Source of the DNA: Paracoccaceae bacterium
Lineage (GTDB): Bacteria; Pseudomonadota; Alphaproteobacteria; Rhodobacterales; Rhodobacteraceae
Assembly: GCA_024636555.1 (NCBI GenBank)
Contig: JAGXGW010000061.1
Span: 62,001-126,000, forward strand
Direction: 5' to 3'
Length of the DNA: 64,000 nucleotides
Positions 1-64,000 of the stretch are shown here, piece by piece. Below the pieces are notes generated by a model that saw only the letters and a program-made list of their open reading frames with translations, ran no database searches and had not been told where the DNA came from. The position numbers and the translations under genes were made by a program. Each line of letters opens with the position of its first letter. Position 1 is the stretch's first letter.

Positions 1-530
1 CCGTTTTTGCCGAACTGCCGCAACTGATGGAACGCGCGGGGCCAGGCACCGGGCAGGGGGGCGATATCACGGGCATCTATACCGTGCTGGTGGACGGTGA
101 CGATATGAACGACCCGATTGCCGACTCGGTCCGTGGTATTCTTGACGGCCATGTCGTGCTCGATCGCCAAATCGCGGAGCGTGGCCGCTTTCCCGCGATC
201 AACTTGCTCAAAAGCGTGTCGCGTATGCTGCCCGATTGCCATACGCCTGCCGAATATGCGGTGCTTGCCGCCGCAAAGCGGGTCATCGCGAAATATACCG
301 ATATGGAAGAGTTGATCCGCATGGGCGCCTACAAGCCGGGGTCCGATCCGGAGATTGACGCGGCAATCCGCTTTGCTGGTCCGGTCGAGACATTCCTGAC
401 GCAGCGCAAGCACGAACATATGCCTGCCGACCAGTCCTTTGCCGAGGTTTACCGCCTGCTCGGGGAGGCGGGCATCACCGTGCCGCTGCCGGTGGAGCAG
501 ACGGTGTTTCGGCACGACCTGGCGGAATAA
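1..530 (+). CDS. fliI: Flagellum-specific ATP synthase FliI, C-terminal part (5' truncated by window edge)
   Basis: The reading frame is open from base 3 and ends with TAA at 528-530, so only about the last 175 residues are present. FliI is the cytoplasmic hexameric ATPase that energises flagellar type III export. The segment GDDMNDPIAD, followed by GHVVLDRQIAERG and the FPAINLLKSVSR stretch, matches the conserved late part of the FliI/SctN catalytic domain. The tail (GAYKPGSDPEID, then FLTQRKHE) matches the C-terminal helical domain of FliI. No other flagellar or injectisome genes follow, so the locus ends here. A non-flagellar SctN is the only real alternative and is less likely. Confidence 0.9.
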   Translation, partial: VFAELPQLMERAGPGTGQGGDITGIYTVLVDGDDMNDPIADSVRGILDGHVVLDRQIAERGRFPAINLLKSVSRMLPDCHTPAEYAVLAAAKRVIAKYTDMEELIRMGAYKPGSDPEIDAAIRFAGPVETFLTQRKHEHMPADQSFAEVYRLLGEAGITVPLPVEQTVFRHDLAE

Positions 531-555
531 TTTGCGATGATGACATGGCGGCAAG

Positions 556-581
556 GGAACGCCTGGCCGCCATCGTGCGTT
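556..581 (+). promoter_or_regulatory. Sigma-EcfG-type promoter upstream of the YihY gene
   Basis: GGAAC at 556-560 and CGTT at 578-581 are separated by 17 bp, an exact match to the alphaproteobacterial general-stress sigma factor (EcfG) consensus. The site lies 97 bp before the ATG at 679. It overlaps the upstream extension of the reading frame (ATG at 580), which argues for the downstream start. It also overlaps an 8-bp inverted repeat (545-552 with 566-573) that could act at the end of fliI. Confidence 0.65.
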
Positions 582-678
582 GCCATGTGTTACGGTGCGT
601 TCGAAACCGAGGTTTCTTTCCCTCGCAAGTCTCCGTGATCAGGCGTGCCCTGTGCGGCTTTTCTGGTATAGAGATCGA

Positions 679-2037
679 ATGATAAACCGTTTCCATCAGT
701 ATATGCGCCGTCTGCCCGGACCGGTTCCGATATTTCTCGTGAACCTGACCAGCTTTACAATCTATGCGGTGCGCCGCTTCATCAACGACAATATGACGCT
801 TTCGGCAGGCGCGCTGACATTCTCCACCCTGCTCGCGATGGTGCCGCTTATGGTCATCGCTTTTGCGGTGCTGTCCGGCTTTGCCACCTTCGATCCGGCG
901 CGGGAGCGGATGGAGACGCTGTTTTTCGAGATATTCGTTCCCGAAGTCGGTGCAGAGGTGGGCAACTACCTGACCGAGTTCTCGGGCAATGCCACAAACC
1001 TGACGGCGATGGGCATCGTGGCACTGGCAATCACGGCGGTACTGCTGTTGTGGACCATCGAGGCCACGCTGAACCAGATTTGGCGCGTCGAAAAACCGCG
1101 CTCGCCGCGGGTGCGGGTGCTGATCTACTGGACGGTCCTGACACTCGGACCGCTGTTGCTGGGGGCAAGCTTCGTTCTGACCAGCGGCACCTTTGCGACT
1201 CTGGCCCAATGGGCGCGCGAAGGTGTCGGCGTGGCGCAAACCGAACGGTCGCTGCCGACATTGGGGATGCTCTACGCCTTGGGGACACAATTCGTGACAT
1301 TCACGCTTTTGTTCAAGATCGTCCCCGCCCGTCAGGTCCGGCTGCGTGATGCCGCGGTTGGCGGGCTGATCGCGGGGGCGGGGGTGCAGATTCTGCGCTG
1401 GGGCTTTGACAGCTTCCTGTCCCGCGGATCGACCTATGAAACGATCTATGGTGCCGTCGCCATCCTGCCGATCTTCCTGTTCTGGCTGTATCTGTCGTGG
1501 ATCGTGGTGATACTCGGGGCTGTCTTTGCAGCGTCCCTGCCGGATTGGTGGAAGACGCATGATGCCGCGTTCGACCGCAAACTTACCCAGCCACAGCGGT
1601 TGATCGCGGCGGTGGCGATGCTTTCGGTTCTGGCGCGGCGGGCACAGCAAGGGGAAACGGCGACTTTGACGGACTTGCAGGATACGGCACCGCTGGACGT
1701 GCGGGACGATCTTGTCGAGCGCCTGCTCGACAAGGGCTACATTGTGGTGACCGAGGATGACAGGCTGAGCGTCCTGCGCGATCTGCACCTTACAAGCGTT
1801 GCCGATCTGGCTTGGGATCTGAAACTGTCGCTGGGCGCGCGGATGCCGCAAAGCGTGGAGCCTGATCCCTCCACCGTGCAGCGTTACGATGTGTCTCCGT
1901 TTCGTGGCCCACTGCCTGATCTTCTGCATAAACTGCATGAGGCGGAGGCCGGCATTCTTGCCCCTTCCCTGCATGACCTGATCTTCGATAAGTGCGACAG
2001 CGTCCCGCAGCGCGGGGTGCGTTTTAACGTCGGTTGA
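679..2037 (+). CDS. YihY/BrkB family inner-membrane protein
   Basis: This 452-residue protein belongs to the YihY/BrkB family (formerly misnamed RNase BN), whose molecular role is unsettled. The N-terminal half has the family core LSAGALTFSTLLAMVPL near residue 40 and about six hydrophobic segments up to residue 290. The C-terminal 130 residues are soluble and resemble the winged-helix-like tail of long family members. I chose ATG 679 over ATG 580 because the family core then starts at the usual distance and because a perfect stress promoter ends at 581. A second, shorter family member lies at 52132-53001, also behind an EcfG-type promoter. Confidence 0.82.
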   Translation: MINRFHQYMRRLPGPVPIFLVNLTSFTIYAVRRFINDNMTLSAGALTFSTLLAMVPLMVIAFAVLSGFATFDPARERMETLFFEIFVPEVGAEVGNYLTEFSGNATNLTAMGIVALAITAVLLLWTIEATLNQIWRVEKPRSPRVRVLIYWTVLTLGPLLLGASFVLTSGTFATLAQWAREGVGVAQTERSLPTLGMLYALGTQFVTFTLLFKIVPARQVRLRDAAVGGLIAGAGVQILRWGFDSFLSRGSTYETIYGAVAILPIFLFWLYLSWIVVILGAVFAASLPDWWKTHDAAFDRKLTQPQRLIAAVAMLSVLARRAQQGETATLTDLQDTAPLDVRDDLVERLLDKGYIVVTEDDRLSVLRDLHLTSVADLAWDLKLSLGARMPQSVEPDPSTVQRYDVSPFRGPLPDLLHKLHEAEAGILAPSLHDLIFDKCDSVPQRGVRFNVG

Positions 2038-2170
2038 CCCGAAAAATACGTTTTTGGGCCTTTCCCTTTTGTGTCGCGGAATGTGTGGCGTTTGCCGATG
2101 CATATCCGCGACAGCTTTCCAGCTTAGACAGTTTGCCGGTTCGGCCGAGTTGATTCCGCTAAAGGAGCCT

Positions 2171-3310
2171 ATGCCCATGGACGATATGGACAAGAACACG
2201 ACGACGAACCGGCTGCTGACAACCATCGTGATCCTCATGACATTGTCGGCGCTTTACTTTGCCAAAGACGTGATACTGCCGGCTGTGCTTGGCTTCATGC
2301 TGGCGCTGACCCTGGGGCCTTGGGTGCGGTGGTTGACACGCCGGGGTGTGCCTGCGCCGCTTTCGGCGGCCGTGCTGATATTCGCGTTCGCCGCGGTGAT
2401 CGGCATGGCGATCTTGCTGCTGGGCGGCTCGGTGGCAAGCTGGTTCGACGAAATCCCCCGCATTTCCTTCGAGTTGCGCGACAAGTTGCGCGGGGTCACC
2501 GACTCGCTATCGGCGTTTCAGGTCGCCTCCAAGCAGGTCGAGGATATGGCAAAAGGTGGTGAGGAGGCAGTACAGACCGTTGTGCTGCAACAGCCCGGCC
2601 TGTTGACTGCGGCAGTCAGCAATCTGGCCAGTTTCGCCACCTCGCTGGTTGCCGGGCTGATCCTTGCCCTGTTTCTGCTGTCGGCCGGAAATCTGTTCTA
2701 CATCAAGATCATGGAATCGTTCGCACGTTTCGGCGACAAGAAGCGCGCTCTCACGGTCATTTACGAGATCGAGCGACGCATGTCGCATTACATCGTCGCA
2801 ATCACCTGCATCAACGCGATACTGGGCATTGCCATCGCGGCGGCGATGTATCTGCTCGATATGCCTTATCCGTTCGTCTGGGGCATCGCAGCCTTCTGCC
2901 TGAATTATCTGCCGTTTCTGGGTGGTGTGATCGGCACGCTGGGTATCGGAGCCTTTGCGATCGTCCATTTCGACAACCTGTACTACGCGATGCTGGTGCC
3001 AATCGCCTATCAGTCGCTGACCGCATTGGAAGGGCAGGTTCTGACTCCGCTGATACTGGGAGTAAGATTGCAGCTGAATACGGTCGCGGTGTTTCTCACC
3101 GTCATTTTCTGGGCATGGCTCTGGGGCATCCCGGGGGCGCTGATGGCGGTGCCCATTCTGGTCTTCGTCAAGGTCGTTTGCGATCATGTCCCCGCGCTTG
3201 CGACATTCGGGAACTTCCTGAGCGGGCGCGCCATCGACATTGTGCCGCAAGACGCGCCCGTGGAGACGCCGGATGATGCGCCCACCGGGTTACCGTTACC
3301 GAGGTCGTGA
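2171..3310 (+). CDS. AI-2E family (PerM/UPF0118) transporter
   Basis: This 379-residue polytopic membrane protein has the AI-2E exporter family layout: paired N-terminal helices (FAKDVILPAVLGFMLAL), a soluble amphipathic region, then a C-terminal helix bundle with NYLPFLGGVIGT and LTPLILGVRLQLN. Family members export small molecules, and some act in sodium/proton exchange; the substrate here is unknown. The start at 2171 is set by AAAGGAG at 2161-2167; longer starts lack a ribosome-binding site. It lies 133 bp after the YihY gene on the same strand and may be cotranscribed with it. The last residues before the stop are acidic and proline-rich and probably cytoplasmic. Confidence 0.85.
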   Translation: MPMDDMDKNTTTNRLLTTIVILMTLSALYFAKDVILPAVLGFMLALTLGPWVRWLTRRGVPAPLSAAVLIFAFAAVIGMAILLLGGSVASWFDEIPRISFELRDKLRGVTDSLSAFQVASKQVEDMAKGGEEAVQTVVLQQPGLLTAAVSNLASFATSLVAGLILALFLLSAGNLFYIKIMESFARFGDKKRALTVIYEIERRMSHYIVAITCINAILGIAIAAAMYLLDMPYPFVWGIAAFCLNYLPFLGGVIGTLGIGAFAIVHFDNLYYAMLVPIAYQSLTALEGQVLTPLILGVRLQLNTVAVFLTVIFWAWLWGIPGALMAVPILVFVKVVCDHVPALATFGNFLSGRAIDIVPQDAPVETPDDAPTGLPLPRS

Positions 3311-3331
3311 AGGAACTGGCACGGCCCGTCC

Positions 3332-4474
3332 TTACGGGTCGTCCCGTACAAAAGACGTGCCATCCAGCAGGCTGCACGAGCCGTCCGTATCGTCCAGCGT
3401 GAAGCCGTCATCCGCGGCGCTGATGCTGCAAGTCATCGGGAACGTCGCGTCGCCCAGATCGCCTTCCGCATCGCTCAGGGTGATGGTCTCTTCGGCCAGT
3501 TCATAGGCACCACTCACGCTGTCGGCGCTGTTCATGTTCCGCATCCGGAAACTGCCGTCGGAGGTGAAGGTCAGCGAGACAGGGCCGCGCATATAGCGCA
3601 TGCCCGGAATGATGCCAAAGGCCTCTGCCCGTGCATCCGATCCCGCGATCTGCTGGTTGTCGGAGATCCGCGATTCCAGCGCAACAAGCTGCTCGCCGCG
3701 CTCCGCCACCATCTGTGCAAGCTCGCGCGTCATCTGTTGCATGGATTGCATCTGCTCTTCGGTCTCCAGAAGATCGGCAGAGAGTTCCTGCCTGCGCTGC
3801 GACAGGACCTCGACCGATTGCTCCAGCGCATTGCGGGTGCTTTCGGTTTCCGCCCGCTGCTGCTGGGCAGAAAGAAGCTCCTGTTCGAGCGACGCTTCGG
3901 CATCCCGTGCCTCCTGTACGCGCGCCTCGGCCTCAGCCGCGTCTTCTGACAGTTCGGCAACCTGCGCCGAAAGCTCGGCGAGGCTGGACTGCAGTTCGGA
4001 CTCCTGGCGGCGCGCCTCTTCCAGCCGTTTGCCGACGTCCGAGAGTTCCTGCGTGGTTTGGGTTACCGCATCTTGCGTCTGGGCAAGGTGTTCTTCGATT
4101 TCGGCAAGCTCGTCCCGGCCCTCCACAAGCTCGGTCTCGAGGGTTTCGCGCTCGTCACGGAATGCCTGAGCCTCTTCGTCGAGACCCGCGACTTCCGTAC
4201 GCGCTGTCTCGATCTGCTGCGTAAGGTCCGCCAGCTCACCAACGCTGCTGTCTCGTTGTGCCTCTGCCTCTGCCGCCTCTGATCGCAATGCAGCGACGCG
4301 CGTTTCGAGCTGCGCAGCGGTGCCATTCAGTGCGATGTGGCGATCAAGCTCGTCCCGCGCTTCGGAGGATGCAGACCAGAAATACAACGCGAGAAGCCAA
4401 CCCAGCAAGGCTATGGTGGCGACAGTGACACCTATAAATCTGTAACGCGACTCGCTTCGTGCTTTCTGAACCAT
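3332..4474 (-). CDS. Membrane-anchored coiled-coil protein of unknown function
   Basis: This 380-residue protein has one transmembrane helix at about residues 12-30 (GVTVATIALLGWLLALYFW), then about 220 residues of nearly uninterrupted heptad-rich, Glu/Ala/Gln-rich coiled coil. A compact C-terminal domain of about 100 residues follows, with a PGMRYMRGPVSLTF core and two cysteines (in FPMTCSI and GSCSLLDG). I do not recognise the C-terminal domain. The topology suggests an anchored periplasmic rod carrying a small globular head. The ATG is preceded by GGAGAG. An exact EcfG-type promoter lies 55-79 bp upstream, so it is probably a stress-induced envelope protein. It converges on the AI-2E gene with a 21-bp gap. 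Confidence 0.75.
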   Translation of the reverse strand: MVQKARSESRYRFIGVTVATIALLGWLLALYFWSASSEARDELDRHIALNGTAAQLETRVAALRSEAAEAEAQRDSSVGELADLTQQIETARTEVAGLDEEAQAFRDERETLETELVEGRDELAEIEEHLAQTQDAVTQTTQELSDVGKRLEEARRQESELQSSLAELSAQVAELSEDAAEAEARVQEARDAEASLEQELLSAQQQRAETESTRNALEQSVEVLSQRRQELSADLLETEEQMQSMQQMTRELAQMVAERGEQLVALESRISDNQQIAGSDARAEAFGIIPGMRYMRGPVSLTFTSDGSFRMRNMNSADSVSGAYELAEETITLSDAEGDLGDATFPMTCSISAADDGFTLDDTDGSCSLLDGTSFVRDDP

Positions 4475-4519
4475 ATGCTCTCTCCAATAAAGTTATGTGT
4501 GACGAACCCAGTTTGCTGA

Positions 4520-4798
4520 TTAAAACACAACGCAAAGGATAGCAGAACGTTCCGCAAAGCGCGCGCATTTAACGGTGCCGCGCCGGGTGCGGATCCTCCC
4601 TGTCATGGCAACCACACGGCCTTGAGTGGCGTTTCAGATGGCACCAACGGCGGAACACCGCCTTACCTGAGGGTGTGGGACGCCGGCCACTGGCATCTTC
4701 ATGTCGATGCGATTACGAGGCCAGATGAACAGTACGGGCAGTATGCTCACCACGTCGGTCAAGACGGGACGCTGATTGAAATACGGATTTTGGCATGA
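4520..4798 (+). other. Possible orphan ORF or gene remnant in the 4475-4885 gap
   Basis: This frame is open for 92 codons and ends at TGA 4796-4798, but has no ATG. The only candidate starts are TTG at 4622 and GTG at 4673, neither with a ribosome-binding site. The last 42 codons look protein-like: WDAGHWHLHVDAITRPDEQ followed by a hydrophilic stretch ending GTLIEIRILA, with a histidine/aromatic cluster. It could be the 3' remnant of a decayed gene, or chance. Its 5' part overlaps the minus-strand EcfG promoter. Apart from that promoter and a short hairpin near 4650, I see nothing else in the gap. Confidence 0.2.
4529..4553 (-). promoter_or_regulatory. Sigma-EcfG-type promoter upstream of the coiled-coil gene
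   Basis: On the minus strand GGAAC (4553-4549) is followed after 16 bp by CGTT (4532-4529), an exact EcfG consensus match. It points at the start codon at 4474, leaving a leader of about 45 nt. Confidence 0.65.
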
Positions 4799-4885
4799 GG
4801 ATGAACGCAAGCACGGCTTGGCGCTTTCGCAACCGCCAAACGACAGACGAGGGCCGTACCCTGGCAGGTGCGGGGACGTGAACCC

Positions 4886-6124
4886 ATGACAATCGCTGCG
4901 GCACCAACCTCAGGCTCTTTTTCCGGCAAAGCCGCGCGTGATCATCGCATCGACGTGATCCGCGGGCTTGTCCTGATCATGATATTTATCAACCATGTGC
5001 CCGGAACGGTTTACGAGAACCTGACCAGCCGCAATTTCGGTTTTTCCGATGCGGCGGAGGCATTCGTGCTGCTGGCAGGAGTTTCTGCGGCCTTGGCTTA
5101 TGGGCGCCATTTCAGCCAGCCTCCGATCATGCAGGGTGTCTTGCGGATCTGGGGGCGGGCGTGGACGCTGTCTCTCGTGCATATCATGATCTCTGTTGCG
5201 GTGCTGGGTGTGGTGGCGGCGATGGCCCGCTGGGGCGGCAGTGTCCGCATGATCATGGCGGACAATTTCGATGCGATTTTCCGGGACCCTGTCGGTGTCT
5301 TCATCGGGCTTCCCTCGATGCTGCATCAGTTCGGCTATGTGAACATCCTGCCGCTCTACGTGGTTTTCCTGCTGGTAGCGCCTGCCGCACTTTGGGCCGG
5401 GCTGCGGCGTCCCATGTTGTTGCTCGGGGTGTCCGTCGCATTGTGGATCTTTGCCGGGACCACGCGGATCAACTTCATCACCTTTCCGGGGCTGAACGGC
5501 TGGTTTCTCAATCCGCTGGCATGGCAGATGCTGTTCGTCATCGGCCTGCTGGTCGGCTTGCGGCTAAAGGACGGGGCGCGGCTGGTGCCGGTGCATCCGG
5601 TGGCCGTCGGTCTGGCGGCGGGATATGTGGCGCTGGCGATGTTGTGGGTCATGATCCCCTCGGTCCGCACATTGGGCACGGACGGCCTGATCTGGCTGTC
5701 GCAACAGGGCGCGCCACGGCTGGTGACGCAATTCGACAAGGGGCATCTGGAAGCGCCGCGTCTGTTGCACATACTGGCCTTGGCCTATCTGGTGAGCGCG
5801 TGGCCCTGGTTCCGTGCGCGGGCGGGCTGGCATGGTTTCTGGCCGCTCGCCGTGCTTGGGCGGCAGGCGCTTCCTGTCTTTGCGCTGGGAACGATCCTGT
5901 CTTTCGTGGCGCGCGCGCTGCGCGAGCTTTGGGCGCTGGGGGGGAACACACCTTCATTTCTGTTCGATTCCATGGTCATCCTCGGCGGGATCCTTTTGCA
6001 ACTCGGCCTTGCTACGTTGCGTGACCGCGTCCGCGCGCCACAGCGGGAGGCGCGCCCGACCGTCGCCCTTGCCATGCCCTCCGTACTTGCGGCCATGCCA
6101 AAGAAGGGAAAGGCAGCGGGCTGA
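4886..6124 (+). CDS. OpgC-domain membrane acyltransferase
   Basis: This 412-residue protein has about ten transmembrane helices and matches the OpgC family. OpgC proteins transfer succinyl groups to osmoregulated periplasmic glucans. Recognisable elements are DHRIDVIRGLVLIMIFINHV near the N terminus (the Arg and His typical of membrane acyltransferases), GFSDAAEAFVLLAG, and a late LAVLGRQALPVFALG helix. I chose ATG 4886 rather than GTG 4868 because the family begins shortly before the DxxRG motif. No opgG or opgH homologue is in the window, so the acceptor glycan is inferred from family alone. Confidence 0.8.
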   Translation: MTIAAAPTSGSFSGKAARDHRIDVIRGLVLIMIFINHVPGTVYENLTSRNFGFSDAAEAFVLLAGVSAALAYGRHFSQPPIMQGVLRIWGRAWTLSLVHIMISVAVLGVVAAMARWGGSVRMIMADNFDAIFRDPVGVFIGLPSMLHQFGYVNILPLYVVFLLVAPAALWAGLRRPMLLLGVSVALWIFAGTTRINFITFPGLNGWFLNPLAWQMLFVIGLLVGLRLKDGARLVPVHPVAVGLAAGYVALAMLWVMIPSVRTLGTDGLIWLSQQGAPRLVTQFDKGHLEAPRLLHILALAYLVSAWPWFRARAGWHGFWPLAVLGRQALPVFALGTILSFVARALRELWALGGNTPSFLFDSMVILGGILLQLGLATLRDRVRAPQREARPTVALAMPSVLAAMPKKGKAAG

Positions 6125-6134
6125 CGGCCTGCGC

Positions 6135-6227
6135 CTAGCTGTTGACGATCAGTGCGAAGACGAGGGATGCCGCCACTGCAAATAAGGTGAGGGCTGCTGC
6201 CAGAAGTCTCGCATAGGTCTTTCGCAT
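6135..6227 (-). CDS. 30-residue single-pass membrane peptide
   Basis: ATG at 6227 to TAG at 6135-6137 encodes 30 residues: a basic start (MRKTYAR), one hydrophobic helix (LLAAALTLFAVAASLVFALI), and a short polar end. It starts 3 nt after the stop of the reductase gene on the same strand and is probably translated from the same mRNA. The GAGATGG at the end of the reductase gene could serve as ribosome-binding site. Its position suggests a small accessory subunit of the membrane reductase, but that is inference. It is too short for standard gene callers. Confidence 0.5.
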   Translation of the reverse strand: MRKTYARLLAAALTLFAVAASLVFALIVNS

Positions 6228-6230
6228 TGC

Positions 6231-7637
6231 TTACACCATCTCGAAAATTTCAAAACTGATCCGGTGGGCGGGCACGCCCATCTCGCGCAAAGCCGTGCTG
6301 GCCGCTTCGATCAGCGGGCCAGGTCCGCACAGCATATGCGGCCAGTCGCGTGTCGCGTCGTCAAGCTGACGGTCGAGCAAGGCGCGATCAATCAGCCCGC
6401 TTTCGCCCTGCCAGCCCTCGGGGGTGTCCTCGGGGACATGCACCACCGTCAGGTCGATATCCTTGGCGATCCTGTCCAGATCCTCGCGGAAAGCGGCCTT
6501 GTCCAACGTCGGATTGGCATAAAGCAGGATCACGGGGCGTGGATCGGCGCGTGATTGCAGCGCGTGCAGATTCGCGATGATCGGTGTGATCCCGATGCCT
6601 CCCGCGATCATGACGAACCCTTCGGCGGATTCCTCACGGTCAACCGAGAAAGTGCCGTAGGGGCCGTCAACATAGGCCAGCGTGCCGGGCTCTGTCTTGG
6701 CAAGTCGGTCGGAATCGTCTCCCAGAGGTTTGATCGAGAACGAAATCTCCGGGCCTCTGTCAGGGGCAGTGGAGATGGTGAACGGATGTTCTTTCATCGA
6801 CCAAGGCGAATTGCCGATTGCCAGCCATGCAAACTGCCCGGCCTTCCACGCTTGCAAGGGCCGTCCTTCGGGCTTGAGGGTCAGGGTATGCACGCCGCCA
6901 CGTCGGGATTCGTTGCGGATCACTCGCCACGGATTGCGGGCCAGCCGCAAAGGGCGCAGCAGGCGTGTCCAGATGACCAGACCGGCCCAGATGGCCGCCA
7001 CACCCAGCCACACCGCGCGCACGCTGTCAGTCCCGGTGTAATCCCCGACCCCCAGAACATGCGCGACCACCGCAGCAGAGCCTGTCACAGCCAGCAGAAC
7101 ATGCATGACACGCCACCAATGGTATTCGATCCCGATCCATTTCCGGAGTTCCGATGTGACGATCAGAAGTCCGAAACAGACCAGCGCCGCACGCCCCAGC
7201 GTCAACTCCCACCGTGCTGTCAGCGGGTTCAACTCGCCCAAGGCCGACTCGTACCAGATGTAGAGCACGCCGAAATGCAGCAGCATGAGCGCCACCACGC
7301 CCCAACTGAAAAAGCGGTGAAAGTCATAGATGACATCGGCCCCGAACGGTGCTGTCAGCAATTTGATACGCCCTGTAAGCGCAAACTGAACCGCTGCCAG
7401 CGTCAAGGCCGCAAAGCCTGCGCCCATCGAGAAATCCCACAGGATACTGGTCGGCGGTGGCCTGTCGTTGTCGGCCAGCAGCAAGACAAATGGCAGGGTG
7501 ATTGCGGCAAAGGCCACGATCAGCCAGAACCCTGCCTGCAGCACGACCATTACGGAACGATCCGCGGGGCGGATGAAAACCTCGGGTGGTGGTCCGGCGT
7601 TATGCTCGGGGGGCGGGGTCTGATTGGAAGCGTTCAT
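6231..7637 (-). CDS. Ferric-reductase-like membrane flavocytochrome (FRD/NOX superfamily)
   Basis: This 468-residue protein has an N-terminal six-helix membrane domain with histidines placed for two b hemes (YDFHRFFSWGVVALMLLHFG and YHWWRVMHVLL). A C-terminal ferredoxin-NADP reductase module follows, with the FAD motif EHPFTIST, the nucleotide motif GGIGITP, and the terminal CGPGPLIEA. Proteins of this architecture pass electrons from NAD(P)H across the membrane to metal or quinone acceptors; the acceptor here is unknown. I chose ATG 7637 because the upstream extension is Arg/Cys-rich and lacks coding character. The small membrane peptide follows 3 nt downstream. Confidence 0.8.
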   Translation of the reverse strand: MNASNQTPPPEHNAGPPPEVFIRPADRSVMVVLQAGFWLIVAFAAITLPFVLLLADNDRPPPTSILWDFSMGAGFAALTLAAVQFALTGRIKLLTAPFGADVIYDFHRFFSWGVVALMLLHFGVLYIWYESALGELNPLTARWELTLGRAALVCFGLLIVTSELRKWIGIEYHWWRVMHVLLAVTGSAAVVAHVLGVGDYTGTDSVRAVWLGVAAIWAGLVIWTRLLRPLRLARNPWRVIRNESRRGGVHTLTLKPEGRPLQAWKAGQFAWLAIGNSPWSMKEHPFTISTAPDRGPEISFSIKPLGDDSDRLAKTEPGTLAYVDGPYGTFSVDREESAEGFVMIAGGIGITPIIANLHALQSRADPRPVILLYANPTLDKAAFREDLDRIAKDIDLTVVHVPEDTPEGWQGESGLIDRALLDRQLDDATRDWPHMLCGPGPLIEAASTALREMGVPAHRISFEIFEMV

Positions 7638-7752
7638 GCCGATGTAACATGCCAGTGGCCCCCGCCGTTCCCATCCACGGCTCCATAAAGCGTTATAGCC
7701 TGTGACCGCGCTGTTCTGGAATGCGCGTTGCGCTGTCCTGTCGCGCCGCGTT

Positions 7753-8496
7753 CTAACCGACGAGGCGCATGCGCAGCCTGTCCAGTGCCTTGGTCGATAG
7801 CCCGATGGACCGCAGGTAATCCGGCACCGTCCCATAGCGCATGTCGATATGATCAAGCGTGGCGGTGATTGTCTCTGCCGGACTTTCCAACAGGCGGGCA
7901 TAGCGCTTGGTGTCGCCGCCGCGCGCGCGCGACAGGTCCAGAAATTCGGCCACCAGTTCGGGGATCAGCTCGGCGGTCATCGTGTAATCGGCCACGATCT
8001 GGTCGCGCGGCACCTCGGCGATGCCCAGAAGCAGTGCGGCGATGATGCCCGTACGGTCCTTGCCTGCGGTGCAGTTGAACAGGACTGCGCCGGTTTCGAT
8101 CAGCGCCATTTCCGTCAGGATCGCGCTGATGGCCGGACCACGTGAATCCACTGCTGTCATATAAAGAGCGAACAGCGGATGGTCTGTATCCGTCCCCTGA
8201 TGCGAGAGCGCTTGCGGCGACAGGTCGTCAAACAGCGGCATATTGACGAAATGCACATCGGGAAACACGGCGAAGGGATTGGGGGCCTCCGCCACTTCGC
8301 GCGTTGTGCGCAGGTCGATCACGGCGCGCAATCCCTCGTCATGCAGGCGCGAGACTTCGGATGGCGTGATCCTGTGCAGGCTGTCCGAGCGCAGGAAATG
8401 CCGCCACGGTGTCAGACTGCCCGATGCGGTCTGATAGCCGCCCAGATCGCGCAGGTTGAATGCGCCCTTGACGGGCATATGCCGACTATGTCGCAT
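7753..8496 (-). CDS. Cys-based tyrosine-protein-phosphatase-like enzyme
   Basis: This 247-residue protein carries the P-loop NCTAGKDRTG with nucleophile Cys142 and Arg148. It opens with FNLRDLGGYQT, the typical start of the bacterial Y_phosphatase3 (LipA-like/atypical dual-specificity) family. Substrates in this family range from phosphotyrosine to phosphoinositides and other phosphomonoesters. The ATG overlaps the last base of the metallophosphoesterase stop codon (TGATG), so the two are translationally coupled. As the last gene of the importer operon it probably acts on an imported or processed phosphomonoester rather than a signalling protein; that is inference. Confidence 0.8.
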   Translation of the reverse strand: MRHSRHMPVKGAFNLRDLGGYQTASGSLTPWRHFLRSDSLHRITPSEVSRLHDEGLRAVIDLRTTREVAEAPNPFAVFPDVHFVNMPLFDDLSPQALSHQGTDTDHPLFALYMTAVDSRGPAISAILTEMALIETGAVLFNCTAGKDRTGIIAALLLGIAEVPRDQIVADYTMTAELIPELVAEFLDLSRARGGDTKRYARLLESPAETITATLDHIDMRYGTVPDYLRSIGLSTKALDRLRMRLVG

Positions 8497-9302
8497 CAGG
8501 TGAACGCCAGCAGGCGGGCGCGGTCGATCGTGCCCAGTTCTCGCGGCACCGGGGTCAGCGGCACAAAGCTGACCGACATACCGGAGGGGCGCCAGTCACA
8601 GATGCCGAAGCCGCGCCCCTCGATCAGCCGCATATCCACGGTTTCCAGCAGATCGACGCTGGAGTTCAGCCCGATCGAGACGATGATGGGAATGCCATGC
8701 CAATGGCTGACGCGGTTGATGTGGATATGCCCCGACAGGATCGCTGCGATATTGTGACCCCTGAGAGTCGCGGCCAGACGCTCGGTGCTGGCCATGTCGA
8801 TACTGCCCCACGGCAGGCCATCCGCGTCGATCCTTGGCGGGTGGTGCATCACGATGATCTTGGGCTTGTCCTCATGCTCGGCCAATGCCGCCTCCAGCAG
8901 CGCGAATTGGTGCGCACAGATCGTGCCCGCGACATGCCCCGCAAGCGAGGTATCGAGCGTGATGACATGCAGCCCGCTGTGCAGGCTCTCGTGGAAATAC
9001 GGCTCCTCCGTTCCGTCGTGGCCCCATGCCGCGTAGAACCCCGCCCGCTTGTCATGGTTGCCCAGTGCCATCAGCAGCGGGGCCTTGAGCGGGGCCAGAT
9101 GGTCGCGCAGCAGATGATAGCTGGCGGTATCGCCCAGATTGGTCAGGTCGCCGCTTGCGACAACAAACGCGGGCTGCGTCTCCATCGCGTTGATCGCCGT
9201 AATGACCTGTGTCAGCGTCCGGGCATTCTCGGACCTGTCGCCCGGATCTCCGGCATCGGGATGCGACAGATGCAGATCGGTCAGGTGGATGATGCGGATC
9301 AA
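8496..9302 (-). CDS. Metallophosphoesterase, class III cyclic-nucleotide/phosphodiesterase-like
   Basis: This 268-residue protein has all the calcineurin-like metal-binding blocks: DLH (Asp9, His11), SGDLTN, GNHD, MHHPP, and the late GHIH. Nearest known types are CpdA (cAMP phosphodiesterase) and GpdQ (glycerophosphodiesterase). Its ATG lies in a 4-nt ATGA overlap with the end of the upstream ABC ATPase gene, and its end overlaps the phosphatase gene. That makes it part of a seven-gene transport-plus-hydrolysis operon and favours a nutrient phosphodiester substrate over cAMP. Confidence 0.85.
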   Translation of the reverse strand: MIRIIHLTDLHLSHPDAGDPGDRSENARTLTQVITAINAMETQPAFVVASGDLTNLGDTASYHLLRDHLAPLKAPLLMALGNHDKRAGFYAAWGHDGTEEPYFHESLHSGLHVITLDTSLAGHVAGTICAHQFALLEAALAEHEDKPKIIVMHHPPRIDADGLPWGSIDMASTERLAATLRGHNIAAILSGHIHINRVSHWHGIPIIVSIGLNSSVDLLETVDMRLIEGRGFGICDWRPSGMSVSFVPLTPVPRELGTIDRARLLAFT

Positions 9303-10084
9303 GGGGATACTCCTGCGGCTTTCAGCAATGTCTGGGTATAAAGATGCGCGGGGCGGTGCAAGACCTGCGCGGCGGGGCCTGATTCAAGCGGCTTGCCGTG
9401 CTGCATGACAAGGATATGGTCACAGATCGCGGCGACAACGGCAAGATCGTGGCTGATGAACAGGATGCCAAGGCCCAGTTGATCCTGAAGATCCATCAGC
9501 AGATTGAGGATCTGGGCCTGCACCGAGACATCCAGCGCCGAGACTGCCTCGTCTGCGACCAGAAGCGCGGGCCGCGTGACAATGGCGCGGGCGATGGCGA
9601 TGCGCTGGCGTTGCCCGCCGGAGAACTCGTGCGGATATTTCTCGGCATCGCGGGGATGCAGCCCCACCTGTTCCAGCGCCTCGGCCGTGCGTCTGGCGGT
9701 GTTGGCATCCACCCCGATGGCGCGCAACGGCTCCGCGATGGACCAGCCGATCTTGCGGCGCGGGTCCAGCGATCCGAACGGGTCCTGAAACACCATCTGG
9801 AATTTCTGCCGCAGCTTGCGCAACTCCGTCGCCGACAGGGCGTGCAGATCCTGCCCCTGAAACAATACCTGACCGGAATCGGGTTTCTCGAACGCCATGA
9901 CCATACGCGCCAGCGTGGACTTGCCAGACCCGGATTCGCCGACGATACCCAGCGTCTCGCCCGCGCGGATGGTGAAGCTGGTGCTCTCGACCGCTGTCAG
10001 CACCGCAGGCGCGCGCAGTAGCGACACGCGCGGCAGGCGGTAATGGCGGCTCACAGACCGGACCTCGATCAAGGGGGCGCTCAT
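9299..10084 (-). CDS. Peptide/nickel-type ABC transporter ATP-binding protein (DppF-like)
   Basis: This 261-residue ATPase has Walker A GESGSGKST, signature FSGGQRQR, and Walker B LLVADEAVSALDVS with the switch His in ISHDLAV. The preceding [19 protein letters not shown] stretch is typical of the second ATPase of Dpp/Opp importers. I chose ATG 10084, which overlaps the end of the DppD-like gene by ATGA; the 40-residue upstream extension is shadow sequence. It lacks the long C-terminal Cys-rich tail of DppD-like partners, as some DppF-like proteins do. Confidence 0.88.
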   Translation of the reverse strand: MSAPLIEVRSVSRHYRLPRVSLLRAPAVLTAVESTSFTIRAGETLGIVGESGSGKSTLARMVMAFEKPDSGQVLFQGQDLHALSATELRKLRQKFQMVFQDPFGSLDPRRKIGWSIAEPLRAIGVDANTARRTAEALEQVGLHPRDAEKYPHEFSGGQRQRIAIARAIVTRPALLVADEAVSALDVSVQAQILNLLMDLQDQLGLGILFISHDLAVVAAICDHILVMQHGKPLESGPAAQVLHRPAHLYTQTLLKAAGVSP

Positions 10085-11052
10085 CGGGCTTGCTCCTCCA
10101 GCAGATGGCAGGCGGCTTGACGATTGTCTGCCACCAGCCTTGTAGCGGGTCTCCGTGTTGCGCAATGGGCCAATTCCACCGGACAGCGCCCCGCGAAACG
10201 GCACCCCTGCGGCAGCGCATTGAGCGGCGGCACCGATCCGGGAAGGGAGGGAAGGCGCCGCCGTGTGCCATCGGCATTGCGCGCCGGAACCGTCGGATCA
10301 GGGCGGGCGGCCAGCAGGCCGCGCGTATAGGGATGCATGGGTGCGGCCAGCACATCCGCCGTGGCTCCGCGCTCTACCATATCGCCGCCATACATCACGA
10401 CGATGTCTTGCGTGGTGCGGGCCACGGCGGCTAGGTCATGCGTGATGAACACCAGTGCCATGCCGCGTTCGCGCGCCAGCCGCACCAGCAATTCGGTGAT
10501 GCGCAGCGCGACATTCGCATCCAGCGCCGTGGTCGGCTCGTCCGCGATCAGCATCACGGGATCACAGGCCAGCGCCAACGCGATCAGCACGCGCTGCCGC
10601 TGCCCGCCGCTCAGCTCGTGGGGAAACTGGCGCATCCGGTCCACCGGTTCGGGGATGCCCACCTCCTCGAACAAAGCCAGCGCGCGCTTGTGTGCGGCAC
10701 CCCGGCTCAGCCCTTCATGCACGCGCATCGGCTCCATCACCGTATCGCCGACCCGCCGCAGCGGGTTAAGTGCGGCCATCGGTTCCTGAAAGATCATCGC
10801 GATCCGTCTGGCACGCAGCACCTGCCACTGGGCCTCGCTGGCCCCTGCCATGTCGCGCCCGTCGATGCTCAGCCTGCCCGACAGTTGCGCAGAGTCCGGC
10901 GCCATCCCCATCAGACACAGCGCCAGCATCGTCTTGCCTGACCCGCTCTCGCCGACGATGCCCAGCCGGTCGCCCTTGCGGATCGTCAGGGTCGCGCCGC
11001 GCAGGGCGGTGCCTGCCCCGAATCCGACCGAGAAATCATCAAGCTCGATCAT
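10081..11052 (-). CDS. Peptide-type ABC transporter ATP-binding protein (DppD-like)
   Basis: This 323-residue protein has Walker A GESGSGKT, Q-loop IFQEPMAALNP, signature LSGGQRQR and Walker [13 protein letters not shown]. Its C-terminal oligopeptide-transporter extension has the spaced cysteines of the family (GCRFAGRCPVELAHC, probably an iron-sulfur or zinc site). It pairs with the DppF-like ATPase to drive the importer. It starts directly after the permease stop codon, with no gap. Confidence 0.9.
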   Translation of the reverse strand: MIELDDFSVGFGAGTALRGATLTIRKGDRLGIVGESGSGKTMLALCLMGMAPDSAQLSGRLSIDGRDMAGASEAQWQVLRARRIAMIFQEPMAALNPLRRVGDTVMEPMRVHEGLSRGAAHKRALALFEEVGIPEPVDRMRQFPHELSGGQRQRVLIALALACDPVMLIADEPTTALDANVALRITELLVRLARERGMALVFITHDLAAVARTTQDIVVMYGGDMVERGATADVLAAPMHPYTRGLLAARPDPTVPARNADGTRRRLPSLPGSVPPLNALPQGCRFAGRCPVELAHCATRRPATRLVADNRQAACHLLEEQAR

Positions 11053-11874
11053 CTAGCGCTCCCGTCTCAGGCGCGGCTCGGACATGTCGCGCAAACCGTC
11101 CCCCAGCAGGCCGAATCCCAGAACCGCCACCACGATGCACAGGCCCGGATAGATGGCGAGCTGCGGGGCCAGATACATCAGCGTCTGCGCCTCCGACAAC
11201 AGTCGGCCCCAGCTTGCGGCAGGCGGTTGCGCGCCAAGGCCGAGATAGGACAGCGCCGCTTCGGCCAGTATCGCCACGGCGAATTCAATGGTGGCCTGCA
11301 CGATGATGACCGCACCGATATTGGGCAGGATGTGATCACGGCTGATCGCAAAGCGGTTCATGCCCGCCGCCCGCGCCGCCGAGACGTAATCCAGCGTCCA
11401 GATCTGGTTGGCCGCCCCACGGGTCACACGGGCAAACACGGGGATGTTGATAAAGGCGATGGCCAGCACCGCATTGCCGAGCGAGGGGCCGAACACCGCC
11501 GCCAGCATGATCGCGAAAAGCAGCGCCGGAAAGGCAAAGCCGAGATCGGCCAGCCGCATCACCCCGTCCTCGACCCAGCCCCCGATGGCAGAGGCCATAA
11601 GCCCCAGCGCCACCCCGATGGAGCCGCCCATCAACACCGCGATCAGCGCCACGCTCATCGAGTTGCGCGCCCCAGCCATCAGTTGCGAGACAACATCGCG
11701 GCCAAGCTGATCTGTGCCCAGCCAATACGTGGAAGAGGGGGCCGCGAATTTGTTGGAAATGGCCATCTGCGTGGAATTATGCGGTGTCCAGACCAGCGAC
11801 AGCGCGGCGGTGCCCACGACAAGGGCCACCAGCACGCCGCCGATGACGAAATTGGTGGGCAAGCGGCGGGTCAT
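11053..11874 (-). CDS. Peptide-type ABC transporter permease (DppC-like)
   Basis: This 273-residue inner-membrane protein has an N-terminal helix, the LGTDQLGRDVVSQLMAGAR segment that defines DppC/OppC permeases, and about five further helices. The EAA coupling motif ARAAGMNRFAISRDHILPN and the late LSYLGLGAQPP are present. It forms the translocation pore with the DppB-like permease and overlaps its gene by 4 nt. Confidence 0.9.
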   Translation of the reverse strand: MTRRLPTNFVIGGVLVALVVGTAALSLVWTPHNSTQMAISNKFAAPSSTYWLGTDQLGRDVVSQLMAGARNSMSVALIAVLMGGSIGVALGLMASAIGGWVEDGVMRLADLGFAFPALLFAIMLAAVFGPSLGNAVLAIAFINIPVFARVTRGAANQIWTLDYVSAARAAGMNRFAISRDHILPNIGAVIIVQATIEFAVAILAEAALSYLGLGAQPPAASWGRLLSEAQTLMYLAPQLAIYPGLCIVVAVLGFGLLGDGLRDMSEPRLRRER

Positions 11875-12815
11875 GCGCGCGCCTTCAGGCGGGGGTCGAT
11901 CACGACATAAAGCAGATCGACCACGAAATTGGCGGTCACCACGATGGCCGCAAACAGCATCACCAGCGCCTGCACCGTCGGCAGGTCGCGGTTCGAGATC
12001 GACTGGAAGATCAGGCGGCCCAGCCCCGGCAAATAGAACACGTTTTCAATGACGATGGTGCCGGTGACAAGCGAGGCGAATTGCATGCCGACGATGGTGA
12101 CGATGGGCACCATCGCATTGGGTAGCACATGCCGCCAGAGCACGCGCCGCCGCGACAGGCCGGAGGCGCGGGCGGTGCGGACAAAATCCTGCCGCATCAC
12201 CTCGAGCGCGGCAGAGCGTGTGACGCGCGCCAGCACCGCCGATTGCACGACCGCCAGCGCGATGGTCGGCAGGATCAGCGAACGGATCGCCGCCATCGGA
12301 TCGGACCAGCCCGCAAAGCCGCCGGGCGGCAGCCAGCGCAGGTTGACGGCGAAGAGCAGCACCAGCAGCATCGACAGCCAGAAAGCAGGCACCGCGATGC
12401 CAAGTTGCGACAGGAACATCACGCCCCAGTCCCCGAACTTGCGATGCTGCGCCGCCGCCCCGATGCCCAGACCAAGCGCAAGGATCAGCGTCACCACCAT
12501 GCCCGCCACCGCCAGTGACACCGTCATCAGAAGCCGCTCCACGATCAGATCGGCCACCGGCACACGGAAGGAATGACTGATCCCGAAATCACCCTGAAGC
12601 GCGTTCCAGACCCAGTTCACATAGCGGGTCAGCAGCGGCTCGTTCAGCCCGAGTTGTTCGCGCAAAGCAGCCAAGGCATCCTCGGTGGCGTCCATGCCCA
12701 GGATCGTCAGCGCGGGATCGCCGGGCAGCACGTTCATCACGGCAAAAACCACAACCGAAACGGCCAGAAGGGTCAGGATGAACCCGACAGTGCGGCGGAA
12801 AATGAAATATCCCAT
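11871..12815 (-). CDS. Peptide-type ABC transporter permease (DppB-like)
   Basis: This 314-residue permease has the DppB start (RTVGFILTLLAVSVVVF then NVLPGDPA). It has the family loop LGLNEPLLTRYVNWVWNALQGDFG, the EAA motif ARASGLSRRRVLWRHVLPNA, and the C-terminal VVIDPRLKA. It follows the binding-protein gene after a 45-nt gap that is filled by a perfect hairpin, so the permeases are probably expressed at lower level than the binding protein. Confidence 0.9.
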   Translation of the reverse strand: MGYFIFRRTVGFILTLLAVSVVVFAVMNVLPGDPALTILGMDATEDALAALREQLGLNEPLLTRYVNWVWNALQGDFGISHSFRVPVADLIVERLLMTVSLAVAGMVVTLILALGLGIGAAAQHRKFGDWGVMFLSQLGIAVPAFWLSMLLVLLFAVNLRWLPPGGFAGWSDPMAAIRSLILPTIALAVVQSAVLARVTRSAALEVMRQDFVRTARASGLSRRRVLWRHVLPNAMVPIVTIVGMQFASLVTGTIVIENVFYLPGLGRLIFQSISNRDLPTVQALVMLFAAIVVTANFVVDLLYVVIDPRLKARA

Positions 12816-12827
12816 AAGAGCTCAGCC

Positions 12828-12853
12828 GGTCGCGGAGGCGAACCTCCGCGACC
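12828..12853 (-). promoter_or_regulatory. Perfect GC-rich hairpin between binding-protein and permease genes
   Basis: GGTCGCGGAGG at 12828-12838 and its exact complement at 12843-12853 enclose a 4-nt loop, read as TTCG on the transcribed strand. It starts 8 nt after the binding-protein stop and has no T-run. It is probably a 3'-end stabiliser or partial attenuator that raises binding-protein mRNA over the permease mRNA. Confidence 0.7.
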
Positions 12854-12860
12854 TTACCTG

Positions 12861-14354
12861 TCAGCCGCCGTTGCTCACGCCCTTGAGCGGCATGTAGACC
12901 ACCGGCGAGGAAGACCAGTACCCCTCGACCTCGGTGCGGAAAACACCCAGCAGCGGCAGTTGGAACAAAAAGCCATGCACTGCCTGATCGCTCAGATACC
13001 GCTGGCCTTCACGCAACAGTTCGTCGCGTGCCTCGGGGTCGGCCTCTGTGCGGATACGCTCCCACAGGTCGTTGAAGGCCGGATCGTCGTAGCCATAGAA
13101 GTAGTCCGGCCCGCGCGCGAAATTGCCCATATCGTTGGGGGAGGTATGCGCGATGATGGTCATGTCGTAGTTCTTCTTGGAATAGACTTCGTCAATCCAG
13201 AACCCCCATTCCACATTCTCGACACGCGCGTCGATGCCCGCATCCGAAAGCTGCGCCTGAATGATCTCGGCAGAGCGTGTCGCATAGGGGAAGGGCGGCA
13301 CGCGCAGGGTCATCGTCGTACCTTCGACGCCTGCTTCCGCGAACATCTCGCGCGCCTTGTCGGTATCATGCGGATAGGCATCGGTCAGATCGACATAGGC
13401 GGTGCCATGCGGCGGGTAGAAGCTGCCGATGGGTGTGGCTTGCCCGTACATCGCGCCGTCGATGATCTCGTCCCGGTCGATCGCGGTGGCCACGGCGCGG
13501 CGCACATCGATATTGTCGAACGGCGCTTTGGCGTTGTTCATCGCAAGGATCACTTCGCCCTCCGTCGAGCCGATATTCACGCGAAAGCGCGGATCGGCCT
13601 CGAATTGCGGTAACAGCTCCGGCGCCGGAAAGCCGGGAAAGGCGTCCAGTTCCTCGGCCATCATGGCGGCGGTGGCCGCGGCGGGATCAGAGATGAAGCG
13701 GAACTCCACCCGCTCCAGCGCGACATTGTCCGCCTCGCGGTGATCGGGGTTCTTGACCAGTATCAGGCGGTCGCCACGGGTCCAGCGTTCAAATTTGAAA
13801 GGGCCGGTGCCGACGGGCGCTGTCGCGTTGGTCTCTGCAGAGCCTTCGGAAACGATAATGCTGTCGCCTTGCCCCATGTTGAACAGGAAGAACGCATCCT
13901 GTTTCGACAAGGTGATCTCCACAGTCAGCGGATCAATCGCGGTGACGGTATCTATCGTCGCGAACTTCGCCTTCGAAGGGTTCACACTGTCTTCCGCCAT
14001 GGCGCGGTTGAACGAAAACAGCACATCCTCCGAGTCAAACGTGGATCCGTCATGAAACGTCACACCCTCGGCCAGCGTGAACGTATAGGTCAGCCCGTCC
14101 TCCGACACCTCCCAGCCCGTGGCGAGATTCGGCTGCACTTCGCCATTCTCGGCAACGATGGTCAGCGCCTCGTAGACGTTCATCGTCAACATACCGTTGA
14201 TCGAGGCGGTCGCATCCGCTGTCGGATCAAGCGAGGTGGGCTCTTGCTGCAAGCCGATAACGATCTGGTCGGCGGAGGCAGAGGCTGTGGAAAGGCCAAG
14301 GCCAAGCGACAGCGCCAGCGTGGTGATGGTCAACGTTCTGGAAAGATCAGGCAT
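12861..14354 (-). CDS. Peptide-type ABC transporter substrate-binding protein (SBP_bac_5)
   Basis: This 497-residue periplasmic protein has a signal peptide (LTITTLALSLGLGLSTASASA). It has the family-5 hallmarks LDPTADAT near the mature N terminus, LATGWEVSEDGLTYTF, VTFHDGSTFDSEDVLFSF, and GTGPFKFERW. Substrates of this family include di- and oligopeptides, opines, glutathione and sugars; the sequence alone does not decide. I chose ATG 14354 because the signal peptide follows directly; the frame extends to 14420. It is the first gene of the seven-gene operon that ends in two phosphohydrolases. Confidence 0.9.
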   Translation of the reverse strand: MPDLSRTLTITTLALSLGLGLSTASASADQIVIGLQQEPTSLDPTADATASINGMLTMNVYEALTIVAENGEVQPNLATGWEVSEDGLTYTFTLAEGVTFHDGSTFDSEDVLFSFNRAMAEDSVNPSKAKFATIDTVTAIDPLTVEITLSKQDAFFLFNMGQGDSIIVSEGSAETNATAPVGTGPFKFERWTRGDRLILVKNPDHREADNVALERVEFRFISDPAAATAAMMAEELDAFPGFPAPELLPQFEADPRFRVNIGSTEGEVILAMNNAKAPFDNIDVRRAVATAIDRDEIIDGAMYGQATPIGSFYPPHGTAYVDLTDAYPHDTDKAREMFAEAGVEGTTMTLRVPPFPYATRSAEIIQAQLSDAGIDARVENVEWGFWIDEVYSKKNYDMTIIAHTSPNDMGNFARGPDYFYGYDDPAFNDLWERIRTEADPEARDELLREGQRYLSDQAVHGFLFQLPLLGVFRTEVEGYWSSSPVVYMPLKGVSNGG

Positions 14355-14687
14355 CTGGATGGTCCCATGTGCTGCAAAAAATCCGCTCAGGATGGCTGGA
14401 CGCGTCCTGTTGCCCGTCAAGTCTGCACAGGCATGAAACCTGTGGTCAATCCAAATGAGACCAGAAAGCGGTTCATTTGAAAATCTTCACGCGGCTGTCA
14501 TACTGCAATTCTGACGGGTGAGCCTTTGGCCGCATGGTGCCAATTGTCCGCTTTGAGTTGTGATGGTCGCTTTCGTGCTCCGCATCCAACGCCATGCAGC
14601 GTTTACATTCTGCCTAAATTTTACCGTTTGATAAAAAAAAGATTCGTGAAATACTGACCTCAATAAAGAAAAACAGGAGAGGTTCAG
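14355..14687. promoter_or_regulatory. Divergent control region between the importer operon and preT
   Basis: This 333-bp gap feeds both operons. For preT, TTGATA at 14628-14633 and AATACT at 14650-14655 (16-bp spacing) form a plausible sigma-70 promoter in an A/T-rich tract, followed by an AGGAGAGG ribosome-binding site. A dyad TGGTC (14443-14447) and GACCA (14459-14463), 11 bp apart, could be an operator. A clear promoter for the minus-strand operon is not visible. Confidence 0.35.
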
Positions 14688-16010
14688 ATGACGACAAAAG
14701 CCCTGTCGGAAGGGATCGTGGCAGCGCGGCTTGATCCTGCCGCCTATGCCGATCACTTTTCCGACCTTCACCCGCCGCTGGATGATCACGAGGCGCTGGT
14801 GGCTGCGGATCGCTGCTATTTCTGCCACGATGCACCCTGTATCACGGCCTGTCCCACCGATATCGACATCCCGCTGTTCATTCGCCAGATCGCCACGGGC
14901 ACACCCGAAGCGGCAGCGCGCACGATTTTCCAGCAGAACATCATGGGCGGCATGTGCGCCCGCGTCTGCCCCACCGAAACCCTGTGCGAGCAGGCCTGCG
15001 TGCGCGAAAAGGCCGAGGGCAAGCCGGTTCTGATCGGGCAGTTGCAACGCTATGCGACGGACACTTTGATGGCGCAGGGCGTACATCCGTTCACCCGTGC
15101 GGCACCCACGGGCAAGCGCATCGCTGTTGTCGGCGCGGGGCCTGCGGGGCTCTCCTGCGCGCACCGTCTCGCCATGCTGGGCCATGATGTGACGGTTTTT
15201 GACGCGCGTAACAAGGCGGGCGGGCTGAACGAATACGGGATCGCCGCCTACAAATCCGTGGACGGCTTCGCCGAGGCCGAGGTGGAATGGCTGCTCAAGA
15301 TCGGTGGCATCACGATCAAGACAGGTGCCGCATTGGGCCGCGATGTGACTTTGGCCGAATTGCAGTCCGACCATGATGCGGTCTTCCTTGGTATGGGGCT
15401 GGGCGGCGTCAACGCGCTGGGCGTTGCGGGCGACGACAAGGTGGGCGTGACGGATGCGGTGGATTTCATCGCCAACTTGCGCCAAGCAGCGGACCTGTCC
15501 CTGTTGCCCGTGGGCCGCGATGTCGTGGTCATCGGTGGCGGCATGACAGCGGTGGACGCTGCCGTGCAGGCGAAACTGCTGGGTGCGCTCAATGTCTCGC
15601 TCGTCTACCGCCGTGGCCGCGACCGCATGAACGCGAGCCGTTTCGAGCAGGATCTGGCCGCCTCCAAAGGCGTGCGGATCATCACCAACGCAAGCCCCGT
15701 GGCCGTGCATGGCAACGGATCGGTGCGCGAGATCGAGTTCGAATACACCGACGATGATCTGACCCCGACGGGACAGAAGTTCCGCCTTGCCGCCGATCAG
15801 GTCTTTCGCGCCATCGGCCAGACGCTGACGGGCGAGGGGTTGCCCGCCATCGAGCGCGGAAAGATCGCTGTTACCGGCGCTGGCCGCACCTCGGTGGCCG
15901 GTATCTGGGCGGGGGGCGATTGCGCCATGGGCGGCGACGATCTGACAGTGACGGCCGTGGCCGAGGGCCGCGATGCCGCGATGGATATTCACACCACATT
16001 GATGGGCTAA
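14688..16010 (+). CDS. preT: NAD-dependent dihydropyrimidine dehydrogenase subunit PreT
   Basis: This 440-residue subunit is homologous to the N-terminal part of mammalian dihydropyrimidine dehydrogenase and to the glutamate synthase small subunit. The N-terminal domain has the cysteine sets for two 4Fe-4S clusters (RCYFCHDAPCITACP and CARVCPTETLCEQAC). An FAD-binding GAGPAGLSCA near residue 150 and an NAD-binding GGGMTAVD near residue 285 follow, and the protein ends with GIWAGGDC. With PreA it reduces uracil and thymine using NADH. The two genes are 23 bp apart. The dihydropyrimidinase expected for complete pyrimidine breakdown is not in the window. Confidence 0.93.
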   Translation: MTTKALSEGIVAARLDPAAYADHFSDLHPPLDDHEALVAADRCYFCHDAPCITACPTDIDIPLFIRQIATGTPEAAARTIFQQNIMGGMCARVCPTETLCEQACVREKAEGKPVLIGQLQRYATDTLMAQGVHPFTRAAPTGKRIAVVGAGPAGLSCAHRLAMLGHDVTVFDARNKAGGLNEYGIAAYKSVDGFAEAEVEWLLKIGGITIKTGAALGRDVTLAELQSDHDAVFLGMGLGGVNALGVAGDDKVGVTDAVDFIANLRQAADLSLLPVGRDVVVIGGGMTAVDAAVQAKLLGALNVSLVYRRGRDRMNASRFEQDLAASKGVRIITNASPVAVHGNGSVREIEFEYTDDDLTPTGQKFRLAADQVFRAIGQTLTGEGLPAIERGKIAVTGAGRTSVAGIWAGGDCAMGGDDLTVTAVAEGRDAAMDIHTTLMG

Positions 16011-16033
16011 GCGCCTGTAGGGAGACCAGCAAA

Positions 16034-17338
16034 ATGGCCAATCTCACCACCGAATTCGCGGGCATCCGTTCGCCCAACCCGTTCTGGCTGGCCTCGGCCC
16101 CGCCCACCGACAAGGAATACAACGTCCGCCGCGCCTTCGAGGCAGGCTGGGGCGGGGTCGTGTGGAAAACACTTGGCGAGGCAGGCCCGCCCGTCGTCAA
16201 CGTCAACGGCCCCCGCTATGGCGCGATATGGGGCGCAGACCGCCGCCTCTTGGGTCTGAACAACATCGAACTCATCACCGATCGCCCGCTGGAAGTGAAC
16301 CTGCAGGAGATCAAAGCTGTCAAACGCGATTATCCCGACCGCGCCATGGTCGTTTCTCTGATGGTGCCCTGCGAGGAAGCGGCGTGGAAGGCCATCCTGC
16401 CTCTGGTCGAGGAAACCGGCGCGGACGGGATCGAGCTGAACTTCGGCTGCCCGCACGGCATGTCCGAACGCGGCATGGGCAGCGCCGTGGGACAGGTGCC
16501 CGAATATATCGAGATGGTCACCCGCTGGTGCAAGCAGAACACGCGGATGCCGGTGATCGTGAAGCTGACGCCGAACATCACGGATATCCGTAAACCGGCC
16601 GCCGCCGCCCATGCAGGCGGGGCCGATGCGGTCAGCCTGATCAATACGATCAATTCCATCACCTCGGTGGACCTTGATCTCTTCGCGCCCGAACCGGTGA
16701 TCGACGGCAAGGGCGCGCATGGCGGCTATTGCGGGCCGGCGGTCAAACCCATCGCGCTGAACATGGTGGCCGAAATCGCCCGTACGCCCGAACTGGCCCA
16801 CCTGCCGATCAGCGGCATCGGTGGCGTCACCACATGGCGCGATGCGGCCGAATTCATGGCGCTGGGCGCGGGCAACGTGCAGGTCTGCACCGCTGCCATG
16901 ACCTATGGCTTCAAGATCGTGCAGGAGATGATCTCGGGCCTCAGCCAGTGGATGGACGAGAAAGAGCTGACCGCCACATCCCAGATCGTGCGCCGCGCCG
17001 TGCCGAACTGCTCCGACTGGCAACACCTCAATCTCAACTACGTGGCCAAGGCCAAGATCAATCAGGACCTCTGCATCAGCTGCGGCCGCTGCTTTGCCGC
17101 CTGCGAAGATACCAGCCATCAGGCCATCGCCATGTCGCCGGAGCGTGTGTTCACCGTCAAGGATGATGAATGCGTCGCCTGCAACCTCTGCGTCAACGTC
17201 TGCCCCGTGCAGGATTGCATCACGATGGAGGCGATGACACCGGGAACTGTCGATCCGCGTACAGGTAAGGTGGTCGAGGCCGACTACGCCAACTGGACCA
17301 CGCATCCGAACAATCCGGGGGCTGTGGCGGCGGAATAG
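16034..17338 (+). CDS. preA: NAD-dependent dihydropyrimidine dehydrogenase subunit PreA
   Basis: This 434-residue catalytic subunit has an FMN-binding dihydroorotate dehydrogenase-like barrel with SAPPTDKE, the NFGCPHGMSERGMG loop around residues 136-149, and KLTPNITD. It ends in two ferredoxin-type cluster motifs (CISCGRCFAAC and CVACNLCVNVCP). Electrons come from PreT through these clusters. I chose ATG 16034 because GGAGA precedes it and because homologues start at this MANL-type N terminus; the open frame upstream belongs to the end of preT in another frame. Confidence 0.94.
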   Translation: MANLTTEFAGIRSPNPFWLASAPPTDKEYNVRRAFEAGWGGVVWKTLGEAGPPVVNVNGPRYGAIWGADRRLLGLNNIELITDRPLEVNLQEIKAVKRDYPDRAMVVSLMVPCEEAAWKAILPLVEETGADGIELNFGCPHGMSERGMGSAVGQVPEYIEMVTRWCKQNTRMPVIVKLTPNITDIRKPAAAAHAGGADAVSLINTINSITSVDLDLFAPEPVIDGKGAHGGYCGPAVKPIALNMVAEIARTPELAHLPISGIGGVTTWRDAAEFMALGAGNVQVCTAAMTYGFKIVQEMISGLSQWMDEKELTATSQIVRRAVPNCSDWQHLNLNYVAKAKINQDLCISCGRCFAACEDTSHQAIAMSPERVFTVKDDECVACNLCVNVCPVQDCITMEAMTPGTVDPRTGKVVEADYANWTTHPNNPGAVAAE

Positions 17339-17417
17339 GTGTAACGAAAGATGGTGGCGGAACATACCGGCTCGGGCCGCTTGACGGGGCATTCTCCGGC
17401 TTTGAGAACAGCGGTTT

Positions 17418-19376
17418 TCAAGCTGCGCGGCGTTGCAAGGGGAGGCTGAATGTAAACGCACTTCCCTCTCCCGGAGTACTTGCGACGAATATCTGTCCGC
17501 CGTTCATTTCGACCAATCTTTTTGTCACGGCCAGCCCCAGCCCGATGCCGCCTTCTCGGCGTCGACCCGAAGACTCGACTTGCGTGAATTCTTCGAAAAT
17601 CTCGTGTTGTTGGTCTGCAAGGATGCCCTGTCCGTCATCCGCGATGGTCACCCTGGCAACGTCTGGTCCTATCTGCGTGGACACACGCACGGTCCCACCC
17701 GCAGGGGTGAACTTGATGGCATTAGACAGTAGATTTTCGACGATCTGCGCGACGCGTGCCGGATCCGCAACGACATCCGCATCGGCTGGGCACACCTCCA
17801 GCCTGACACCTTTTTTATTCGCGGCCGGTTCCAGATTCTTAACGATCTGATCTATGACAGCAGGCAGGTTGCAGGTCGTTTCTGTCATAGCTGTCGTTTC
17901 CGCGCCAAGGTTCACATAATCCAGCATTTCGTTGACCAGCTTCAGCAGGTTTTCACCGGCGTTGACGATCCGGTCGATCGCATCCTTGGTAAAGGCATCG
18001 TTCGCGTGGTTTCCCTCCGATGGAGGATTCAGTTTCAACAATTTGCCAAAACCGAGGATCGTGGTCAGCGGTGTCCTCAGTTCATGACTCATGACGCTGA
18101 TCATCTCAGATTTCGCCCGGTTCAGGCGCTCGGCTTTCATTTGCGCGCGCTTGAGGACCGTGATGTCGAAACGGACTCCGACGAGGTCTCCATCCTCGGT
18201 TCGACGCGAGAGGATCTCGATCCAGCGCCCATCCGCCATCTCGACTTCGACCGACCCGCCCGCGCGTCTATGCGTTTCCAGGTTATGGGCGATCCAATCG
18301 TCCTCCATCCCTTTGGCCACTCGAAAAAGGCCTTTCTTCAAACCGGCTTGCAGGAGCTCGTGAAGCGTTACACCCTTGCGCAGAAGCGATCCGTATCCAA
18401 ACAGGTCCCTGTAGGTATCGTTCCAGTGGATCAGGCGGTCGTGCTCATCAAAAATTACGAAACCGCTGGACAACGCCTCTATGCCTTTTTCCAATCGCCG
18501 TTCTTGCTTGCGCTGGCGCTGATTGCGCAGGTGGTTGGCATGGGCGAGACCCAGAAGAAGCAGGCCGACGATCGCCATGGTCACGCGTGTATGTGTCAGC
18601 AAGGGCAAGCTTGGCCAACCGTCCGAGGGTACAACAACGACGTCCCACTTCACGCCGCGCGCGTTCAGGCCGAGCACAACGGGATCACCCCCGAAGACTT
18701 CGGAATCACCCAACCCGCCAAAGCCGTCCACGAAGAAACCGACCCGATAACCCGACTCGCGTCTCACTTGTGTTGCAATCTGGTTGGCGAGGAAGTCCAG
18801 ATCTATCGCCAAAGAGGCGACACCCATGGTACCGTCATCTCCTTCAATCCGCTGACGCACGGCAATCGCGCGTTGTCCTTGGATTGCCAAAAAGGGCCGC
18901 GATACAATGGGTACGGGCACGCTGAGCGCGGTCTTTACACCCGGAAGCTGCGCGGGCATTTGCCTGTAATCAGCACCAATCAGTGACCTGTTCCCCTCAA
19001 GGAGATAAACGTGTTCGATCACCAGATCCGGAGCCACGGCAATCGTTATGATTGCTGATTTGGTTTGGCTTCCCGAGTTTTCGGTTGAGTCGAGATCGTC
19101 AATCAGCCGCTCCGCAGTGCTGCGAAATGCTTCAGGGGTCAGAGCAGGCAGCATTTCCGCGGCGGTCACTAGCCGACCAAGACCGATTGCCTTGTTGTTG
19201 ATGCGAGTATTGAGCGTCTGCAGGACCTCCGCGCCAACGCGCGCTGCTTGCTCACGCGCATCAGCCTCAAGTGCGGTCCGGTCAATACGATCAAGCAGTA
19301 CGCCTACGATCATGCTTAGCGCGACAACAGCAAATAGAGCCGGCGCCTTGCTGTCCAGAAAACGCCGAAGTCGCAT
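17418..19376 (-). CDS. Membrane sensor histidine kinase with CHASE-like and PAS domains
   Basis: This 652-residue kinase has a first transmembrane helix at about 13-29, a periplasmic domain at about 30-262 resembling CHASE, and a second helix at about 265-281. A PAS-like domain at about 298-408 includes an IHWNDTYRDLFG segment. The HisKA domain carries the phospho-acceptor His431 (MSHELRTPLT). The HATPase domain has N box NLLSNAIKFT, DDGQGI and GIGLGLAV. There is no receiver domain and no response-regulator gene nearby, so it is an orphan kinase. The conserved asparagine, DxGxG and GxGLG motifs are all intact, so it should be active. Confidence 0.9.
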   Translation of the reverse strand: MRLRRFLDSKAPALFAVVALSMIVGVLLDRIDRTALEADAREQAARVGAEVLQTLNTRINNKAIGLGRLVTAAEMLPALTPEAFRSTAERLIDDLDSTENSGSQTKSAIITIAVAPDLVIEHVYLLEGNRSLIGADYRQMPAQLPGVKTALSVPVPIVSRPFLAIQGQRAIAVRQRIEGDDGTMGVASLAIDLDFLANQIATQVRRESGYRVGFFVDGFGGLGDSEVFGGDPVVLGLNARGVKWDVVVVPSDGWPSLPLLTHTRVTMAIVGLLLLGLAHANHLRNQRQRKQERRLEKGIEALSSGFVIFDEHDRLIHWNDTYRDLFGYGSLLRKGVTLHELLQAGLKKGLFRVAKGMEDDWIAHNLETHRRAGGSVEVEMADGRWIEILSRRTEDGDLVGVRFDITVLKRAQMKAERLNRAKSEMISVMSHELRTPLTTILGFGKLLKLNPPSEGNHANDAFTKDAIDRIVNAGENLLKLVNEMLDYVNLGAETTAMTETTCNLPAVIDQIVKNLEPAANKKGVRLEVCPADADVVADPARVAQIVENLLSNAIKFTPAGGTVRVSTQIGPDVARVTIADDGQGILADQQHEIFEEFTQVESSGRRREGGIGLGLAVTKRLVEMNGGQIFVASTPGEGSAFTFSLPLQRRAA

Positions 19377-19488
19377 GTTTCTACTCAGAACTCCTTTGAG
19401 TATAGTGAAGTTCGGGATAGGCGATTAAAAGTTGGTAAAATTGTGACGGTTTCGTGTGTTTTTTCCGAATGTCAGACCGGCAAATCAA

Positions 19489-20397
19489 TTAATGGATTTT
19501 CGGTTCGTTCCCTGAAACGTTTTCGTGGGCCGGCTGATCGCCCGGTGAAATCGGCGAAATCAACGTTTTGAAGGTTGCCTCCAGCCGCGCCCAATCTTTT
19601 GCGCGTTTGCGCTTTGAAAAGAGAACCAAAGGCGACATCGCGCTGAGCAGGGCTTTGACGACAGCCTTCGTTCTGCCAAAAGGCGTGTTGTGTTTGACCG
19701 AGCAGTAAACGCGGGAGCGTCCGAGGTGATAGCCCTTGATCCGGGCAATATCCACGGATCTGGCAGAAGAGGCCCCGCCGGTGTGCATAACCTGTGCAGA
19801 CGTAATGAGGTAAAGCGGCCCGCGTTCGCGACGCAGCCGCAAGGACAGATCGTCATCTTCGTAATAGAGGAAAATGAGCGGGTCAAAACCGCCCACCGCA
19901 TCGAAATCAGCTTTTTTGACAAAAATAGCAGACCCCGCCAGCACTGGCACTTCGCAGTCAGTGTCGATATTGCCGCGTGGCATCCACTCGGCGCGGGCAA
20001 GCAGGTTGCTCCGCCGTTTCAGACTTGTGGTGCCGTTTTCATTCAAGATCCGGGGATTGAATGCTGACGCGGCCGGATAGCGCGCGGCAGCGGCACGCAG
20101 CGACTCCAAGGCCTGAGGTCGTATTTCGACGTCCGGATTGAGAAAAAGCAGGAACTCGGTCCGGGCTTTGGATGCACCGATGTTGCAAGCCACGCCAAAA
20201 CCTTTGTTTTCGGAAAGATCCACAAGTTCTGCATCATGATCTGCGGCGATCTGGCGGATGTTGGCGATGTTCGTGGATGCATTGTCGACGATAACCACAT
20301 GCACACCGTCGGGCACGGACGCGAGCATACGAGGGAGCACCCTTTCGCTATTGAAAGATACAGTAACGATTGTGAGCCAATCATCCTTGGGTCTCAT
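19489..20397 (-). CDS. Glycosyltransferase family 2 (rhamnosyltransferase-like)
   Basis: This 302-residue protein has the GT-A fold start LTIVTVSFNSERVLPRML, IVDNASTN, the LFLNPDVEI segment with the donor-binding Asp, and LAGSAIFVKK followed by FLYYEDDDLSLR with the catalytic acidic cluster. This pattern fits WbbL-like transferases that add a deoxysugar to a cell-surface glycan. It has no surrounding polysaccharide genes, so its acceptor is unknown. Confidence 0.85.
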   Translation of the reverse strand: MRPKDDWLTIVTVSFNSERVLPRMLASVPDGVHVVIVDNASTNIANIRQIAADHDAELVDLSENKGFGVACNIGASKARTEFLLFLNPDVEIRPQALESLRAAAARYPAASAFNPRILNENGTTSLKRRSNLLARAEWMPRGNIDTDCEVPVLAGSAIFVKKADFDAVGGFDPLIFLYYEDDDLSLRLRRERGPLYLITSAQVMHTGGASSARSVDIARIKGYHLGRSRVYCSVKHNTPFGRTKAVVKALLSAMSPLVLFSKRKRAKDWARLEATFKTLISPISPGDQPAHENVSGNEPKIH

Positions 20398-20572
20398 GCG
20401 TCATATCCTAGCGGCAAGGCTGGTTTCGGTCAGAATATCTTTTGAGCGTCTGTATCGGATGCCCGCTTCGAACGGAAGCTTCGGGTAAGCCTTCCGTCTT
20501 TGTCGCGCGTCACGCTGGCCACGCGCGTCTGCGGGCACTGTTCGACCCTGTGACCTGTTCGGGGGAGACCTG

Positions 20573-21307
20573 TTACTCAAAGATCAGGGTAATCTCTGCC
20601 TCGTTCAGCAGCTTCCACTGTCCGGGAGCCATGTCATCAGGGAGCGACAATCCGCCCAGACGTTCACGGTGCAGTTCCATGACGTGGTTGCCGGTGGCGG
20701 CAAACATGCGGCGCACCTGATGGTATCGGCCTTCGGTAACCGTAAGCAGGGCTTCGGTTTCCGAGACCACCTCCAGAAGGGCGGGGGCCAACGGCTTGTC
20801 CTCGCCTGCGAGCATGAATTCTCCCGATGCAAACCGTTCGCCTTCCGTGCCATCAAGCGGGCGGGCCAGCTTGGCGCGATAGGTCTTTTTCACAAGATGT
20901 TTGGGGCTGATGACACGGTGCAGCAGGGCACCATCATCCGTCAGCAGCAAAAGGCCCGTTGTCTCTTTGTCCAGGCGGCCGATGGTCGAGATCATCGGCA
21001 CACGACGCTGCCAGCGCGCGGGTAGCAGGTCATAGACCAGTTTGCCGTCTTCCTTGTGCGAACAGGTCATTCCCGCAGGTTTGTTCAACAGGATGACCAT
21101 GGGACCGACGGAATCGAGCGCCTCGCGGTCGATCTTCATGTGGTGTGACAAATCCGGAGTGATCGGAATGCGTTTGGTCACGTCGGGAATTTTGACAGCG
21201 TCCAGAGAGATCCGGCCAGCCCTGGCCATATGCGCGATTTCGGTGCGCGAACCATAACCCATGGAGGACAAAAGCTTGTCAACGCGCGAGGTTGGAGCCT
21301 TGGCCAT
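20573..21307 (-). CDS. rsuA: 16S rRNA pseudouridine synthase RsuA-like
   Basis: This 244-residue protein has an N-terminal S4-like RNA-binding domain (RVDKLLSSMGYGSR). The catalytic motif GRLDKETTGLLLLT has the nucleophilic Asp113. The late EGRYHQVRRMFAATGNHV is typical of RsuA, which modifies U516 of 16S rRNA. Relatives RluE and RluF act on 23S rRNA; the length and the EGRYHQVRRM wording favour RsuA. Confidence 0.85.
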   Translation of the reverse strand: MAKAPTSRVDKLLSSMGYGSRTEIAHMARAGRISLDAVKIPDVTKRIPITPDLSHHMKIDREALDSVGPMVILLNKPAGMTCSHKEDGKLVYDLLPARWQRRVPMISTIGRLDKETTGLLLLTDDGALLHRVISPKHLVKKTYRAKLARPLDGTEGERFASGEFMLAGEDKPLAPALLEVVSETEALLTVTEGRYHQVRRMFAATGNHVMELHRERLGGLSLPDDMAPGQWKLLNEAEITLIFE

Positions 21308-21666
21308 GATCGTCGTATTCCTCGGGGGGCGCGAAGGGCTGCAGGATCCATCGCGCGTGACGTTGCAAGGCCCGCAGTATCACGGGCGACCACAGGCACG
21401 AACGTGTAGCGAAACGGGATTACCGCGACAAGGCGGCAGTTTGGGCCGGCTGCGCGAAAGCGCCATCCGAATGATGGTCCGGCGACACCTTCATCTGGCC
21501 TTCAGGCGGACGGGGCACACATTTTTCTATGTCGCACCCTCGGCATCACGCCGAGGGTGCGTTTACGCATGGACCGATCCGTCCCTGTGTCACAGGAACG
21601 ATGCACCGGGAGAGCCGCTCAAGCCTGCATCTTGCCAGCGATGCGACATTGCGCCAAGGCCTGAGG
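21308..21666. other. Gene-free stretch with a strong hairpin at 21534-21560
   Basis: No convincing gene lies in these 359 bp. An 11-bp perfect inverted repeat (GCACCCTCGGC at 21534-21544, complement at 21550-21560) encloses a 5-nt loop. It lies about 107 bp after the stop of the minus-strand gene at 21667-21999 and may define the 3' end of its transcript. It has no T-run on either strand. Confidence 0.5.
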
Positions 21667-21999
21667 TCAGTCAGCCTGCGGAGCGGTTTCGACAGGTGCG
21701 TCCGGCGCGGGCACCGGTGCCGTCTCTGTCGTCGGTGCCGGGTCTGCGGATGGTGCAGGCGCGCTTTCAACTGGTGCTGCGTCATTGGTGTCAACATTCA
21801 CCGATACATTGCCGCCATCCGAGGCTGTTGGTGTCGATGTCGGGCCACCGTCGCCGAACATGAAATAGATGACGAAAGCCAGCACCACGATAACGCCACC
21901 CAGAATGAACCAGACTGTGCTGCCGCTGCGGGCCGGCTCTGTCTTGTGGATTGTTGTATGGGTGTTTGCAGGGGTATTTTGAATTTTTGTCTCGTCCAC
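21667..21999 (-). CDS. Single-pass membrane protein with Pro/Ala/Asp-rich tail
   Basis: This 110-residue protein starts at GTG 21999 behind AGGAGA. It has a polar N-terminal 28 residues, one helix at about 29-46 (VWFILGGVIVVLAFVIYFMF), and a low-complexity tail rich in Pro, Ala, Thr and acidic residues. I recognise no family; proteins of this build are common in Rhodobacterales and often stress-related. An exact EcfG-type promoter lies 128-152 bp upstream, consistent with such a role. The tail is probably periplasmic and disordered. Confidence 0.7.
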   Translation of the reverse strand: MDETKIQNTPANTHTTIHKTEPARSGSTVWFILGGVIVVLAFVIYFMFGDGGPTSTPTASDGGNVSVNVDTNDAAPVESAPAPSADPAPTTETAPVPAPDAPVETAPQAD

Positions 22000-22126
22000 G
22001 TAAAATCTCCTGCATGATCAGCGGTGTCACCGGTCTGGCGATCCGACTTTGTTGCTCTCCCAAGATTGCGCAGGTCGGCAGGGAGTATCCTTTCCCTGAG
22101 GAACCGCGTCTTGCGAGTCAGGGACA

Positions 22127-22151
22127 AACGATTGAAACCACGGAAAGTTCC
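22127..22151 (-). promoter_or_regulatory. Sigma-EcfG-type promoter upstream of the Pro/Ala-rich membrane protein
   Basis: On the minus strand GGAAC (22151-22147) and CGTT (22130-22127) are 16 bp apart, an exact consensus match. The leader to the GTG at 21999 would be about 120 nt, the longest of the six sites. Confidence 0.65.
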
Positions 22152-22290
22152 CTGACAGGCGCAAAGTAGCGGCGCGCCCGCACGGCCCGGATGTTCTCCA
22201 CGAGAATTCTGGCGGCACGCCTTCAATTTCTTTGGACAGCTTGGGGCTGACGTGGAATGTTTGCCAAAGGGAAGATCAAGCCGCTGTCCC

Positions 22291-22317
22291 GCCCTGAACC
22301 GAATGCAGGGCTTTTTT
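22291..22317 (+). terminator. Intrinsic terminator with no upstream plus-strand gene
   Basis: GCCCTG at 22291-22296 pairs with CAGGGC at 22306-22311, directly followed by six T (22312-22317). No plus-strand gene ends upstream within 4.9 kb, and the next gene starts 24 nt downstream. It therefore ends an unannotated small RNA from the 22000-22290 gap, or acts as a leader attenuator for the gene at 22341. Apart from the minus-strand promoter, I see nothing else in the 22000-22340 gap. Confidence 0.65.
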
Positions 22318-22340
22318 AGCTTTCATGTTAGGTAAACAGA

Positions 22341-22664
22341 ATGAACAGAACACTGGTGCTGCTTTGCACTGCCGTTAGCCTTGCGCTGGCGGCCCCGACC
22401 TTTGCCGAAGGTTCTTTCGAGATGGTCAACAAGTCCGGCTACACGATCACCGAAGTTTACGCAGGTCCCTCGAATGAAAGCTCCTGGGGACCGAATGTTC
22501 TGTCAGGCCAGATCCTGCATAACGAGACCTTGGTTGTCACCCTCGACACGGCTGGCTACGGCTGCGTCTGGGATCTGAAATATGTCTTCTCCGATGGTGA
22601 TGTATTTGAGGAATTCGAGGTGGATATCTGCCGGATAGACGGTCAGGAATATACCATCGAATAG
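22341..22664 (+). CDS. Small secreted protein of unknown function
   Basis: This 107-residue protein has a clear signal peptide (LVLLCTAVSLALAAPTFA, cleavage near residue 22), giving a mature domain of about 85 residues. The mature part begins FEMVNKSGYTITEVYAGPS and contains SSWGPNVL and a conserved-looking pair of cysteines (YGCVWDLK and DICRIDG) that could form a disulfide. This is a widespread but uncharacterised family of small alphaproteobacterial exported beta-sandwich-like proteins. It follows an intrinsic terminator within 24 nt, so its promoter or an attenuator must be close. Confidence 0.7.
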   Translation: MNRTLVLLCTAVSLALAAPTFAEGSFEMVNKSGYTITEVYAGPSNESSWGPNVLSGQILHNETLVVTLDTAGYGCVWDLKYVFSDGDVFEEFEVDICRIDGQEYTIE

Positions 22665-22726
22665 GTCGCGTGATCGCACTCTGGTCCGCAGATGCAACTC
22701 GCCGTCCAAATCCGAAAGGAACGTCT

Positions 22727-23800
22727 GTGACCTCTTGTTCCGCCACACCCGCCCTTCAGGACGCGGTCGATTTTGCCTGCGCGCATGAGACCGGCTGGCC
22801 GCGCAGCATGTATTACCCTGACGGCAGCTATGTCGGGAATGTGGAATGGAACGAGAGCGGACCCTGGACGGAGATCCTTGGCCCCGTGGCGGCGCGCGGC
22901 GGGCCGGCGGGTGTGATCCTGCACCATGGCGCGCAGGTGGCAGAATGGGGTGAAGCGGATCGGCCCGACATGACATTCTCTATCGCGAAAAGCTATATCT
23001 CGGTTCTGGCGGGGCTTGCGGTGGCGGACGGGCTGATACCGGATCTGGACGCGCCGATAGGTCGGAGCGTGGAGGGGCCGCATTTCGCTGGTCCGCACAA
23101 CAGCACCATCACGTGGCGACACATGCTTCAGATGAACAGCGAATGGCGCGGCGAGATTTTCGACAAGGACGATCAGGTTGATCACTTCCGCCAGATCGGT
23201 GCCGGAGCCGACAACAGCCGCAAGGGCCAGTTGCGCGCGGTGGGGGCGCCGGGTAGCCATTACGAATACAACGATGTGCGGGTGAACGCTCTTGCCTATG
23301 CGCTGATGTGCCGTTTTCGCCGCCCGCTCCCCGATGTGCTGCGCGAACGGATCATGCGCCCGGTCGGGGCCTCGGAGGACTGGCGATGGGAAGGTTATTC
23401 CACCTCGTGGGTCACGCTGGACGGTGTGCGCATGCAGTCCGTTCCCGGAGGTGGCCATTGGGGTGGCGGCATGGTGATCAGCGCGCGCGATCACGCCAAA
23501 TTCGGGCATTTCATCAGCCAGAACGGGGCATGGGAAGGTGAGCAGATCCTGCCCGCCGACTGGATGCAACGTTCCCTGGCGCCGACACCGACGCTTGAGA
23601 ATTACGGCTTTCTGTGGTGGCTCAACCGTGGCAGCGCGGCAAATCCCAATCTGCCCACCAATGCCTTCAGCGCACAGGGTGCGGGCGGCAACTATTTGTG
23701 GATCAGCCCCGATGACGGCATCGTCGCCGTGATGCGCTGGCTCAACCCTGCCGATTTGCCGACGTTTCTGGAGAGACTTGTCAGCGCCCTGCGCCGATAG
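22727..23800 (+). CDS. Serine beta-lactamase-like hydrolase (class C / penicillin-binding-protein fold)
   Basis: This 357-residue enzyme has the SxxK motif in FSIAKSY, the second-block tyrosine in HYEYNDVRVN, and the third block HWGGGM. This family holds esterases, 6-aminohexanoate-oligomer hydrolases and D-aminopeptidases more often than true beta-lactamases. GTG at 22727 is the best start because GAAAGGA lies 6 nt upstream; an ATG at 22670 in the same frame lacks such a site. No signal peptide is visible, so it is probably cytoplasmic. Confidence 0.78.
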   Translation: MTSCSATPALQDAVDFACAHETGWPRSMYYPDGSYVGNVEWNESGPWTEILGPVAARGGPAGVILHHGAQVAEWGEADRPDMTFSIAKSYISVLAGLAVADGLIPDLDAPIGRSVEGPHFAGPHNSTITWRHMLQMNSEWRGEIFDKDDQVDHFRQIGAGADNSRKGQLRAVGAPGSHYEYNDVRVNALAYALMCRFRRPLPDVLRERIMRPVGASEDWRWEGYSTSWVTLDGVRMQSVPGGGHWGGGMVISARDHAKFGHFISQNGAWEGEQILPADWMQRSLAPTPTLENYGFLWWLNRGSAANPNLPTNAFSAQGAGGNYLWISPDDGIVAVMRWLNPADLPTFLERLVSALRR

Positions 23801-24100
23801 GGCACGCGCTTTCGGGGCAGAAGCGCGAACCGTGTGTTGTGGATTCGCGTGGACCCTTGCCGTTTTGATACCAATATATCCGATCTGCTGGATTGAGTCT
23901 TCTCGCCCAGGCATTGCCTTCAGCTTGGAACACGTAGCAAATGGCTGTCCAGTTACCCGACAGTGCTTAAATTACGCACTAAAGATCAAAAAAATAGCGG
24001 TATCTCTCTCAGTGGAAGTCACAAGGAAAATTTTTCCTTGCGTGAAAGGTGGAATTGCTCCTCTTTGGACCTTTCTGAAGATTGGTTCAAAAGGTTCGTC
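23801..24100 (+). other. Upstream region of the GntR-led operon
   Basis: This 300-bp stretch becomes A/T-rich towards its end, unlike the flanking genes, and presumably holds the operon promoter. The segment TTTTGATACCAATAT near 23865 resembles half of a GntR/FadR-type operator, but the symmetry is poor. I see no gene here. Confidence 0.25.
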
Positions 24101-24799
24101 ATGATCACCCCTGAACGGGATAACTCCTCGCTCGCTCTGGAACGGTTGCGGATGTTGCTGCGGGACATCCCGGCGACGGGGGACAGCCGGATACCGACCG
24201 AACGGCAGTTGGCCGAAACGCTTGGGATCAGCCGGCGCTCGGTGCGGCGCGCGCTGGAGGTGCTGGAGGCGGAAGGGCTGGTCTGGCGGCGGCAAGGGGC
24301 TGGCACCTTTGCCGGTCCGCGCCCTGTGCTGGCCGAGCAGGAGGTGACCGATGCGAACTTCACCGAAGTGATGGAGGTGCGTTTGCGGCTTGAGCCACAG
24401 TTGGCGCAGCTGGCGGCCTTGCGGGCCTCGGACTCGGATATTGCCCGGATGCATGACAGCCTTGGCAGGCTTGAGGCGACGGAGGATGCCGATGGCCGCG
24501 AGCTATGGGATTCCGCCTTTCACCGCGAGATTGCGCGGGCGGCGGGCAACCGCTTTTTCCTGATGATCTTCGATTCCATGGACCGTGCCCGTCACGATGA
24601 TGCATGGCGCGCCTTGCGGGAGCGGGCGCGCAGCCGGGCCAATCTGGCGCAGACAACGTTGCAGCACCGCGAGATTGTGGCGGCCATCGCGGCCCATGAT
24701 CCTGTCCGCGCGGGCGAGGCGATGCGCACCCATTTGATGACGCTGCACGACCGTATCCTGCAACTGACATCGCTTGAGGCGCTTGAAGATGCCTCCTGA
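24101..24799 (+). CDS. GntR-family regulator, FadR/FCD subfamily
   Basis: This 232-residue repressor-type protein has an N-terminal winged helix ([23 protein letters not shown], then [17 protein letters not shown]). A C-terminal all-helical FCD domain follows, with metal-ligand-like residues in [15 protein letters not shown] and [19 protein letters not shown] regulators respond to small carboxylates or amino-acid-type ligands. The start at 24101 is preceded by AAAAGG; the longer frame back to 23963 lacks family similarity. Its stop overlaps the next ABC gene by 11 nt, so it heads and probably controls the importer operon. Confidence 0.87.
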
Positions 24800-25778
24800 T
24801 CCGGTTCTCGACGTCGCCGATCTGTCGATCAGGTTTCGGGGTCAGCCTGTCGATCTGATCGACGGCGTCAGCTTCACCATCCCGCGCGGCAAGACGCTGT
24901 GTCTGGTCGGGGAATCGGGCTGCGGGAAATCGGTGACCTCGCTGGCGATCATGGGGCTGCTGCCCAAACGTGCCGCGACAGTGACGCAAGGGGCGGTCAG
25001 GTTCAACGGGCGTGACCTGCTGGGCCTGCCGGATGCCGAGATCGAGAACCTGCGCGGCAACCGGATGGCGATGATCTTTCAGGAGCCGATGACGAGCCTC
25101 AATCCCGCCTTCACCGTGGGCCATCAGGTGGCCGAGGCTGTGCGCCGTCACAAGGGATGCACCGCTGCCGAAGCGCGAGACCGCGCGCTGGAAATGTTCC
25201 GCAAGGTGCGGATGCCTGCGGCGGAGACACGGCTGGATGACTATCCGCACCAGATGTCCGGCGGGATGCGCCAGCGGGTGATGATCGCGATGGCGCTGGC
25301 GAATGATCCGGCGCTGCTGATCGCGGATGAACCGACGACCGCGCTGGACGTGACCATTCAGGCGCAGATCATGGATCTGATGCGCGAGTTGCAAGAGGAT
25401 ACCGGTGCGGCGCTGCTGATGATCACCCATGATCTGGGTGTTGTGGCCGAAATCGCCGACGAGGTGGCGGTGATGTATGCGGGCCGGATCGTGGAAAGCG
25501 GACCCGTGGCGCGCATATTCGATGAGCCGCAGCATCCCTATACGCTCGGCCTTATGGGGTCGATGCCCGCGATTGCGGGGCGGCAGGGGCGGCTTCTGAC
25601 GATACCGGGGTCGGTGCCATCACCCGATGCGATGCCGGCGGGGTGCCGGTTTGCGACGCGCTGTCCCTTTGTCATCCCCGCCTGTTCCGCCACGCGGCCC
25701 GAATTGGTTGCGGATGAGACTGGCCAGTCTGTGGCCTGCCTGCGGGCACCGCTCCAGACCATGGTGGCTGCGGAATGA
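24789..25778 (+). CDS. Peptide-type ABC transporter ATP-binding protein (DppD-like)
   Basis: This 329-residue ATPase has Walker [22 protein letters not shown], signature MSGGMRQR, Walker [15 protein letters not shown], and the C-terminal Cys-rich tail [15 protein letters not shown]. The start ATG 24789 overlaps the end of the GntR gene, and the next ATPase gene overlaps its own end by ATGA. Unlike the 9-14 kb operon, here both ATPase genes precede the binding-protein gene. Confidence 0.9.
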
Positions 25779-26869
25779 GCGATCACATCCTTGAAGCCCA
25801 AGACCTGCATAAACGCTTTGTTCAGGGCGGCGGGCTGTTTGCCAGGACGACGACGATCCATGCGGTCAATGGCGTCTCCCTTCAGGTGCGGCGCGGCGAG
25901 ACCTTTGCGATCGTGGGGGAATCCGGTTGCGGCAAGTCGACACTGGCGCGCCTGCTGCTGCGGCTGATTGATCCCAGCGAGGGGCAGGTGATTTATGACG
26001 GGCAGGATCTCACCGCGTTGAGTGGCGGGCAGATGCGCGCGCTGCGTTCCGATTTGCAGTTCATCTTCCAAGACCCGTTCTCCTCGTTGAATCCGCGCAT
26101 GAGCGTGGAGGCGATCATCGCCGAACCTCTGCGCCTGCATACCAAGCTGACGGCAGAGGCGCGACGCGCCAAGGTGGCGGAGTTGATGGCGCGGGTCGGG
26201 TTGCGCCCCGATATGGCGGACCGTTACCCGCACGAGTTTTCCGGCGGGCAGCGGCAGCGTATCTGTATCGCGCGCGCGCTGGCGAGCGGACCGAAGCTGC
26301 TGATCGGGGACGAGCCGGTCTCGGCGCTGGATGTCTCGGTGCAGGCGCAGATCGTGAACCTGCTGGAAGATCTGAAGCAGGAATTCGGGCTGACTCTGGT
26401 GGTCATCGCGCATGATCTGGCCGTGATCCGCCACATGAGCGACCGGATCGCCGTGATGTATCTGGGCGAGGTGGTGGAGCTTGCCGATACCGAAACCCTG
26501 TTCATCGCGCCGCGCCATCCCTACACGCAGGCCCTGCTGGCGGCGATTCCGGTGCCGGTTCCGGGTGTTGCGCGCGCCCGTACCGTGCTGGGCGGTGATA
26601 TCCCGTCGCCTGCCAATCCGCCTGCGGGGTGCAAGTTCAACACCCGATGCCCCCATGCGACCGACCTGTGCCGCACCACAAATCCCGCTCTGGAAGGGAC
26701 GGCGCATCAGGTTGCCTGCCACTACCATGACACTCTGCCCCGTCCGGACTTGCCGATAGCCAGAACCGGCACCCGCAGCCCTGCCGCCGAGGCGCGTTTC
26801 GCCCTCTACCGTGCAGCAACCGAAACAAAAACGGCCATAAAAACCACCAACAAGGAGACAACACCATGA
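25775..26869 (+). CDS. Peptide-type ABC transporter ATP-binding protein (DppF-like)
   Basis: This 364-residue ATPase has Walker [24 protein letters not shown], signature [15 protein letters not shown], Walker [15 protein letters not shown], and a C-terminal Cys-rich region ([15 protein letters not shown]). It is longer than the DppF-like protein at 9299-10084 by about 100 residues and retains the full oligopeptide-transporter tail. It overlaps the binding-protein gene by 4 nt. Confidence 0.9.
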
Positions 26870-28371
26870 CATTAAGAAAGCTGACGACGGCGCTTCTGGC
26901 GTCGGTCGCGATGACCTCGGGCGCTTTTGCTGCCGATCTGCGGATCGGATTGCAGGAAGACCCTGACGCGTTGGACACCGATCAGGCACGGACCTTCGTG
27001 GGCCGGATCGTGTTTGAATCGCTTTGCGACAAGCTGGTGAACATCACGCCAGAACTGGATTTCGTGCCGGAACTGGCCACATCCTGGGGCTGGTCGGATG
27101 ACGGGCTGACCCTGACGATGCAGTTGCGCGAGGATGTGGTGTTCCACGACGGCACCGCATTCGACGCAGCAGCCGTTGTTGCCAACATCGAGCGTTCCAA
27201 GACCCTTGACGAGAGCCGCCGCAAATCCGAACTCGCCTCGGTCGAGAGTGTGGAGGCGACCGGAACCTACGAGGTTGCCTTCAAGCTGGCTTCGCCCGAT
27301 GCCACGCTGATCGCGCAGTTGTCGGACCGTGCGGGCATGATGCTCTCGCCGACAGCGGCAGCGGAAAAGGGGCTGGAACTGTCCAATGATCCCGTCTGCT
27401 CCGGGCCGTACAAATTTGTCGAGCGTATCCAGCAGGACCGGATCGTGCTGGAAAAATTCGCCGATCACTATGACGCTGACAGCTACAGCTTCGAGCGTCT
27501 GATTTTCCTGCCGATCCCCGATACGACCGTGCGTCTGGCCAACCTGCGCTCGGGTGATCTGGACATGCTGGAGCGTCTGGCACCGTCCGATGTGGCCGCC
27601 GTGGAAGCGGATGACAGTCTCAGTTTCACGTCGGCGACCAGCCTTGGCTACCAGGGTATTACCGTCAATGTGAACAACGGCGCGCGGTCCGAGACACCGT
27701 TTGGTCAGGATGCGCGTGTGCGCCGTGCCCTGTCGCTGGCGATCGACCGCGAGGTGATCAACCAGGTTGTGTTTGAAGGCGTATACGCGGCCGGCAACCA
27801 GCCGTTCCCGCCGACCTCACCCTGGTATGACGCAACCAACCCTGTCGAGGCGCGCGATGTCGATGCCGCCCGCGCATTGCTGGAAGAGGCCGGTCTTGAC
27901 GGGATCAGCATCGAGATTCAGGCGCCGAACAATCCGGTACAGTTGCAACTGATGCAGGTCATTCAGGCAATGACCGCCGAGGCCGGAATCGAGATTTCCA
28001 TCAAGGCCACGGAATTTGCCACCATGCTGTCCGAACAGACCGCCGGCAATTATGAGGGCAGTCAGGTCGGCTGGTCGGGCCGCACCGATCCCGATGGCAA
28101 TATCCATTCCTTCATGACCTGCGAAGGTGGTCTGAACGACAGCAAATATTGCTCTGAAGAGGTGGAGAACCTGCTGAACGAGGCACGCCTGTCCACCGAT
28201 GCCGCAGAACGCAAAGCCAGCTATGACGCGGCCAATGCGATCCTGCGGGAAGAGTTGCCGATCATCTATCTCTATCACCAGACATGGCTTTGGGCGATGA
28301 CGGACCGGGTGCAAGGCTTTACCGCCTATCCGGACGGCATGATCCGCCTGTCCGGCGTGACGATGGAATAA
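26866..28371 (+). CDS. Peptide-type ABC transporter substrate-binding protein (SBP_bac_5)
   Basis: This 501-residue exported protein has a signal peptide (LTTALLASVAMTSGAFA) and the family-5 features LATSWGWSDDGLTLTM, VVFHDGTAFDAAAV, and CSGPYKFVER. AAGGAG lies before the ATG even though the gene overlaps the ATPase gene, so it has its own strong translation start. Its operon partners (gamma-glutamyltransferase-like enzyme, DUF1028 protein and amidase) suggest a gamma-glutamyl or other amide-bearing ligand; that is inference from context. Confidence 0.9.
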   Translation: MTLRKLTTALLASVAMTSGAFAADLRIGLQEDPDALDTDQARTFVGRIVFESLCDKLVNITPELDFVPELATSWGWSDDGLTLTMQLREDVVFHDGTAFDAAAVVANIERSKTLDESRRKSELASVESVEATGTYEVAFKLASPDATLIAQLSDRAGMMLSPTAAAEKGLELSNDPVCSGPYKFVERIQQDRIVLEKFADHYDADSYSFERLIFLPIPDTTVRLANLRSGDLDMLERLAPSDVAAVEADDSLSFTSATSLGYQGITVNVNNGARSETPFGQDARVRRALSLAIDREVINQVVFEGVYAAGNQPFPPTSPWYDATNPVEARDVDAARALLEEAGLDGISIEIQAPNNPVQLQLMQVIQAMTAEAGIEISIKATEFATMLSEQTAGNYEGSQVGWSGRTDPDGNIHSFMTCEGGLNDSKYCSEEVENLLNEARLSTDAAERKASYDAANAILREELPIIYLYHQTWLWAMTDRVQGFTAYPDGMIRLSGVTME

Positions 28372-28421
28372 GCCTGCGGGCTTTGTCGTCACACCTGTTC
28401 CCGGTGCGGCATTAACCGACT

Positions 28422-28445
28422 GTCCGGGGCCAAACGGCCCCGGAC
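28422..28445 (+). promoter_or_regulatory. Perfect GC-rich hairpin between binding-protein and permease genes
   Basis: GTCCGGGGCC (28422-28431) and its exact complement (28436-28445) enclose the loop AAAC. It sits 50 nt after the binding-protein stop and 25 nt before the permease start. It mirrors the arrangement at 12828-12853 and 39210-39236. Confidence 0.7.
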
Positions 28446-28470
28446 CCCTCTTATTCCAACGGGCTGGCCC

Positions 28471-29418
28471 ATGTTGTTGTTCATCCTCCGCCGTATCCTT
28501 ATTGCGATCCCGACGCTGATCCTTGTGTCGATGTTCGTGTTCACCCTGCAAAAACTGCTGCCGGGCGATCCGATCCTTGTGATGGCGGGCGAGGATCGTG
28601 ACCCCGAGGTCATCGCGCTGCTGCGCGAGAGATACCGCATGAACGAGCCGATTGTGATGCAATATTTCTACTGGGCCGCCGATGTCCTGCGCGGTGATCT
28701 GGGCGTGTCTTTGCGCACGAACGAGCCGGTTCTGAGCCTGATTGCCTCGAAACTGCCGGTCACCATCCAGCTTGCCCTGATGTCCATGCTTTTCGCCATT
28801 CTGATCGGCATTCCGGCGGGCATCCTGTCGGCGGTGCGCAAAGGGACATGGGTGGACTGGCTGGCCAATCTGATCGCGCTGTCGGGTCTTTCGGTGCCGA
28901 ATTTCTGGCTGGGGATCATGCTGATCCTGCTTGTCTCGGTCAATCTCGGCTGGCTGCCCGCCTCCGGCTATGAAAGCCCCTTCGTGGACCCGTGGAAGTC
29001 GCTGACCACGATGATCATGCCCGCCTTCGTGCTGGGCACGGCGCTGGCGGCGACCCTGATGCGGCACACGCGCTCGGCCATGCTGGGCGTGTTGCAGGCC
29101 GATTATGTCCGCACGGCGCGGGCCAAGGGGCTGCGGGGCCGTGTGGTGATCCTGAAACATGCCTTCCGCAATGCGGTACTGCCGGTTGTGACACTTACGG
29201 CGCTGCTGTTCGGCGAGTTGCTGGCGGGGGCCGTGCTGACCGAGCAGATATTCACCATCCCCGGTTTCGGCAAGCTGATCGTGGATGCGGTGTTCAACCG
29301 CGATTATGCCGTGGTGCAGGGCGTCGTGCTGTGCACGGCGGTGGGTTTCATCCTGATGAACCTGATCGCGGATGTGCTTTACGTGATCCTGAACCCCAGA
29401 TTGAGGACCGCGCAATGA
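28471..29418 (+). CDS. Peptide-type ABC transporter permease (DppB-like)
   Basis: This 315-residue permease starts LLFILRRILIAIPTLILVS, has KLLPGDPI, and has the loop RYRMNEPIVMQYFYWAADVLRGDLG. The EAA motif is TARAKGLRGRVVILKHAFRNA, and the protein ends VILNPRL. Six membrane helices are evident. It overlaps the DppC-like gene by ATGA. Confidence 0.9.
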   Translation: MLLFILRRILIAIPTLILVSMFVFTLQKLLPGDPILVMAGEDRDPEVIALLRERYRMNEPIVMQYFYWAADVLRGDLGVSLRTNEPVLSLIASKLPVTIQLALMSMLFAILIGIPAGILSAVRKGTWVDWLANLIALSGLSVPNFWLGIMLILLVSVNLGWLPASGYESPFVDPWKSLTTMIMPAFVLGTALAATLMRHTRSAMLGVLQADYVRTARAKGLRGRVVILKHAFRNAVLPVVTLTALLFGELLAGAVLTEQIFTIPGFGKLIVDAVFNRDYAVVQGVVLCTAVGFILMNLIADVLYVILNPRLRTAQ

Positions 29419-30275
29419 CGGCGATCGCTGACCCTTCGGTGAAAGCCACCAACCGTACGTGGCGCAAGCTGCGGAGCAACAAGAGCGCGCTTGTCGGGGC
29501 CTGCGTGGTGATCCTTTTCGTGGGGCTGGCGGTGTTGGCCCCTGTCTTGCCCATCGCAGACCCGCGCGCCACCGACTGGGGCGCAATCCGTCAGGCACCA
29601 TCCGCAGCCGCGTGGATGGGCACGGACGAGATTGGCCGCGATGTGCTGTCGCGGATGATCTGGGGCGCGCGCGCCTCGCTTCTGGCGGGGGTGGTGTCGG
29701 TGTTGATCGCGGTGCTGATCGGCGTGCCCTTCGGCCTGATTGCGGGCTATTTCGGGGGCTGGACAGACAGCATCATCAGCCGCGTCACAGAGGCGCTGCT
29801 GGCGATGCCGTTCCTGATCATGGCGATTGCGCTGGCGGCCTTTCTGGGGCCGTCGCTGACCAACGCGATGATCGCCATTGGCCTGTCTGCGGTGCCGATC
29901 TTTATCCGCCTCACGCGCGGGCAGGTGCTGTCCGTGAAGACCGAGGATTATGTCGAGGGCGCGCGCGCCATTGGCCTTGGGCACATCCCGATCATGACGC
30001 GCTACATCCTGCCAAATGTGTTTCCGCCCATTCTGGTGCAGGCAACGCTGACGATTGCGACTGCTATTATTGCCGAGGCAGCTTTGTCGTTCCTCGGGCT
30101 GGGGCAGCAACCGCCTGCGCCAAGCTGGGGCTCGATGCTGAACACCGCCAAGAACTTCCTGTCTCAGGCGCCATGGATGGCGATCTGGCCGGGGGCCGGA
30201 ATCTTTCTGGTGGTGATGGGATTCAACCTGATGGGCGACGGGCTGCGCGACGCGCTGGACCCGCGCGAACACTGA
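29415..30275 (+). CDS. Peptide-type ABC transporter permease (DppC-like)
   Basis: This 286-residue permease has the N-terminal WRKLRSNKSALVGACVVILF, the family motif MGTDEIGRDVLSRMIWGAR, the EAA motif ARAIGLGHIPIMTRYILPN, and LSFLGLGQQPP. I chose ATG 29415, which overlaps the previous stop; the frame continues far upstream only as a shadow of the DppB-like gene. Confidence 0.9.
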   Translation: MTAIADPSVKATNRTWRKLRSNKSALVGACVVILFVGLAVLAPVLPIADPRATDWGAIRQAPSAAAWMGTDEIGRDVLSRMIWGARASLLAGVVSVLIAVLIGVPFGLIAGYFGGWTDSIISRVTEALLAMPFLIMAIALAAFLGPSLTNAMIAIGLSAVPIFIRLTRGQVLSVKTEDYVEGARAIGLGHIPIMTRYILPNVFPPILVQATLTIATAIIAEAALSFLGLGQQPPAPSWGSMLNTAKNFLSQAPWMAIWPGAGIFLVVMGFNLMGDGLRDALDPREH

Positions 30276-30293
30276 TCTGACCGGAGGAAAAAT

Positions 30294-32081
30294 ATGACTG
30301 CCTTTACCACGCGCCCCGAGATTCTGGGCCGCTTCGGGGTTGTGACCTCGACCCATTGGATCGCCTCTGCTGTGGGCATGAAGATGCTTGAACAGGGCGG
30401 CAATGCCTTTGACGCGGCGGTGGCGACGGGGCTGGTGTTGCAGGTGGTTGAGCCGCATTTGAACGGGCCGGGTGGCGATATGCCCGCGATCATCTACTCC
30501 GCAGCCAAAGGCAAGGTCGAGGTGATCTGCGCCCAAGGCCCGACACCCGCAGGCGCGACCATCGCGCATTACAAGGCCGAGGGGATGAGCGTCATCCCCG
30601 GTGACGGCTTGTTGGCCACGGTCATTCCCGGCGCATGGGACGGCTGGATGCTGATGCTGCGCGACTACGGGCGATTGTCCCTGCGCGATGTGCTGGAACC
30701 GGCGATCTTCTATGCGGCGCAAGGTCATCCCGTGTTGCCGCGTGTTGCCGCAACAATTGCGGGTCTCGGCGATTTTTTCCGCAAGGAATGGCCGACATCC
30801 TACGAGACTTGGCTTCCCGGCGGTGCTGCTCCCGCGCCTTGGGGCAACGTGACCAACCCCGCGCTGGCCGAGACATGGACCCGCATTCTGACCGAGGCCG
30901 AAGCCAAACAAGGCCGCGAGGCGCAGATAGATGCCGCGCGGGATGCGTTCTATCGCGGGTTCGTGGCAGAGCAGATCGCCAGCTATCTGGACACCGCCGA
31001 GGTGATGGACGCCTCCGGCTCCAAACACAAGGCTGTGCTGAGCGCTGATGATCTGGCCGGATATTCCGCCCATGTTGAGGAGCCGCTGACCTATGACTAC
31101 CACGGCTGGACGGTCGCCAAATGCGGACCGTGGACGCAAGGGCCGGTGTTCTTGCAAGGGCTGGCCCTGCTCAAGGGGGTCGAACTGGGGGCGATGGACC
31201 CGATGGGCGCGGATTTCATCCACCATACTGTCGAGGCGATGAAGCTCGCCTATGCCGACCGCGAGGTCTATTACGGTGATCCCGATTTCGCCAAGGTGCC
31301 GCTCGATGTGCTGCTGTCTGACAGTTACAACGCAGAGCGCGCCAAGCTGATCGGGAACCGCGCCAGCATGGAGCTGCGCCCCGGAACAGTGCCGGGATAT
31401 GAGGATCAGGTCGACCGCACGATGGCGCTGCTCGACGCGCTGAGCCGCACGGACGAGGCTGTCTACGAGCCGACAATGGCGCATCTGTCTGAAAAGAAGG
31501 GGGATACCGTCCATATCGACGTGATCGACAGCGAGGGCAATATGGTCTCGGTCACGCCATCGGGCGGCTTGCTGCAATCCTCTCCCACCATTCCGGGGCT
31601 GGGCTTCAACCTCAACAGCCGCGCGCAGATGTTCTGGCTGGAGCCGGACTTGCCCACTTCGCTGGAGCCGGGCAAACGCCCGCGCACCACGCTGACGCCG
31701 TCGCTTGCGCTAAAAGACGGTGTGCCGCAAATGTCCTTCGGGACACCGGGGGGCGATCAGCAGGATCAGTGGCAGTTGGTGTTTTTCCTGCGCTACGTGC
31801 ATCACCAGATGAACCTGCAAGAGGCGATTGACGCGCCGCTGTTCCATTCCTCGCATTTCCCGTCCAGCTTTTTCCCGCGCTCGCGCGAGCCGGGAATGGT
31901 GATGGCGGAGAAAAGCTTTGGCGCGGGCGTGCTGGACGATCTGCGGGCGCGCGGCCATCTGGTGACCGAGGCTGAGCCGTGGACCGTGGGCCGGATGACC
32001 GCCGCACGGCGCGATCCTGACGGGTTGCTGCGCGCGGCGGCAACGCCGCGTTTGATGCAAGCCTATGCGGTAGGGCGTTGA
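30294..32081 (+). CDS. Gamma-glutamyltransferase family protein (Ntn hydrolase)
   Basis: This 595-residue protein follows the gamma-glutamyltransferase pattern: GGNAFDAAVATGLVLQVVEP near residue 40, GPGGDMPA, PGAWDGWM, and the autoprocessing site with Thr405 (GDTVHIDVIDSEGNMVS). SLALKDGVPQMSFGTPGGD follows. Thr405 would become the N-terminal nucleophile after self-cleavage. The protein lacks a signal peptide, so it would act in the cytoplasm on imported gamma-glutamyl compounds or act as a related acylase. It follows the permease gene by 18 bp. Confidence 0.85.
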   Translation: MTAFTTRPEILGRFGVVTSTHWIASAVGMKMLEQGGNAFDAAVATGLVLQVVEPHLNGPGGDMPAIIYSAAKGKVEVICAQGPTPAGATIAHYKAEGMSVIPGDGLLATVIPGAWDGWMLMLRDYGRLSLRDVLEPAIFYAAQGHPVLPRVAATIAGLGDFFRKEWPTSYETWLPGGAAPAPWGNVTNPALAETWTRILTEAEAKQGREAQIDAARDAFYRGFVAEQIASYLDTAEVMDASGSKHKAVLSADDLAGYSAHVEEPLTYDYHGWTVAKCGPWTQGPVFLQGLALLKGVELGAMDPMGADFIHHTVEAMKLAYADREVYYGDPDFAKVPLDVLLSDSYNAERAKLIGNRASMELRPGTVPGYEDQVDRTMALLDALSRTDEAVYEPTMAHLSEKKGDTVHIDVIDSEGNMVSVTPSGGLLQSSPTIPGLGFNLNSRAQMFWLEPDLPTSLEPGKRPRTTLTPSLALKDGVPQMSFGTPGGDQQDQWQLVFFLRYVHHQMNLQEAIDAPLFHSSHFPSSFFPRSREPGMVMAEKSFGAGVLDDLRARGHLVTEAEPWTVGRMTAARRDPDGLLRAAATPRLMQAYAVGR

Positions 32082-32082
32082 G

Positions 32083-32835
32083 ATGACCTATTCCATCGTC
32101 GCGCGTGATCCTGCGACCGGACATCTGGGTATTGCCGTGGCCAGCCGTTTCTTTGCGGTGGGCTGTGCGGTGCCGTTCCTCAAGGGCAGGGTCGGGGCAG
32201 TGGCCACGCAGGCTTTTGTCAATCCGACCTATGGCCCTGACGGGTTGCGCCTGATGGAAGCGGGTGCGCCGCCGGATGCGATCATCCCGATCCTGACGGC
32301 GCGCGATGACGGGCATCCGAACCGCCAGATGCATATGATCGACGCGCAGGGCCGTAATGCCGCCTTTACGGGCGCGAATTGTGTCGACTGGTGCGGGCAT
32401 CTGGTGGCCGATGGTGTGTCTGTCGCGGGCAATATGCTGGAAGGACCGGAAGTGATCGCGCAAACGCTCAAGAGCTATCAGGCGGCGATGGACAAACCCT
32501 TGGCCGAGCGATTGCTGATCGCGATGCAGGCGGGCGAGGATGCGGGGGGCGACAAACGCGGCAAGCAATCGGCCTGTCTGGTGATTGTCCGCGATCAGGA
32601 TTATCCGTGGCTGGATATCCGCGCCGATGATCATGCCGATCCGCTGGACGAATTGCGCCGCCTCTATGCCGTGGCGCAGGAGCGGTTTTTACATGTGGCC
32701 GAAACCATGCCGACGCGCGAAAACCCGCATGGCATGGTGAACAGGCGGGCAATCGACGAGACCATCGCAAGGCTTGAGGCCGAGCGGATCGCGGCGGGAC
32801 GGCCCACCTCCTCGTTCATGGCCAACAAAGAATGA
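32083..32835 (+). CDS. DUF1028 family protein (Ntn-hydrolase-like)
   Basis: This 250-residue protein starts MTYSIVARDPATGHLGIAVA and has the family segments VATQAFVNPTYGPDGL, NRQMHMIDAQGR, and GEDAGGDKRGKQSACLVI. DUF1028 proteins have an Ntn-hydrolase-like fold and no settled activity, but often sit with gamma-glutamyltransferase-like genes. The ATG lies one base after the preceding stop, so the two proteins are likely made in equal amounts and may act in sequence. Confidence 0.85.
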   Translation: MTYSIVARDPATGHLGIAVASRFFAVGCAVPFLKGRVGAVATQAFVNPTYGPDGLRLMEAGAPPDAIIPILTARDDGHPNRQMHMIDAQGRNAAFTGANCVDWCGHLVADGVSVAGNMLEGPEVIAQTLKSYQAAMDKPLAERLLIAMQAGEDAGGDKRGKQSACLVIVRDQDYPWLDIRADDHADPLDELRRLYAVAQERFLHVAETMPTRENPHGMVNRRAIDETIARLEAERIAAGRPTSSFMANKE

Positions 32836-32860
32836 CAACGCAGCACCGAAGGAAAACGCC

Positions 32861-33799
32861 ATGATCGTGGATGCCGGACCAAAGACCTGCCATTGGGGCT
32901 TTTTCGATGCAGGCCTGCCTGCGGTGGCGACGGTTGCAAGCGGTGACGAAGTCACGATCAATACCGTCTCAGGCGGACCGAACGTGCTGCCGAAAGCCGG
33001 ATTCCACATCCCGCCGGAACTGCTGGACATCCACGCGAACGGAGTTCCCGCCATGCCGGGTCACATTCTCACGGGTCCGGTCGCCGTGGAAGGGGCGATG
33101 CCCGGCGATGTACTGCAGATCGACATTCTTGACGTGAAGCTGCGGCAGGATTGGGGATATACGTTCATCCGGCCCCTGTCCGGCACCTTGCCGCTGGATT
33201 TTCCTGAGGCCGCGCAAATGACCATCGCGCTTGATGCGGACAAGGCCGAGGCGACACTGCCGTGGGGGCTGAAAATGCCCTTGTCGCCGTTCTTCGGTGT
33301 GATGGCGGTGGCCCCGCCGCGCGGTTGGGGCCGTATCTCGACAATCGAGCCGCGCGCCCATGGCGGCAATCTCGACAACAAGGAACTCGTCGCGGGCACC
33401 ACGCTCTATTTGCCGGTGCTGGCAGAAGGGGCGCTCTTTTCCTGTGGTGACGGGCATGGCGCACAGGGTGACGGTGAAGTCTGCGTCACAGCCATCGAGA
33501 CAGCACTGCAAGGGCGCTTTCGCCTGACCATCCGGCGCGATCTGGATATCACCTATCCGGAGGCTGAAACGCCTACACATTTCATCACGATGGGGATGCA
33601 TCCCGATCTTGATACCTGCGTCGAGATCGCTTTGCGGCGGATGATCGCGCTTGTCGCGGCCCGTGCCGGAATTTCCCGCGCCGAGGCCTATATGCTGTGC
33701 TCTCTGGCAGGCGATCTGCGGATCACGCAGACGGTCAACCGCGAAAAGGGTGTGCATATGATGATGCGGAAAACGTTGATCACGCGCACAGTTGTCTGA
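32861..33799 (+). CDS. Acetamidase/formamidase family protein
   Basis: This 312-residue protein has the FmdA/AmdA family layout: PGHILTGPVAVEGAMPGDVLQIDI, PRAHGGNLDNKELVAGTTLYLPV, FSCGDGHGAQGDGEV with the metal-binding Asp/His, and a C-terminal AYMLCSLAGDLRITQTVN. The family hydrolyses formamide and short amides to ammonia. ATG 32861 follows AAGGAAAA. As the last gene of the operon it would release ammonia from an amide product. A second, more distant family member lies at 47368-48357. Confidence 0.87.
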   Translation: MIVDAGPKTCHWGFFDAGLPAVATVASGDEVTINTVSGGPNVLPKAGFHIPPELLDIHANGVPAMPGHILTGPVAVEGAMPGDVLQIDILDVKLRQDWGYTFIRPLSGTLPLDFPEAAQMTIALDADKAEATLPWGLKMPLSPFFGVMAVAPPRGWGRISTIEPRAHGGNLDNKELVAGTTLYLPVLAEGALFSCGDGHGAQGDGEVCVTAIETALQGRFRLTIRRDLDITYPEAETPTHFITMGMHPDLDTCVEIALRRMIALVAARAGISRAEAYMLCSLAGDLRITQTVNREKGVHMMMRKTLITRTVV

Positions 33800-34003
33800 C
33801 AGGGCGGGAGGCGCAAGTCTCCCCGTCTCCGGTTTGCAATCGGTGAAAAAAATTCCCCCAAACTAAAGCCTGCCTCAATTTTGCTTAAATTGCTTGAAAC
33901 AAGGTTGAAGCGGACTGCGTAGGCAGATTGCCCGAGGTGTTGCATTGCTCCGAGGATTTGCTGCGACGTGGCAGAAATTATGCAGAGGCGGGAGAGGAAA
34001 AAC

Positions 34004-34111
34004 ATGAGCGCGGTTGCTATAATATTTACCGTCTATCTGCTCGTCTCGCTTTTTGTGATGATCGCCTTCTGTCGCGCCGCAGCGCATGGCGACCGGGTGC
34101 TTGATCGCTGA
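34004..34111 (+). CDS. 35-residue single-pass membrane peptide
   Basis: ATG 34004 to TGA 34109-34111 encodes a short peptide with one helix (VAIIFTVYLLVSLFVMIAFC) and a polar tail AAAHGDRVLDR. A strong ribosome-binding site GGAGAGG lies at 33991-33997. A degenerate stress-promoter-like pair (GAAAC 33896-33900, CGTA 33918-33921, 17 bp apart) lies upstream. No family is recognised. The rest of the 33800-34143 gap holds only a weak hairpin (GGGAG at 33806 with CTCCC at 33819) after the amidase gene. Confidence 0.6.
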   Translation: MSAVAIIFTVYLLVSLFVMIAFCRAAAHGDRVLDR

Positions 34112-34143
34112 TATCCGGCCAACCGGGCACTGGAACCGCCGCG

Positions 34144-35040
34144 TCAGCCGGTTGCTTCCAGCACCAAGGCTTCGCATGCCGGCCGGGAAATGAGGCGTCT
34201 TTTCAAATCATGTTCCACCCCGCTCAAGTGCGTCGCTTGTGGCACTTCGTCTGTCCAGACCCGGAAACCCTTGAGCGCATATGACCCGAATGATGTGATC
34301 ATCGCGCAATCGGCGGCGTCTCGTCCCCGGACCATCACAACGCGGCCGATGCGCGGCGTGTTGTAGCGCGCGTCGAACGTATACCAGCGGTCGCCAAGAT
34401 AAGCCTCGAACCACGCGCAAAAATCGCCGGGGCCTGCGTAAGCCACACCGATGTCCCCCAGATAGCCGCTCACATAGCGGGCCGGAATGTTCATCGCGCG
34501 GCAGTATGCAATGGCGAGATGGGCAAAATCACGGCATACGCCGGTCTTCTCGCGGTGCGCGTCGCTGGCGGTCTTGGTCGGGCGACCATAGCCATAGCCA
34601 AAGGTGATCTCGTTATGAACGTGGTCGCAGATGGCCTGCACCCGCGCCCAACCCGGTTCCGTGGCGCCGAACAGGCGGAAGGCGTCGGGTGCCAGAATAT
34701 CGGAATCGCAATACCTGCTTGCGGTCAGGAATTGCAGCGTCTGCGCAGGCAGGTCTCCTACGTCATGCTGCCGGGCGGTGCGGTCGATCCTGTCCGGCTT
34801 GCCGTCAACCTCGACGATGCAATCGGACCATAGTGTGAGGCGTCCCGCCGGTGCGCGAAGGCGCGTCAGGTGATTGCCGAAGCTATCGACAAAGCATTCC
34901 TGTGGCAGGTCAGGCTCGGTCCGTGCATCGTCAGTCCCGATCATGCGACCGTCGAAACCGGAATGCGTCGAAAGGGCAAGGATCAGCACGGTATCAGCGT
35001 AGCTGTCGATCTTGATCTCGTAACCGATGCGAATGAACAT
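34144..35040 (-). CDS. Transglutaminase-like protein with altered triad position
   Basis: This 298-residue protein has an N-terminal beta domain and a transglutaminase core: TGVCRDFAHLAIAYCRAMNI with the expected nucleophile Cys169, then DFCAWFEAYLGDRWYTFDAR with Asp223. Where the catalytic His usually sits (DFHAWFEAY) there is Cys208, so the classical Cys-His-Asp triad looks broken. It may be a binding protein or use a variant mechanism. ATG 35040 is chosen because AAGGA precedes it and because an exact EcfG promoter at 35108-35132 lies inside the longer frame. Confidence 0.82.
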   Translation of the reverse strand: MFIRIGYEIKIDSYADTVLILALSTHSGFDGRMIGTDDARTEPDLPQECFVDSFGNHLTRLRAPAGRLTLWSDCIVEVDGKPDRIDRTARQHDVGDLPAQTLQFLTASRYCDSDILAPDAFRLFGATEPGWARVQAICDHVHNEITFGYGYGRPTKTASDAHREKTGVCRDFAHLAIAYCRAMNIPARYVSGYLGDIGVAYAGPGDFCAWFEAYLGDRWYTFDARYNTPRIGRVVMVRGRDAADCAMITSFGSYALKGFRVWTDEVPQATHLSGVEHDLKRRLISRPACEALVLEATG

Positions 35041-35107
35041 TGCCGCTATTTCCTTATTGCCAAGACGTCGAACGCTGCGATGCGGCGAGATTTCCGGTGC
35101 ATCTGTA

Positions 35108-35132
35108 AACGCCACAGCGCGGCTTTTGTTCC
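35108..35132 (-). promoter_or_regulatory. Sigma-EcfG-type promoter upstream of the transglutaminase gene
   Basis: On the minus strand GGAAC (35132-35128) and CGTT (35111-35108) are 16 bp apart, an exact consensus match, 68 bp before the ATG at 35040. Confidence 0.65.
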
Positions 35133-35309
35133 GCCCTGCCCAAGACGGCCGCGGGATTACGCCGTATGTGCTGGCTCTCGTGGCCGCCGTCCCGCGTAGG
35201 TCTTGATTTGTCGTTTGACAAACTGCGCCGCTTGAACAGGATGAAGCTTCCTGAGGCCTGTGGGCGATCCGCAGTTTGGCCAGCAGGAATAGTGCGCAAT
35301 GGGGGAAAT

Positions 35310-35966
35310 ATGATCCTTGTGACCGGGTTCGAGGGCTATGGCGGGCGCAGCGCCAACCCTTCCGAAAGCGTAGCGCGGGCGCTGGATGGCGCCAAAATCG
35401 GAGAGGCGCGAGTGAGCGGCCACGTGCTGCCGGTCGATTTTCGCGCCATCTGCCGGATGATGCCCGATCTCGTGGATACCCTGAGGCCGCGCCTGATCGT
35501 GTCACTCGGCCTGTGGCCGGGAGAGCCGATGGTGCGGATCGAACGACTTGCTGCGAACTGGTCTGTCTTTGAGCTCCCCGACAATACCGGCCATCGCCAG
35601 CGAGGCCGCGTGATCGACAATGGCCCTGACGGCTATCTGTCCACGTTGCCTGCGGATGCGATGCAGGCGGCGATCCGCGCGGCGGGACTGCCCTGCCGCC
35701 AATCGGGCAGCGCGGGGACATATCTTTGCAATGCAACATCCTATGTGACGTTGCACCATTGCGCGCAGAGCCATCCGGACACGTTGGCCGGCTTCATCCA
35801 CTTGCCCTATCTGCCGTCACAAGTGGCCGCGATGATGGATCAGGTTGCCGCCGCAGGCGAGGTCGAAATCCACCAGCGCGCGGATACTGCCTCGATGAAC
35901 CAGCAAGACATGATCGACGCCTTGCGGATCGGTCTTGAAACGGCATGGGCCGCATCTCAGGCGTAA
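35310..35966 (+). CDS. pcp: Pyroglutamyl-peptidase I (C15 family)
   Basis: This 218-residue cysteine peptidase removes N-terminal pyroglutamate. It has MILVTGFEGYGGRSANPSES at the N terminus and the catalytic triad Glu79 (VRIERLAAN), Cys140 (TYLCNATSY) and His164 (GFIHLPYLP). The start at 35310 matches the usual family N terminus; the frame extends to 35166 without similarity. It lies divergent to the transglutaminase and between amide-importing operons, which fits use of pyroglutamyl peptides as nutrients. Confidence 0.87.
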   Translation: MILVTGFEGYGGRSANPSESVARALDGAKIGEARVSGHVLPVDFRAICRMMPDLVDTLRPRLIVSLGLWPGEPMVRIERLAANWSVFELPDNTGHRQRGRVIDNGPDGYLSTLPADAMQAAIRAAGLPCRQSGSAGTYLCNATSYVTLHHCAQSHPDTLAGFIHLPYLPSQVAAMMDQVAAAGEVEIHQRADTASMNQQDMIDALRIGLETAWAASQA

Positions 35967-36008
35967 GATCCATATTGCCGGACAAGAAGTGCCTGCATTC
36001 GTCCAGAC

Positions 36009-36062
36009 GGCCAGTTTCATGCATGCTTTTGAGGCATTGCAGAAATGCCCTGCAAACTGGCC
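36009..36062 (+). other. Nested inverted-repeat element
   Basis: GGCCAGTTT (36009-36017) pairs exactly with AAACTGGCC (36054-36062). Inside, GGCATT (36033-36038) pairs with AATGCC (36044-36049). This gives a two-stem fold in 54 nt, between pcp and the flotillin gene. It has no T-run, so it is either a structured RNA, a processed 3' end, or a protein-binding site. Confidence 0.45.
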
Positions 36063-36107
36063 TCACGCTTTGCCGCTATCTGGACTCAAGTCGCCCCATC
36101 AAGCCCA

Positions 36108-36137
36108 TTGACAGCTTTTCAAAGCAACCCTTACGCT
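36108..36137 (+). promoter_or_regulatory. Possible sigma-70 promoter for the flotillin gene
   Basis: A perfect -35 hexamer TTGACA (36108-36113) is followed after 17-18 bp by a poor -10 (TACGCT at 36132-36137). It lies about 110 bp before the ATG at 36248. The weak -10 keeps this tentative. Confidence 0.3.
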
Positions 36138-36247
36138 GGGTAAACAATCCGTTGATGTTCTATTTAGCGCCTTGTTTGGGCCAAGAAAAAACAACGCCGT
36201 CCCGATTCGAGTGATCTGGCTGTGCGGGTGAATGGGGAACAAAGAAT

Positions 36248-37885
36248 ATGGCGTGGTTTGTCAGTCTGATCGTTCTGCTTGTCGTCGCCGTATTGGTGAT
36301 CCTTTTCCTCAACCGTTATTACCGCAAAGCCACGCGCGAGGTGAGCCTTGTGCGGACAGGTGCAGGCGGTCAGCGGGTTGTGTTGGACGGGGGCTGCATC
36401 GCCCTGCCGTTCCTGCACAAGGTGTCTGAAGTGAACATGCGGACCTCCAAGCTCGAGATCGAGCGGTTGGGGCCGAAGTCGATCATCACCAAGGATCGTC
36501 TGCGTGTGGACATCGGTGCCGAGTTCTACGTTCGGGTGCGGGCCACGGCCGAAGGTGTGGCGACAGCGGCGCAGGCTTTGGCGGGCAAATCCTTCCGCTC
36601 TGCCGATCTGGCCGAAACCCTTGAGGGCAAGCTGGTCGATGCGATGCTCTCTGTGGCCGCGCGCTATACGATGGATGAATTGCAGGACAACCGCGCGGGA
36701 TATGCGCGCGAAATATCCGACGTGTTGTCGGATAATCTGGCACAGAACGGCTTGCTGCTGGAATCGGTATCGCTGACGCGGATCGACCAGACCCCGTTTC
36801 ATGCGCTTGACGAGAACAACGCCTTCAACGCGCTCGGTATGCGGCGTCTGGCCGAGATCATCGCGGTCAACAAAAAAGAACGCGCGGTTATCGAGGCGGA
36901 TGCCGAGGTTGCGGTGCGTCAAAGCCAGTTGGACGCGACCAAACGCAGGCTGACGATCAGCCGCGAAGAAGAAGAAGCCATGATCACCCAGCAGCGCGAG
37001 ATCGAGATTGCGCGCTCGCGCTCCATGGCGGAGACAGCCGAGGAGCAGGCCTCCTCCGAGAAGCGGCGCGAGGCGGCCCGGATCGCGCGGGAACGCGAGG
37101 TGCGCCTCACCGAGATCAGCAAGGATCGCGAATTGCGCGAGCAAACGCTGGCGGCGGAACTGTCCACGGCTCTGGCCAAGACCGACAATGCCGTCCGGCT
37201 GGCCGCCAAGCGGGTGGAGGAAGCCCATGCCGAGGCCGAAGCGATCGCCGCCACCGCCTCCGGTGCCGAGGCCGAGGAAAAGGTTCGTACGATCCGCGAG
37301 CAGGCCGTAGCCGACCGCGAGAAAGTGCTGGCCCTGATCCGCGCCACCGAGCAGGCCGAGGTGGATGACACGCGTGTGCGCTCAGAGGTGGGAACCTTGC
37401 TGGCGATGGCCGAGGCCGAGGCGAAAGCGATGCTGGAGCGTGCCGAGGCGCAGAAGTTCAAGCTTCTGGCGGAGGCGGAGGGACGCAACGCCGTGATCAC
37501 TGCCGAAAACGCGCAAAGCCCAGAGCTGATGGCGATGAAACTGGACGAGGCGCGCATCCGCACCCTGCCCGAAGTGGTGGAGCGCATGCTCAAGCCTGCC
37601 GAAAAGATCGAGAGCATCCGCATCAACCACATCACCGGCATGGGGCGCGCCAGTGGCCCGACCGGCGAGGGCGGCTCCGGCCCGGAGGGCGGCACGGTGA
37701 ACCAACTGGTGGATGGCGTGCTGTCAATGGCGCTGCAACTGCCTGCGGTGCAACGTCTTGGCGAGGAAGTCGGCATGAATATCGGTGACGGTGTGCGAGG
37801 CGTGGCCGCGCAACTGGACCGTCGCAGCAGCGGGGGTACCCGCAAACCAAAAACGGACGGCGAAACGTCCGAATCCAAGGACTGA
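36248..37885 (+). CDS. Flotillin / YqiK-type SPFH-domain membrane protein
   Basis: This 545-residue protein has one N-terminal helix (VSLIVLLVVAVLVILFLNRYY), then an SPFH domain (VRTGAGGQRVVLDGGCIALPF to about residue 200). A long Glu/Ala-rich coiled coil with repeated EAEA segments runs to about residue 430, and the tail is Gly-rich. This is the bacterial flotillin-2/YqiK build that organises membrane microdomains. The usual partner, an NfeD/YqiJ-type protein, is not adjacent. AATGGGGAACAAAG precedes the ATG. Confidence 0.87.
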   Translation: MAWFVSLIVLLVVAVLVILFLNRYYRKATREVSLVRTGAGGQRVVLDGGCIALPFLHKVSEVNMRTSKLEIERLGPKSIITKDRLRVDIGAEFYVRVRATAEGVATAAQALAGKSFRSADLAETLEGKLVDAMLSVAARYTMDELQDNRAGYAREISDVLSDNLAQNGLLLESVSLTRIDQTPFHALDENNAFNALGMRRLAEIIAVNKKERAVIEADAEVAVRQSQLDATKRRLTISREEEEAMITQQREIEIARSRSMAETAEEQASSEKRREAARIAREREVRLTEISKDRELREQTLAAELSTALAKTDNAVRLAAKRVEEAHAEAEAIAATASGAEAEEKVRTIREQAVADREKVLALIRATEQAEVDDTRVRSEVGTLLAMAEAEAKAMLERAEAQKFKLLAEAEGRNAVITAENAQSPELMAMKLDEARIRTLPEVVERMLKPAEKIESIRINHITGMGRASGPTGEGGSGPEGGTVNQLVDGVLSMALQLPAVQRLGEEVGMNIGDGVRGVAAQLDRRSSGGTRKPKTDGETSESKD

Positions 37886-37942
37886 TGCAGATTTTTCTTT
37901 CGACATCTCAGCAGACGTCACAACCCAACAGGAGAGACTGCC

Positions 37943-39190
37943 ATGACTTTTTCGCGTAGAAGTTTTCTTGCCGGATCGTCCGCGCTCGCGTTGTCCTCAG
38001 CCCCGATCATCGGGCGGGCGCAGGGCAGCGACAAGATCATCTTCGCCTCCATCCTCGATCTGTCGGGGGGGCTTGATATCTACGGCACCGCGATGGCCGA
38101 TGCGACCAGCCTTGCCATTGACGATATCAACGAAGCCGGTGGCCTGCTGGGCCGCGAGGTTGAGTTGAAGATGTACGATGCGCAATCGACCATCCAGTTC
38201 TATACCCAATACGCCACGCAGGCCGCCGCAGGCGACCGGGCTGCCACCGTGCATGGCGGCATCACCTCGGCCAGCCGCGAGGCGATCCGCCCCACATTGG
38301 CGCGCTTCAAGACGCTGTATTTCTACAACACGCAATACGAGGGCGGCGTGTGTGATTTCAACAACTTCTGCACCGGCTCCACGCCCGCGCAGACGGTGGC
38401 CAAGGTTGTTCCCTATGCGATGAACAAATGGGGCAAGAAGGCCTATATCATCGCTGCCGATTACAACTATGGCCAGATCATCGCGCAATGGGTGGACCGC
38501 TTCGTCAAGGAGAATGGCGGCGAGACGCTCGAGATCGAGTTCTTCCCGCTGGATGTCACCAACTTCGGCCCGACCATCAACAAGATCCAGCAGGCCAAGC
38601 CCGATCTGGTGTTCTCGGGTCTTGTGGGCGGCGCGCATGTATCTTTCTACCGCCAATATGCAGCGGCAGGCATGAATGCGGAAATTCCGATTGCCTCCAC
38701 CACCTTCGGGATCGGCAACGAGCACAAGCTGATCTCGGCCGAGGAAGGCAACGGATTGCTGGCGGCCTATTCCTATTTCGAAGGGGTGCAAAACCCGGAA
38801 AACGAGGCCTTCCTTGCGCGGATGGATGCCAAATTCGGGGATGATCGCGCCACGATGAACGAGTTGACCGTGCGATCCTACGAGGGCGCGATGCTCTGGG
38901 CCGAAGCGGTCAAGCTGGCAGGTAGCATCGAGCATGACGAGGTGACAGCGGCGCTGAAATCGGGGCTGACCTATAATGGCCCCTCCGGCCCGATCACGAT
39001 TGATCCGCAGACCAACCACGCCATCCAGAACGTTGTTCTGGGCGAGTTGCAGGATCAGGAGTTCAACATCGTGGCGAGCTACGAGGCGGAGCCGCCGGCG
39101 GATACGCAGCTTGTCTGCGATCTGAACGCCAATCCGACCCTGTCCACCTTCTACTTCGAGAATGGTCTGGCCGCAGCCGGGATCGAGTGA
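37943..39190 (+). CDS. Amide/urea-type ABC transporter substrate-binding protein
   Basis: This 415-residue protein begins with a twin-arginine signal (SRRSFLAGSSALALSSAP), so it is probably exported folded. The mature domain is a Peripla_BP_5 type close to UrtA, FmdD and AmiC: DLSGGLDIYGTAMADATSLA, DINEAGGLLGREVEL, and LYFYNTQYEGGVCDFNNFC, where UrtA has a WYPVQYEG-like segment. A urea, short amide or related ligand is likely. AGGAGAG precedes the ATG. It is the first gene of a seven-gene operon containing an amidase. Confidence 0.85.
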   Translation: MTFSRRSFLAGSSALALSSAPIIGRAQGSDKIIFASILDLSGGLDIYGTAMADATSLAIDDINEAGGLLGREVELKMYDAQSTIQFYTQYATQAAAGDRAATVHGGITSASREAIRPTLARFKTLYFYNTQYEGGVCDFNNFCTGSTPAQTVAKVVPYAMNKWGKKAYIIAADYNYGQIIAQWVDRFVKENGGETLEIEFFPLDVTNFGPTINKIQQAKPDLVFSGLVGGAHVSFYRQYAAAGMNAEIPIASTTFGIGNEHKLISAEEGNGLLAAYSYFEGVQNPENEAFLARMDAKFGDDRATMNELTVRSYEGAMLWAEAVKLAGSIEHDEVTAALKSGLTYNGPSGPITIDPQTNHAIQNVVLGELQDQEFNIVASYEAEPPADTQLVCDLNANPTLSTFYFENGLAAAGIE

Positions 39191-39209
39191 TCCCGTGCCG
39201 AACTGATCC

Positions 39210-39236
39210 GTGACCGGGGGGAGATTCCCCCGGCAC
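39210..39236 (+). promoter_or_regulatory. GC-rich hairpin between binding-protein and permease genes
   Basis: CCGGGGG (39214-39220) pairs with CCCCCGG (39227-39233). The stem extends by GTG (39210-39212) with CAC (39234-39236) across one bulged A. The position, just after the binding-protein gene and before the first permease gene, is the same as in the other two importer operons. Confidence 0.65.
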
Positions 39237-39267
39237 ATCATTCCCCAAGCAAGCAACGGAGAGCCCA

Positions 39268-40137
39268 TTGGATCTTGTGGCTGCGATTGGCCTGCAACTG
39301 GCCTATGTCATCGCGAACCTTGCCCTGATCAGCCTTGGGCTGGCGATCATTTTCGGCATGATGCGGGTGATCAACCTTGCGCATGGCGAGTTTCTGATGC
39401 TGGGCGGCTATACGGTGGTGGTGGCGACCAATGCAGGTGTGAACATCTGGGTGGCGATGCTGCTCCTTGCACCGCTGGTGGTGGGCATCATCGGCGTGAT
39501 CGTGGAGCGCTTGCTGATCCGCTGGCTTTACGGGCGCATGGTCGATACGCTGCTGGCCACATGGGGGTTGTCGCTGTTGCTGGTGGGGCTTGTCACGTCG
39601 ATCTTCGGCGCCTCGACAGCCACCACTGTCTCGCCGCCGCTGGGGGTCCTGCGGTTCGGAAACTACTCCGCATCCGGCTACGAGCTTTTCCTGATCCTGA
39701 TCACCATCGTCCTGTTCTTTGCCGTCTGGCTGACACTACGCTTTACCAAATTGGGCTTGCTGGCGCGGGGCACGATGCAGAATGCCGAGATGGCCTCATC
39801 CCTCGGCGTCTCCACCAGCCGCATCTACATGATCACTTTCGGCCTTGGTGCGGCGGTGTCCGGTCTGGCGGGCGGGTTGCTGGCCCCGATGACAGGGGTG
39901 CTGCCGACCATCGGGGCCACCTATATCGCCAAGGCATTCATCACCGTGATTTCGGGCGGATCGGCAATCCTGGCCGGCACAACAGCCGGATCAATCCTGC
40001 TGGGCGGGTTGAACGGTATTTTCTCCTTCATCGCGGGATCGACCTTTGGTGAGATCGCTCTGCTGATCGCCGCGATCCTGCTGCTGCGTCTGATGCCGCG
40101 CGGGATCACGGGCCGCTTTTTCCGGAAGTCGCTATGA
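39268..40137 (+). CDS. Branched-chain/urea-type ABC transporter permease (LivH/UrtB-like)
   Basis: This 289-residue permease has about eight helices with the LivH-type start LALISLGLAIIFGMMRVINLAHGEFLMLGGY, followed by RWLYGRMVDTLLATWGLSLLL, LARGTMQNAEMASSLGVST, and the late FITVISGGSAILAGT. The Trp/Tyr-rich RWLYGR segment fits the urea/amide subgroup. The start codon is TTG at 39268 behind ACGGAGAG. It overlaps the next permease gene by ATGA. Confidence 0.87.
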   Translation: MDLVAAIGLQLAYVIANLALISLGLAIIFGMMRVINLAHGEFLMLGGYTVVVATNAGVNIWVAMLLLAPLVVGIIGVIVERLLIRWLYGRMVDTLLATWGLSLLLVGLVTSIFGASTATTVSPPLGVLRFGNYSASGYELFLILITIVLFFAVWLTLRFTKLGLLARGTMQNAEMASSLGVSTSRIYMITFGLGAAVSGLAGGLLAPMTGVLPTIGATYIAKAFITVISGGSAILAGTTAGSILLGGLNGIFSFIAGSTFGEIALLIAAILLLRLMPRGITGRFFRKSL

Positions 40138-41177
40138 GTAACGGTATCCTGCGCCAGATGCGCCCGACCTTCTTTTATGCCCTGCTGGGGCTGGTCTTCA
40201 TGTTCGCCGCCCCGCAGGTGCTGCAACTGTTCACCATCATTAACCTGACCACGGCCATCGCGCTGGCGGTGCTGGCGCTCAGCCTTGCGCTGATCTGGGG
40301 CTATGGCGGTATCCTGTGTTTCGGGCAGGTCGCGTTTTTCGGCCTCGGGGCCTATGTCTACACGATCTCGGCAATCAACTTTGGTGGCTCGACATGGGCC
40401 ATTCTGGTGGCGGTCATTGTCACCTCGGCGTTTGCGGCGGCTTTGGGGTATTTCATTTTCTACGGCCGTGTGTCGGACGTGTATCTGGGCGTGATCACCC
40501 TGACGGTGACGCTGATCTTTTTCTCGCTGATCCGGCGCACATCGGGACCGGAATACAAGATCGGCAATGCGCTGCTGGGTGGGTTCAACGGGGTATCATC
40601 GCCGCCGATCAACCTGCCATGGAACCCGACCGCGTTCCTGTTCCCTGAACATGTCTTCTACGTTGCCATGGCCGCGTTGATCCTGTGCTATCTGTTTGCG
40701 GGCTGGCTGGTGAACACCAAATTCGGCCGCGTCTGCGTAGCGATCCGCGAGAACGAGCTGCGCGCCGAATTGCTGGGCTATGACTCGCGGCTCTACAAGC
40801 TGGGCATCTTCACCATCGGCGCGGGTATTGCGGCGATCGGGGGCGTTTTGTTCTGCAACGGGGTAGGACGGATCACGCCGGATGTATTCAGCCTCTATAA
40901 TGCTGCCCTGACGATCATCTGGGTGATCGTGGGCGGGCGCGGCACGCTCATCGGCCCTATCGGGGCCACCTTCGCGCTGTTCTATCTGACCTCGGCGCTG
41001 GGCGGGCAGAGCCTGTTCAACAACAATCTGGTGCTTGGCGCGATCCTGATCATCTTTGTGCTGCTTGTGCCCAAAGGCGTGGCCCCAACCGTGGTCGATT
41101 GGGTGAGCGCGCGCCGCAAACCAGCCGCCGGGCGCGTACGCCGTCGCCGCAACGCCAGAGTGGAGGGTGCGGAATGA
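40134..41177 (+). CDS. Branched-chain/urea-type ABC transporter permease (LivM/UrtC-like)
   Basis: This 347-residue permease has about nine helices with WGYGGILCFGQVAFFGLGAYVY, RVSDVYLGVITLTVTLIFFSL, AIRENELRAELLGYDSRLYKL, and ALTIIWVIVGGRGTLIGP, all LivM/UrtC landmarks. It ends in a basic, Arg-rich tail after VPKGVAPTVVDW. Its stop overlaps the next ATG by 4 nt. Confidence 0.87.
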   Translation: MSNGILRQMRPTFFYALLGLVFMFAAPQVLQLFTIINLTTAIALAVLALSLALIWGYGGILCFGQVAFFGLGAYVYTISAINFGGSTWAILVAVIVTSAFAAALGYFIFYGRVSDVYLGVITLTVTLIFFSLIRRTSGPEYKIGNALLGGFNGVSSPPINLPWNPTAFLFPEHVFYVAMAALILCYLFAGWLVNTKFGRVCVAIRENELRAELLGYDSRLYKLGIFTIGAGIAAIGGVLFCNGVGRITPDVFSLYNAALTIIWVIVGGRGTLIGPIGATFALFYLTSALGGQSLFNNNLVLGAILIIFVLLVPKGVAPTVVDWVSARRKPAAGRVRRRRNARVEGAE

Positions 41178-41902
41178 GCCGTCAGCGCGGAGACGTCGTG
41201 GTCGAGACGCGTGGCCTTTGCATGCATTTCGGTGGCGTGCGGGCGGTGGATCAGGTGGATTTCACCCTGTTCGACCGCGAATTGCGCTGTCTCATCGGCC
41301 CCAACGGCGCGGGCAAATCGACCTTTTTCAAATGTCTGACAGGGCAGTTGACCCCCACAGCGGGCGAGGTGGTGATCCGGGGCCAGACCATGACGGGGGC
41401 GGAGCCGTTCGAGGTGGCCAGCCTTGGCGTGGGGATCAAGACGCAGGTGCCGAACGTGTTCGACGGGTTGAGCGCGGAGGAGAATATCTGGGTCTCGGCC
41501 CGTCGCTGGCATGATGACCGCCGCGCAAGGACGGTGACATCGGATACGATAGAGCGGCTGCGCCTCGGCGATATCCGCAGGACGCAGCTTGGCCGTCTGG
41601 CGCATGGGCAGCGCCAGTGGGTCGAACTGGGGATGGTTGTCGCGGCAGAGCCTTGGCTGGTGCTGCTGGATGAACCCGCTGCCGGCATGACGCATGAGGA
41701 AACATACCGCACCGCCGAGTTGATCGAAGAGATCAACACAACCGCGGCCCTCATCGTGGTGGAACATGACATGCAGTTCATCCGCATGATCTCGCGTCAG
41801 GTCACGCTGTTTCATGAAGGTGGCATCCTGATGGAGGATACGATGGACGCCATTTCTGCGGACAAACGCGCCCGCGAAATCTATCTTGGGCACCGGGCAT
41901 GA
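41174..41902 (+). CDS. Branched-chain/urea-type ABC transporter ATP-binding protein (LivG/UrtD-like)
   Basis: This 242-residue ATPase has Walker A GPNGAGKSTFFKCLTG, a LivG-type GVGIKTQVPNVFDGLSAEEN stretch, a degenerate signature LAHGQRQWVELGM (the UrtD-like form of LSGGQ), Walker B WLVLLDEPAAGM, and VEHDMQFI with the switch His. The degenerate signature is shared with UrtD proteins, which again points to urea/amide substrates. It overlaps its neighbours by 4 nt on both sides. Confidence 0.87.
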   Translation: MSRQRGDVVVETRGLCMHFGGVRAVDQVDFTLFDRELRCLIGPNGAGKSTFFKCLTGQLTPTAGEVVIRGQTMTGAEPFEVASLGVGIKTQVPNVFDGLSAEENIWVSARRWHDDRRARTVTSDTIERLRLGDIRRTQLGRLAHGQRQWVELGMVVAAEPWLVLLDEPAAGMTHEETYRTAELIEEINTTAALIVVEHDMQFIRMISRQVTLFHEGGILMEDTMDAISADKRAREIYLGHRA

Positions 41903-44301
41903 GCGCGCTGCTGAAAGTATCCGGTCTGCGCGCCGGTTATGGCCGGGTGCCCGTGCTGCATGGCATCGACCTGGCCGTGAACGAGGGCGAGATCCTGGGT
42001 GTGCTTGGCCACAACGGTATGGGCAAGTCCACGTTGCTGAAAACGCTGATGGGGATCATCCCCGCGTCGGGCGGCAGCATGGTGTTCGACGGTCAGGATC
42101 TGGTGCGGATGCGGTCATCGGCGCGCGCGCAGATGGGGATCGGCTATGTGCCGCAGGGGCGGGGGATTTTCCCCAACCTCAGCGTGCGCGACAACCTGCG
42201 CATGGGTGTGGCCGCGCATGACATGGACGAGGAGAGCGCGATTGAACGCGTGCTGGCCGATTTCCCGAGGTTGGAACGGCTGCTCGAACGCGATGGCGGT
42301 GCGCTGTCGGGCGGTGAGCAGCAATTGCTGGCGCTGGCCCGCTGTCTGGTGTCGGAGCCGGACCTGATCCTGCTGGACGAGCCAACCGAAGGCATCCAGC
42401 CGTCCATCATCGACGAGATTATCGACTTGCTGAAGGAGCTGAACCGCCGCGACGGTCTCAGCATCATTCTGGTGGAGCAGAGCCTGGATTTCATCACCGC
42501 ACTGTCGGACCGCGTGCTGTTGATCCAGAAAGGCCGCATCATGGGCGAGGTTTCGGGGTCCGAGGCGGCAGACCCGGCGCTGATCGAGGAATTCACCGGA
42601 TTCGGGGCAAGTGGCGGGGCTGGCGGCAAGCCTGCACCATCGGCGGTCACAGCACTCAAGTCCGACAAACCGCCCGCAGCGCCACCTGCTCGGGCAGGCG
42701 GGGCTGCTGCCCTGACGTCTGCAAAACCATCGGCGAAACCCGCCCCTCATGCCACTGCGGCACCGTTGCAAGAAAGGATGTCCTACATGACTGTCCAGCG
42801 CCCTACCCATGCACAGATGAAAACCATCGTGGAAGAGTTGGGCATGCATATGTCGGACGCGCGCGTGCAGGAGTTTCTGGACGTGATGCAGGGCACGCTT
42901 GATGCCTATGACATCGTGGATGCGCTGCCCGATTACCTGCCCCCGGTTCTCTATCCGCGTACTTCTGGCCATCGCCCCACGGCGGAGGAAAACCCGATGA
43001 ACGCGTGGTATGTGAAGACCGAGATCAAAGGCGCGCCGCGCGGGCCGCTTCTGGGACGGACCATCGCGCTGAAGGATAACGTCTGCCTTGCGGGGGTGCC
43101 GATGATGAACGGGGCAGCCACCCTTAAAGGCTATACGCCCGATATCGACGCCACCGTTGTCACGCGGCTTCTGGACGCGGGTGCCACGATCATGGGAAAG
43201 GCGCATTGCGAATATTTCTGCCTGTCCGGTGGCAGTCACACCAACGCCACGGGCGCTGTGCATAATCCGCACAAACACGGCTATTCGGCGGGCGGCTCCT
43301 CCTCCGGTTCCGGTGCGCTGGTGGGGGCGGGACTGGTCGATATGGCGATCGGTGGCGATCAGGGCGGCTCGATCCGTATGCCCGCATCCTTCTGCGGCGT
43401 TTACGGGATGAAGGCGACCCATGGTCTCGTGCCGTATTCCGGAATCATGCCGATTGAGAATACCATCGATCACGCCGGACCGATGACCCAGACCGTGATG
43501 GATAACGCCCTGATGCTGGAAGTCATCGCCGGGGCCGACGGTCTGGACCCGCGCCAATATGATGTGGTCACCGACCGTTATACGGCGGCGGTCAACCGCG
43601 GTGTGTCCGGCCTCAGGATCGGGATAGTCAAGGAAGGCTTCGGCCATCCGCAATCCGAGGCGGATGTCGACGCATCTGTGCGGGCCGGGGCCGAGACGTT
43701 CCGCCGTCTGGGCGCGACCGTGGACGAGATTTCGATACCGTGGCACCTGCACGGCCCCGCGATCTGGACGCCCATCGGTCTGGAAGGTCTGACCAATCAG
43801 ATGATGCTGGGCAACGGCTTCGGCACTGGCTGGGAAGGGCTCTATACCACTTCGCTGCTGGATTATCATTCGAACTGGCGCAGCCGCGCGGATGAGTTGT
43901 CCGATACGCTCAAGATTTCCATGCTGGTCGGCCAATATCACCTGAAACATACGCGCGGGCGCTACTATGCCAAGGCACAGAACCTGTCGCGGCAGTTGCG
44001 CGAGGAATATAACAAGGTTCTCGCCTCATACGATCTTCTGCTGATGCCCACGACACCGATGAAGGCCACGCCGCTGCCGCCCGCCGACAGCACGCTCGCC
44101 CTCTGGACCCAGCGCGCGTTCGAGATGCTGCCCAATACCTCGCCCTTCGATGTGACGGGGCATCCGGCGATGTCGATCCCTTGCGGCATGTCGGATGGTT
44201 TGCCCATCGGCTTGCAACTGGTGGGGCGGCGCTACGAGGAAAGCACGATCTACCGCGCCGCGGGCGCGTTCGAGCAGGCGGGCGACTGGCGCAAGATGTA
44301 G
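41899..44301 (+). CDS. LivF/UrtE-like ABC ATPase fused in frame to a signature amidase
   Basis: This 800-residue frame joins two complete enzymes. Residues 1-236 are a LivF/UrtE ATPase (Walker [10 protein letters not shown] 37-45, signature LSGGEQQ 136-142, Walker B LILLDEP 156-162, VEQ at 192-194). Residues 237-293 are an Ala/Pro/Lys-rich linker. From about 294 on is a full amidase with triad Lys392 (ALKDNV), Ser467 (GGSSSGS) and Ser491 (GGDQGGSIR). [11 protein letters not shown] and [11 protein letters not shown] resemble amidases of nitrile-utilising Rhodococcus. An AAAGGA at 42773-42778, 8 nt before ATG 42787 (residue 297), could also give a separate amidase. No stop or frameshift separates the parts. 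Confidence 0.85.
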
Positions 44302-44318
44302 GCGAAAGGGTCGGGGGA

Positions 44319-46031
44319 ATGTCGGCAAGGGTCACATCAAGGCCGGGCATCCGCCCTGCCAACGGGCTGTCACATGTGGCAGGCTCGACCGAGCGCCCGC
44401 TGATCGCGGCGACGATCCCGGCCTTTATGGCCGAGGTGGTCCGCCGCCACGGTGACCGCACGGCGGCAGTATTCCGGCAGACAGGCGACCGTTGGAGCTA
44501 CACTGAATTCGCCCGCCTGATCGACCGATTGGCGGCGGGCTTGTTGTCCATCGGGGTCTACAAGGGCGACCGTGTGGGTATCTGGTCACCGAACCGCCCC
44601 GAATGGCTGCTGGCGCAATTCGCCACCGCACGGATCGGCGCGATTCTGGTGACCATCAACCCGGCTTACCGCACGTCGGAGCTAGACTATGCGCTGAACA
44701 AGGCGGGTGTCTCCTGCCTGATCGTGGCGCCGCAGTTCAAATCTTCCGATTACATGGCGATGCTGGCGGAACTCGCACCCGAGATGGCGACCTGCCCGCC
44801 GGGACGGCTGCGGGCCGCTCGCCTGCCCGCCTTGCGCGCTGTTGTGCAACTGGGGCCGAAGCCGCGCCCCGGTGCCTTCGCGTTCGAGGCATTGATGGAG
44901 CGCGGCAACCGCGCCGTGCGCACCCGTCTGGATGCGATCAGCGCCAGCCTGCACCCCGATGACGCGATCAACATCCAGTTCACCAGCGGCACCACAGGCG
45001 CGCCCAAAGGGGCCACGCTGAGCCACCGCAATATCATCAATAACGCCATCTCCACCGCCCGCGCCATGCGCCTGCAACCGGGCGAGGGGCTGTGCATTCC
45101 GGTGCCCTTCTACCATTGCTTTGGTATGGTTCTGGGCAACCTGGCGGCCTGTTCCTATGGTGCCACGATGGTCATCCCCGGCGAGGCGTTCGATGCGCGC
45201 GAGACGCTGGCCGCGATTGACGCCGAGGGCTGCGCGGCGGCGCACGGTGTGCCGACGATGTTCCAAACCATGCTGGATCATCCCGAATTTGACAGTTTCG
45301 ATATGCGCAGCCTGCGGACGGGTATCATGGCGGGCGCGCCCTGTCCCGAACCGCTGATGCGCCGGGTGATGGAGCGGATGCATTGCCGCCAGATCACCAT
45401 CGGGTACGGGATGACGGAAACGAGCCCGATTTCGTTCCAATCGGCCGTGGATGATCCGGTGGACAGGCGGGTCTCGACCGTGGGTCGCATCCAGCCGCAT
45501 GTGGAATGCAAGGTTGTCGATGCCGAGGGGCGCACTCTGCCGGTGGGGCAGCAGGGCGAATTGCTGACACGCGGTTATCTGGTGATGAAAGGCTACTGGA
45601 ACGATCCAGAGCGCACCGCTGAAGCGATACAAGGCGGTTGGATGCAGACCGGCGATCTGGCGACGATCGACGCGGAGGGATATTGCAGGATCACGGGCCG
45701 TTCCAAGGATATGCTGATCCGTGGCGGAGAGAATGTGTATCCGGCGGAGATCGAGGCGTTTCTGGCCACCCATCCCGATATATCGCAAGCGCAGGTCTTT
45801 GGCCTGCCCGATCCCAAATTCGGTGAGGAGATTGCCGTCTGGGTGATCCTGCGCCCCGGTGCTGCGATGTCGGAGGAGGCGTTGCGCGAGTGGTGCCGTG
45901 GCAAGATCGCGCATTACAAGGTGCCGCGCTATGTCCGGTTCGTGGCCGAGATGCCGATGACGGTGACGGGCAAGCCGCAGAAATTCGTGATGCGTGACCA
46001 GATGATTGCCGACTTGGGGCTGAGTGCCTGA
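44319..46031 (+). CDS. AMP-dependent acyl-CoA synthetase/ligase
   Basis: This 570-residue adenylating enzyme has the ATP motif [16 protein letters not shown], then [13 protein letters not shown], the A5 motif [12 protein letters not shown], the hinge [36 protein letters not shown] in separate conserved blocks, and the catalytic Lys near the end in TVTGKPQKF. It resembles medium/long-chain fatty-acyl-CoA ligases. Following the amidase by 17 nt, it would activate the carboxylic acid released from the imported amide. ATG 44319 follows GGGGGA. Confidence 0.87.
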
Positions 46032-46065
46032 GTGCCTGAGACCCTGACTTTGAAAGGAACCGCCG

Positions 46066-46362
46066 ATGTTCACCCTGACTGCGATCCTGCGCGCCAAGCC
46101 GGGGCATGAAGAGGCTGTGAAGGCAGCGCTGGAAAAGGTGGGGGAGTTTGTCCGCGCGCATGAGCCGGACACGGTCAGCTTTTTTGTCACGCAATCCGCC
46201 GACGATCCCTGCACCTTCGTCACGTATGAGCGGTTTGCAGACGGTGCCGCGATGGAACGGCACAACAACGGCGCAGGCTCGCAAGGGTTCTTTGCCGAGG
46301 CGGGCGCGCTGCTCGATGGCCCCGCCACGGTGGTGACAGGGCCGGAGGTTGTTGCAAGGTAG
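46066..46362 (+). CDS. ABM-family (antibiotic biosynthesis monooxygenase-like) small protein
   Basis: This 98-residue ferredoxin-like-fold protein starts MFTLTAILRAKPGHEEAVKAAL and has VSFFVTQSADDPCTFVTYERF and the MERHNN segment, matching the ABM/YgiN group of cofactor-free quinol monooxygenases. It ends the amidase operon, 34 nt after the ligase gene, behind GAAAGGA. A role in oxidising an aromatic product is possible, but family members often have no assigned substrate. Confidence 0.8.
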   Translation: MFTLTAILRAKPGHEEAVKAALEKVGEFVRAHEPDTVSFFVTQSADDPCTFVTYERFADGAAMERHNNGAGSQGFFAEAGALLDGPATVVTGPEVVAR

Positions 46363-46592
46363 CGTTCGCCACTTGATACGAGTTTCCCTTTGTCGGCTTG
46401 GAACGCGTTGGGCGGATTGTCAACGAGTCGCGCATCGCCGTGCCGGGGGGCGGCCCGGCGATGCGCGGCGGCGCTTCGCGCCTTGTTCCGCGTGAGGACA
46501 GACGTGAACGGGGGAGATTCCGCAGAACCGCCTGTCGCCACCCCAAAACCCGAGATCGGAAAACCCCCGTCAGACGGCGGACACGCGCGCCA

Positions 46593-47354
46593 TTACAACT
46601 GCACGCCTTTGGTCAGCGCACCGTCGATCACCAGATTGGTGCCGCTGGTAAAGCTGGAGGCGGGCGAGGACAAAAACACCACGCCCCGCGCGATCTCTTC
46701 GGGTTTGGCCATGCGGCCCATCGGGTTCATCGCCAAGGCCTCTGAAAACAGATCGGGGTTGTTGGTCTCGATCGACTGCCAGATTCCGCCCGCAAAATAT
46801 GTGTTGCCCGGTGACACGGTATTGGCGCGGATGCCCTTGGGGGCGAGCTTCATCGCCAGACCTTGGGCGTAATGCACGAGGGCGGCCTTGAACGCGCCGT
46901 AAGCGGGACCGGTAAAATCGACCTCGCGCCCCGAGACGGACGAGATCAGCGTGATCGCCGCCGCGTCGGATTTTTCCAGCCATGGCATCGCGGCATTCAC
47001 CAACCGGACCGAATGCATCATATCGGTGTCAAAGCCCGATTGCCACGCCGCCTCGTCATCGGAGACGGCCAAGGCCGAAACATTGGCCACCACGATGTCG
47101 ATCCCGCCGAGGGTTGCGGCGCTGTCATGCACCCATGATTTCAGCGCATGCGCGTTGGAGACATCCACCGCGCGGCCAAAGACGTTTGCCCCCTTGGCGT
47201 TCAGCGCCTCGACCGTGGCAGTCACCCCGTTGGCATCGCGGGCGCAGACTGCAACCGCCGCACCCTCGCTTGCGAAAATCTCGGCACAATGCAGGCCGAT
47301 CCCCTTGGTACCGCCCGTGACCAGCACGCGCAGGCCTTTCAATCCCAGATCCAT
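46593..47354 (-). CDS. Short-chain dehydrogenase/reductase
   Basis: This 253-residue classical SDR has the cofactor motif TGGTKGIG, DVSNAHAL, VVANVSALA (NNAG equivalent), Ser in LISSVSG, and the catalytic YGAFK. It ends DGALTKGVQ like many FabG-type enzymes. The NNAG motif is replaced by NVSA, which is seen in some SDR groups. It lies 13 bp downstream of the amidase gene at 47368 on the same strand, so the two are probably cotranscribed. It converges on the large amidase operon. Confidence 0.86.
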   Translation of the reverse strand: MDLGLKGLRVLVTGGTKGIGLHCAEIFASEGAAVAVCARDANGVTATVEALNAKGANVFGRAVDVSNAHALKSWVHDSAATLGGIDIVVANVSALAVSDDEAAWQSGFDTDMMHSVRLVNAAMPWLEKSDAAAITLISSVSGREVDFTGPAYGAFKAALVHYAQGLAMKLAPKGIRANTVSPGNTYFAGGIWQSIETNNPDLFSEALAMNPMGRMAKPEEIARGVVFLSSPASSFTSGTNLVIDGALTKGVQL

Positions 47355-47367
47355 GTCTTGTGTCCCT

Positions 47368-48357
47368 TCAAACCAGATATTTTTTCAACATGGATGCACC
47401 CAGCGAATATTTCGGGTCCACCATATTGCCCACGCGCATCTTTCCGGCCTGTGTCGCCAGAAAATACGCCTCCGATTCCTCGAACCCGTAATCTTCGACC
47501 ATCCAGCGGATCAGGTCGCGGTAGGCCATCCGGGCGGCATCCTCCATCGGGCGGGCAGAGCCGACGGACATGATGAACTCCTCGGTCTCCAGCCGGACGC
47601 CGGGGATCGACCAGCCTTTGATCAGGTCGATCTGCACGGTCACCGTGGCAGGAATCTCGACAGCGACGCCGCAGAGTTCCCCGTCACCCTGCCGTCCGTG
47701 ACAATCGCCGATATAGAAATACGCCCCCTCGCGCTGGACGGGGAAATAGATCACGGCGCCGGGGGCCACATCCGGCAGGTCCATATTGCCGCCGTAATAG
47801 TCTGGCACCAGCGAGGAGATTGCCTCGATCTCGGGGGACACGCCCATCGTGCCGACAAAAGGCTCGTAGGGCAGGGTGATCCTGTCGGAGAATTTTACAC
47901 CGTCCGGTGTCACCTCCATCTTCTTCACGCGCTCGGCGATAGGTGCATTCAGATGCGTGAGGCTGCTGGCGACCAGACCGCCGAAATCAGGGATCAGTGC
48001 CGTGGTGCCAGCAGGCTGTGGACCACGCGGCAGCAGGCTTTTGATATGCACCGCCAGAACGTCACCCTTTTGGGCGCCTTCCACCGAAATGGGGCCGTTC
48101 TGCGGGTTCACGAACGGCATGTTCAGCACTTTGGAGGGCAGATCATCCTCGGTTTTGACCGCGCCGCCGAAGGCATCCAGCGTCTCGACCGCGACCACAT
48201 CGCCGGGGGCGATATGCATCACAGGTTCGGCATAGGGGCCGTAGACGTAATGGAACTCTCCTTGCGCCTTTTCGGTCAGATGATGTTGCGCCCCTTCACG
48301 TGCCTGCGCCACGCCAAGCCGCCCCATGACCGAGGAATTGAGCCACGCCATTTCCAT
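47368..48357 (-). CDS. Acetamidase/formamidase family protein
   Basis: This 329-residue protein has FmdA-family features: MHIAPGDVVAVETLDAFGG near residue 50, NPQNGPISVEGAQKGDVLAV, YGGNMDLPDVAPGAVIYFPV, GDCHGRQGDGELCGVAVE, and EAYFLATQAGKMRVGN near the C terminus. It should hydrolyse formamide or a short amide. GGGAAGGG precedes two close ATGs (48357 and 48351), and either may be used. It lies opposite the amide importer operon and may complete the same pathway. Confidence 0.87.
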   Translation of the reverse strand: MEMAWLNSSVMGRLGVAQAREGAQHHLTEKAQGEFHYVYGPYAEPVMHIAPGDVVAVETLDAFGGAVKTEDDLPSKVLNMPFVNPQNGPISVEGAQKGDVLAVHIKSLLPRGPQPAGTTALIPDFGGLVASSLTHLNAPIAERVKKMEVTPDGVKFSDRITLPYEPFVGTMGVSPEIEAISSLVPDYYGGNMDLPDVAPGAVIYFPVQREGAYFYIGDCHGRQGDGELCGVAVEIPATVTVQIDLIKGWSIPGVRLETEEFIMSVGSARPMEDAARMAYRDLIRWMVEDYGFEESEAYFLATQAGKMRVGNMVDPKYSLGASMLKKYLV

Positions 48358-48516
48358 ATCCCTTCCCTATTGCTTACCTTGGGGAAGTTTAGGTTCTCAG
48401 AGCATTCTGGCAAGCGAGATTGCGGTGTCTTGCGTCGATCATGCAGTTCTTTTGGTCCGGCGATCACCTTGCGCCTGAAAGCGCGGCGACGCGCCGGCGT
48501 CTGTATGTCCTGAAAT

Positions 48517-48542
48517 GGAACCCGAAGGGTCGTGAAGCAGTT
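48517..48542 (+). promoter_or_regulatory. Near-consensus EcfG-type site before the DUF2383-like gene
   Basis: GGAAC at 48517-48521 is followed after 17 bp by AGTT (48539-48542), one mismatch to CGTT. It lies 43 bp before ATG 48585. It is weaker than the six exact sites. Confidence 0.35.
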
Positions 48543-48584
48543 AATGCCCTGACCGCTTATGGTTACCAAAAAGGGAATGGCGAG

Positions 48585-49067
48585 ATGCTCAGGCCGGAAA
48601 TAGGACGCATGATGCTGGATACAGCAACAGGTCAAACGGAAGGAAACGAGCCGGACGTTGCGGATGCCGTTGCGGATCTGCATACCCGGACCGTCGACGC
48701 GCTGGCTGGCTTCGAAACGATGGTCGAGAAAGCAGAGCCCGCGTTTCGCGATATCGTGGAACGGTTCCGCGATTTGCATGCGCGTCATGCGGGCGTTCTC
48801 AAGGCGATCCTCGCCGATCTGGGGATCGAGGTGGATGATGACGGGTCTTTCATGGGCACCGTCAACGAGGCGGTTGTCAGCCTGCGGGCCTTTTTCGACG
48901 AGATCGACGAAGACTCGATGGACAACATCCGCAGCGGCGAAGAGCACGTGTTGCGGGCTTTTGACGCCGCGATTGCCGGTGGTCTGTCCCAGCCGCACGA
49001 AACCAGCATCTCGGAGATGCGCGCCGAACTGCGCGATCTGCTGGACGCGACGAAGGATATCGACTGA
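48585..49067 (+). CDS. DUF2383/PA2169-type four-helix-bundle protein
   Basis: This protein of about 160 residues is all-helical. It has the block VADLHTRTVDALAGFETMVEKAEPAFRD in separate helices, and GSFMGTVNEAVVSLRAFFD followed by IRSGEEHVLRAFDAAI. This fits the PA2169/DUF2383 group of ferritin-like stress proteins of unknown activity. The start is uncertain: ATG 48585 fits the site at 48517, while ATG 48609 is also possible; the longer frame back to 48420 is not supported. The 48358-48516 stretch upstream holds nothing recognisable. Confidence 0.7.
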   Translation: MLRPEIGRMMLDTATGQTEGNEPDVADAVADLHTRTVDALAGFETMVEKAEPAFRDIVERFRDLHARHAGVLKAILADLGIEVDDDGSFMGTVNEAVVSLRAFFDEIDEDSMDNIRSGEEHVLRAFDAAIAGGLSQPHETSISEMRAELRDLLDATKDID

Positions 49068-49100
49068 CCGTCCCGCAGCCCTGTTGCAACAGACATGATG

Positions 49101-49134
49101 GCCGCACCGCGTGAAAAGCATGGTGCGGCGCTTT
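49101..49134 (+). terminator. Intrinsic terminator after the DUF2383-like gene
   Basis: GCCGCACC (49101-49108) pairs with GGTGCGGC (49122-49129), followed by GCTTTT. It sits between convergent genes and ends just before the stop codon of the aldehyde dehydrogenase gene. Confidence 0.7.
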
Positions 49135-49138
49135 TGTG

Positions 49139-50554
49139 TCAGCGTATCAGGAAAGACAGGATCCGCGCGGCCATCTTGCCGAACGGCGGGCGCAGCAGGG
49201 TTGCGCCGTTCCAGCGGCCCTGCTCGAAAATCCCTTTGGCGTGGCTGAAACGGCGGAACCCTTCGGTGCCGTGATAGGCACCCATGCCACTGGCTCCCAC
49301 GCCGCCGAATGGCAGATCGTCCTGTGCGAAATGGACCAAGGTGCCGTTGATCGTGACATTGCCCGATGTGGTGCCCCCCAGTACGCGCCGCTGCGACGTC
49401 TGGTCATGGCCGAAATAGTAAAGCGCCAAGGGGCGGGGGCGCGCATCGACAAAGGCAACGGCCTGTTCGAGCGAGCCATAGGTAAAGACCGGCAGGATCG
49501 GGCCGAATATCTCTTCTTCCGCAATATCCATCGCATCGGTAACGCCCAGCACGACGGTCGGCTGCATCGCCCGCGCGGGCGCGCTCTGCGCGGAATGGCC
49601 CACCTTGCGGACGGTTGCCCCCTTGGTGCCGGCATCCTCCAGCAGGCCGTTCAGCCGCGACAGATGCCTGTCGTTGAAGACCCATGTGTAATCCTTGCTG
49701 GCGGGACCGTCCGGGTAGGTTGTTTTGACAGCCGCATCATAGCTGGTCAGAAAGGCGGACAGATCGTCCTCGTGGACCAGTGCGTAATCCGGCGCGATGC
49801 AGGTCTGGCCACCGTTGATCAGCTTGCCGAACGCGATTCCCGCTGCGGCGTGATCCATCGGGTGGCCCTTTTCGACAATCACCGGCGATTTGCCCCCCAG
49901 TTCCAGCGTCACGGGCACCAGATTCCGGCTGGCGGCCTGCATGACCTTCCGGCCAACGGCGGTGCTGCCGGTGAAGATCAGGTGATCGAACGGCAGCGCC
50001 GAGAAGGCGGCCCCGACATCCGCATCGCCATTGACCACCGCAACCTGATCCAACGGGAAAAGCTGGCCCATGATCTCTTCCAGCAACGCATTTATGGCTG
50101 GCGTGAATTCCGACGGCTTGAGCATCACCCGGTTGCCTGCGGCCATCGCCGTGGCCAGCGGCATCAGCGCAAGGATCAGCGGATAGTTCCACGGCGACAT
50201 CACACCCACCACGCCAAGCGGCTGATATTCCACCCGCGCTGCACCCTGACGCATCTGCAACGCGACATGGCGTTTTTCGGGCCGCATCATGCGCCGCAGG
50301 TTCTTGTGCAAATAGTCGATCCCGCTCAGAACGCTTGCGGTCTCTGTCAGGCTCGTCTCGATGTGGGACCGATGCCCGAAATCCGCGTCGATGGCGGCTT
50401 CGATGCGGCGGCGGTTGGAAACAACCGCCGCGCGCAGGTTAGCAAGATCGGCGCGGCGCGCCTCAAGGGTCGGCGCCCCGTCACGGCGGTAGGCCGCACG
50501 CTGTGCCGCCAAAAGACGGTGGGCTTGCGGCGGGGTGGCGGCTTCGCTGGTCAA
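49139..50554 (-). CDS. Aldehyde dehydrogenase, coniferyl-aldehyde dehydrogenase type
   Basis: This 471-residue NAD(P)-dependent enzyme has FTGSTAVGRKVMQAA, the general base in LELGGKSP, the nucleophile Cys in NGGQTCIAPDY, and EEEIFGPILPV. The hydrophobic C-terminal end and PWNYPLILALMPL resemble class 3/coniferyl aldehyde dehydrogenases. The only supported start is TTG at 50554: AAGGAC lies 7 nt upstream, and the frame upstream runs into the ene-reductase gene as shadow. It follows that gene by 40 nt, so both are probably expressed together for handling reactive aldehydes. Confidence 0.85.
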   Translation of the reverse strand: MTSEAATPPQAHRLLAAQRAAYRRDGAPTLEARRADLANLRAAVVSNRRRIEAAIDADFGHRSHIETSLTETASVLSGIDYLHKNLRRMMRPEKRHVALQMRQGAARVEYQPLGVVGVMSPWNYPLILALMPLATAMAAGNRVMLKPSEFTPAINALLEEIMGQLFPLDQVAVVNGDADVGAAFSALPFDHLIFTGSTAVGRKVMQAASRNLVPVTLELGGKSPVIVEKGHPMDHAAAGIAFGKLINGGQTCIAPDYALVHEDDLSAFLTSYDAAVKTTYPDGPASKDYTWVFNDRHLSRLNGLLEDAGTKGATVRKVGHSAQSAPARAMQPTVVLGVTDAMDIAEEEIFGPILPVFTYGSLEQAVAFVDARPRPLALYYFGHDQTSQRRVLGGTTSGNVTINGTLVHFAQDDLPFGGVGASGMGAYHGTEGFRRFSHAKGIFEQGRWNGATLLRPPFGKMAARILSFLIR

Positions 50555-50594
50555 AGTGTGTGTCCTTGCTGTTGTGCCGGATGTTGTGAAAGGA

Positions 50595-51674
50595 TCAGGC
50601 GAGGGCGGGATAGTCCGTGTAGCCTTTGGTCCCGCCACCATACATCGTGGCCCTGTCCGGTTCTGCCAAAGCCGCCCCCGTCTCAAGCCGTTTGACCAGA
50701 TCGGGATTGGCGATGAAGGGCCGCCCGAAGGCAAAAAGATCCGCCTTGTTGTCAGCCAGTTGCTGCTTGGCAAGGGGCAGGTCGTAGCCGTTGTTGGCGA
50801 TATAGGTGTTGCGGAACGCAGCGCGCAGCGCGTCGTAATCGAACGGTGCATTGTCACGCGCGCCGCCTGTCGATCCTTCGACAATGTGCAGATAGACCAG
50901 CTCCAGCTTGTCGAGTTCGCGCACGATATGGTCAAATTGCGCCTGCGGTTCGCTGCAGGAGATCCCGTTGGCGGGGGAGACGGGCGACAGGCGGATGCCC
51001 GTGCGATTGGCCCCGATCTCTCCGGCCACCGCAGCCGCCACCTCCAGCATCAGCCGCGCGCGGTTCTCGATAGAGCCGCCGTAGGCATCGGTGCGGTGGT
51101 TGGCACCGTCCTTTGCGAACTGGTCCAGCAGATAGCCGTTGGCGCCATGTATCTCGACACCGTCGAACCCCGCCATGATCGCATTGGCGGCCGCCTTGCG
51201 GAAATCCTCAACGATCCCCGGCAGTTCTTCAAATTCCAGCGCACGGGGGGCAGAGACCTCGACAAAGCCGTTGTTGACGAAGGTCTTGCCCTTGGCGGGG
51301 ATGGCAGACGGCGCGACGGGTGCCGCCCCGTCCTTTTGCAAATCGACATGCGAGATCCGGCCCACATGCCACAGTTGCATGAAGATCTTGCCGCCCGCCG
51401 CGTGAACTGCATCCGTCACAACCCGCCAGCCCGTGATCTGCTCTTGTGTATAGATCCCCGGCGTATCCTGATAGCCCTGACCCTGCTGCGAGACTTGCGA
51501 CGCCTCCGAGATGATCAGCCCCGCCGAGGCCCGCTGCGTGTAATATTCCGCCGCCTGCGGGCTGGGCACAAGACCCGCCGCAGCGCGGTTGCGCGTCAGC
51601 GGGGCCATGACGATGCGATTGGAAAGTGTGATGTCGCCCATTGTGTAGGGGGCAAAAAGGCTGGTCTGTGTCAT
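50595..51674 (-). CDS. Old yellow enzyme family ene-reductase (NemA-like)
   Basis: This 359-residue FMN enzyme has APLTRNRAAAGLVPS, the active-site HGANGYLLDQF with the His/Asn pair, TDAYGGSIENRARLMLEV, and FGRPFIANPDLVKRL. It reduces activated alkenes such as N-ethylmaleimide or unsaturated aldehydes. I chose ATG 51674 because GAAAG lies 6 nt upstream; ATG 51680 is the alternative. With the downstream aldehyde dehydrogenase it suggests electrophile detoxification. Confidence 0.87.
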   Translation of the reverse strand: MTQTSLFAPYTMGDITLSNRIVMAPLTRNRAAAGLVPSPQAAEYYTQRASAGLIISEASQVSQQGQGYQDTPGIYTQEQITGWRVVTDAVHAAGGKIFMQLWHVGRISHVDLQKDGAAPVAPSAIPAKGKTFVNNGFVEVSAPRALEFEELPGIVEDFRKAAANAIMAGFDGVEIHGANGYLLDQFAKDGANHRTDAYGGSIENRARLMLEVAAAVAGEIGANRTGIRLSPVSPANGISCSEPQAQFDHIVRELDKLELVYLHIVEGSTGGARDNAPFDYDALRAAFRNTYIANNGYDLPLAKQQLADNKADLFAFGRPFIANPDLVKRLETGAALAEPDRATMYGGGTKGYTDYPALA

Positions 51675-52131
51675 TTGCATCTTTCGGATGTTTGTTTCTT
51701 GCGCCGTCCCGCCCTGCGGCACGCCACAAGGCCGCGGCTATGTCTTTTCCGTAGCGGCTTGATGCGACTTCCTGCAATGGAACGGCATAGGCCAAGAGCC
51801 GTACAGGACAAGGACGATAGCCAGAGGGTAAGCGAGGCTGGCAAGGCTGGCAAGGCTGACCCGGGGGCGCGTTTCCTGACCGACGCTGCCCACAACCCGA
51901 CCCTGTCATACGAACGGTTTTGCCGGGCATTCTCGCGGCGGCGGAGAACGCGCGCATCGCAGCGACGGTTGACCTATACGGCTGGCACATCATCTCACAC
52001 CCGATGACAGCTGTTTCCACATGCTTGCCGAACTTTATATTTTCAGACTTTTTCCGCGTGCCGGTCCCGCCGTTCGGAACCTTGATGGCCACCAGCACGT
52101 TAAGCCGGTTAGACTGACAAAAGGTGTTTTC
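51675..52131. other. Intergenic region with stress-promoter signals and a short tandem repeat
   Basis: This 457-bp gap separates divergent genes. It holds an exact EcfG-type promoter (52076-52101) and a one-mismatch site on the plus strand (GGAAC 51779-51783, CGTA 51800-51803, 16 bp apart). It also holds about 2.5 copies of the 9-bp unit GCAAGGCTG near 51834-51859. I see no credible gene between 51675 and 52075. Confidence 0.4.
52076..52101 (+). promoter_or_regulatory. Sigma-EcfG-type promoter upstream of the second YihY gene
   Basis: GGAAC (52076-52080) and CGTT (52098-52101) are 17 bp apart, an exact consensus match, with the ATG 30 bp further on. It lies inside the longer frame from 52021, so it supports the start at 52132. 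Confidence 0.68.
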
Positions 52132-53001
52132 ATGTCCACAACGCGCAGCAATGCCGTACCAGAGGGTTCCAGGTTCACTCGTGGAAAGGAGTTTGCCAAA
52201 CGGCTCTGGACACAAGTGAGTGAAGACCACGTCGGGCTGATCGCTGCCGGCGTCGCCTTCTATGCCTTGCTCGCGCTGTTCCCCGCCATCACCGCGATGA
52301 TGTCGATCGCCGGGCTGATTGTGCAGCCGGGCGAGATCGTGGACCAGTTGCAGCAGTTCTCGGATATCGTGCCCGAGCAGGTGATGACGATCATCGTCGG
52401 GCAGGCGTCGGAGATCGCGGGCAGCCGGTCCGGTGGTCTGGGCCTCGCCGCAGTTCTGGGCATCGGCTTTGCGGTCTGGTCCGCATCGCGGGGCATGGCG
52501 TCTTTGATCGAAGGCATGAATGTCGCCTATGGCGAGAAGGAAACGCGCGGATTCATCAAGTTGAAAGCCGTGACACTGGTGCTGACCCTGCTGGTGGTTT
52601 TTGGGGTTATCTTCGGCATGATGGCAACCATGGCGGTGCCGATCATCCTGTCCTTCGTGGATCTGGGTCAATATGGCAGTGTTGTGAGTTTTGCCATCGT
52701 CTGGGCGGTGCTGCTGGTCTTTACCTTCGGGGGGCTGTCGCTGATCTACCGTTTCGGACCGGATCACTCCGACACCCGCAGCTACAACTGGATGACACCG
52801 GGTGCGCCCGTGGCCTGTCTGTTCTGGGTCGTGGCCTCGGGCGGGTTTGCGTTTTATGTCGGCAACTTCGGGTCCTACAACGAAAGTTTCGGGGCGCTGT
52901 CGGGGGTGATCGTGATGCTGCTGTGGCTCTGGATCTCGGCCTTTGTCGTGCTGCTGGGGGCGGAGCTGAACTCTATCTCCGCACGGATGTCGCAGGAGTG
53001 A
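52132..53001 (+). CDS. YihY/BrkB family inner-membrane protein
   Basis: This 289-residue protein has a short polar N terminus and then the YihY/BrkB core DHVGLIAAGVAFYALLALFP, VWSASRGMASLIEGMNVAYGE, FGGLSLIYRFGPDH, and a last helix LWISAFVVLLGAELN. It has about six membrane helices and lacks the soluble C-terminal domain of the copy at 679-2037. The start follows AAAGGTG and an exact EcfG promoter, so it is probably a stress-induced membrane protein of unknown activity. Confidence 0.85.
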   Translation: MSTTRSNAVPEGSRFTRGKEFAKRLWTQVSEDHVGLIAAGVAFYALLALFPAITAMMSIAGLIVQPGEIVDQLQQFSDIVPEQVMTIIVGQASEIAGSRSGGLGLAAVLGIGFAVWSASRGMASLIEGMNVAYGEKETRGFIKLKAVTLVLTLLVVFGVIFGMMATMAVPIILSFVDLGQYGSVVSFAIVWAVLLVFTFGGLSLIYRFGPDHSDTRSYNWMTPGAPVACLFWVVASGGFAFYVGNFGSYNESFGALSGVIVMLLWLWISAFVVLLGAELNSISARMSQE

Positions 53002-53187
53002 CATTGCCGCGAGGATGCGCGCTGCGGCGCTTGCATCGTGCAGTTCCCCTTGACGGGGCGGCTCTCAGTAGAAACAACGGCGGCTGCAAGGCAATGCAAG
53101 AATCCCGCGCCCAGACATCCCGCGCCCTGCGGCGGAAGCCGTCCTACCTGATACGTGTTTCCCCGTTATCCTCCCAAGGAGCAAAGC

Positions 53188-55479
53188 ATGAACTTCCGCT
53201 TCCCCATCGTGATTATTGATGAAGATTTCCGGTCCGAGAACTCGTCCGGTCTTGGCATCCGTGCCATGGCTGAAGCGATTGAAAAGGAAGGCTTTGAAGT
53301 GCTCGGGGTCACCAGCTACGGTGATCTGTCCAAATACGCGCAGCAGCAATCGCGCGCCAGTGCCTTTGTCCTGTCGATTGACGACGAGGAGTTCAGCCCC
53401 GGTCCGGATCTTGACCCCGCGGTGGTGAACCTGCGGAACTTCATCGAGGAGGTGCGCTGGAAAAACGCCGATGTGCCGATCTATGTCTATGGTGAAACCA
53501 AGACGAGCCGCCACCTGCCCAATGACATTCTGCGGGAGTTGCACGGCTTCATCCATATGTTCGAGGATACGGCGGAATTCGTGGCGCGCCACATCATCCG
53601 CGAGGCGAAATCCTATCTGGAGGGCATTCAGCCGCCGTTCTTCAAGGCCTTGCTGGATTACGCCGAGGACGGGTCCTATTCGTGGCATTGCCCCGGCCAT
53701 TCCGGCGGCGTTGCCTTTCTCAAAAGCCCCATCGGGCAGATGTATCACCAGTTCTATGGCGAGAATATGCTGCGCGCCGATGTCTGCAACTCGGTCGAGG
53801 AACTGGGCCAGTTGCTTGACCATAACGGTGCCATCGGCGCGTCCGAGCGCAACGCCGCGCGGATTTTCAACGCCGATCACTGCTTTTTCGTGACCAACGG
53901 AACCTCCACCTCGAACAAGATGGTCTGGCACCACACCGTTGCCCCCGGCGACGTGGTTGTGGTGGATCGCAACTGCCACAAATCCATCCTGCACAGCATC
54001 ATCATGACGGGCGCTATTCCGGTGTTCCTGAAGCCCACGCGCAACCATTACGGCATCATCGGGCCGATCCAGCAAAGCGCTTTCGAGGTCGAGGCGATCA
54101 AGGCGCGGATCCGCGCCAATCCTTTGCTCGCGGGAGTCGATGCCGATACGGTAAAGCCGCGCATCATGACGCTGACGCAATCAACCTATGACGGCGTGCT
54201 CTACAATACCGAGACGATCAAGGGTCTGCTGGATGGTTACGTCGAGAACCTGCACTTCGACGAGGCGTGGCTGCCGCATGCATCGTTCCATCCGTTCTAC
54301 GGCAACTTCCACGCGATGGGACGCAAACGCGAACGGCCCAAACATTCCGTGACCTATGCGACGCAATCGCTGCACAAGCTGCTGGCGGGGATCAGTCAGG
54401 CCAGCCACGTTCTGGTGCAGGACAGTCAGGATACCCCGCTGGACAGGCATCTGTTCAACGAGGCCTATCTGATGCACACCTCCACCAGCCCGCAATACAG
54501 CATCATCGCAAGCTGCGATGTGGCCGCCGCGATGATGGAGCCGCCGGGTGGCACTGCTCTGGTCGAGGAGAGCATCGAGGAGTCGCTGGATTTCCGGCGC
54601 GCGATGCGCAAGATCGACGAAGAGTACGGTGATGACGACTGGTGGTTCAAGGTCTGGGGGCCGGATGATCTGTCGGAGGAGGGGATCGGACAGACCAAGG
54701 ATTGGGTGCTCAAACGCACCGATGCCGATGGTGTGCAGCCCTCGGATGGCGAGGACAGCTGGCACGGGTTCGGCGATATGGCCCCCGGTTTCAACATGCT
54801 GGACCCGATCAAGGCCACGATCATCACGCCGGGCCTCAATCTGGATGGCCGGTTCGAAGAGACCGGCATCCCCGCCTCCATCGTCACGAAATATCTGACG
54901 GAACATGGTGTCGTCGTCGAAAAGACGGGTCTTTACAGCTTCTTCATCATGTTCACCATCGGCATCACCAAGGGGCGCTGGAACACGCTGCTGACGGCGT
55001 TGCAACAGTTCAAGGACGATCACGCCAAGAACCAGCCGATGTGGCGGGCCATGCCTGAATTCTGTGCCAAACAGCCGCGCTACGAGAATATGGGCCTGCG
55101 CGATCTGTGCCAGCATGTGCACGCGCAATATGCCAAACACGATGTTGCGATCCTGTCGACCGAAATCTACCTGAGCGATCTGACACCGGCGATGAAACCC
55201 AGCGACGCTTATGCCCATATCGCGCGGCGCACGACACAGCGGGTGCCGATCGACCAGCTTGAAGGACGCATCACGACCAGCCTTGTCACGCCCTATCCGC
55301 CGGGCATCCCGCTGCTGATCCCCGGCGAGGTGTTCAATCAAAAGATCGTTGATTATCTCAAGTTCAACCGCGCCTTCGCAAAGGAATGTCCCGGTTTCGA
55401 GACGGATATCCACGGTCTTGTGCAGGAGACAGGCGAGGACGGCGCGATCCACTACTTCGCGGATTGTGTTGCGGAATAA
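53188..55479 (+). CDS. Orn/Lys/Arg decarboxylase, large PLP-dependent type
   Basis: This 763-residue protein has the acid-inducible decarboxylase architecture: an N-terminal wing domain (VIIDEDFRSENSSGLGIRAM to about residue 140), a PLP core with WHCPGHSGGVAFLKSP, HFDEAWLPHASFHPFYG, and the Schiff-base Lys397 (TQSLHKLLAGISQAS), then the C-terminal domain with TPYPPGIPLLIPGE. Length and Lys position are closest to the arginine enzyme AdiA, but lysine or ornithine cannot be excluded. The usual STHK reads SLHK here. No amino-acid/amine antiporter gene adjoins it. AAGGAG precedes the ATG. Confidence 0.85.
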   Translation: MNFRFPIVIIDEDFRSENSSGLGIRAMAEAIEKEGFEVLGVTSYGDLSKYAQQQSRASAFVLSIDDEEFSPGPDLDPAVVNLRNFIEEVRWKNADVPIYVYGETKTSRHLPNDILRELHGFIHMFEDTAEFVARHIIREAKSYLEGIQPPFFKALLDYAEDGSYSWHCPGHSGGVAFLKSPIGQMYHQFYGENMLRADVCNSVEELGQLLDHNGAIGASERNAARIFNADHCFFVTNGTSTSNKMVWHHTVAPGDVVVVDRNCHKSILHSIIMTGAIPVFLKPTRNHYGIIGPIQQSAFEVEAIKARIRANPLLAGVDADTVKPRIMTLTQSTYDGVLYNTETIKGLLDGYVENLHFDEAWLPHASFHPFYGNFHAMGRKRERPKHSVTYATQSLHKLLAGISQASHVLVQDSQDTPLDRHLFNEAYLMHTSTSPQYSIIASCDVAAAMMEPPGGTALVEESIEESLDFRRAMRKIDEEYGDDDWWFKVWGPDDLSEEGIGQTKDWVLKRTDADGVQPSDGEDSWHGFGDMAPGFNMLDPIKATIITPGLNLDGRFEETGIPASIVTKYLTEHGVVVEKTGLYSFFIMFTIGITKGRWNTLLTALQQFKDDHAKNQPMWRAMPEFCAKQPRYENMGLRDLCQHVHAQYAKHDVAILSTEIYLSDLTPAMKPSDAYAHIARRTTQRVPIDQLEGRITTSLVTPYPPGIPLLIPGEVFNQKIVDYLKFNRAFAKECPGFETDIHGLVQETGEDGAIHYFADCVAE

Positions 55480-55512
55480 GGCGATCCATCACCCGCGCCG
55501 CAATGATATGCG

Positions 55513-55542
55513 GGCAGGCGCCAAACCTCTACAGCGCCTGCC
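55513..55542 (+). terminator. Hairpin after the decarboxylase gene
   Basis: GGCAGGCGC (55513-55521) pairs exactly with GCGCCTGCC (55534-55542) across a 12-nt loop, 34 nt after the stop. There is no T-run, so termination is likely but not certain. Confidence 0.45.
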
Positions 55543-55707
55543 GGCCCCGCACTTGGCGAGGCTCAACCTTACAACTCTAAGGGCACAAAGGGTTTGACTC
55601 CGCGCCGCAACCTGTCACTGGGGCACCAGTTTTAGAAACACCCAACAATCCAGCAGGTCGAGACGGATCGGTGCTGACATCAATGATATCTTCAACGGAA
55701 CACGGAT

Positions 55708-56076
55708 ATGAGAAACAACAAAGACGACGATCACGCCAGCCGACGCAACAGTGCTTCCGAGGCAAAAGCAGCCCTTCTTGAGGCGCACCGCTCCGGCAAG
55801 GCCGCCGCCGAGACAGAACGCCTCGCGCGGGAGGAGGCAAAGATTCCGGCCGCAGAGGCGCGGGCTGAACGGCAGGCAGAAGCCGCAAGGGTGAAACTTG
55901 AGGAGGAACAGCGCGCCGAGGCCGAAGCCGCAGAGGCCGTAGCCGCGGCACGGGCGGAAGAGGATGCGCGCGAGCAGGCCGAAAAAGACATGGTTTCCCG
56001 CGTTGTAAAAGATCAGGCAGAACTGAAAGCGGAACGTGACCGCCGCTATGCCGCCCGTAAAGCGAAGAAAAGATAA
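55708..56076 (+). CDS. Highly charged Ala/Glu-rich coiled-coil protein (DUF6481-like)
   Basis: This 122-residue protein has no hydrophobic segment and is almost entirely Ala, Glu, Arg and Lys. Helix-forming blocks such as SEAKAALLEAHRSGKAAAE are present, and it ends in a basic ERDRRYAARKAKKR, the type of C terminus seen in DUF6481 proteins. Function is unknown; a nucleic-acid-associated or stress role is plausible. The ribosome-binding site is weak (ACGGA). The 55543-55707 stretch upstream shows no clear promoter. Confidence 0.6.
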   Translation: MRNNKDDDHASRRNSASEAKAALLEAHRSGKAAAETERLAREEAKIPAAEARAERQAEAARVKLEEEQRAEAEAAEAVAAARAEEDAREQAEKDMVSRVVKDQAELKAERDRRYAARKAKKR

Positions 56077-56080
56077 GGTT

Positions 56081-56101
56081 CAGGGCTGTCCGAAAGCCCT
56101 G
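56081..56101 (+). terminator. Hairpin after the DUF6481-like gene
   Basis: CAGGGCT (56081-56087) pairs with AGCCCTG (56095-56101) around a 7-nt loop, 5 nt after the stop. It is followed by a pyrimidine run (TCCCCTCT) rather than pure T. Confidence 0.45.
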
Positions 56102-56208
56102 TCCCCTCTATCCCTGAGCCTTTGATCGCTGTGCGCGCCCTGTAAGCGCCTTGCCCACAGTGGCTGCCGATGCGCGTCCGGAGCAAATGGCTCCAGACGC
56201 GTTTCGTA

Positions 56209-56352
56209 TTACAGATCGTCTTGCACAGCTTGCGATTCAGCCGAGATTGTCTGTCCTGCAGTGGAGATGTCTTGTCCAGCCCCCTGAACGGTTTCGCAGG
56301 CGGCCAGCGCACCAAGTGCAATAATGGCCGCAAAAAGTTTCGAAGTCGACAT
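56209..56352 (-). CDS. Entericidin A/B family lipoprotein
   Basis: This 47-residue lipoprotein precursor has a signal (LFAAIIALGALAAC) with a lipobox ending at Cys18. The short mature peptide ETVQGAGQDISTAGQTIS is typical of entericidins, small stress-responsive membrane lipoproteins. AAAGGAG lies just before ATG 56352. A small hairpin (GCCGC/GCGGC near 56377-56393) and an exact EcfG-type promoter precede it; the longer frame to 56397 starts at the promoter and is rejected. Confidence 0.88.
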   Translation of the reverse strand: MSTSKLFAAIIALGALAACETVQGAGQDISTAGQTISAESQAVQDDL

Positions 56353-56400
56353 CGGGATACTCCTTTGAAAGCGTGCCGCTTGTGCGGCTTGGCCCATTAG

Positions 56401-56425
56401 AACGCCTCAGCTTGCATTCTGTTCC
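56401..56425 (-). promoter_or_regulatory. Sigma-EcfG-type promoter upstream of entericidin
   Basis: On the minus strand GGAAC (56425-56421) and CGTT (56404-56401) are 16 bp apart, an exact consensus match, 49 bp before the ATG at 56352. Confidence 0.7.
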
Positions 56426-56475
56426 AATTTGCTTGTCGCGCCTGCCGCGAAGGCCATGCGCCGCGCGGCAGAGGC

Positions 56476-57420
56476 TCAACTGTCGCAGAGGTTTCCGGTC
56501 ACGGGTTCAATCGGCTTGAAGTTCTCCCGATTGGCCAGAAATGCCGGGCGCGGTTTGGTCGCTGCAAAGGGTGCCGACGGCGTGTTCGAGACAGCATTGT
56601 AGACAAAGAATGCATTGGACCGCGGGAAGGGCGTCACATTTCCGTTGGACGCGTGCAGCGTGTTGCACTCAAAAAAGATTACCGTCCCCGCCGGACCCGT
56701 CGCCGCATCCAGCCCCGCTTGCGTTGCCAGCTTTTCCAGAACCTCGCGCGACGGAACGCCGATCTCCTGCTTTTGCAGGCTCGACTTGTGATTGGCGTCG
56801 GGCGTCTCGCCGTGGCAGGCGATGAACTGTTTATGCGATCCCGGGATCAGCATCAGCGGGCCGTTGAGCGCGGAATTGTCCGTCAGCAGCACCGAGGCCG
56901 AGACGGTACGCATCCGCGGCAGGCCGTCTTCCGCATGCCATGTCTCGAAGTCGGAATGCCAGTAAAACTCCTTGCCCGTGAACCCCGGCTTGTAGTTGAG
57001 CCGGCTCTGATGGAGGTAGACTTCGTCACCCAGCAGGAACCGCGCCACATTTGCCAGACGCGCATCAGCCGCGAGACGGGCAAAAACGGCGCTGTGTTCG
57101 TCCAGCCGGAAGATCGTCCGCACGGCATCCGAGCCGGGTTCCACGACAAGATCCTCGGAACGGATGCTTTGCCCGTCATTTCGCAGCGCGGCCGATGTCT
57201 CGATCAACTGCGCGATCTCTTGCTGGGAGAACAGATCATTGCGGATCAAATAGCCTTTTTCCGCGTAATGCTCTGCTTCATGCCGCGCAATCGGTGCGCT
57301 CTCGTCCCATTGCTTCCACATAACGGGATCGCGTCGTTTTGTCATGGATTCCGGCCCATTCAGGCGGGTGGGATATTCGTCCAGCCCAGTGAACTGCTTG
57401 TCCGGGTGTACGATGTTCAT
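56476..57420 (-). CDS. ectD: Ectoine hydroxylase
   Basis: This 314-residue non-heme iron, 2-oxoglutarate-dependent dioxygenase converts ectoine to 5-hydroxyectoine. It has the EctD signature FYWHSDFETWHAEDG with iron ligands His155 and Asp157, the distal ligand His256 (NTLHASNG), GPLMLIPGSHKQFIACHGETP, and PFPRSNAFFVYN. ATG 57420 follows AAGGAGGAA. ectABC is not in the window, so the gene is detached from ectoine synthesis and may act on ectoine that is imported or made elsewhere. A near-consensus EcfG-type site lies upstream. Confidence 0.92.
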   Translation of the reverse strand: MNIVHPDKQFTGLDEYPTRLNGPESMTKRRDPVMWKQWDESAPIARHEAEHYAEKGYLIRNDLFSQQEIAQLIETSAALRNDGQSIRSEDLVVEPGSDAVRTIFRLDEHSAVFARLAADARLANVARFLLGDEVYLHQSRLNYKPGFTGKEFYWHSDFETWHAEDGLPRMRTVSASVLLTDNSALNGPLMLIPGSHKQFIACHGETPDANHKSSLQKQEIGVPSREVLEKLATQAGLDAATGPAGTVIFFECNTLHASNGNVTPFPRSNAFFVYNAVSNTPSAPFAATKPRPAFLANRENFKPIEPVTGNLCDS

Positions 57421-57486
57421 GCGTTCCTCCTTATCGTCTGGCAGGTGGTCTTCCGCGCTGGCCATCCGCCAGCGGTGCCCGACTAC

Positions 57487-57511
57487 AACCAGTCGTCACG
57501 CGCGGGGTTCC
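57487..57511 (-). promoter_or_regulatory. Near-consensus EcfG-type site before ectD
   Basis: On the minus strand GGAAC (57511-57507) and GGTT (57490-57487) are 16 bp apart, one mismatch to CGTT, and 67 bp before the ectD start. Stress control of ectD would be sensible, but the match is imperfect. Confidence 0.35.
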
Positions 57512-57575
57512 AAGTTGTGTACATGCCGCGCGGTCAGCCGAGGGGATCTTTAGGGGGCAAATGGCGCAGGGCGTG

Positions 57576-58463
57576 TCAGCGGGGCTGTTCCTGTCGGCTT
57601 TCCCGGAACACGATGTATATGCCGCTGAGGACGATCACCGCAGCGCCCGCCAATGTCCATGCGCCGGGCGTATCGCCCCAGATCAGCCAGCCGAGAAGCG
57701 ATGCCCAAATCAGGGCGGTATAGTCAAACGGGGCCACAATCGCCGCAGGTGCCATCCGGAACGCTTGCCCGATCAGCGTGATTCCCAACGCGCCGAACAC
57801 CGCCTGCGCCACGAAAAACGGCAGGTCCGCCGCGCCCACAGGCACCCAGACGGCGACCGCGAAGGGGATCGCGTAGACCATCGGGAACAGCATCACGAAG
57901 AACATCATCGTCCACATGCTCTCGCGCGGGCCAAGCAGGCGGGCGCTGATCATGAACAGCGCATAAAGCACTGCCGTGCCGATCACGTAGAGGGACGCGG
58001 GCTGAAATGTGTCTGCGCCGGGACGCACGATGATGAGCACGCCGATGAATCCCACTAGAACGGCCATCCAGCGCCGCCAGCCGACGGCCTCTCCCAGCAG
58101 CGGAACGGACAGGGCCGTGATGAAAATCGGCGCAGAGAAAACAAGAGCCGTCGCCTCGGCCAGTGCAAGGGTTTCGAGTGCCTTGAAGAACGTATAGGCG
58201 CCGCCCAGCATCAGCAGGCCGCGCAAAGCATGGATACGCAGGTTCGATGTCTGGAAACCCGCAGGGCCGATCATGTAGAGCACGATGGCCGCCACCATCG
58301 GCAAAGCGATGAGATTGCGGACAAACACGATCTGGATCGGATCGTAGCGCTCAACCAATGTCTTGGCGATCGCGTCGTTTGTGGCCAGAAACGCGACGCC
58401 GCCGCAGATCGTCAGGATTGCCAGCTTCGTCCGTCCGCCCTCGATTGCTGTCCCGTGCATCAT
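57576..58463 (-). CDS. EamA/DMT-family transporter
   Basis: This 295-residue protein has ten predicted helices in two EamA repeats (LAILTICGGVAFLATNDAIA at the start; LYVIGTAVLYALFMISARL starting the second half). RGLLMLGGAYTFFKALETL and PFDYTALIWASLLGWLIWGD are characteristic. DMT proteins export amino acids or other metabolites; no substrate can be assigned. It is on the same strand as ectD, 155 bp upstream of it. Confidence 0.85.
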   Translation of the reverse strand: MMHGTAIEGGRTKLAILTICGGVAFLATNDAIAKTLVERYDPIQIVFVRNLIALPMVAAIVLYMIGPAGFQTSNLRIHALRGLLMLGGAYTFFKALETLALAEATALVFSAPIFITALSVPLLGEAVGWRRWMAVLVGFIGVLIIVRPGADTFQPASLYVIGTAVLYALFMISARLLGPRESMWTMMFFVMLFPMVYAIPFAVAVWVPVGAADLPFFVAQAVFGALGITLIGQAFRMAPAAIVAPFDYTALIWASLLGWLIWGDTPGAWTLAGAAVIVLSGIYIVFRESRQEQPR

Positions 58464-58658
58464 AACCCGCCCGCCTCGATCTGTCCGGAGTTGGAGACTT
58501 AACAGCCTGTTGCAGCCAATGCCACGGCCCGGAGGATATTCATTTCACGCCTTGTCGCAAAAACGCGTTCATGCGGCGTTGCAGCGAAGGCATCGGCAGG
58601 CGCATCATGAGAGGTGGAAAAAGGGGCGTAATGGCCCCGGTTTGGGAAAGGACACGTC

Positions 58659-59924
58659 ATGTTTCAGGTATTGTCCGGAGTCTGGGCCCTGTTGCTGGGG
58701 ATCGTTCTGATCATGCTGGGCAATGGCATGCACTTCACCCTCATCGGCTTGCGCGGCGGGATCGAAGGTTTCTCTGCCGCCGAACTGGCCATCGTCACGT
58801 CGGGCTATTTTCTCGGCTTCCTGTCGGGGGCGCGCTACACCCCCGTGCTGATCCGGCGGGTGGGGCATGTGCGTGTATTCGCGGCGCTGGGCAGCTTCAT
58901 GTCGGCGGGGCTGATTGCCTTTCCGTTGCTGACCGAGCCGTGGGCATGGGCGGTGCTGCGGTTGCTTGTGGGCTTTTGCATGTCGGGCATCTATGTCGCC
59001 GCTGAAAGCTGGCTGAACAATGCCGCTACCAACGAGACGCGCGGCAAGGTGCTGTCGGCCTATATGATCGCGCAGACGCTGGGCATCATCGGGGCGCAGG
59101 GATTGCTGACGCTGGGCGATGCGTCAACCTCGGTTCTGTTCATCGGGGCGTCGATCCTTGTCTCCATCTCGTTCGCGCCGATCCTGCTCTCCGCCACGCC
59201 GGTGCCGACAACGGAAGTGGCGCGCCCCATGTCCTTGCGCCAGTTGTTCGTGGCCTCGCCGCTGGGCACCTTGGGGATCTTCCTGCTGGGCGGCGTGTAT
59301 GCGACACAATCAGGCATGGGCGCGGTGTTCGGCAGCCAGATCGGGATGAGCGCAAATCAGATCGCCCTGTTCGTGGCCATGCTCTTTGCCGGGGCCTTGC
59401 TGCTACAATACCCTGTCGGCTGGCTGTCCGACAGAATGGACCGCCGCAAGCTGATCTTCGGTGCGGCCGTTTTGGGGGCGGCCTCCTGCATGCTGGGCTG
59501 GATCACCGGCGGCGGATTGTGGCCCTTGATGGCCGCGGCTTTTTTCGCAGGTGGCGTGACGACGCCGCTTTATGCGTTGTTTCTGGCCTATACCAACGAT
59601 TCCCTTGCGGCAGAGGATATGGCCGCCGCCTCGGGCGGGCTTGTCTTCACCTTCGGGCTGGGTGCCATTCTGGGGCCGCTGATCGCGGGCTGGGCGATGC
59701 AGGGGTTCGGCCCCTTCGCCTTCTGGCTGGTCTTGGGGGCTACCTTTGTGGCCATCGCGCTTTATGCGCTCTACCGCATGACCCAACGCTCCGCCGCACC
59801 GGCGGGCGAGACGGAAAGCTACCTTGGCGTGCTGCCCACCGCATCACCACTGGCGGTGGAGGCAGCGGGTGCATGGTCGGCCGAACAGGCTGAAGCCGAA
59901 CGCGAGGCTGACGGCCAGACATGA
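58659..59924 (+). CDS. Major facilitator superfamily transporter (YcaD-like)
   Basis: This 421-residue protein has twelve helices, with the loop motif GARYTPVLIRRVGHVRVF, WLNNAATNETRGKVLSAYM, and GWLSDRMDRRKLIFG, as in the YcaD/nitrate-independent efflux-type MFS group. The soluble C-terminal tail is Ala/Glu-rich. AAAGGA precedes the ATG. A 6-bp hairpin (59933-59952) follows before the next gene, which lies 69 bp downstream on the same strand. Confidence 0.85.
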   Translation: MFQVLSGVWALLLGIVLIMLGNGMHFTLIGLRGGIEGFSAAELAIVTSGYFLGFLSGARYTPVLIRRVGHVRVFAALGSFMSAGLIAFPLLTEPWAWAVLRLLVGFCMSGIYVAAESWLNNAATNETRGKVLSAYMIAQTLGIIGAQGLLTLGDASTSVLFIGASILVSISFAPILLSATPVPTTEVARPMSLRQLFVASPLGTLGIFLLGGVYATQSGMGAVFGSQIGMSANQIALFVAMLFAGALLLQYPVGWLSDRMDRRKLIFGAAVLGAASCMLGWITGGGLWPLMAAAFFAGGVTTPLYALFLAYTNDSLAAEDMAAASGGLVFTFGLGAILGPLIAGWAMQGFGPFAFWLVLGATFVAIALYALYRMTQRSAAPAGETESYLGVLPTASPLAVEAAGAWSAEQAEAEREADGQT

Positions 59925-59993
59925 GTCCCGCAGCCCGTTGACCTCCACGGGCCCGCCGCTATGGTTCGGGAAGAACAGCGCGGAGGAAATGCG

Positions 59994-61250
59994 ATGACAC
60001 GCCACGAGACACCCAAAGTCGGCCCGATCGATGCGGCGAGCCTTGACCGTCTGGCAGAACTGGCGGTCAAGGTGGGCCTGAACCTGCAACCGGGGCAGGA
60101 CCTTCTGCTGACCGCCCCGATCGAGGCGCTGCCGCTGGTGCGGCGGGTGGCCGCGCATGCCTACAAGGCGGGGGCAGGGCTGGTCACGCCGCTCTTTTCC
60201 GATCCCGAAGTGGCGCTGGCCCGCTATCGTCATGCTGCGGATCACAGTTTCGACAAGGCGGCGGGCTGGCTCTATGACGGTATGGGGCAGGCGTTCGACG
60301 CCAATACCGCGCGGTTGGCCATTGTCGGCGACGATCCGATGCTGCTGGCCAATGAAGACCCCGACAAGGTGGGCCGCGCCAACAAGGCCAATTCGCTCGC
60401 CTATACGCCTGCGCGGGAGCGGATTACCAATTTTAACATCAACTGGAATATCATCTCGTGGCCGGGCAAGGCCTGGGCGCAGTTGATGTTTCCTGACCTG
60501 ACCGAAGATGAAGCCGTGGCACGGCTGGCACAGTCGATCTTTGCCGCTTCCCGCGTGGATCAGGCCGATCCGGTTGCGGCATGGACAGATCACAACGCGC
60601 GGCTGCGCGAGCGGTCGGACTGGCTGAACGGTCAGGCTTTCGACGCGCTGCATTTCACCGGACCGGGCACCGATCTGCGTGTCGGGCTGGCCGACGGGCA
60701 TGAATGGATGGGCGGCGCGTCACTGTCGCGCAACGGGATCATCTGCAACCCGAATATCCCCTCCGAGGAAGTGTTCACCACGCCCCATGCGCTCAAGGTC
60801 GAGGGGCATGTCTCCTCCACCAAGCCCCTGTCGCATCAGGGCAGCCTGATCGACGGCATCCGCGTCACTTTCGAGGGCGGGCGGATCACAGAGGCCCACG
60901 CCACCAAGGGTGAGGAAGTACTGCGCCGCGTTCTGGACACGGACGAGGGCGCAAGACGGCTGGGCGAGGTCGCGCTGGTACCGCATGGCTCGCCGATCTC
61001 GCAATCGGGGCTGTTGTTCTACAACACGCTGTTCGACGAAAACGCCGCCTGCCATATCGCGCTGGGCCAGTGCTACTCCAAATGCTTCCGCAACGGCGAC
61101 AAGATGGCCCCCGTAGAGGTCGCAGCACAGGGCGGCAACAGCAGCGCCATCCATATCGACTGGATGATCGGCTCCGACCAGATCGACATCGACGGCGTCC
61201 ACGCCGATGGCCGCCGCGTCCCGGTGTTCCGCAAGGGCGAATGGGCCTGA
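59994..61250 (+). CDS. Aminopeptidase, peptidase family M29
   Basis: This 418-residue metallopeptidase has the M29 blocks PNIPSEEVFTTPHALKVEG (metal-ligand Glu), GEVALVPHGSPIS, FDENAACHIALGQCY with a ligand His, and IHIDWMIGSDQIDIDG with the ligand His/Asp near the C terminus. Such enzymes remove N-terminal amino acids from peptides in the cytoplasm and work as dimers. CGGAGGA places the start at 59994. Confidence 0.9.
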   Translation: MTRHETPKVGPIDAASLDRLAELAVKVGLNLQPGQDLLLTAPIEALPLVRRVAAHAYKAGAGLVTPLFSDPEVALARYRHAADHSFDKAAGWLYDGMGQAFDANTARLAIVGDDPMLLANEDPDKVGRANKANSLAYTPARERITNFNINWNIISWPGKAWAQLMFPDLTEDEAVARLAQSIFAASRVDQADPVAAWTDHNARLRERSDWLNGQAFDALHFTGPGTDLRVGLADGHEWMGGASLSRNGIICNPNIPSEEVFTTPHALKVEGHVSSTKPLSHQGSLIDGIRVTFEGGRITEAHATKGEEVLRRVLDTDEGARRLGEVALVPHGSPISQSGLLFYNTLFDENAACHIALGQCYSKCFRNGDKMAPVEVAAQGGNSSAIHIDWMIGSDQIDIDGVHADGRRVPVFRKGEWA

Positions 61251-61296
61251 CAGGCAGGCCGAGGCAGGTTGTTTTTATGTTGTTCAAGAGTTGCCC

Positions 61297-62994
61297 ATGT
61301 ATCCCAGTCTCTCCGACTATCTGTCCGAAGAACCGCTTGATTTCGACAGGCTACGCCATGAGATTGTGAGCGGGGTCGCTTATGCGCCATCCTTCGGGGC
61401 GCATAAGGACCTGCAGCAGCATATTGATATGCTGGAGCAGGAATTTGCCGGTCAATCACGGTTGAAACTGGTGCATTCCATTCTGAGTGTTCTGATACGC
61501 CGCGAAATGGAAACGCGGATTGTGTACGGACATTTTCGCAAACTCTGGGCGGAACATGCTGATATATTGCTGGACCTTCTCGACACGCGTTGGCTCGTCT
61601 CGGCTTGTGATACGATCTGCGATCAGGCCACCGACCCTTGCGAAAAGCATATCGGCATTCTCGTCAATCTCTTCGTTAACACACTGAAGCTGACTGAAAC
61701 CGAACGGTTGATGTCCGTTCCGACTTGTGCCGACCCCGAACGGATTAAGGGGCGGACGCCGCTCTTCGACGGGATGACGGCCTTCATGCCAGGACGTGAC
61801 AACATGATCGCCAATATGGTGCAAAGGCTGGACCGGACATTGCAGCCCGATATGCTGGCCGGACGGATCGGGCGAGAAATCATCAGCCGCATCTTGTCGG
61901 CAGACACAGTTTTCCATCGGCTGTCGCGGATACAAACCCGAAACCTCTGGCCGAATTATCTTTCTCCGGCCGAGGACGCTTCGCCTTTGTCTTGGCCTAT
62001 GCAGTCCGTTCGCGAGTCGGATAAGCCCGCTTACATCCTTCTCAACGATACCGGACGATTTGGGCGGGGCTATCATATGGGGAAGGTGTCGGCTTGCACC
62101 GCTATTCGCCAAAACCTCGGCCAGCGGGGCCTGACCGAGATTGGCTGGGCCAATGGAGGCGCTGGCTTTGACAAGGTGCTGGCCCAAGCCGCGCGCAAAC
62201 CGGCGCTCGTGGTTCTGAATGGCGAGGGCACATTGCATCACAGCGCGCCGCGCGCGGTGGAACTGCTGGCGATCTGCACCCGGGCCAAGGACATGGGACT
62301 GCGAGTTGCGGTCGTGAACACGGTATGGGAGCGCAATTCCGATGCGATGGCCGCGACCCTTGCCAAGGCCGATGCCGTGCATGTGCGCGACAGCCTGTCC
62401 CGTGCCGCCTTACCCGCTGACAGTCTCGCGCAGGTCACCCCCGACGTGTCGATCCATCTGTTCTTGCAAGCGCTCTGCGGGGCAAAGTCCGCGCCGGTAC
62501 ACGACCTCGCGGTGATAGACAGCGTTGTTCCCGCAATCTCTGACGCTTTGCTGCGGTTCGCTGAACAGGAAAGCCTGCCGATGTTCGCCATGCCACTGGG
62601 CAACCTGCGAAAGATGCGGCAGGACGTGGCGGCGCGCTCCGGCCCTGTCTGACCAAGGGTGCTGCAGCTGCCCGATGTGCTGGCCTCCCGTACATGGGTG
62701 ACCGGGCGCTTCCATGGGTTGATCGCGGCACTTTGCGCGGGGCGGCCTGTGTGTGCCCTGCCCTCCAACACCGCGAAAGTCGAGGGGTTCTTGCACGACA
62801 CGGGGCTGGCCGAGGCCTGTTTGCTGGAAAAAGGCTGGATCAACCTGCCCGTGGCGGACCAACGCAATGTTCTGGCTCAACGCTTCGATATGCAGCGGAC
62901 AGAAGCGTTCCTCCAGCGAAGGCAGGACGCCCTTGCAGCATCGGCGGAGCGGATCGGGGCGATGTTCGATACCGTCGCTGCACTTGCAAAATAG
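61297..62994 (+). pseudogene. Polysaccharide pyruvyl transferase-like gene split by an in-frame TGA
   Basis: The frame runs from ATG 61297 (AAGAG 6 nt upstream) to TGA at 62650-62652, then continues in the same frame to the stop at 62992-62994. The first 451 residues hold an unrecognised helical N-terminal region and a pyruvyl transferase-like core (LVVLNGEGTLHHSAPRAVEL, then VRDSLSRAAL). The continuation holds the conserved C-terminal block RFHGLIAALCAGRPVCALPS followed by NTAKVEG, which the stop removes. A single base change (for example from CGA or TGG) would explain it. A separate 111-residue downstream product from GTG or CTG is unlikely. Confidence 0.75.
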
Positions 62995-63170
62995 GGGCGA
63001 CCGGGAGGCGCTTTGATCAACCTTACGTAGCGATAGCCTGCCGAAACTGGTTGCGTCAGACAAAGCGACGCAGCTAAGCTGCGCGCACCACCCGCTCAGC
63101 GGGCACGACAGACTGACACAACGGGGGGCTGCCGAGGCTGACCCACCCGGCTTATAACGGGAGATGATCC

Positions 63171-64000
63171 ATGTATTCGAAATTCCAAACCGCCGCCGTG
63201 GCGCGGACGGGACATGCCGTTCTGATGGCAGGCGCCGCATTGGCGCTGACCATGACAGCCGCAAACGCCGAAACGCTGCGCTGGGCGCGCGTTGCCGATG
63301 CGCTGACGATGGACCCGCATTCGCAGAACGAAGGCCCGACCTCGACACTGCTGCACCACATCTATGAAACGCTTGTGGGCCGCGCGACCGACGGCACGCT
63401 GGAGCCGCGTCTTGCGACCGAGTGGGCGATCTCCGAGGAAGACCCTTCCGTCTGGGTGTTCAAGCTGCGTGAGGGCGTCACCTTCCACGATGGCGCCGCG
63501 TTCAACGCCGAGGACGTTGTCTTCTCGCTTGACCGTGCGCGCGCCGAAAGCTCCGGATTCAAGGCGCTGCATTCCGCCGTGGAAAGCGTCTCGATGGTGG
63601 ATGACTACACGGTGCATGTGAAAATGTCCGGCCCGTCGCCCCTTTATGTGCAGAACCTGACCAACACCTTCATCATGGACAAGGGCTGGGCCGAGGAGAA
63701 CAACGTTGTCGAGCCGCAGAACTTCGCCGCCGGTGAAGAGAACTACGCCGTTCGCAACACCAACGGCACCGGGCCATACACGCTGGTCTCGCGCGATCCC
63801 GAGGTGCGGACCGTGATGGCGCATTTCGAGGGTCATTGGGATGAAGCGCCCGCCGTGACCGAGATCATCTACACCCCGATCTCTGAAGCTGCGACCCGCG
63901 TGGCTGCCCTGCTGTCGGGTGAGGTGGACGTGGTGCAGGACGTGCCGGTGCAGGATATCGCCCGTCTGGAACAGACCGATGGTATCAAGGTCACCACGGG
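63171..64000 (+). CDS. Peptide-type ABC transporter substrate-binding protein, 3' truncated by window edge
   Basis: ATG 63171 follows GGGAG, and the frame is open to the end of the window (276 codons). A signal peptide (AVLMAGAALALTMTAANA) is followed by family-5 binding-protein features: LTMDPHSQNEGPTST, LATEWAISEEDPSVWVF, VTFHDGAAFNAEDVVFSL, and NGTGPYTLVSRDP. It is probably the first gene of another Dpp/Opp-type importer operon. The 62995-63170 gap has a short CCCGCT/GCGGG hairpin and no gene. Confidence 0.9.
   Translation, partial: MYSKFQTAAVARTGHAVLMAGAALALTMTAANAETLRWARVADALTMDPHSQNEGPTSTLLHHIYETLVGRATDGTLEPRLATEWAISEEDPSVWVFKLREGVTFHDGAAFNAEDVVFSLDRARAESSGFKALHSAVESVSMVDDYTVHVKMSGPSPLYVQNLTNTFIMDKGWAEENNVVEPQNFAAGEENYAVRNTNGTGPYTLVSRDPEVRTVMAHFEGHWDEAPAVTEIIYTPISEAATRVAALLSGEVDVVQDVPVQDIARLEQTDGIKVTT

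Follow-up and report, generated by a model that had tools for sequence, protein, structure and literature searches.

Does a reading frame that joins the ATPase of an ABC importer to a complete amidase represent a genuine, conserved gene and, if so, what does it produce? Such a frame lies on the plus strand of the 64,000-nucleotide stretch of Paracoccaceae DNA analyzed here (hereafter, the window), at positions 41899-44301. It runs stop-free from ATG 41899 to TAG 44301 over 800 codons (800 amino acids), in agreement with the first-pass annotation, which had reported one uninterrupted frame combining the two enzymes at the same coordinates, and relatives carry the same frame. Its parts are:

41899-42597, plus strand: UrtE/LivF-type ATPase, fusion residues 1-233 (ABC_tran at residues 20-163; confident predicted fold)
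42598-42786, plus strand: Ala/Pro-rich linker, fusion residues 234-296, predicted to be disordered (pLDDT below 50 at 234-297)
42787-44301, plus strand: amidase domain, fusion residues 297-800 (PRK07235), and probable free amidase from ATG 42787

Pfam analysis of the fusion detected ABC_tran at residues 20-163 (115 bits) and Amidase at residues 369-784 (329 bits), the sole further match, AAA_21, overlapping the ATPase. Among the NCBIfam families, the N-terminal part is nearest to UrtE (TIGR03410; 265 bits, under the cut-off of 285.8), and a fold search placed 1ji0 among its best 50 matches, with 36% identity to the ATPase part. The domain displays the Walker A, Q-loop, LSGGQ-type signature and Walker B by which ABC ATPases are recognized, and the key residues are invariant in 65 aligned fusions (Gly, Lys and Thr of Walker A, Gln86 of the Q-loop, LSGGEQQ at 136-142 and Walker B/DEP at 159-162). 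The H-loop position, however, is occupied by Gln194 instead of His in all 65, so the initial description of an ATPase with all motifs was slightly too strong; Gln at this position is usual in LivF/UrtE. The C-terminal domain, described at first as a full Lys-Ser-Ser amidase, indeed belongs by sequence to the PRK07235 subfamily of the amidase signature family (residues 297-799, 811 bits against a cut-off of 545), with putative amide hydrolysis as its activity, and its triad, Lys392-Ser467-Ser491, is invariant in the same 65 fusions. The nearest solved amidase by sequence in the PDB is 3a1k from Rhodococcus sp. N-771 (E 1e-147), which is also the top match among the best 50 of the fold search (49% identity); the Lys and the two Ser of the fusion align with 3a1k at positions 96, 171 and 195 in both, which we take to be the catalytic residues of the Rhodococcus enzyme. 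The structural model predicted from 65 rows (mean pLDDT 80, pTM 0.61) consists of two mostly confident domains with residues 234-297 between them at pLDDT below 50, a value to which some amidase loops also fall. The Ala/Pro-rich segment thus joins the two domains as proposed; across 94 non-redundant fused loci, it is 33-103 amino acids long, with 21% Ala and 16% Pro.

The same two-domain order recurs in other genomes. From at least 581 confirmed amidase matches in named genomes, the best 80 were taken, and 67 of these loci are fused; a contig end truncates 7, a further 4 have no ATPase upstream and 2 scored as separate; these 80 being the nearest relatives, the share of 67 is not representative of the family at large. 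Altogether, 142 amidase loci were examined, 103 of them fused, 15 separate but adjacent, 16 without a matching ATPase just upstream (as judged within the upstream stretch covered for each locus) and 8 at contig edges; 9 amidases are exact repeats between the named and the other genome collections. Within the genus, 7 genomes were searched, and the full-length frame is present in the window's own genome and in four others, all near-complete, at 91-94% identity; at least three of these four congeners are the source of named loci L067, L069 and L071, so that the congener and named-locus counts overlap. One of the remaining two genomes has the frame in two contig pieces, and the other, 72% complete, gave no match. 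A stop-free full-length match was found in 25 of 295 genomes of the family and in 11 of 385 genomes sampled from the class, the window's own genome included in both, and in a single one of 398 genomes sampled from the phylum, namely the window's own. The fusion is thus rare overall. Among the best 80 named loci, the fused carriers range from Rhodobacterales isolates, Hyphomicrobiales and Kiloniellaceae to Burkholderiaceae and gammaproteobacterial assemblies (Arenicellales and Chromatiales, among others). The beta- and gammaproteobacterial carriers are mostly metagenome assemblies, two of which (L105 and L108) are chromosome-level. Cultured carriers include Marimonas arenosa (L073), Salinarimonas rosea (L144) and Lutimaribacter saemankumensis (L070). 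Plasmid pSMR1-3 of Pseudosulfitobacter bears a fused copy that is cut by the end of the record.

Although the window genome is fragmented (80 contigs) and 79.6% complete, the idea that a sequencing or assembly error deleted a stop between two genes is refuted by its relatives, because the same full-length frame is present in the four near-complete congeners and is fused in 67 of the best 80 named loci, isolates included, and it retains practically no probability. The linkers of the 94 non-redundant fused loci contain no stop in 5286 codons of the fusion frame, whereas the other two forward frames, at about 5192 codons each, contain 79 and 80; as the fused loci were chosen for being stop-free, this count carries weight mainly because only two loci inside the fused clade, L107 and L110, failed that rule. 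These are the two loci scored as separate among the best 80, and neither was accepted as a true split: in L107 the linker is open and the frame breaks inside the ATPase, and in L110 the break falls within the linker; the breaks may be errors or real.

The fusion is embedded in an operon, the remaining genes of which and the two that follow are:

36248-37885, plus strand: flotillin/SPFH protein, first gene of the operon (Pfam Flot, Band_7)
37943-39190, plus strand: periplasmic binding protein, UrtA/AmiC-like (Peripla_BP_5/6; TIGR03669, 325 bits, below the cut-off of 494.8)
39268-40137, plus strand: permease 1, UrtB/LivH-like (BPD_transp_2; start TTG as listed, unproven)
40134-41177, plus strand: permease 2, UrtC/LivM-like (BPD_transp_2)
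41174-41902, plus strand: partner ATPase, UrtD/LivG-like (ABC_tran; TIGR03411, 235 bits, below the cut-off of 304.1)
44319-46031, plus strand: acyl-CoA ligase, the conserved next gene (AMP-binding; start placed by eye)
46593-47354, minus strand: SDR oxidoreductase, convergent (adh_short_C2)
47368-48357, minus strand: FmdA/AmdA-like acetamidase/formamidase (FmdA_AmdA)

The stop of the partner ATPase, the start of which was placed by reading its open reading frame, overlaps the start of the fusion (ATGA). The order flotillin, binding protein, two permeases, UrtD-like ATPase and fusion holds in all 57 named fused loci from the best 80 in which 5.3 kb or more precede the ATPase, and the acyl-CoA ligase lies directly downstream in 60 of the 62 with room (exceptions L093 and L139); the ligase of the window scores 824 bits with PRK12583, just short of the cut-off of 832. 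The SDR and FmdA-like genes are a minority feature, occurring in 18 of the 58 named fused loci from the same 80 that extend far enough. In gene content, with one binding protein, two permeases of the BPD_transp_2 family and a pair of ABC ATPases, the operon is that of a HAAT-type ABC importer. The initial characterization of the neighbors as a urea/amide-type binding protein and a UrtD-like ATPase holds insofar as the two proteins are UrtA/AmiC-like and UrtD-like, but the system does not qualify as a curated urea importer, since none of its five subunits reaches the NCBIfam cut-offs for UrtA-E (binding protein, 241 bits against 492.75 with TIGR03407 besides the TIGR03669 score above; permeases, 211 against 250.3 for UrtB and 178 against 296.2 for UrtC), and urea specificity of the UrtABCDE kind was rejected on these grounds. 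Among PDB structures, 8tg1 is the closest relative of the binding protein, and urea-binding 7s6e and AmiC 1pea rank lower. An amide is more likely than urea as the imported substrate.

Where importer ATPases have C-terminal extensions, these usually serve regulation, as in NrtC, a nitrate importer ATPase the large binding-protein-like C-terminal domain of which is a regulatory ligand-binding module and not an enzyme, and by analogy the amidase might serve mainly as a sensor that gates the ATPase in response to cytoplasmic amide or its product. Yet the Lys-Ser-Ser triad did not change in any of the 65 fusions, and a CoA ligase able to take the acid product follows in nearly all of the named fused loci (the 60 of 62 given above, from the best 80); the invariant triad and the following ligase indicate that catalysis matters, and we consider a primarily sensory role very unlikely.

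To what extent the two activities have remained joined in evolution can be gauged from a tree of 68 amidases. A branch with support 96/98 divides this tree: one side contains all 35 fused rows, 8 contig-edge rows and the loci L107, L110 and L117, and the 22 rows on the opposite side are all separate or without a matching ATPase in at least 1.5 kb upstream; outside the fused clade, the cousins encode importer and amidase as separate genes. The fused and separate labels change three times on the tree, or twice if L107 and L110 are left out, edge rows not being counted. Several independent fusions are not needed to explain this distribution. The simplest reading of the tree is one old fusion that was lost at least once, in Defluviicoccus (L117), although we infer the direction of change from midpoint rooting. 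L117 is nested in the fused clade, and its solo amidase begins at the same Met as the amidase domain of the fusions; its near relatives L123 and L145 look like it. The fusion has been kept in Alpha-, Beta- and Gammaproteobacteria. Thus, far from being a peculiarity of the window genome, the fusion proves, from the named loci, the tree and the operon, to be an old conserved architecture, and this conservation implies that the physical link is probably useful.

Alternatively, the fusion could be a co-expression device, with the chain cleaved within its exposed linker, or the intact fusion simply tolerated, and the parts acting separately. The predicted disorder and variable length of the linker are compatible with such an arrangement, as are the existence of separate-gene versions of the operon and the Defluviicoccus line, which has the amidase without the upstream ATPase. 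However, Alpha-, Beta- and Gammaproteobacteria have all retained the one frame, the tree shows few changes, and inspection of a linker alignment of 26 rows by eye revealed no conserved cleavage motif, so we regard this possibility as unlikely.

The amidase domain begins at Met297 (42787) with MTVQRP, exactly where separate amidase genes begin, and all 94 non-redundant fused loci have a start codon at this place or one codon before it (at the aligned place itself, ATG in 88 and GTG in 1; in the other 5, an ATG one codon upstream). In the window, this codon is preceded by a candidate ribosome-binding site:

42771-42778, plus strand: internal Shine-Dalgarno AGAAAGGA, 8 nt before ATG 42787

The octanucleotide AGAAAGGA is a perfect complement of the 16S tail CCTCCTTTCT, which was taken from two congeners and one other family member, the 16S end of the window genome itself not having been found. 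The amino acids spelled by the site vary by clade (ER, QEA, KEA, RF and VT). An anti-Shine-Dalgarno complement of at least 5 nt is present in 67 of the 94 loci, compared with 3.4% of linker codon positions; 8 of the 94 lack any 4-nt match, and in one large clade of the family to which the window belongs, GGTGA-type sites predominate. At the site, the duplex energy averages -7.71 over the 94 loci and -6.94 over 35 diverged representatives, the corresponding values for other in-frame ATGs being -2.87 and -2.92, and 31 non-fused amidase genes have -9.5.

To compare the site with a synonymous null, codons were resampled with the amino acids kept in the 35 representatives, the upstream tetrapeptides of which are of 33 different kinds. 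The observed energy is far below the null (-6.94 vs -4.12 kcal/mol, p 1.1e-8), whereas 15 other conserved Met columns tested in the same way gave p of at least 0.54 (16 of the 19 columns with at least 80% start codons were used, and 721, 773 and 800 were left out). The excess persists with an E. coli-like tail (p 1.7e-7) and with the CCUCC core (p 4.4e-6); all loci, including the few beta- and gammaproteobacterial ones, were scored with the alphaproteobacterial tail. With 12 representatives below 75% identity, p ranges from 0.0005 to 0.01 over the three forms of the 16S tail, one other column reaching 0.017 against 0.01 for the internal site with the CCUCC core. An initial comparison of 25 loci, based on a shortened E. 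coli-like tail, mostly fell short of significance for individual loci (p below 0.05 in 2 of 25). Around the internal start, the RNA folds more weakly (-5.17) than the gene does on average (-10.08; p 4e-10), the M716 column being equally low (-5.06). Synonymous conservation at residues 292-297 among near relatives is 0.81 vs 0.57 overall (23 rows), or 0.82 vs 0.56 after removal of four rows that largely repeat named genomes, and is supporting evidence only, because windows elsewhere reach 0.91 and 0.89. We conclude from the codon patterns that the internal start codon and its ribosome-binding site are under selection. Given that the site exceeds the synonymous null and the other Met columns do not, the gene probably makes two proteins, the 85-kDa fusion and a free 54-kDa amidase.

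The alternative is that the gene yields only the full-length fusion, the internal Shine-Dalgarno and its ATG being either a relic from the time of a separate amidase gene or a pause site for domain folding. The position of the site, exactly at the start of separate amidase genes, is what a relic would predict. The residues after Met297 are conserved as well, so Met297 may be partly structural, and other columns equal the site on raw energy: ranked by energy only, it is 5th of 798 columns over 92 loci and 14th of 796 over the 35 representatives, among which the M635 column exceeds it. Such columns score well because certain conserved peptides by chance encode runs of purines, and since the energy-only ranking is not decisive, the comparison relied on synonymous codons, with other conserved Met columns as controls. 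Against a relic, the linker just upstream aligns poorly across clades, as judged by eye, and yet the site persists, kept in differing codons and amino acids beyond the synonymous null; moreover, a pause site would have no need of a start codon. We therefore consider a relic or pause site rather unlikely. The original interpretation of the amidase as a tethered enzyme accordingly stands with respect to the in-frame fusion but is incomplete, because a free form very probably exists too, translated from the conserved internal start with its Shine-Dalgarno. It also follows that detection of a 54-kDa product would not be enough to refute the fusion.

We thus favor, as likely, a dual-product model in which the final gene of the importer set, within an operon for amide uptake and catabolism, yields both tethered and free amidase. 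Translation from ATG 41899 would give the second ATPase of the importer, an 85-kDa protein bearing the amidase on a flexible linker of about 60 residues, and translation from ATG 42787, with its own ribosome-binding site, would give the same amidase in free form (54 kDa). The importer would carry the amide across the membrane, the amidase tethered to it and the free amidase in the cytoplasm would split the amide to ammonia and a carboxylic acid, and the acyl-CoA ligase encoded by the next gene would activate the acid with CoA. The full-length product would supply one amidase per importer, to which the internal start would add free enzyme, so that two products would let the amidase outnumber the transporter, and the free amidase may pair with the tethered copy; a search of PMC6801914 for the quaternary structure of the Rhodococcus amidase yielded nothing useful. 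Tethering of the amidase to the importer is plausible, and we infer that both proteins are made, that an amide is the substrate and that tethering would speed or couple the step. More speculatively, and in our view doubtfully, the free amidase might dock on the amidase arm of the ATPase and, with the ligase and the flotillin, form a membrane station for amide import, hydrolysis and CoA activation, in which the ratio of initiation at the two sites would set the amount of enzyme at the transporter.

Enzymes have often been proposed to adjoin the transporters that feed them, and we know of no recorded case in which the ATPase of an ABC importer is joined to a catabolic enzyme covalently and in an evolutionarily fixed manner. 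The related operons, which exist in fused, split and amidase-only versions, constitute a natural test set for tethering. Furthermore, if the internal start is real, removal of one codon would separate the tethered from the free enzyme and make the benefit of tethering directly testable, and annotation with a single start per frame would overlook the second product.

In its five-part layout of a binding protein, two permeases and two different ATPases, the system resembles UrtABCDE and LivFGHMK, with Pfam and NCBIfam relatives for each subunit, but it differs from UrtABCDE in that its subunits fall under the urea-transporter cut-offs and its second ATPase bears an amidase. The amidase itself is like that of Rhodococcus sp. 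N-771 (3a1k, 3a1i; 49% identity, same fold), although the Rhodococcus and PRK07235 amidases are free enzymes without an ATPase or an importer tether. Plasmid pSM30-1 of Pleomorphomonas sp. SM30 and Caballeronia sp. M1242 combine importer genes, including one for a LivF-type ATPase, and an amidase of the same family in one neighborhood; there, however, ATPase and amidase are two genes, with the amidase first in Caballeronia, and MarR and AmiC-like genes are nearby, whereas flotillin and ligase are absent within the stretch examined. A description of an importer ATPase-amidase fusion was not found in the portions of the open-access literature searched, in line with the first-pass annotation, which knew of no described example. 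With respect to the second product, the closest parallels in the parts of the literature consulted are SpaO/SpaO-short (PMC13059759) and Cas8b/Cas11b (PMC11899642), in both of which the C-terminal part of a protein is also made free via an internal in-frame start; SpaO-short and Cas11b are structural subunits, whereas the short form encoded in the window would, as predicted from its sequence, be a whole enzyme. All parts of the system come from known families, and it is their combination that appears to be new.

In the window, the operon opens with a flotillin-family gene (36248-37885), and so does that of each of the 57 named fused loci whose upstream sequence was long enough to show it. Directly upstream of flotillin, many fused operons beyond those of near relatives (including L096, L113, L114, L119, L120, L126 and others) encode an AmiC-like binding protein, perhaps an amide sensor; these proteins share 41-58% identity with the AmiC-like protein of the Pseudosulfitobacter plasmid pSMR1-3. 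When the window was searched with the AmiC-like query, the sole match was the operon's own binding protein (24% identity).

Upstream of the fusion operon lies another cluster of amide/gamma-glutamyl-looking genes (30294-35966), itself preceded by Opp/Dpp-type transporter genes:
within 30294-35966, gamma-glutamyltransferase-like protein, score below the cut-off
32861-33799, FmdA-like protein, score far below the cut-off
35166-35966, pyroglutamyl-peptidase-like protein, score below the cut-off

Amidase dosage seems to vary between genomes because, in G083 (C28:82299-86173) and G263 (C28:172336-175394) of the family set, an extra amidase gene, whose product is 52-55% identical to the window amidase, adjoins the fused or separate one. 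Another genome, G224, carries two full-length fusions.

At three loci from Defluviicoccus assemblies (L117, L123 and L145), the amidase is present and the matching ATPase is absent just upstream. These amidases begin at the same methionine as the proposed internal start of the fusion (M297, ATG at 42787), and a purine-rich run precedes it. The L117 amidase is placed inside the fused clade of the amidase tree, and the simplest reading of this locus is that the tethered form was lost in nature.
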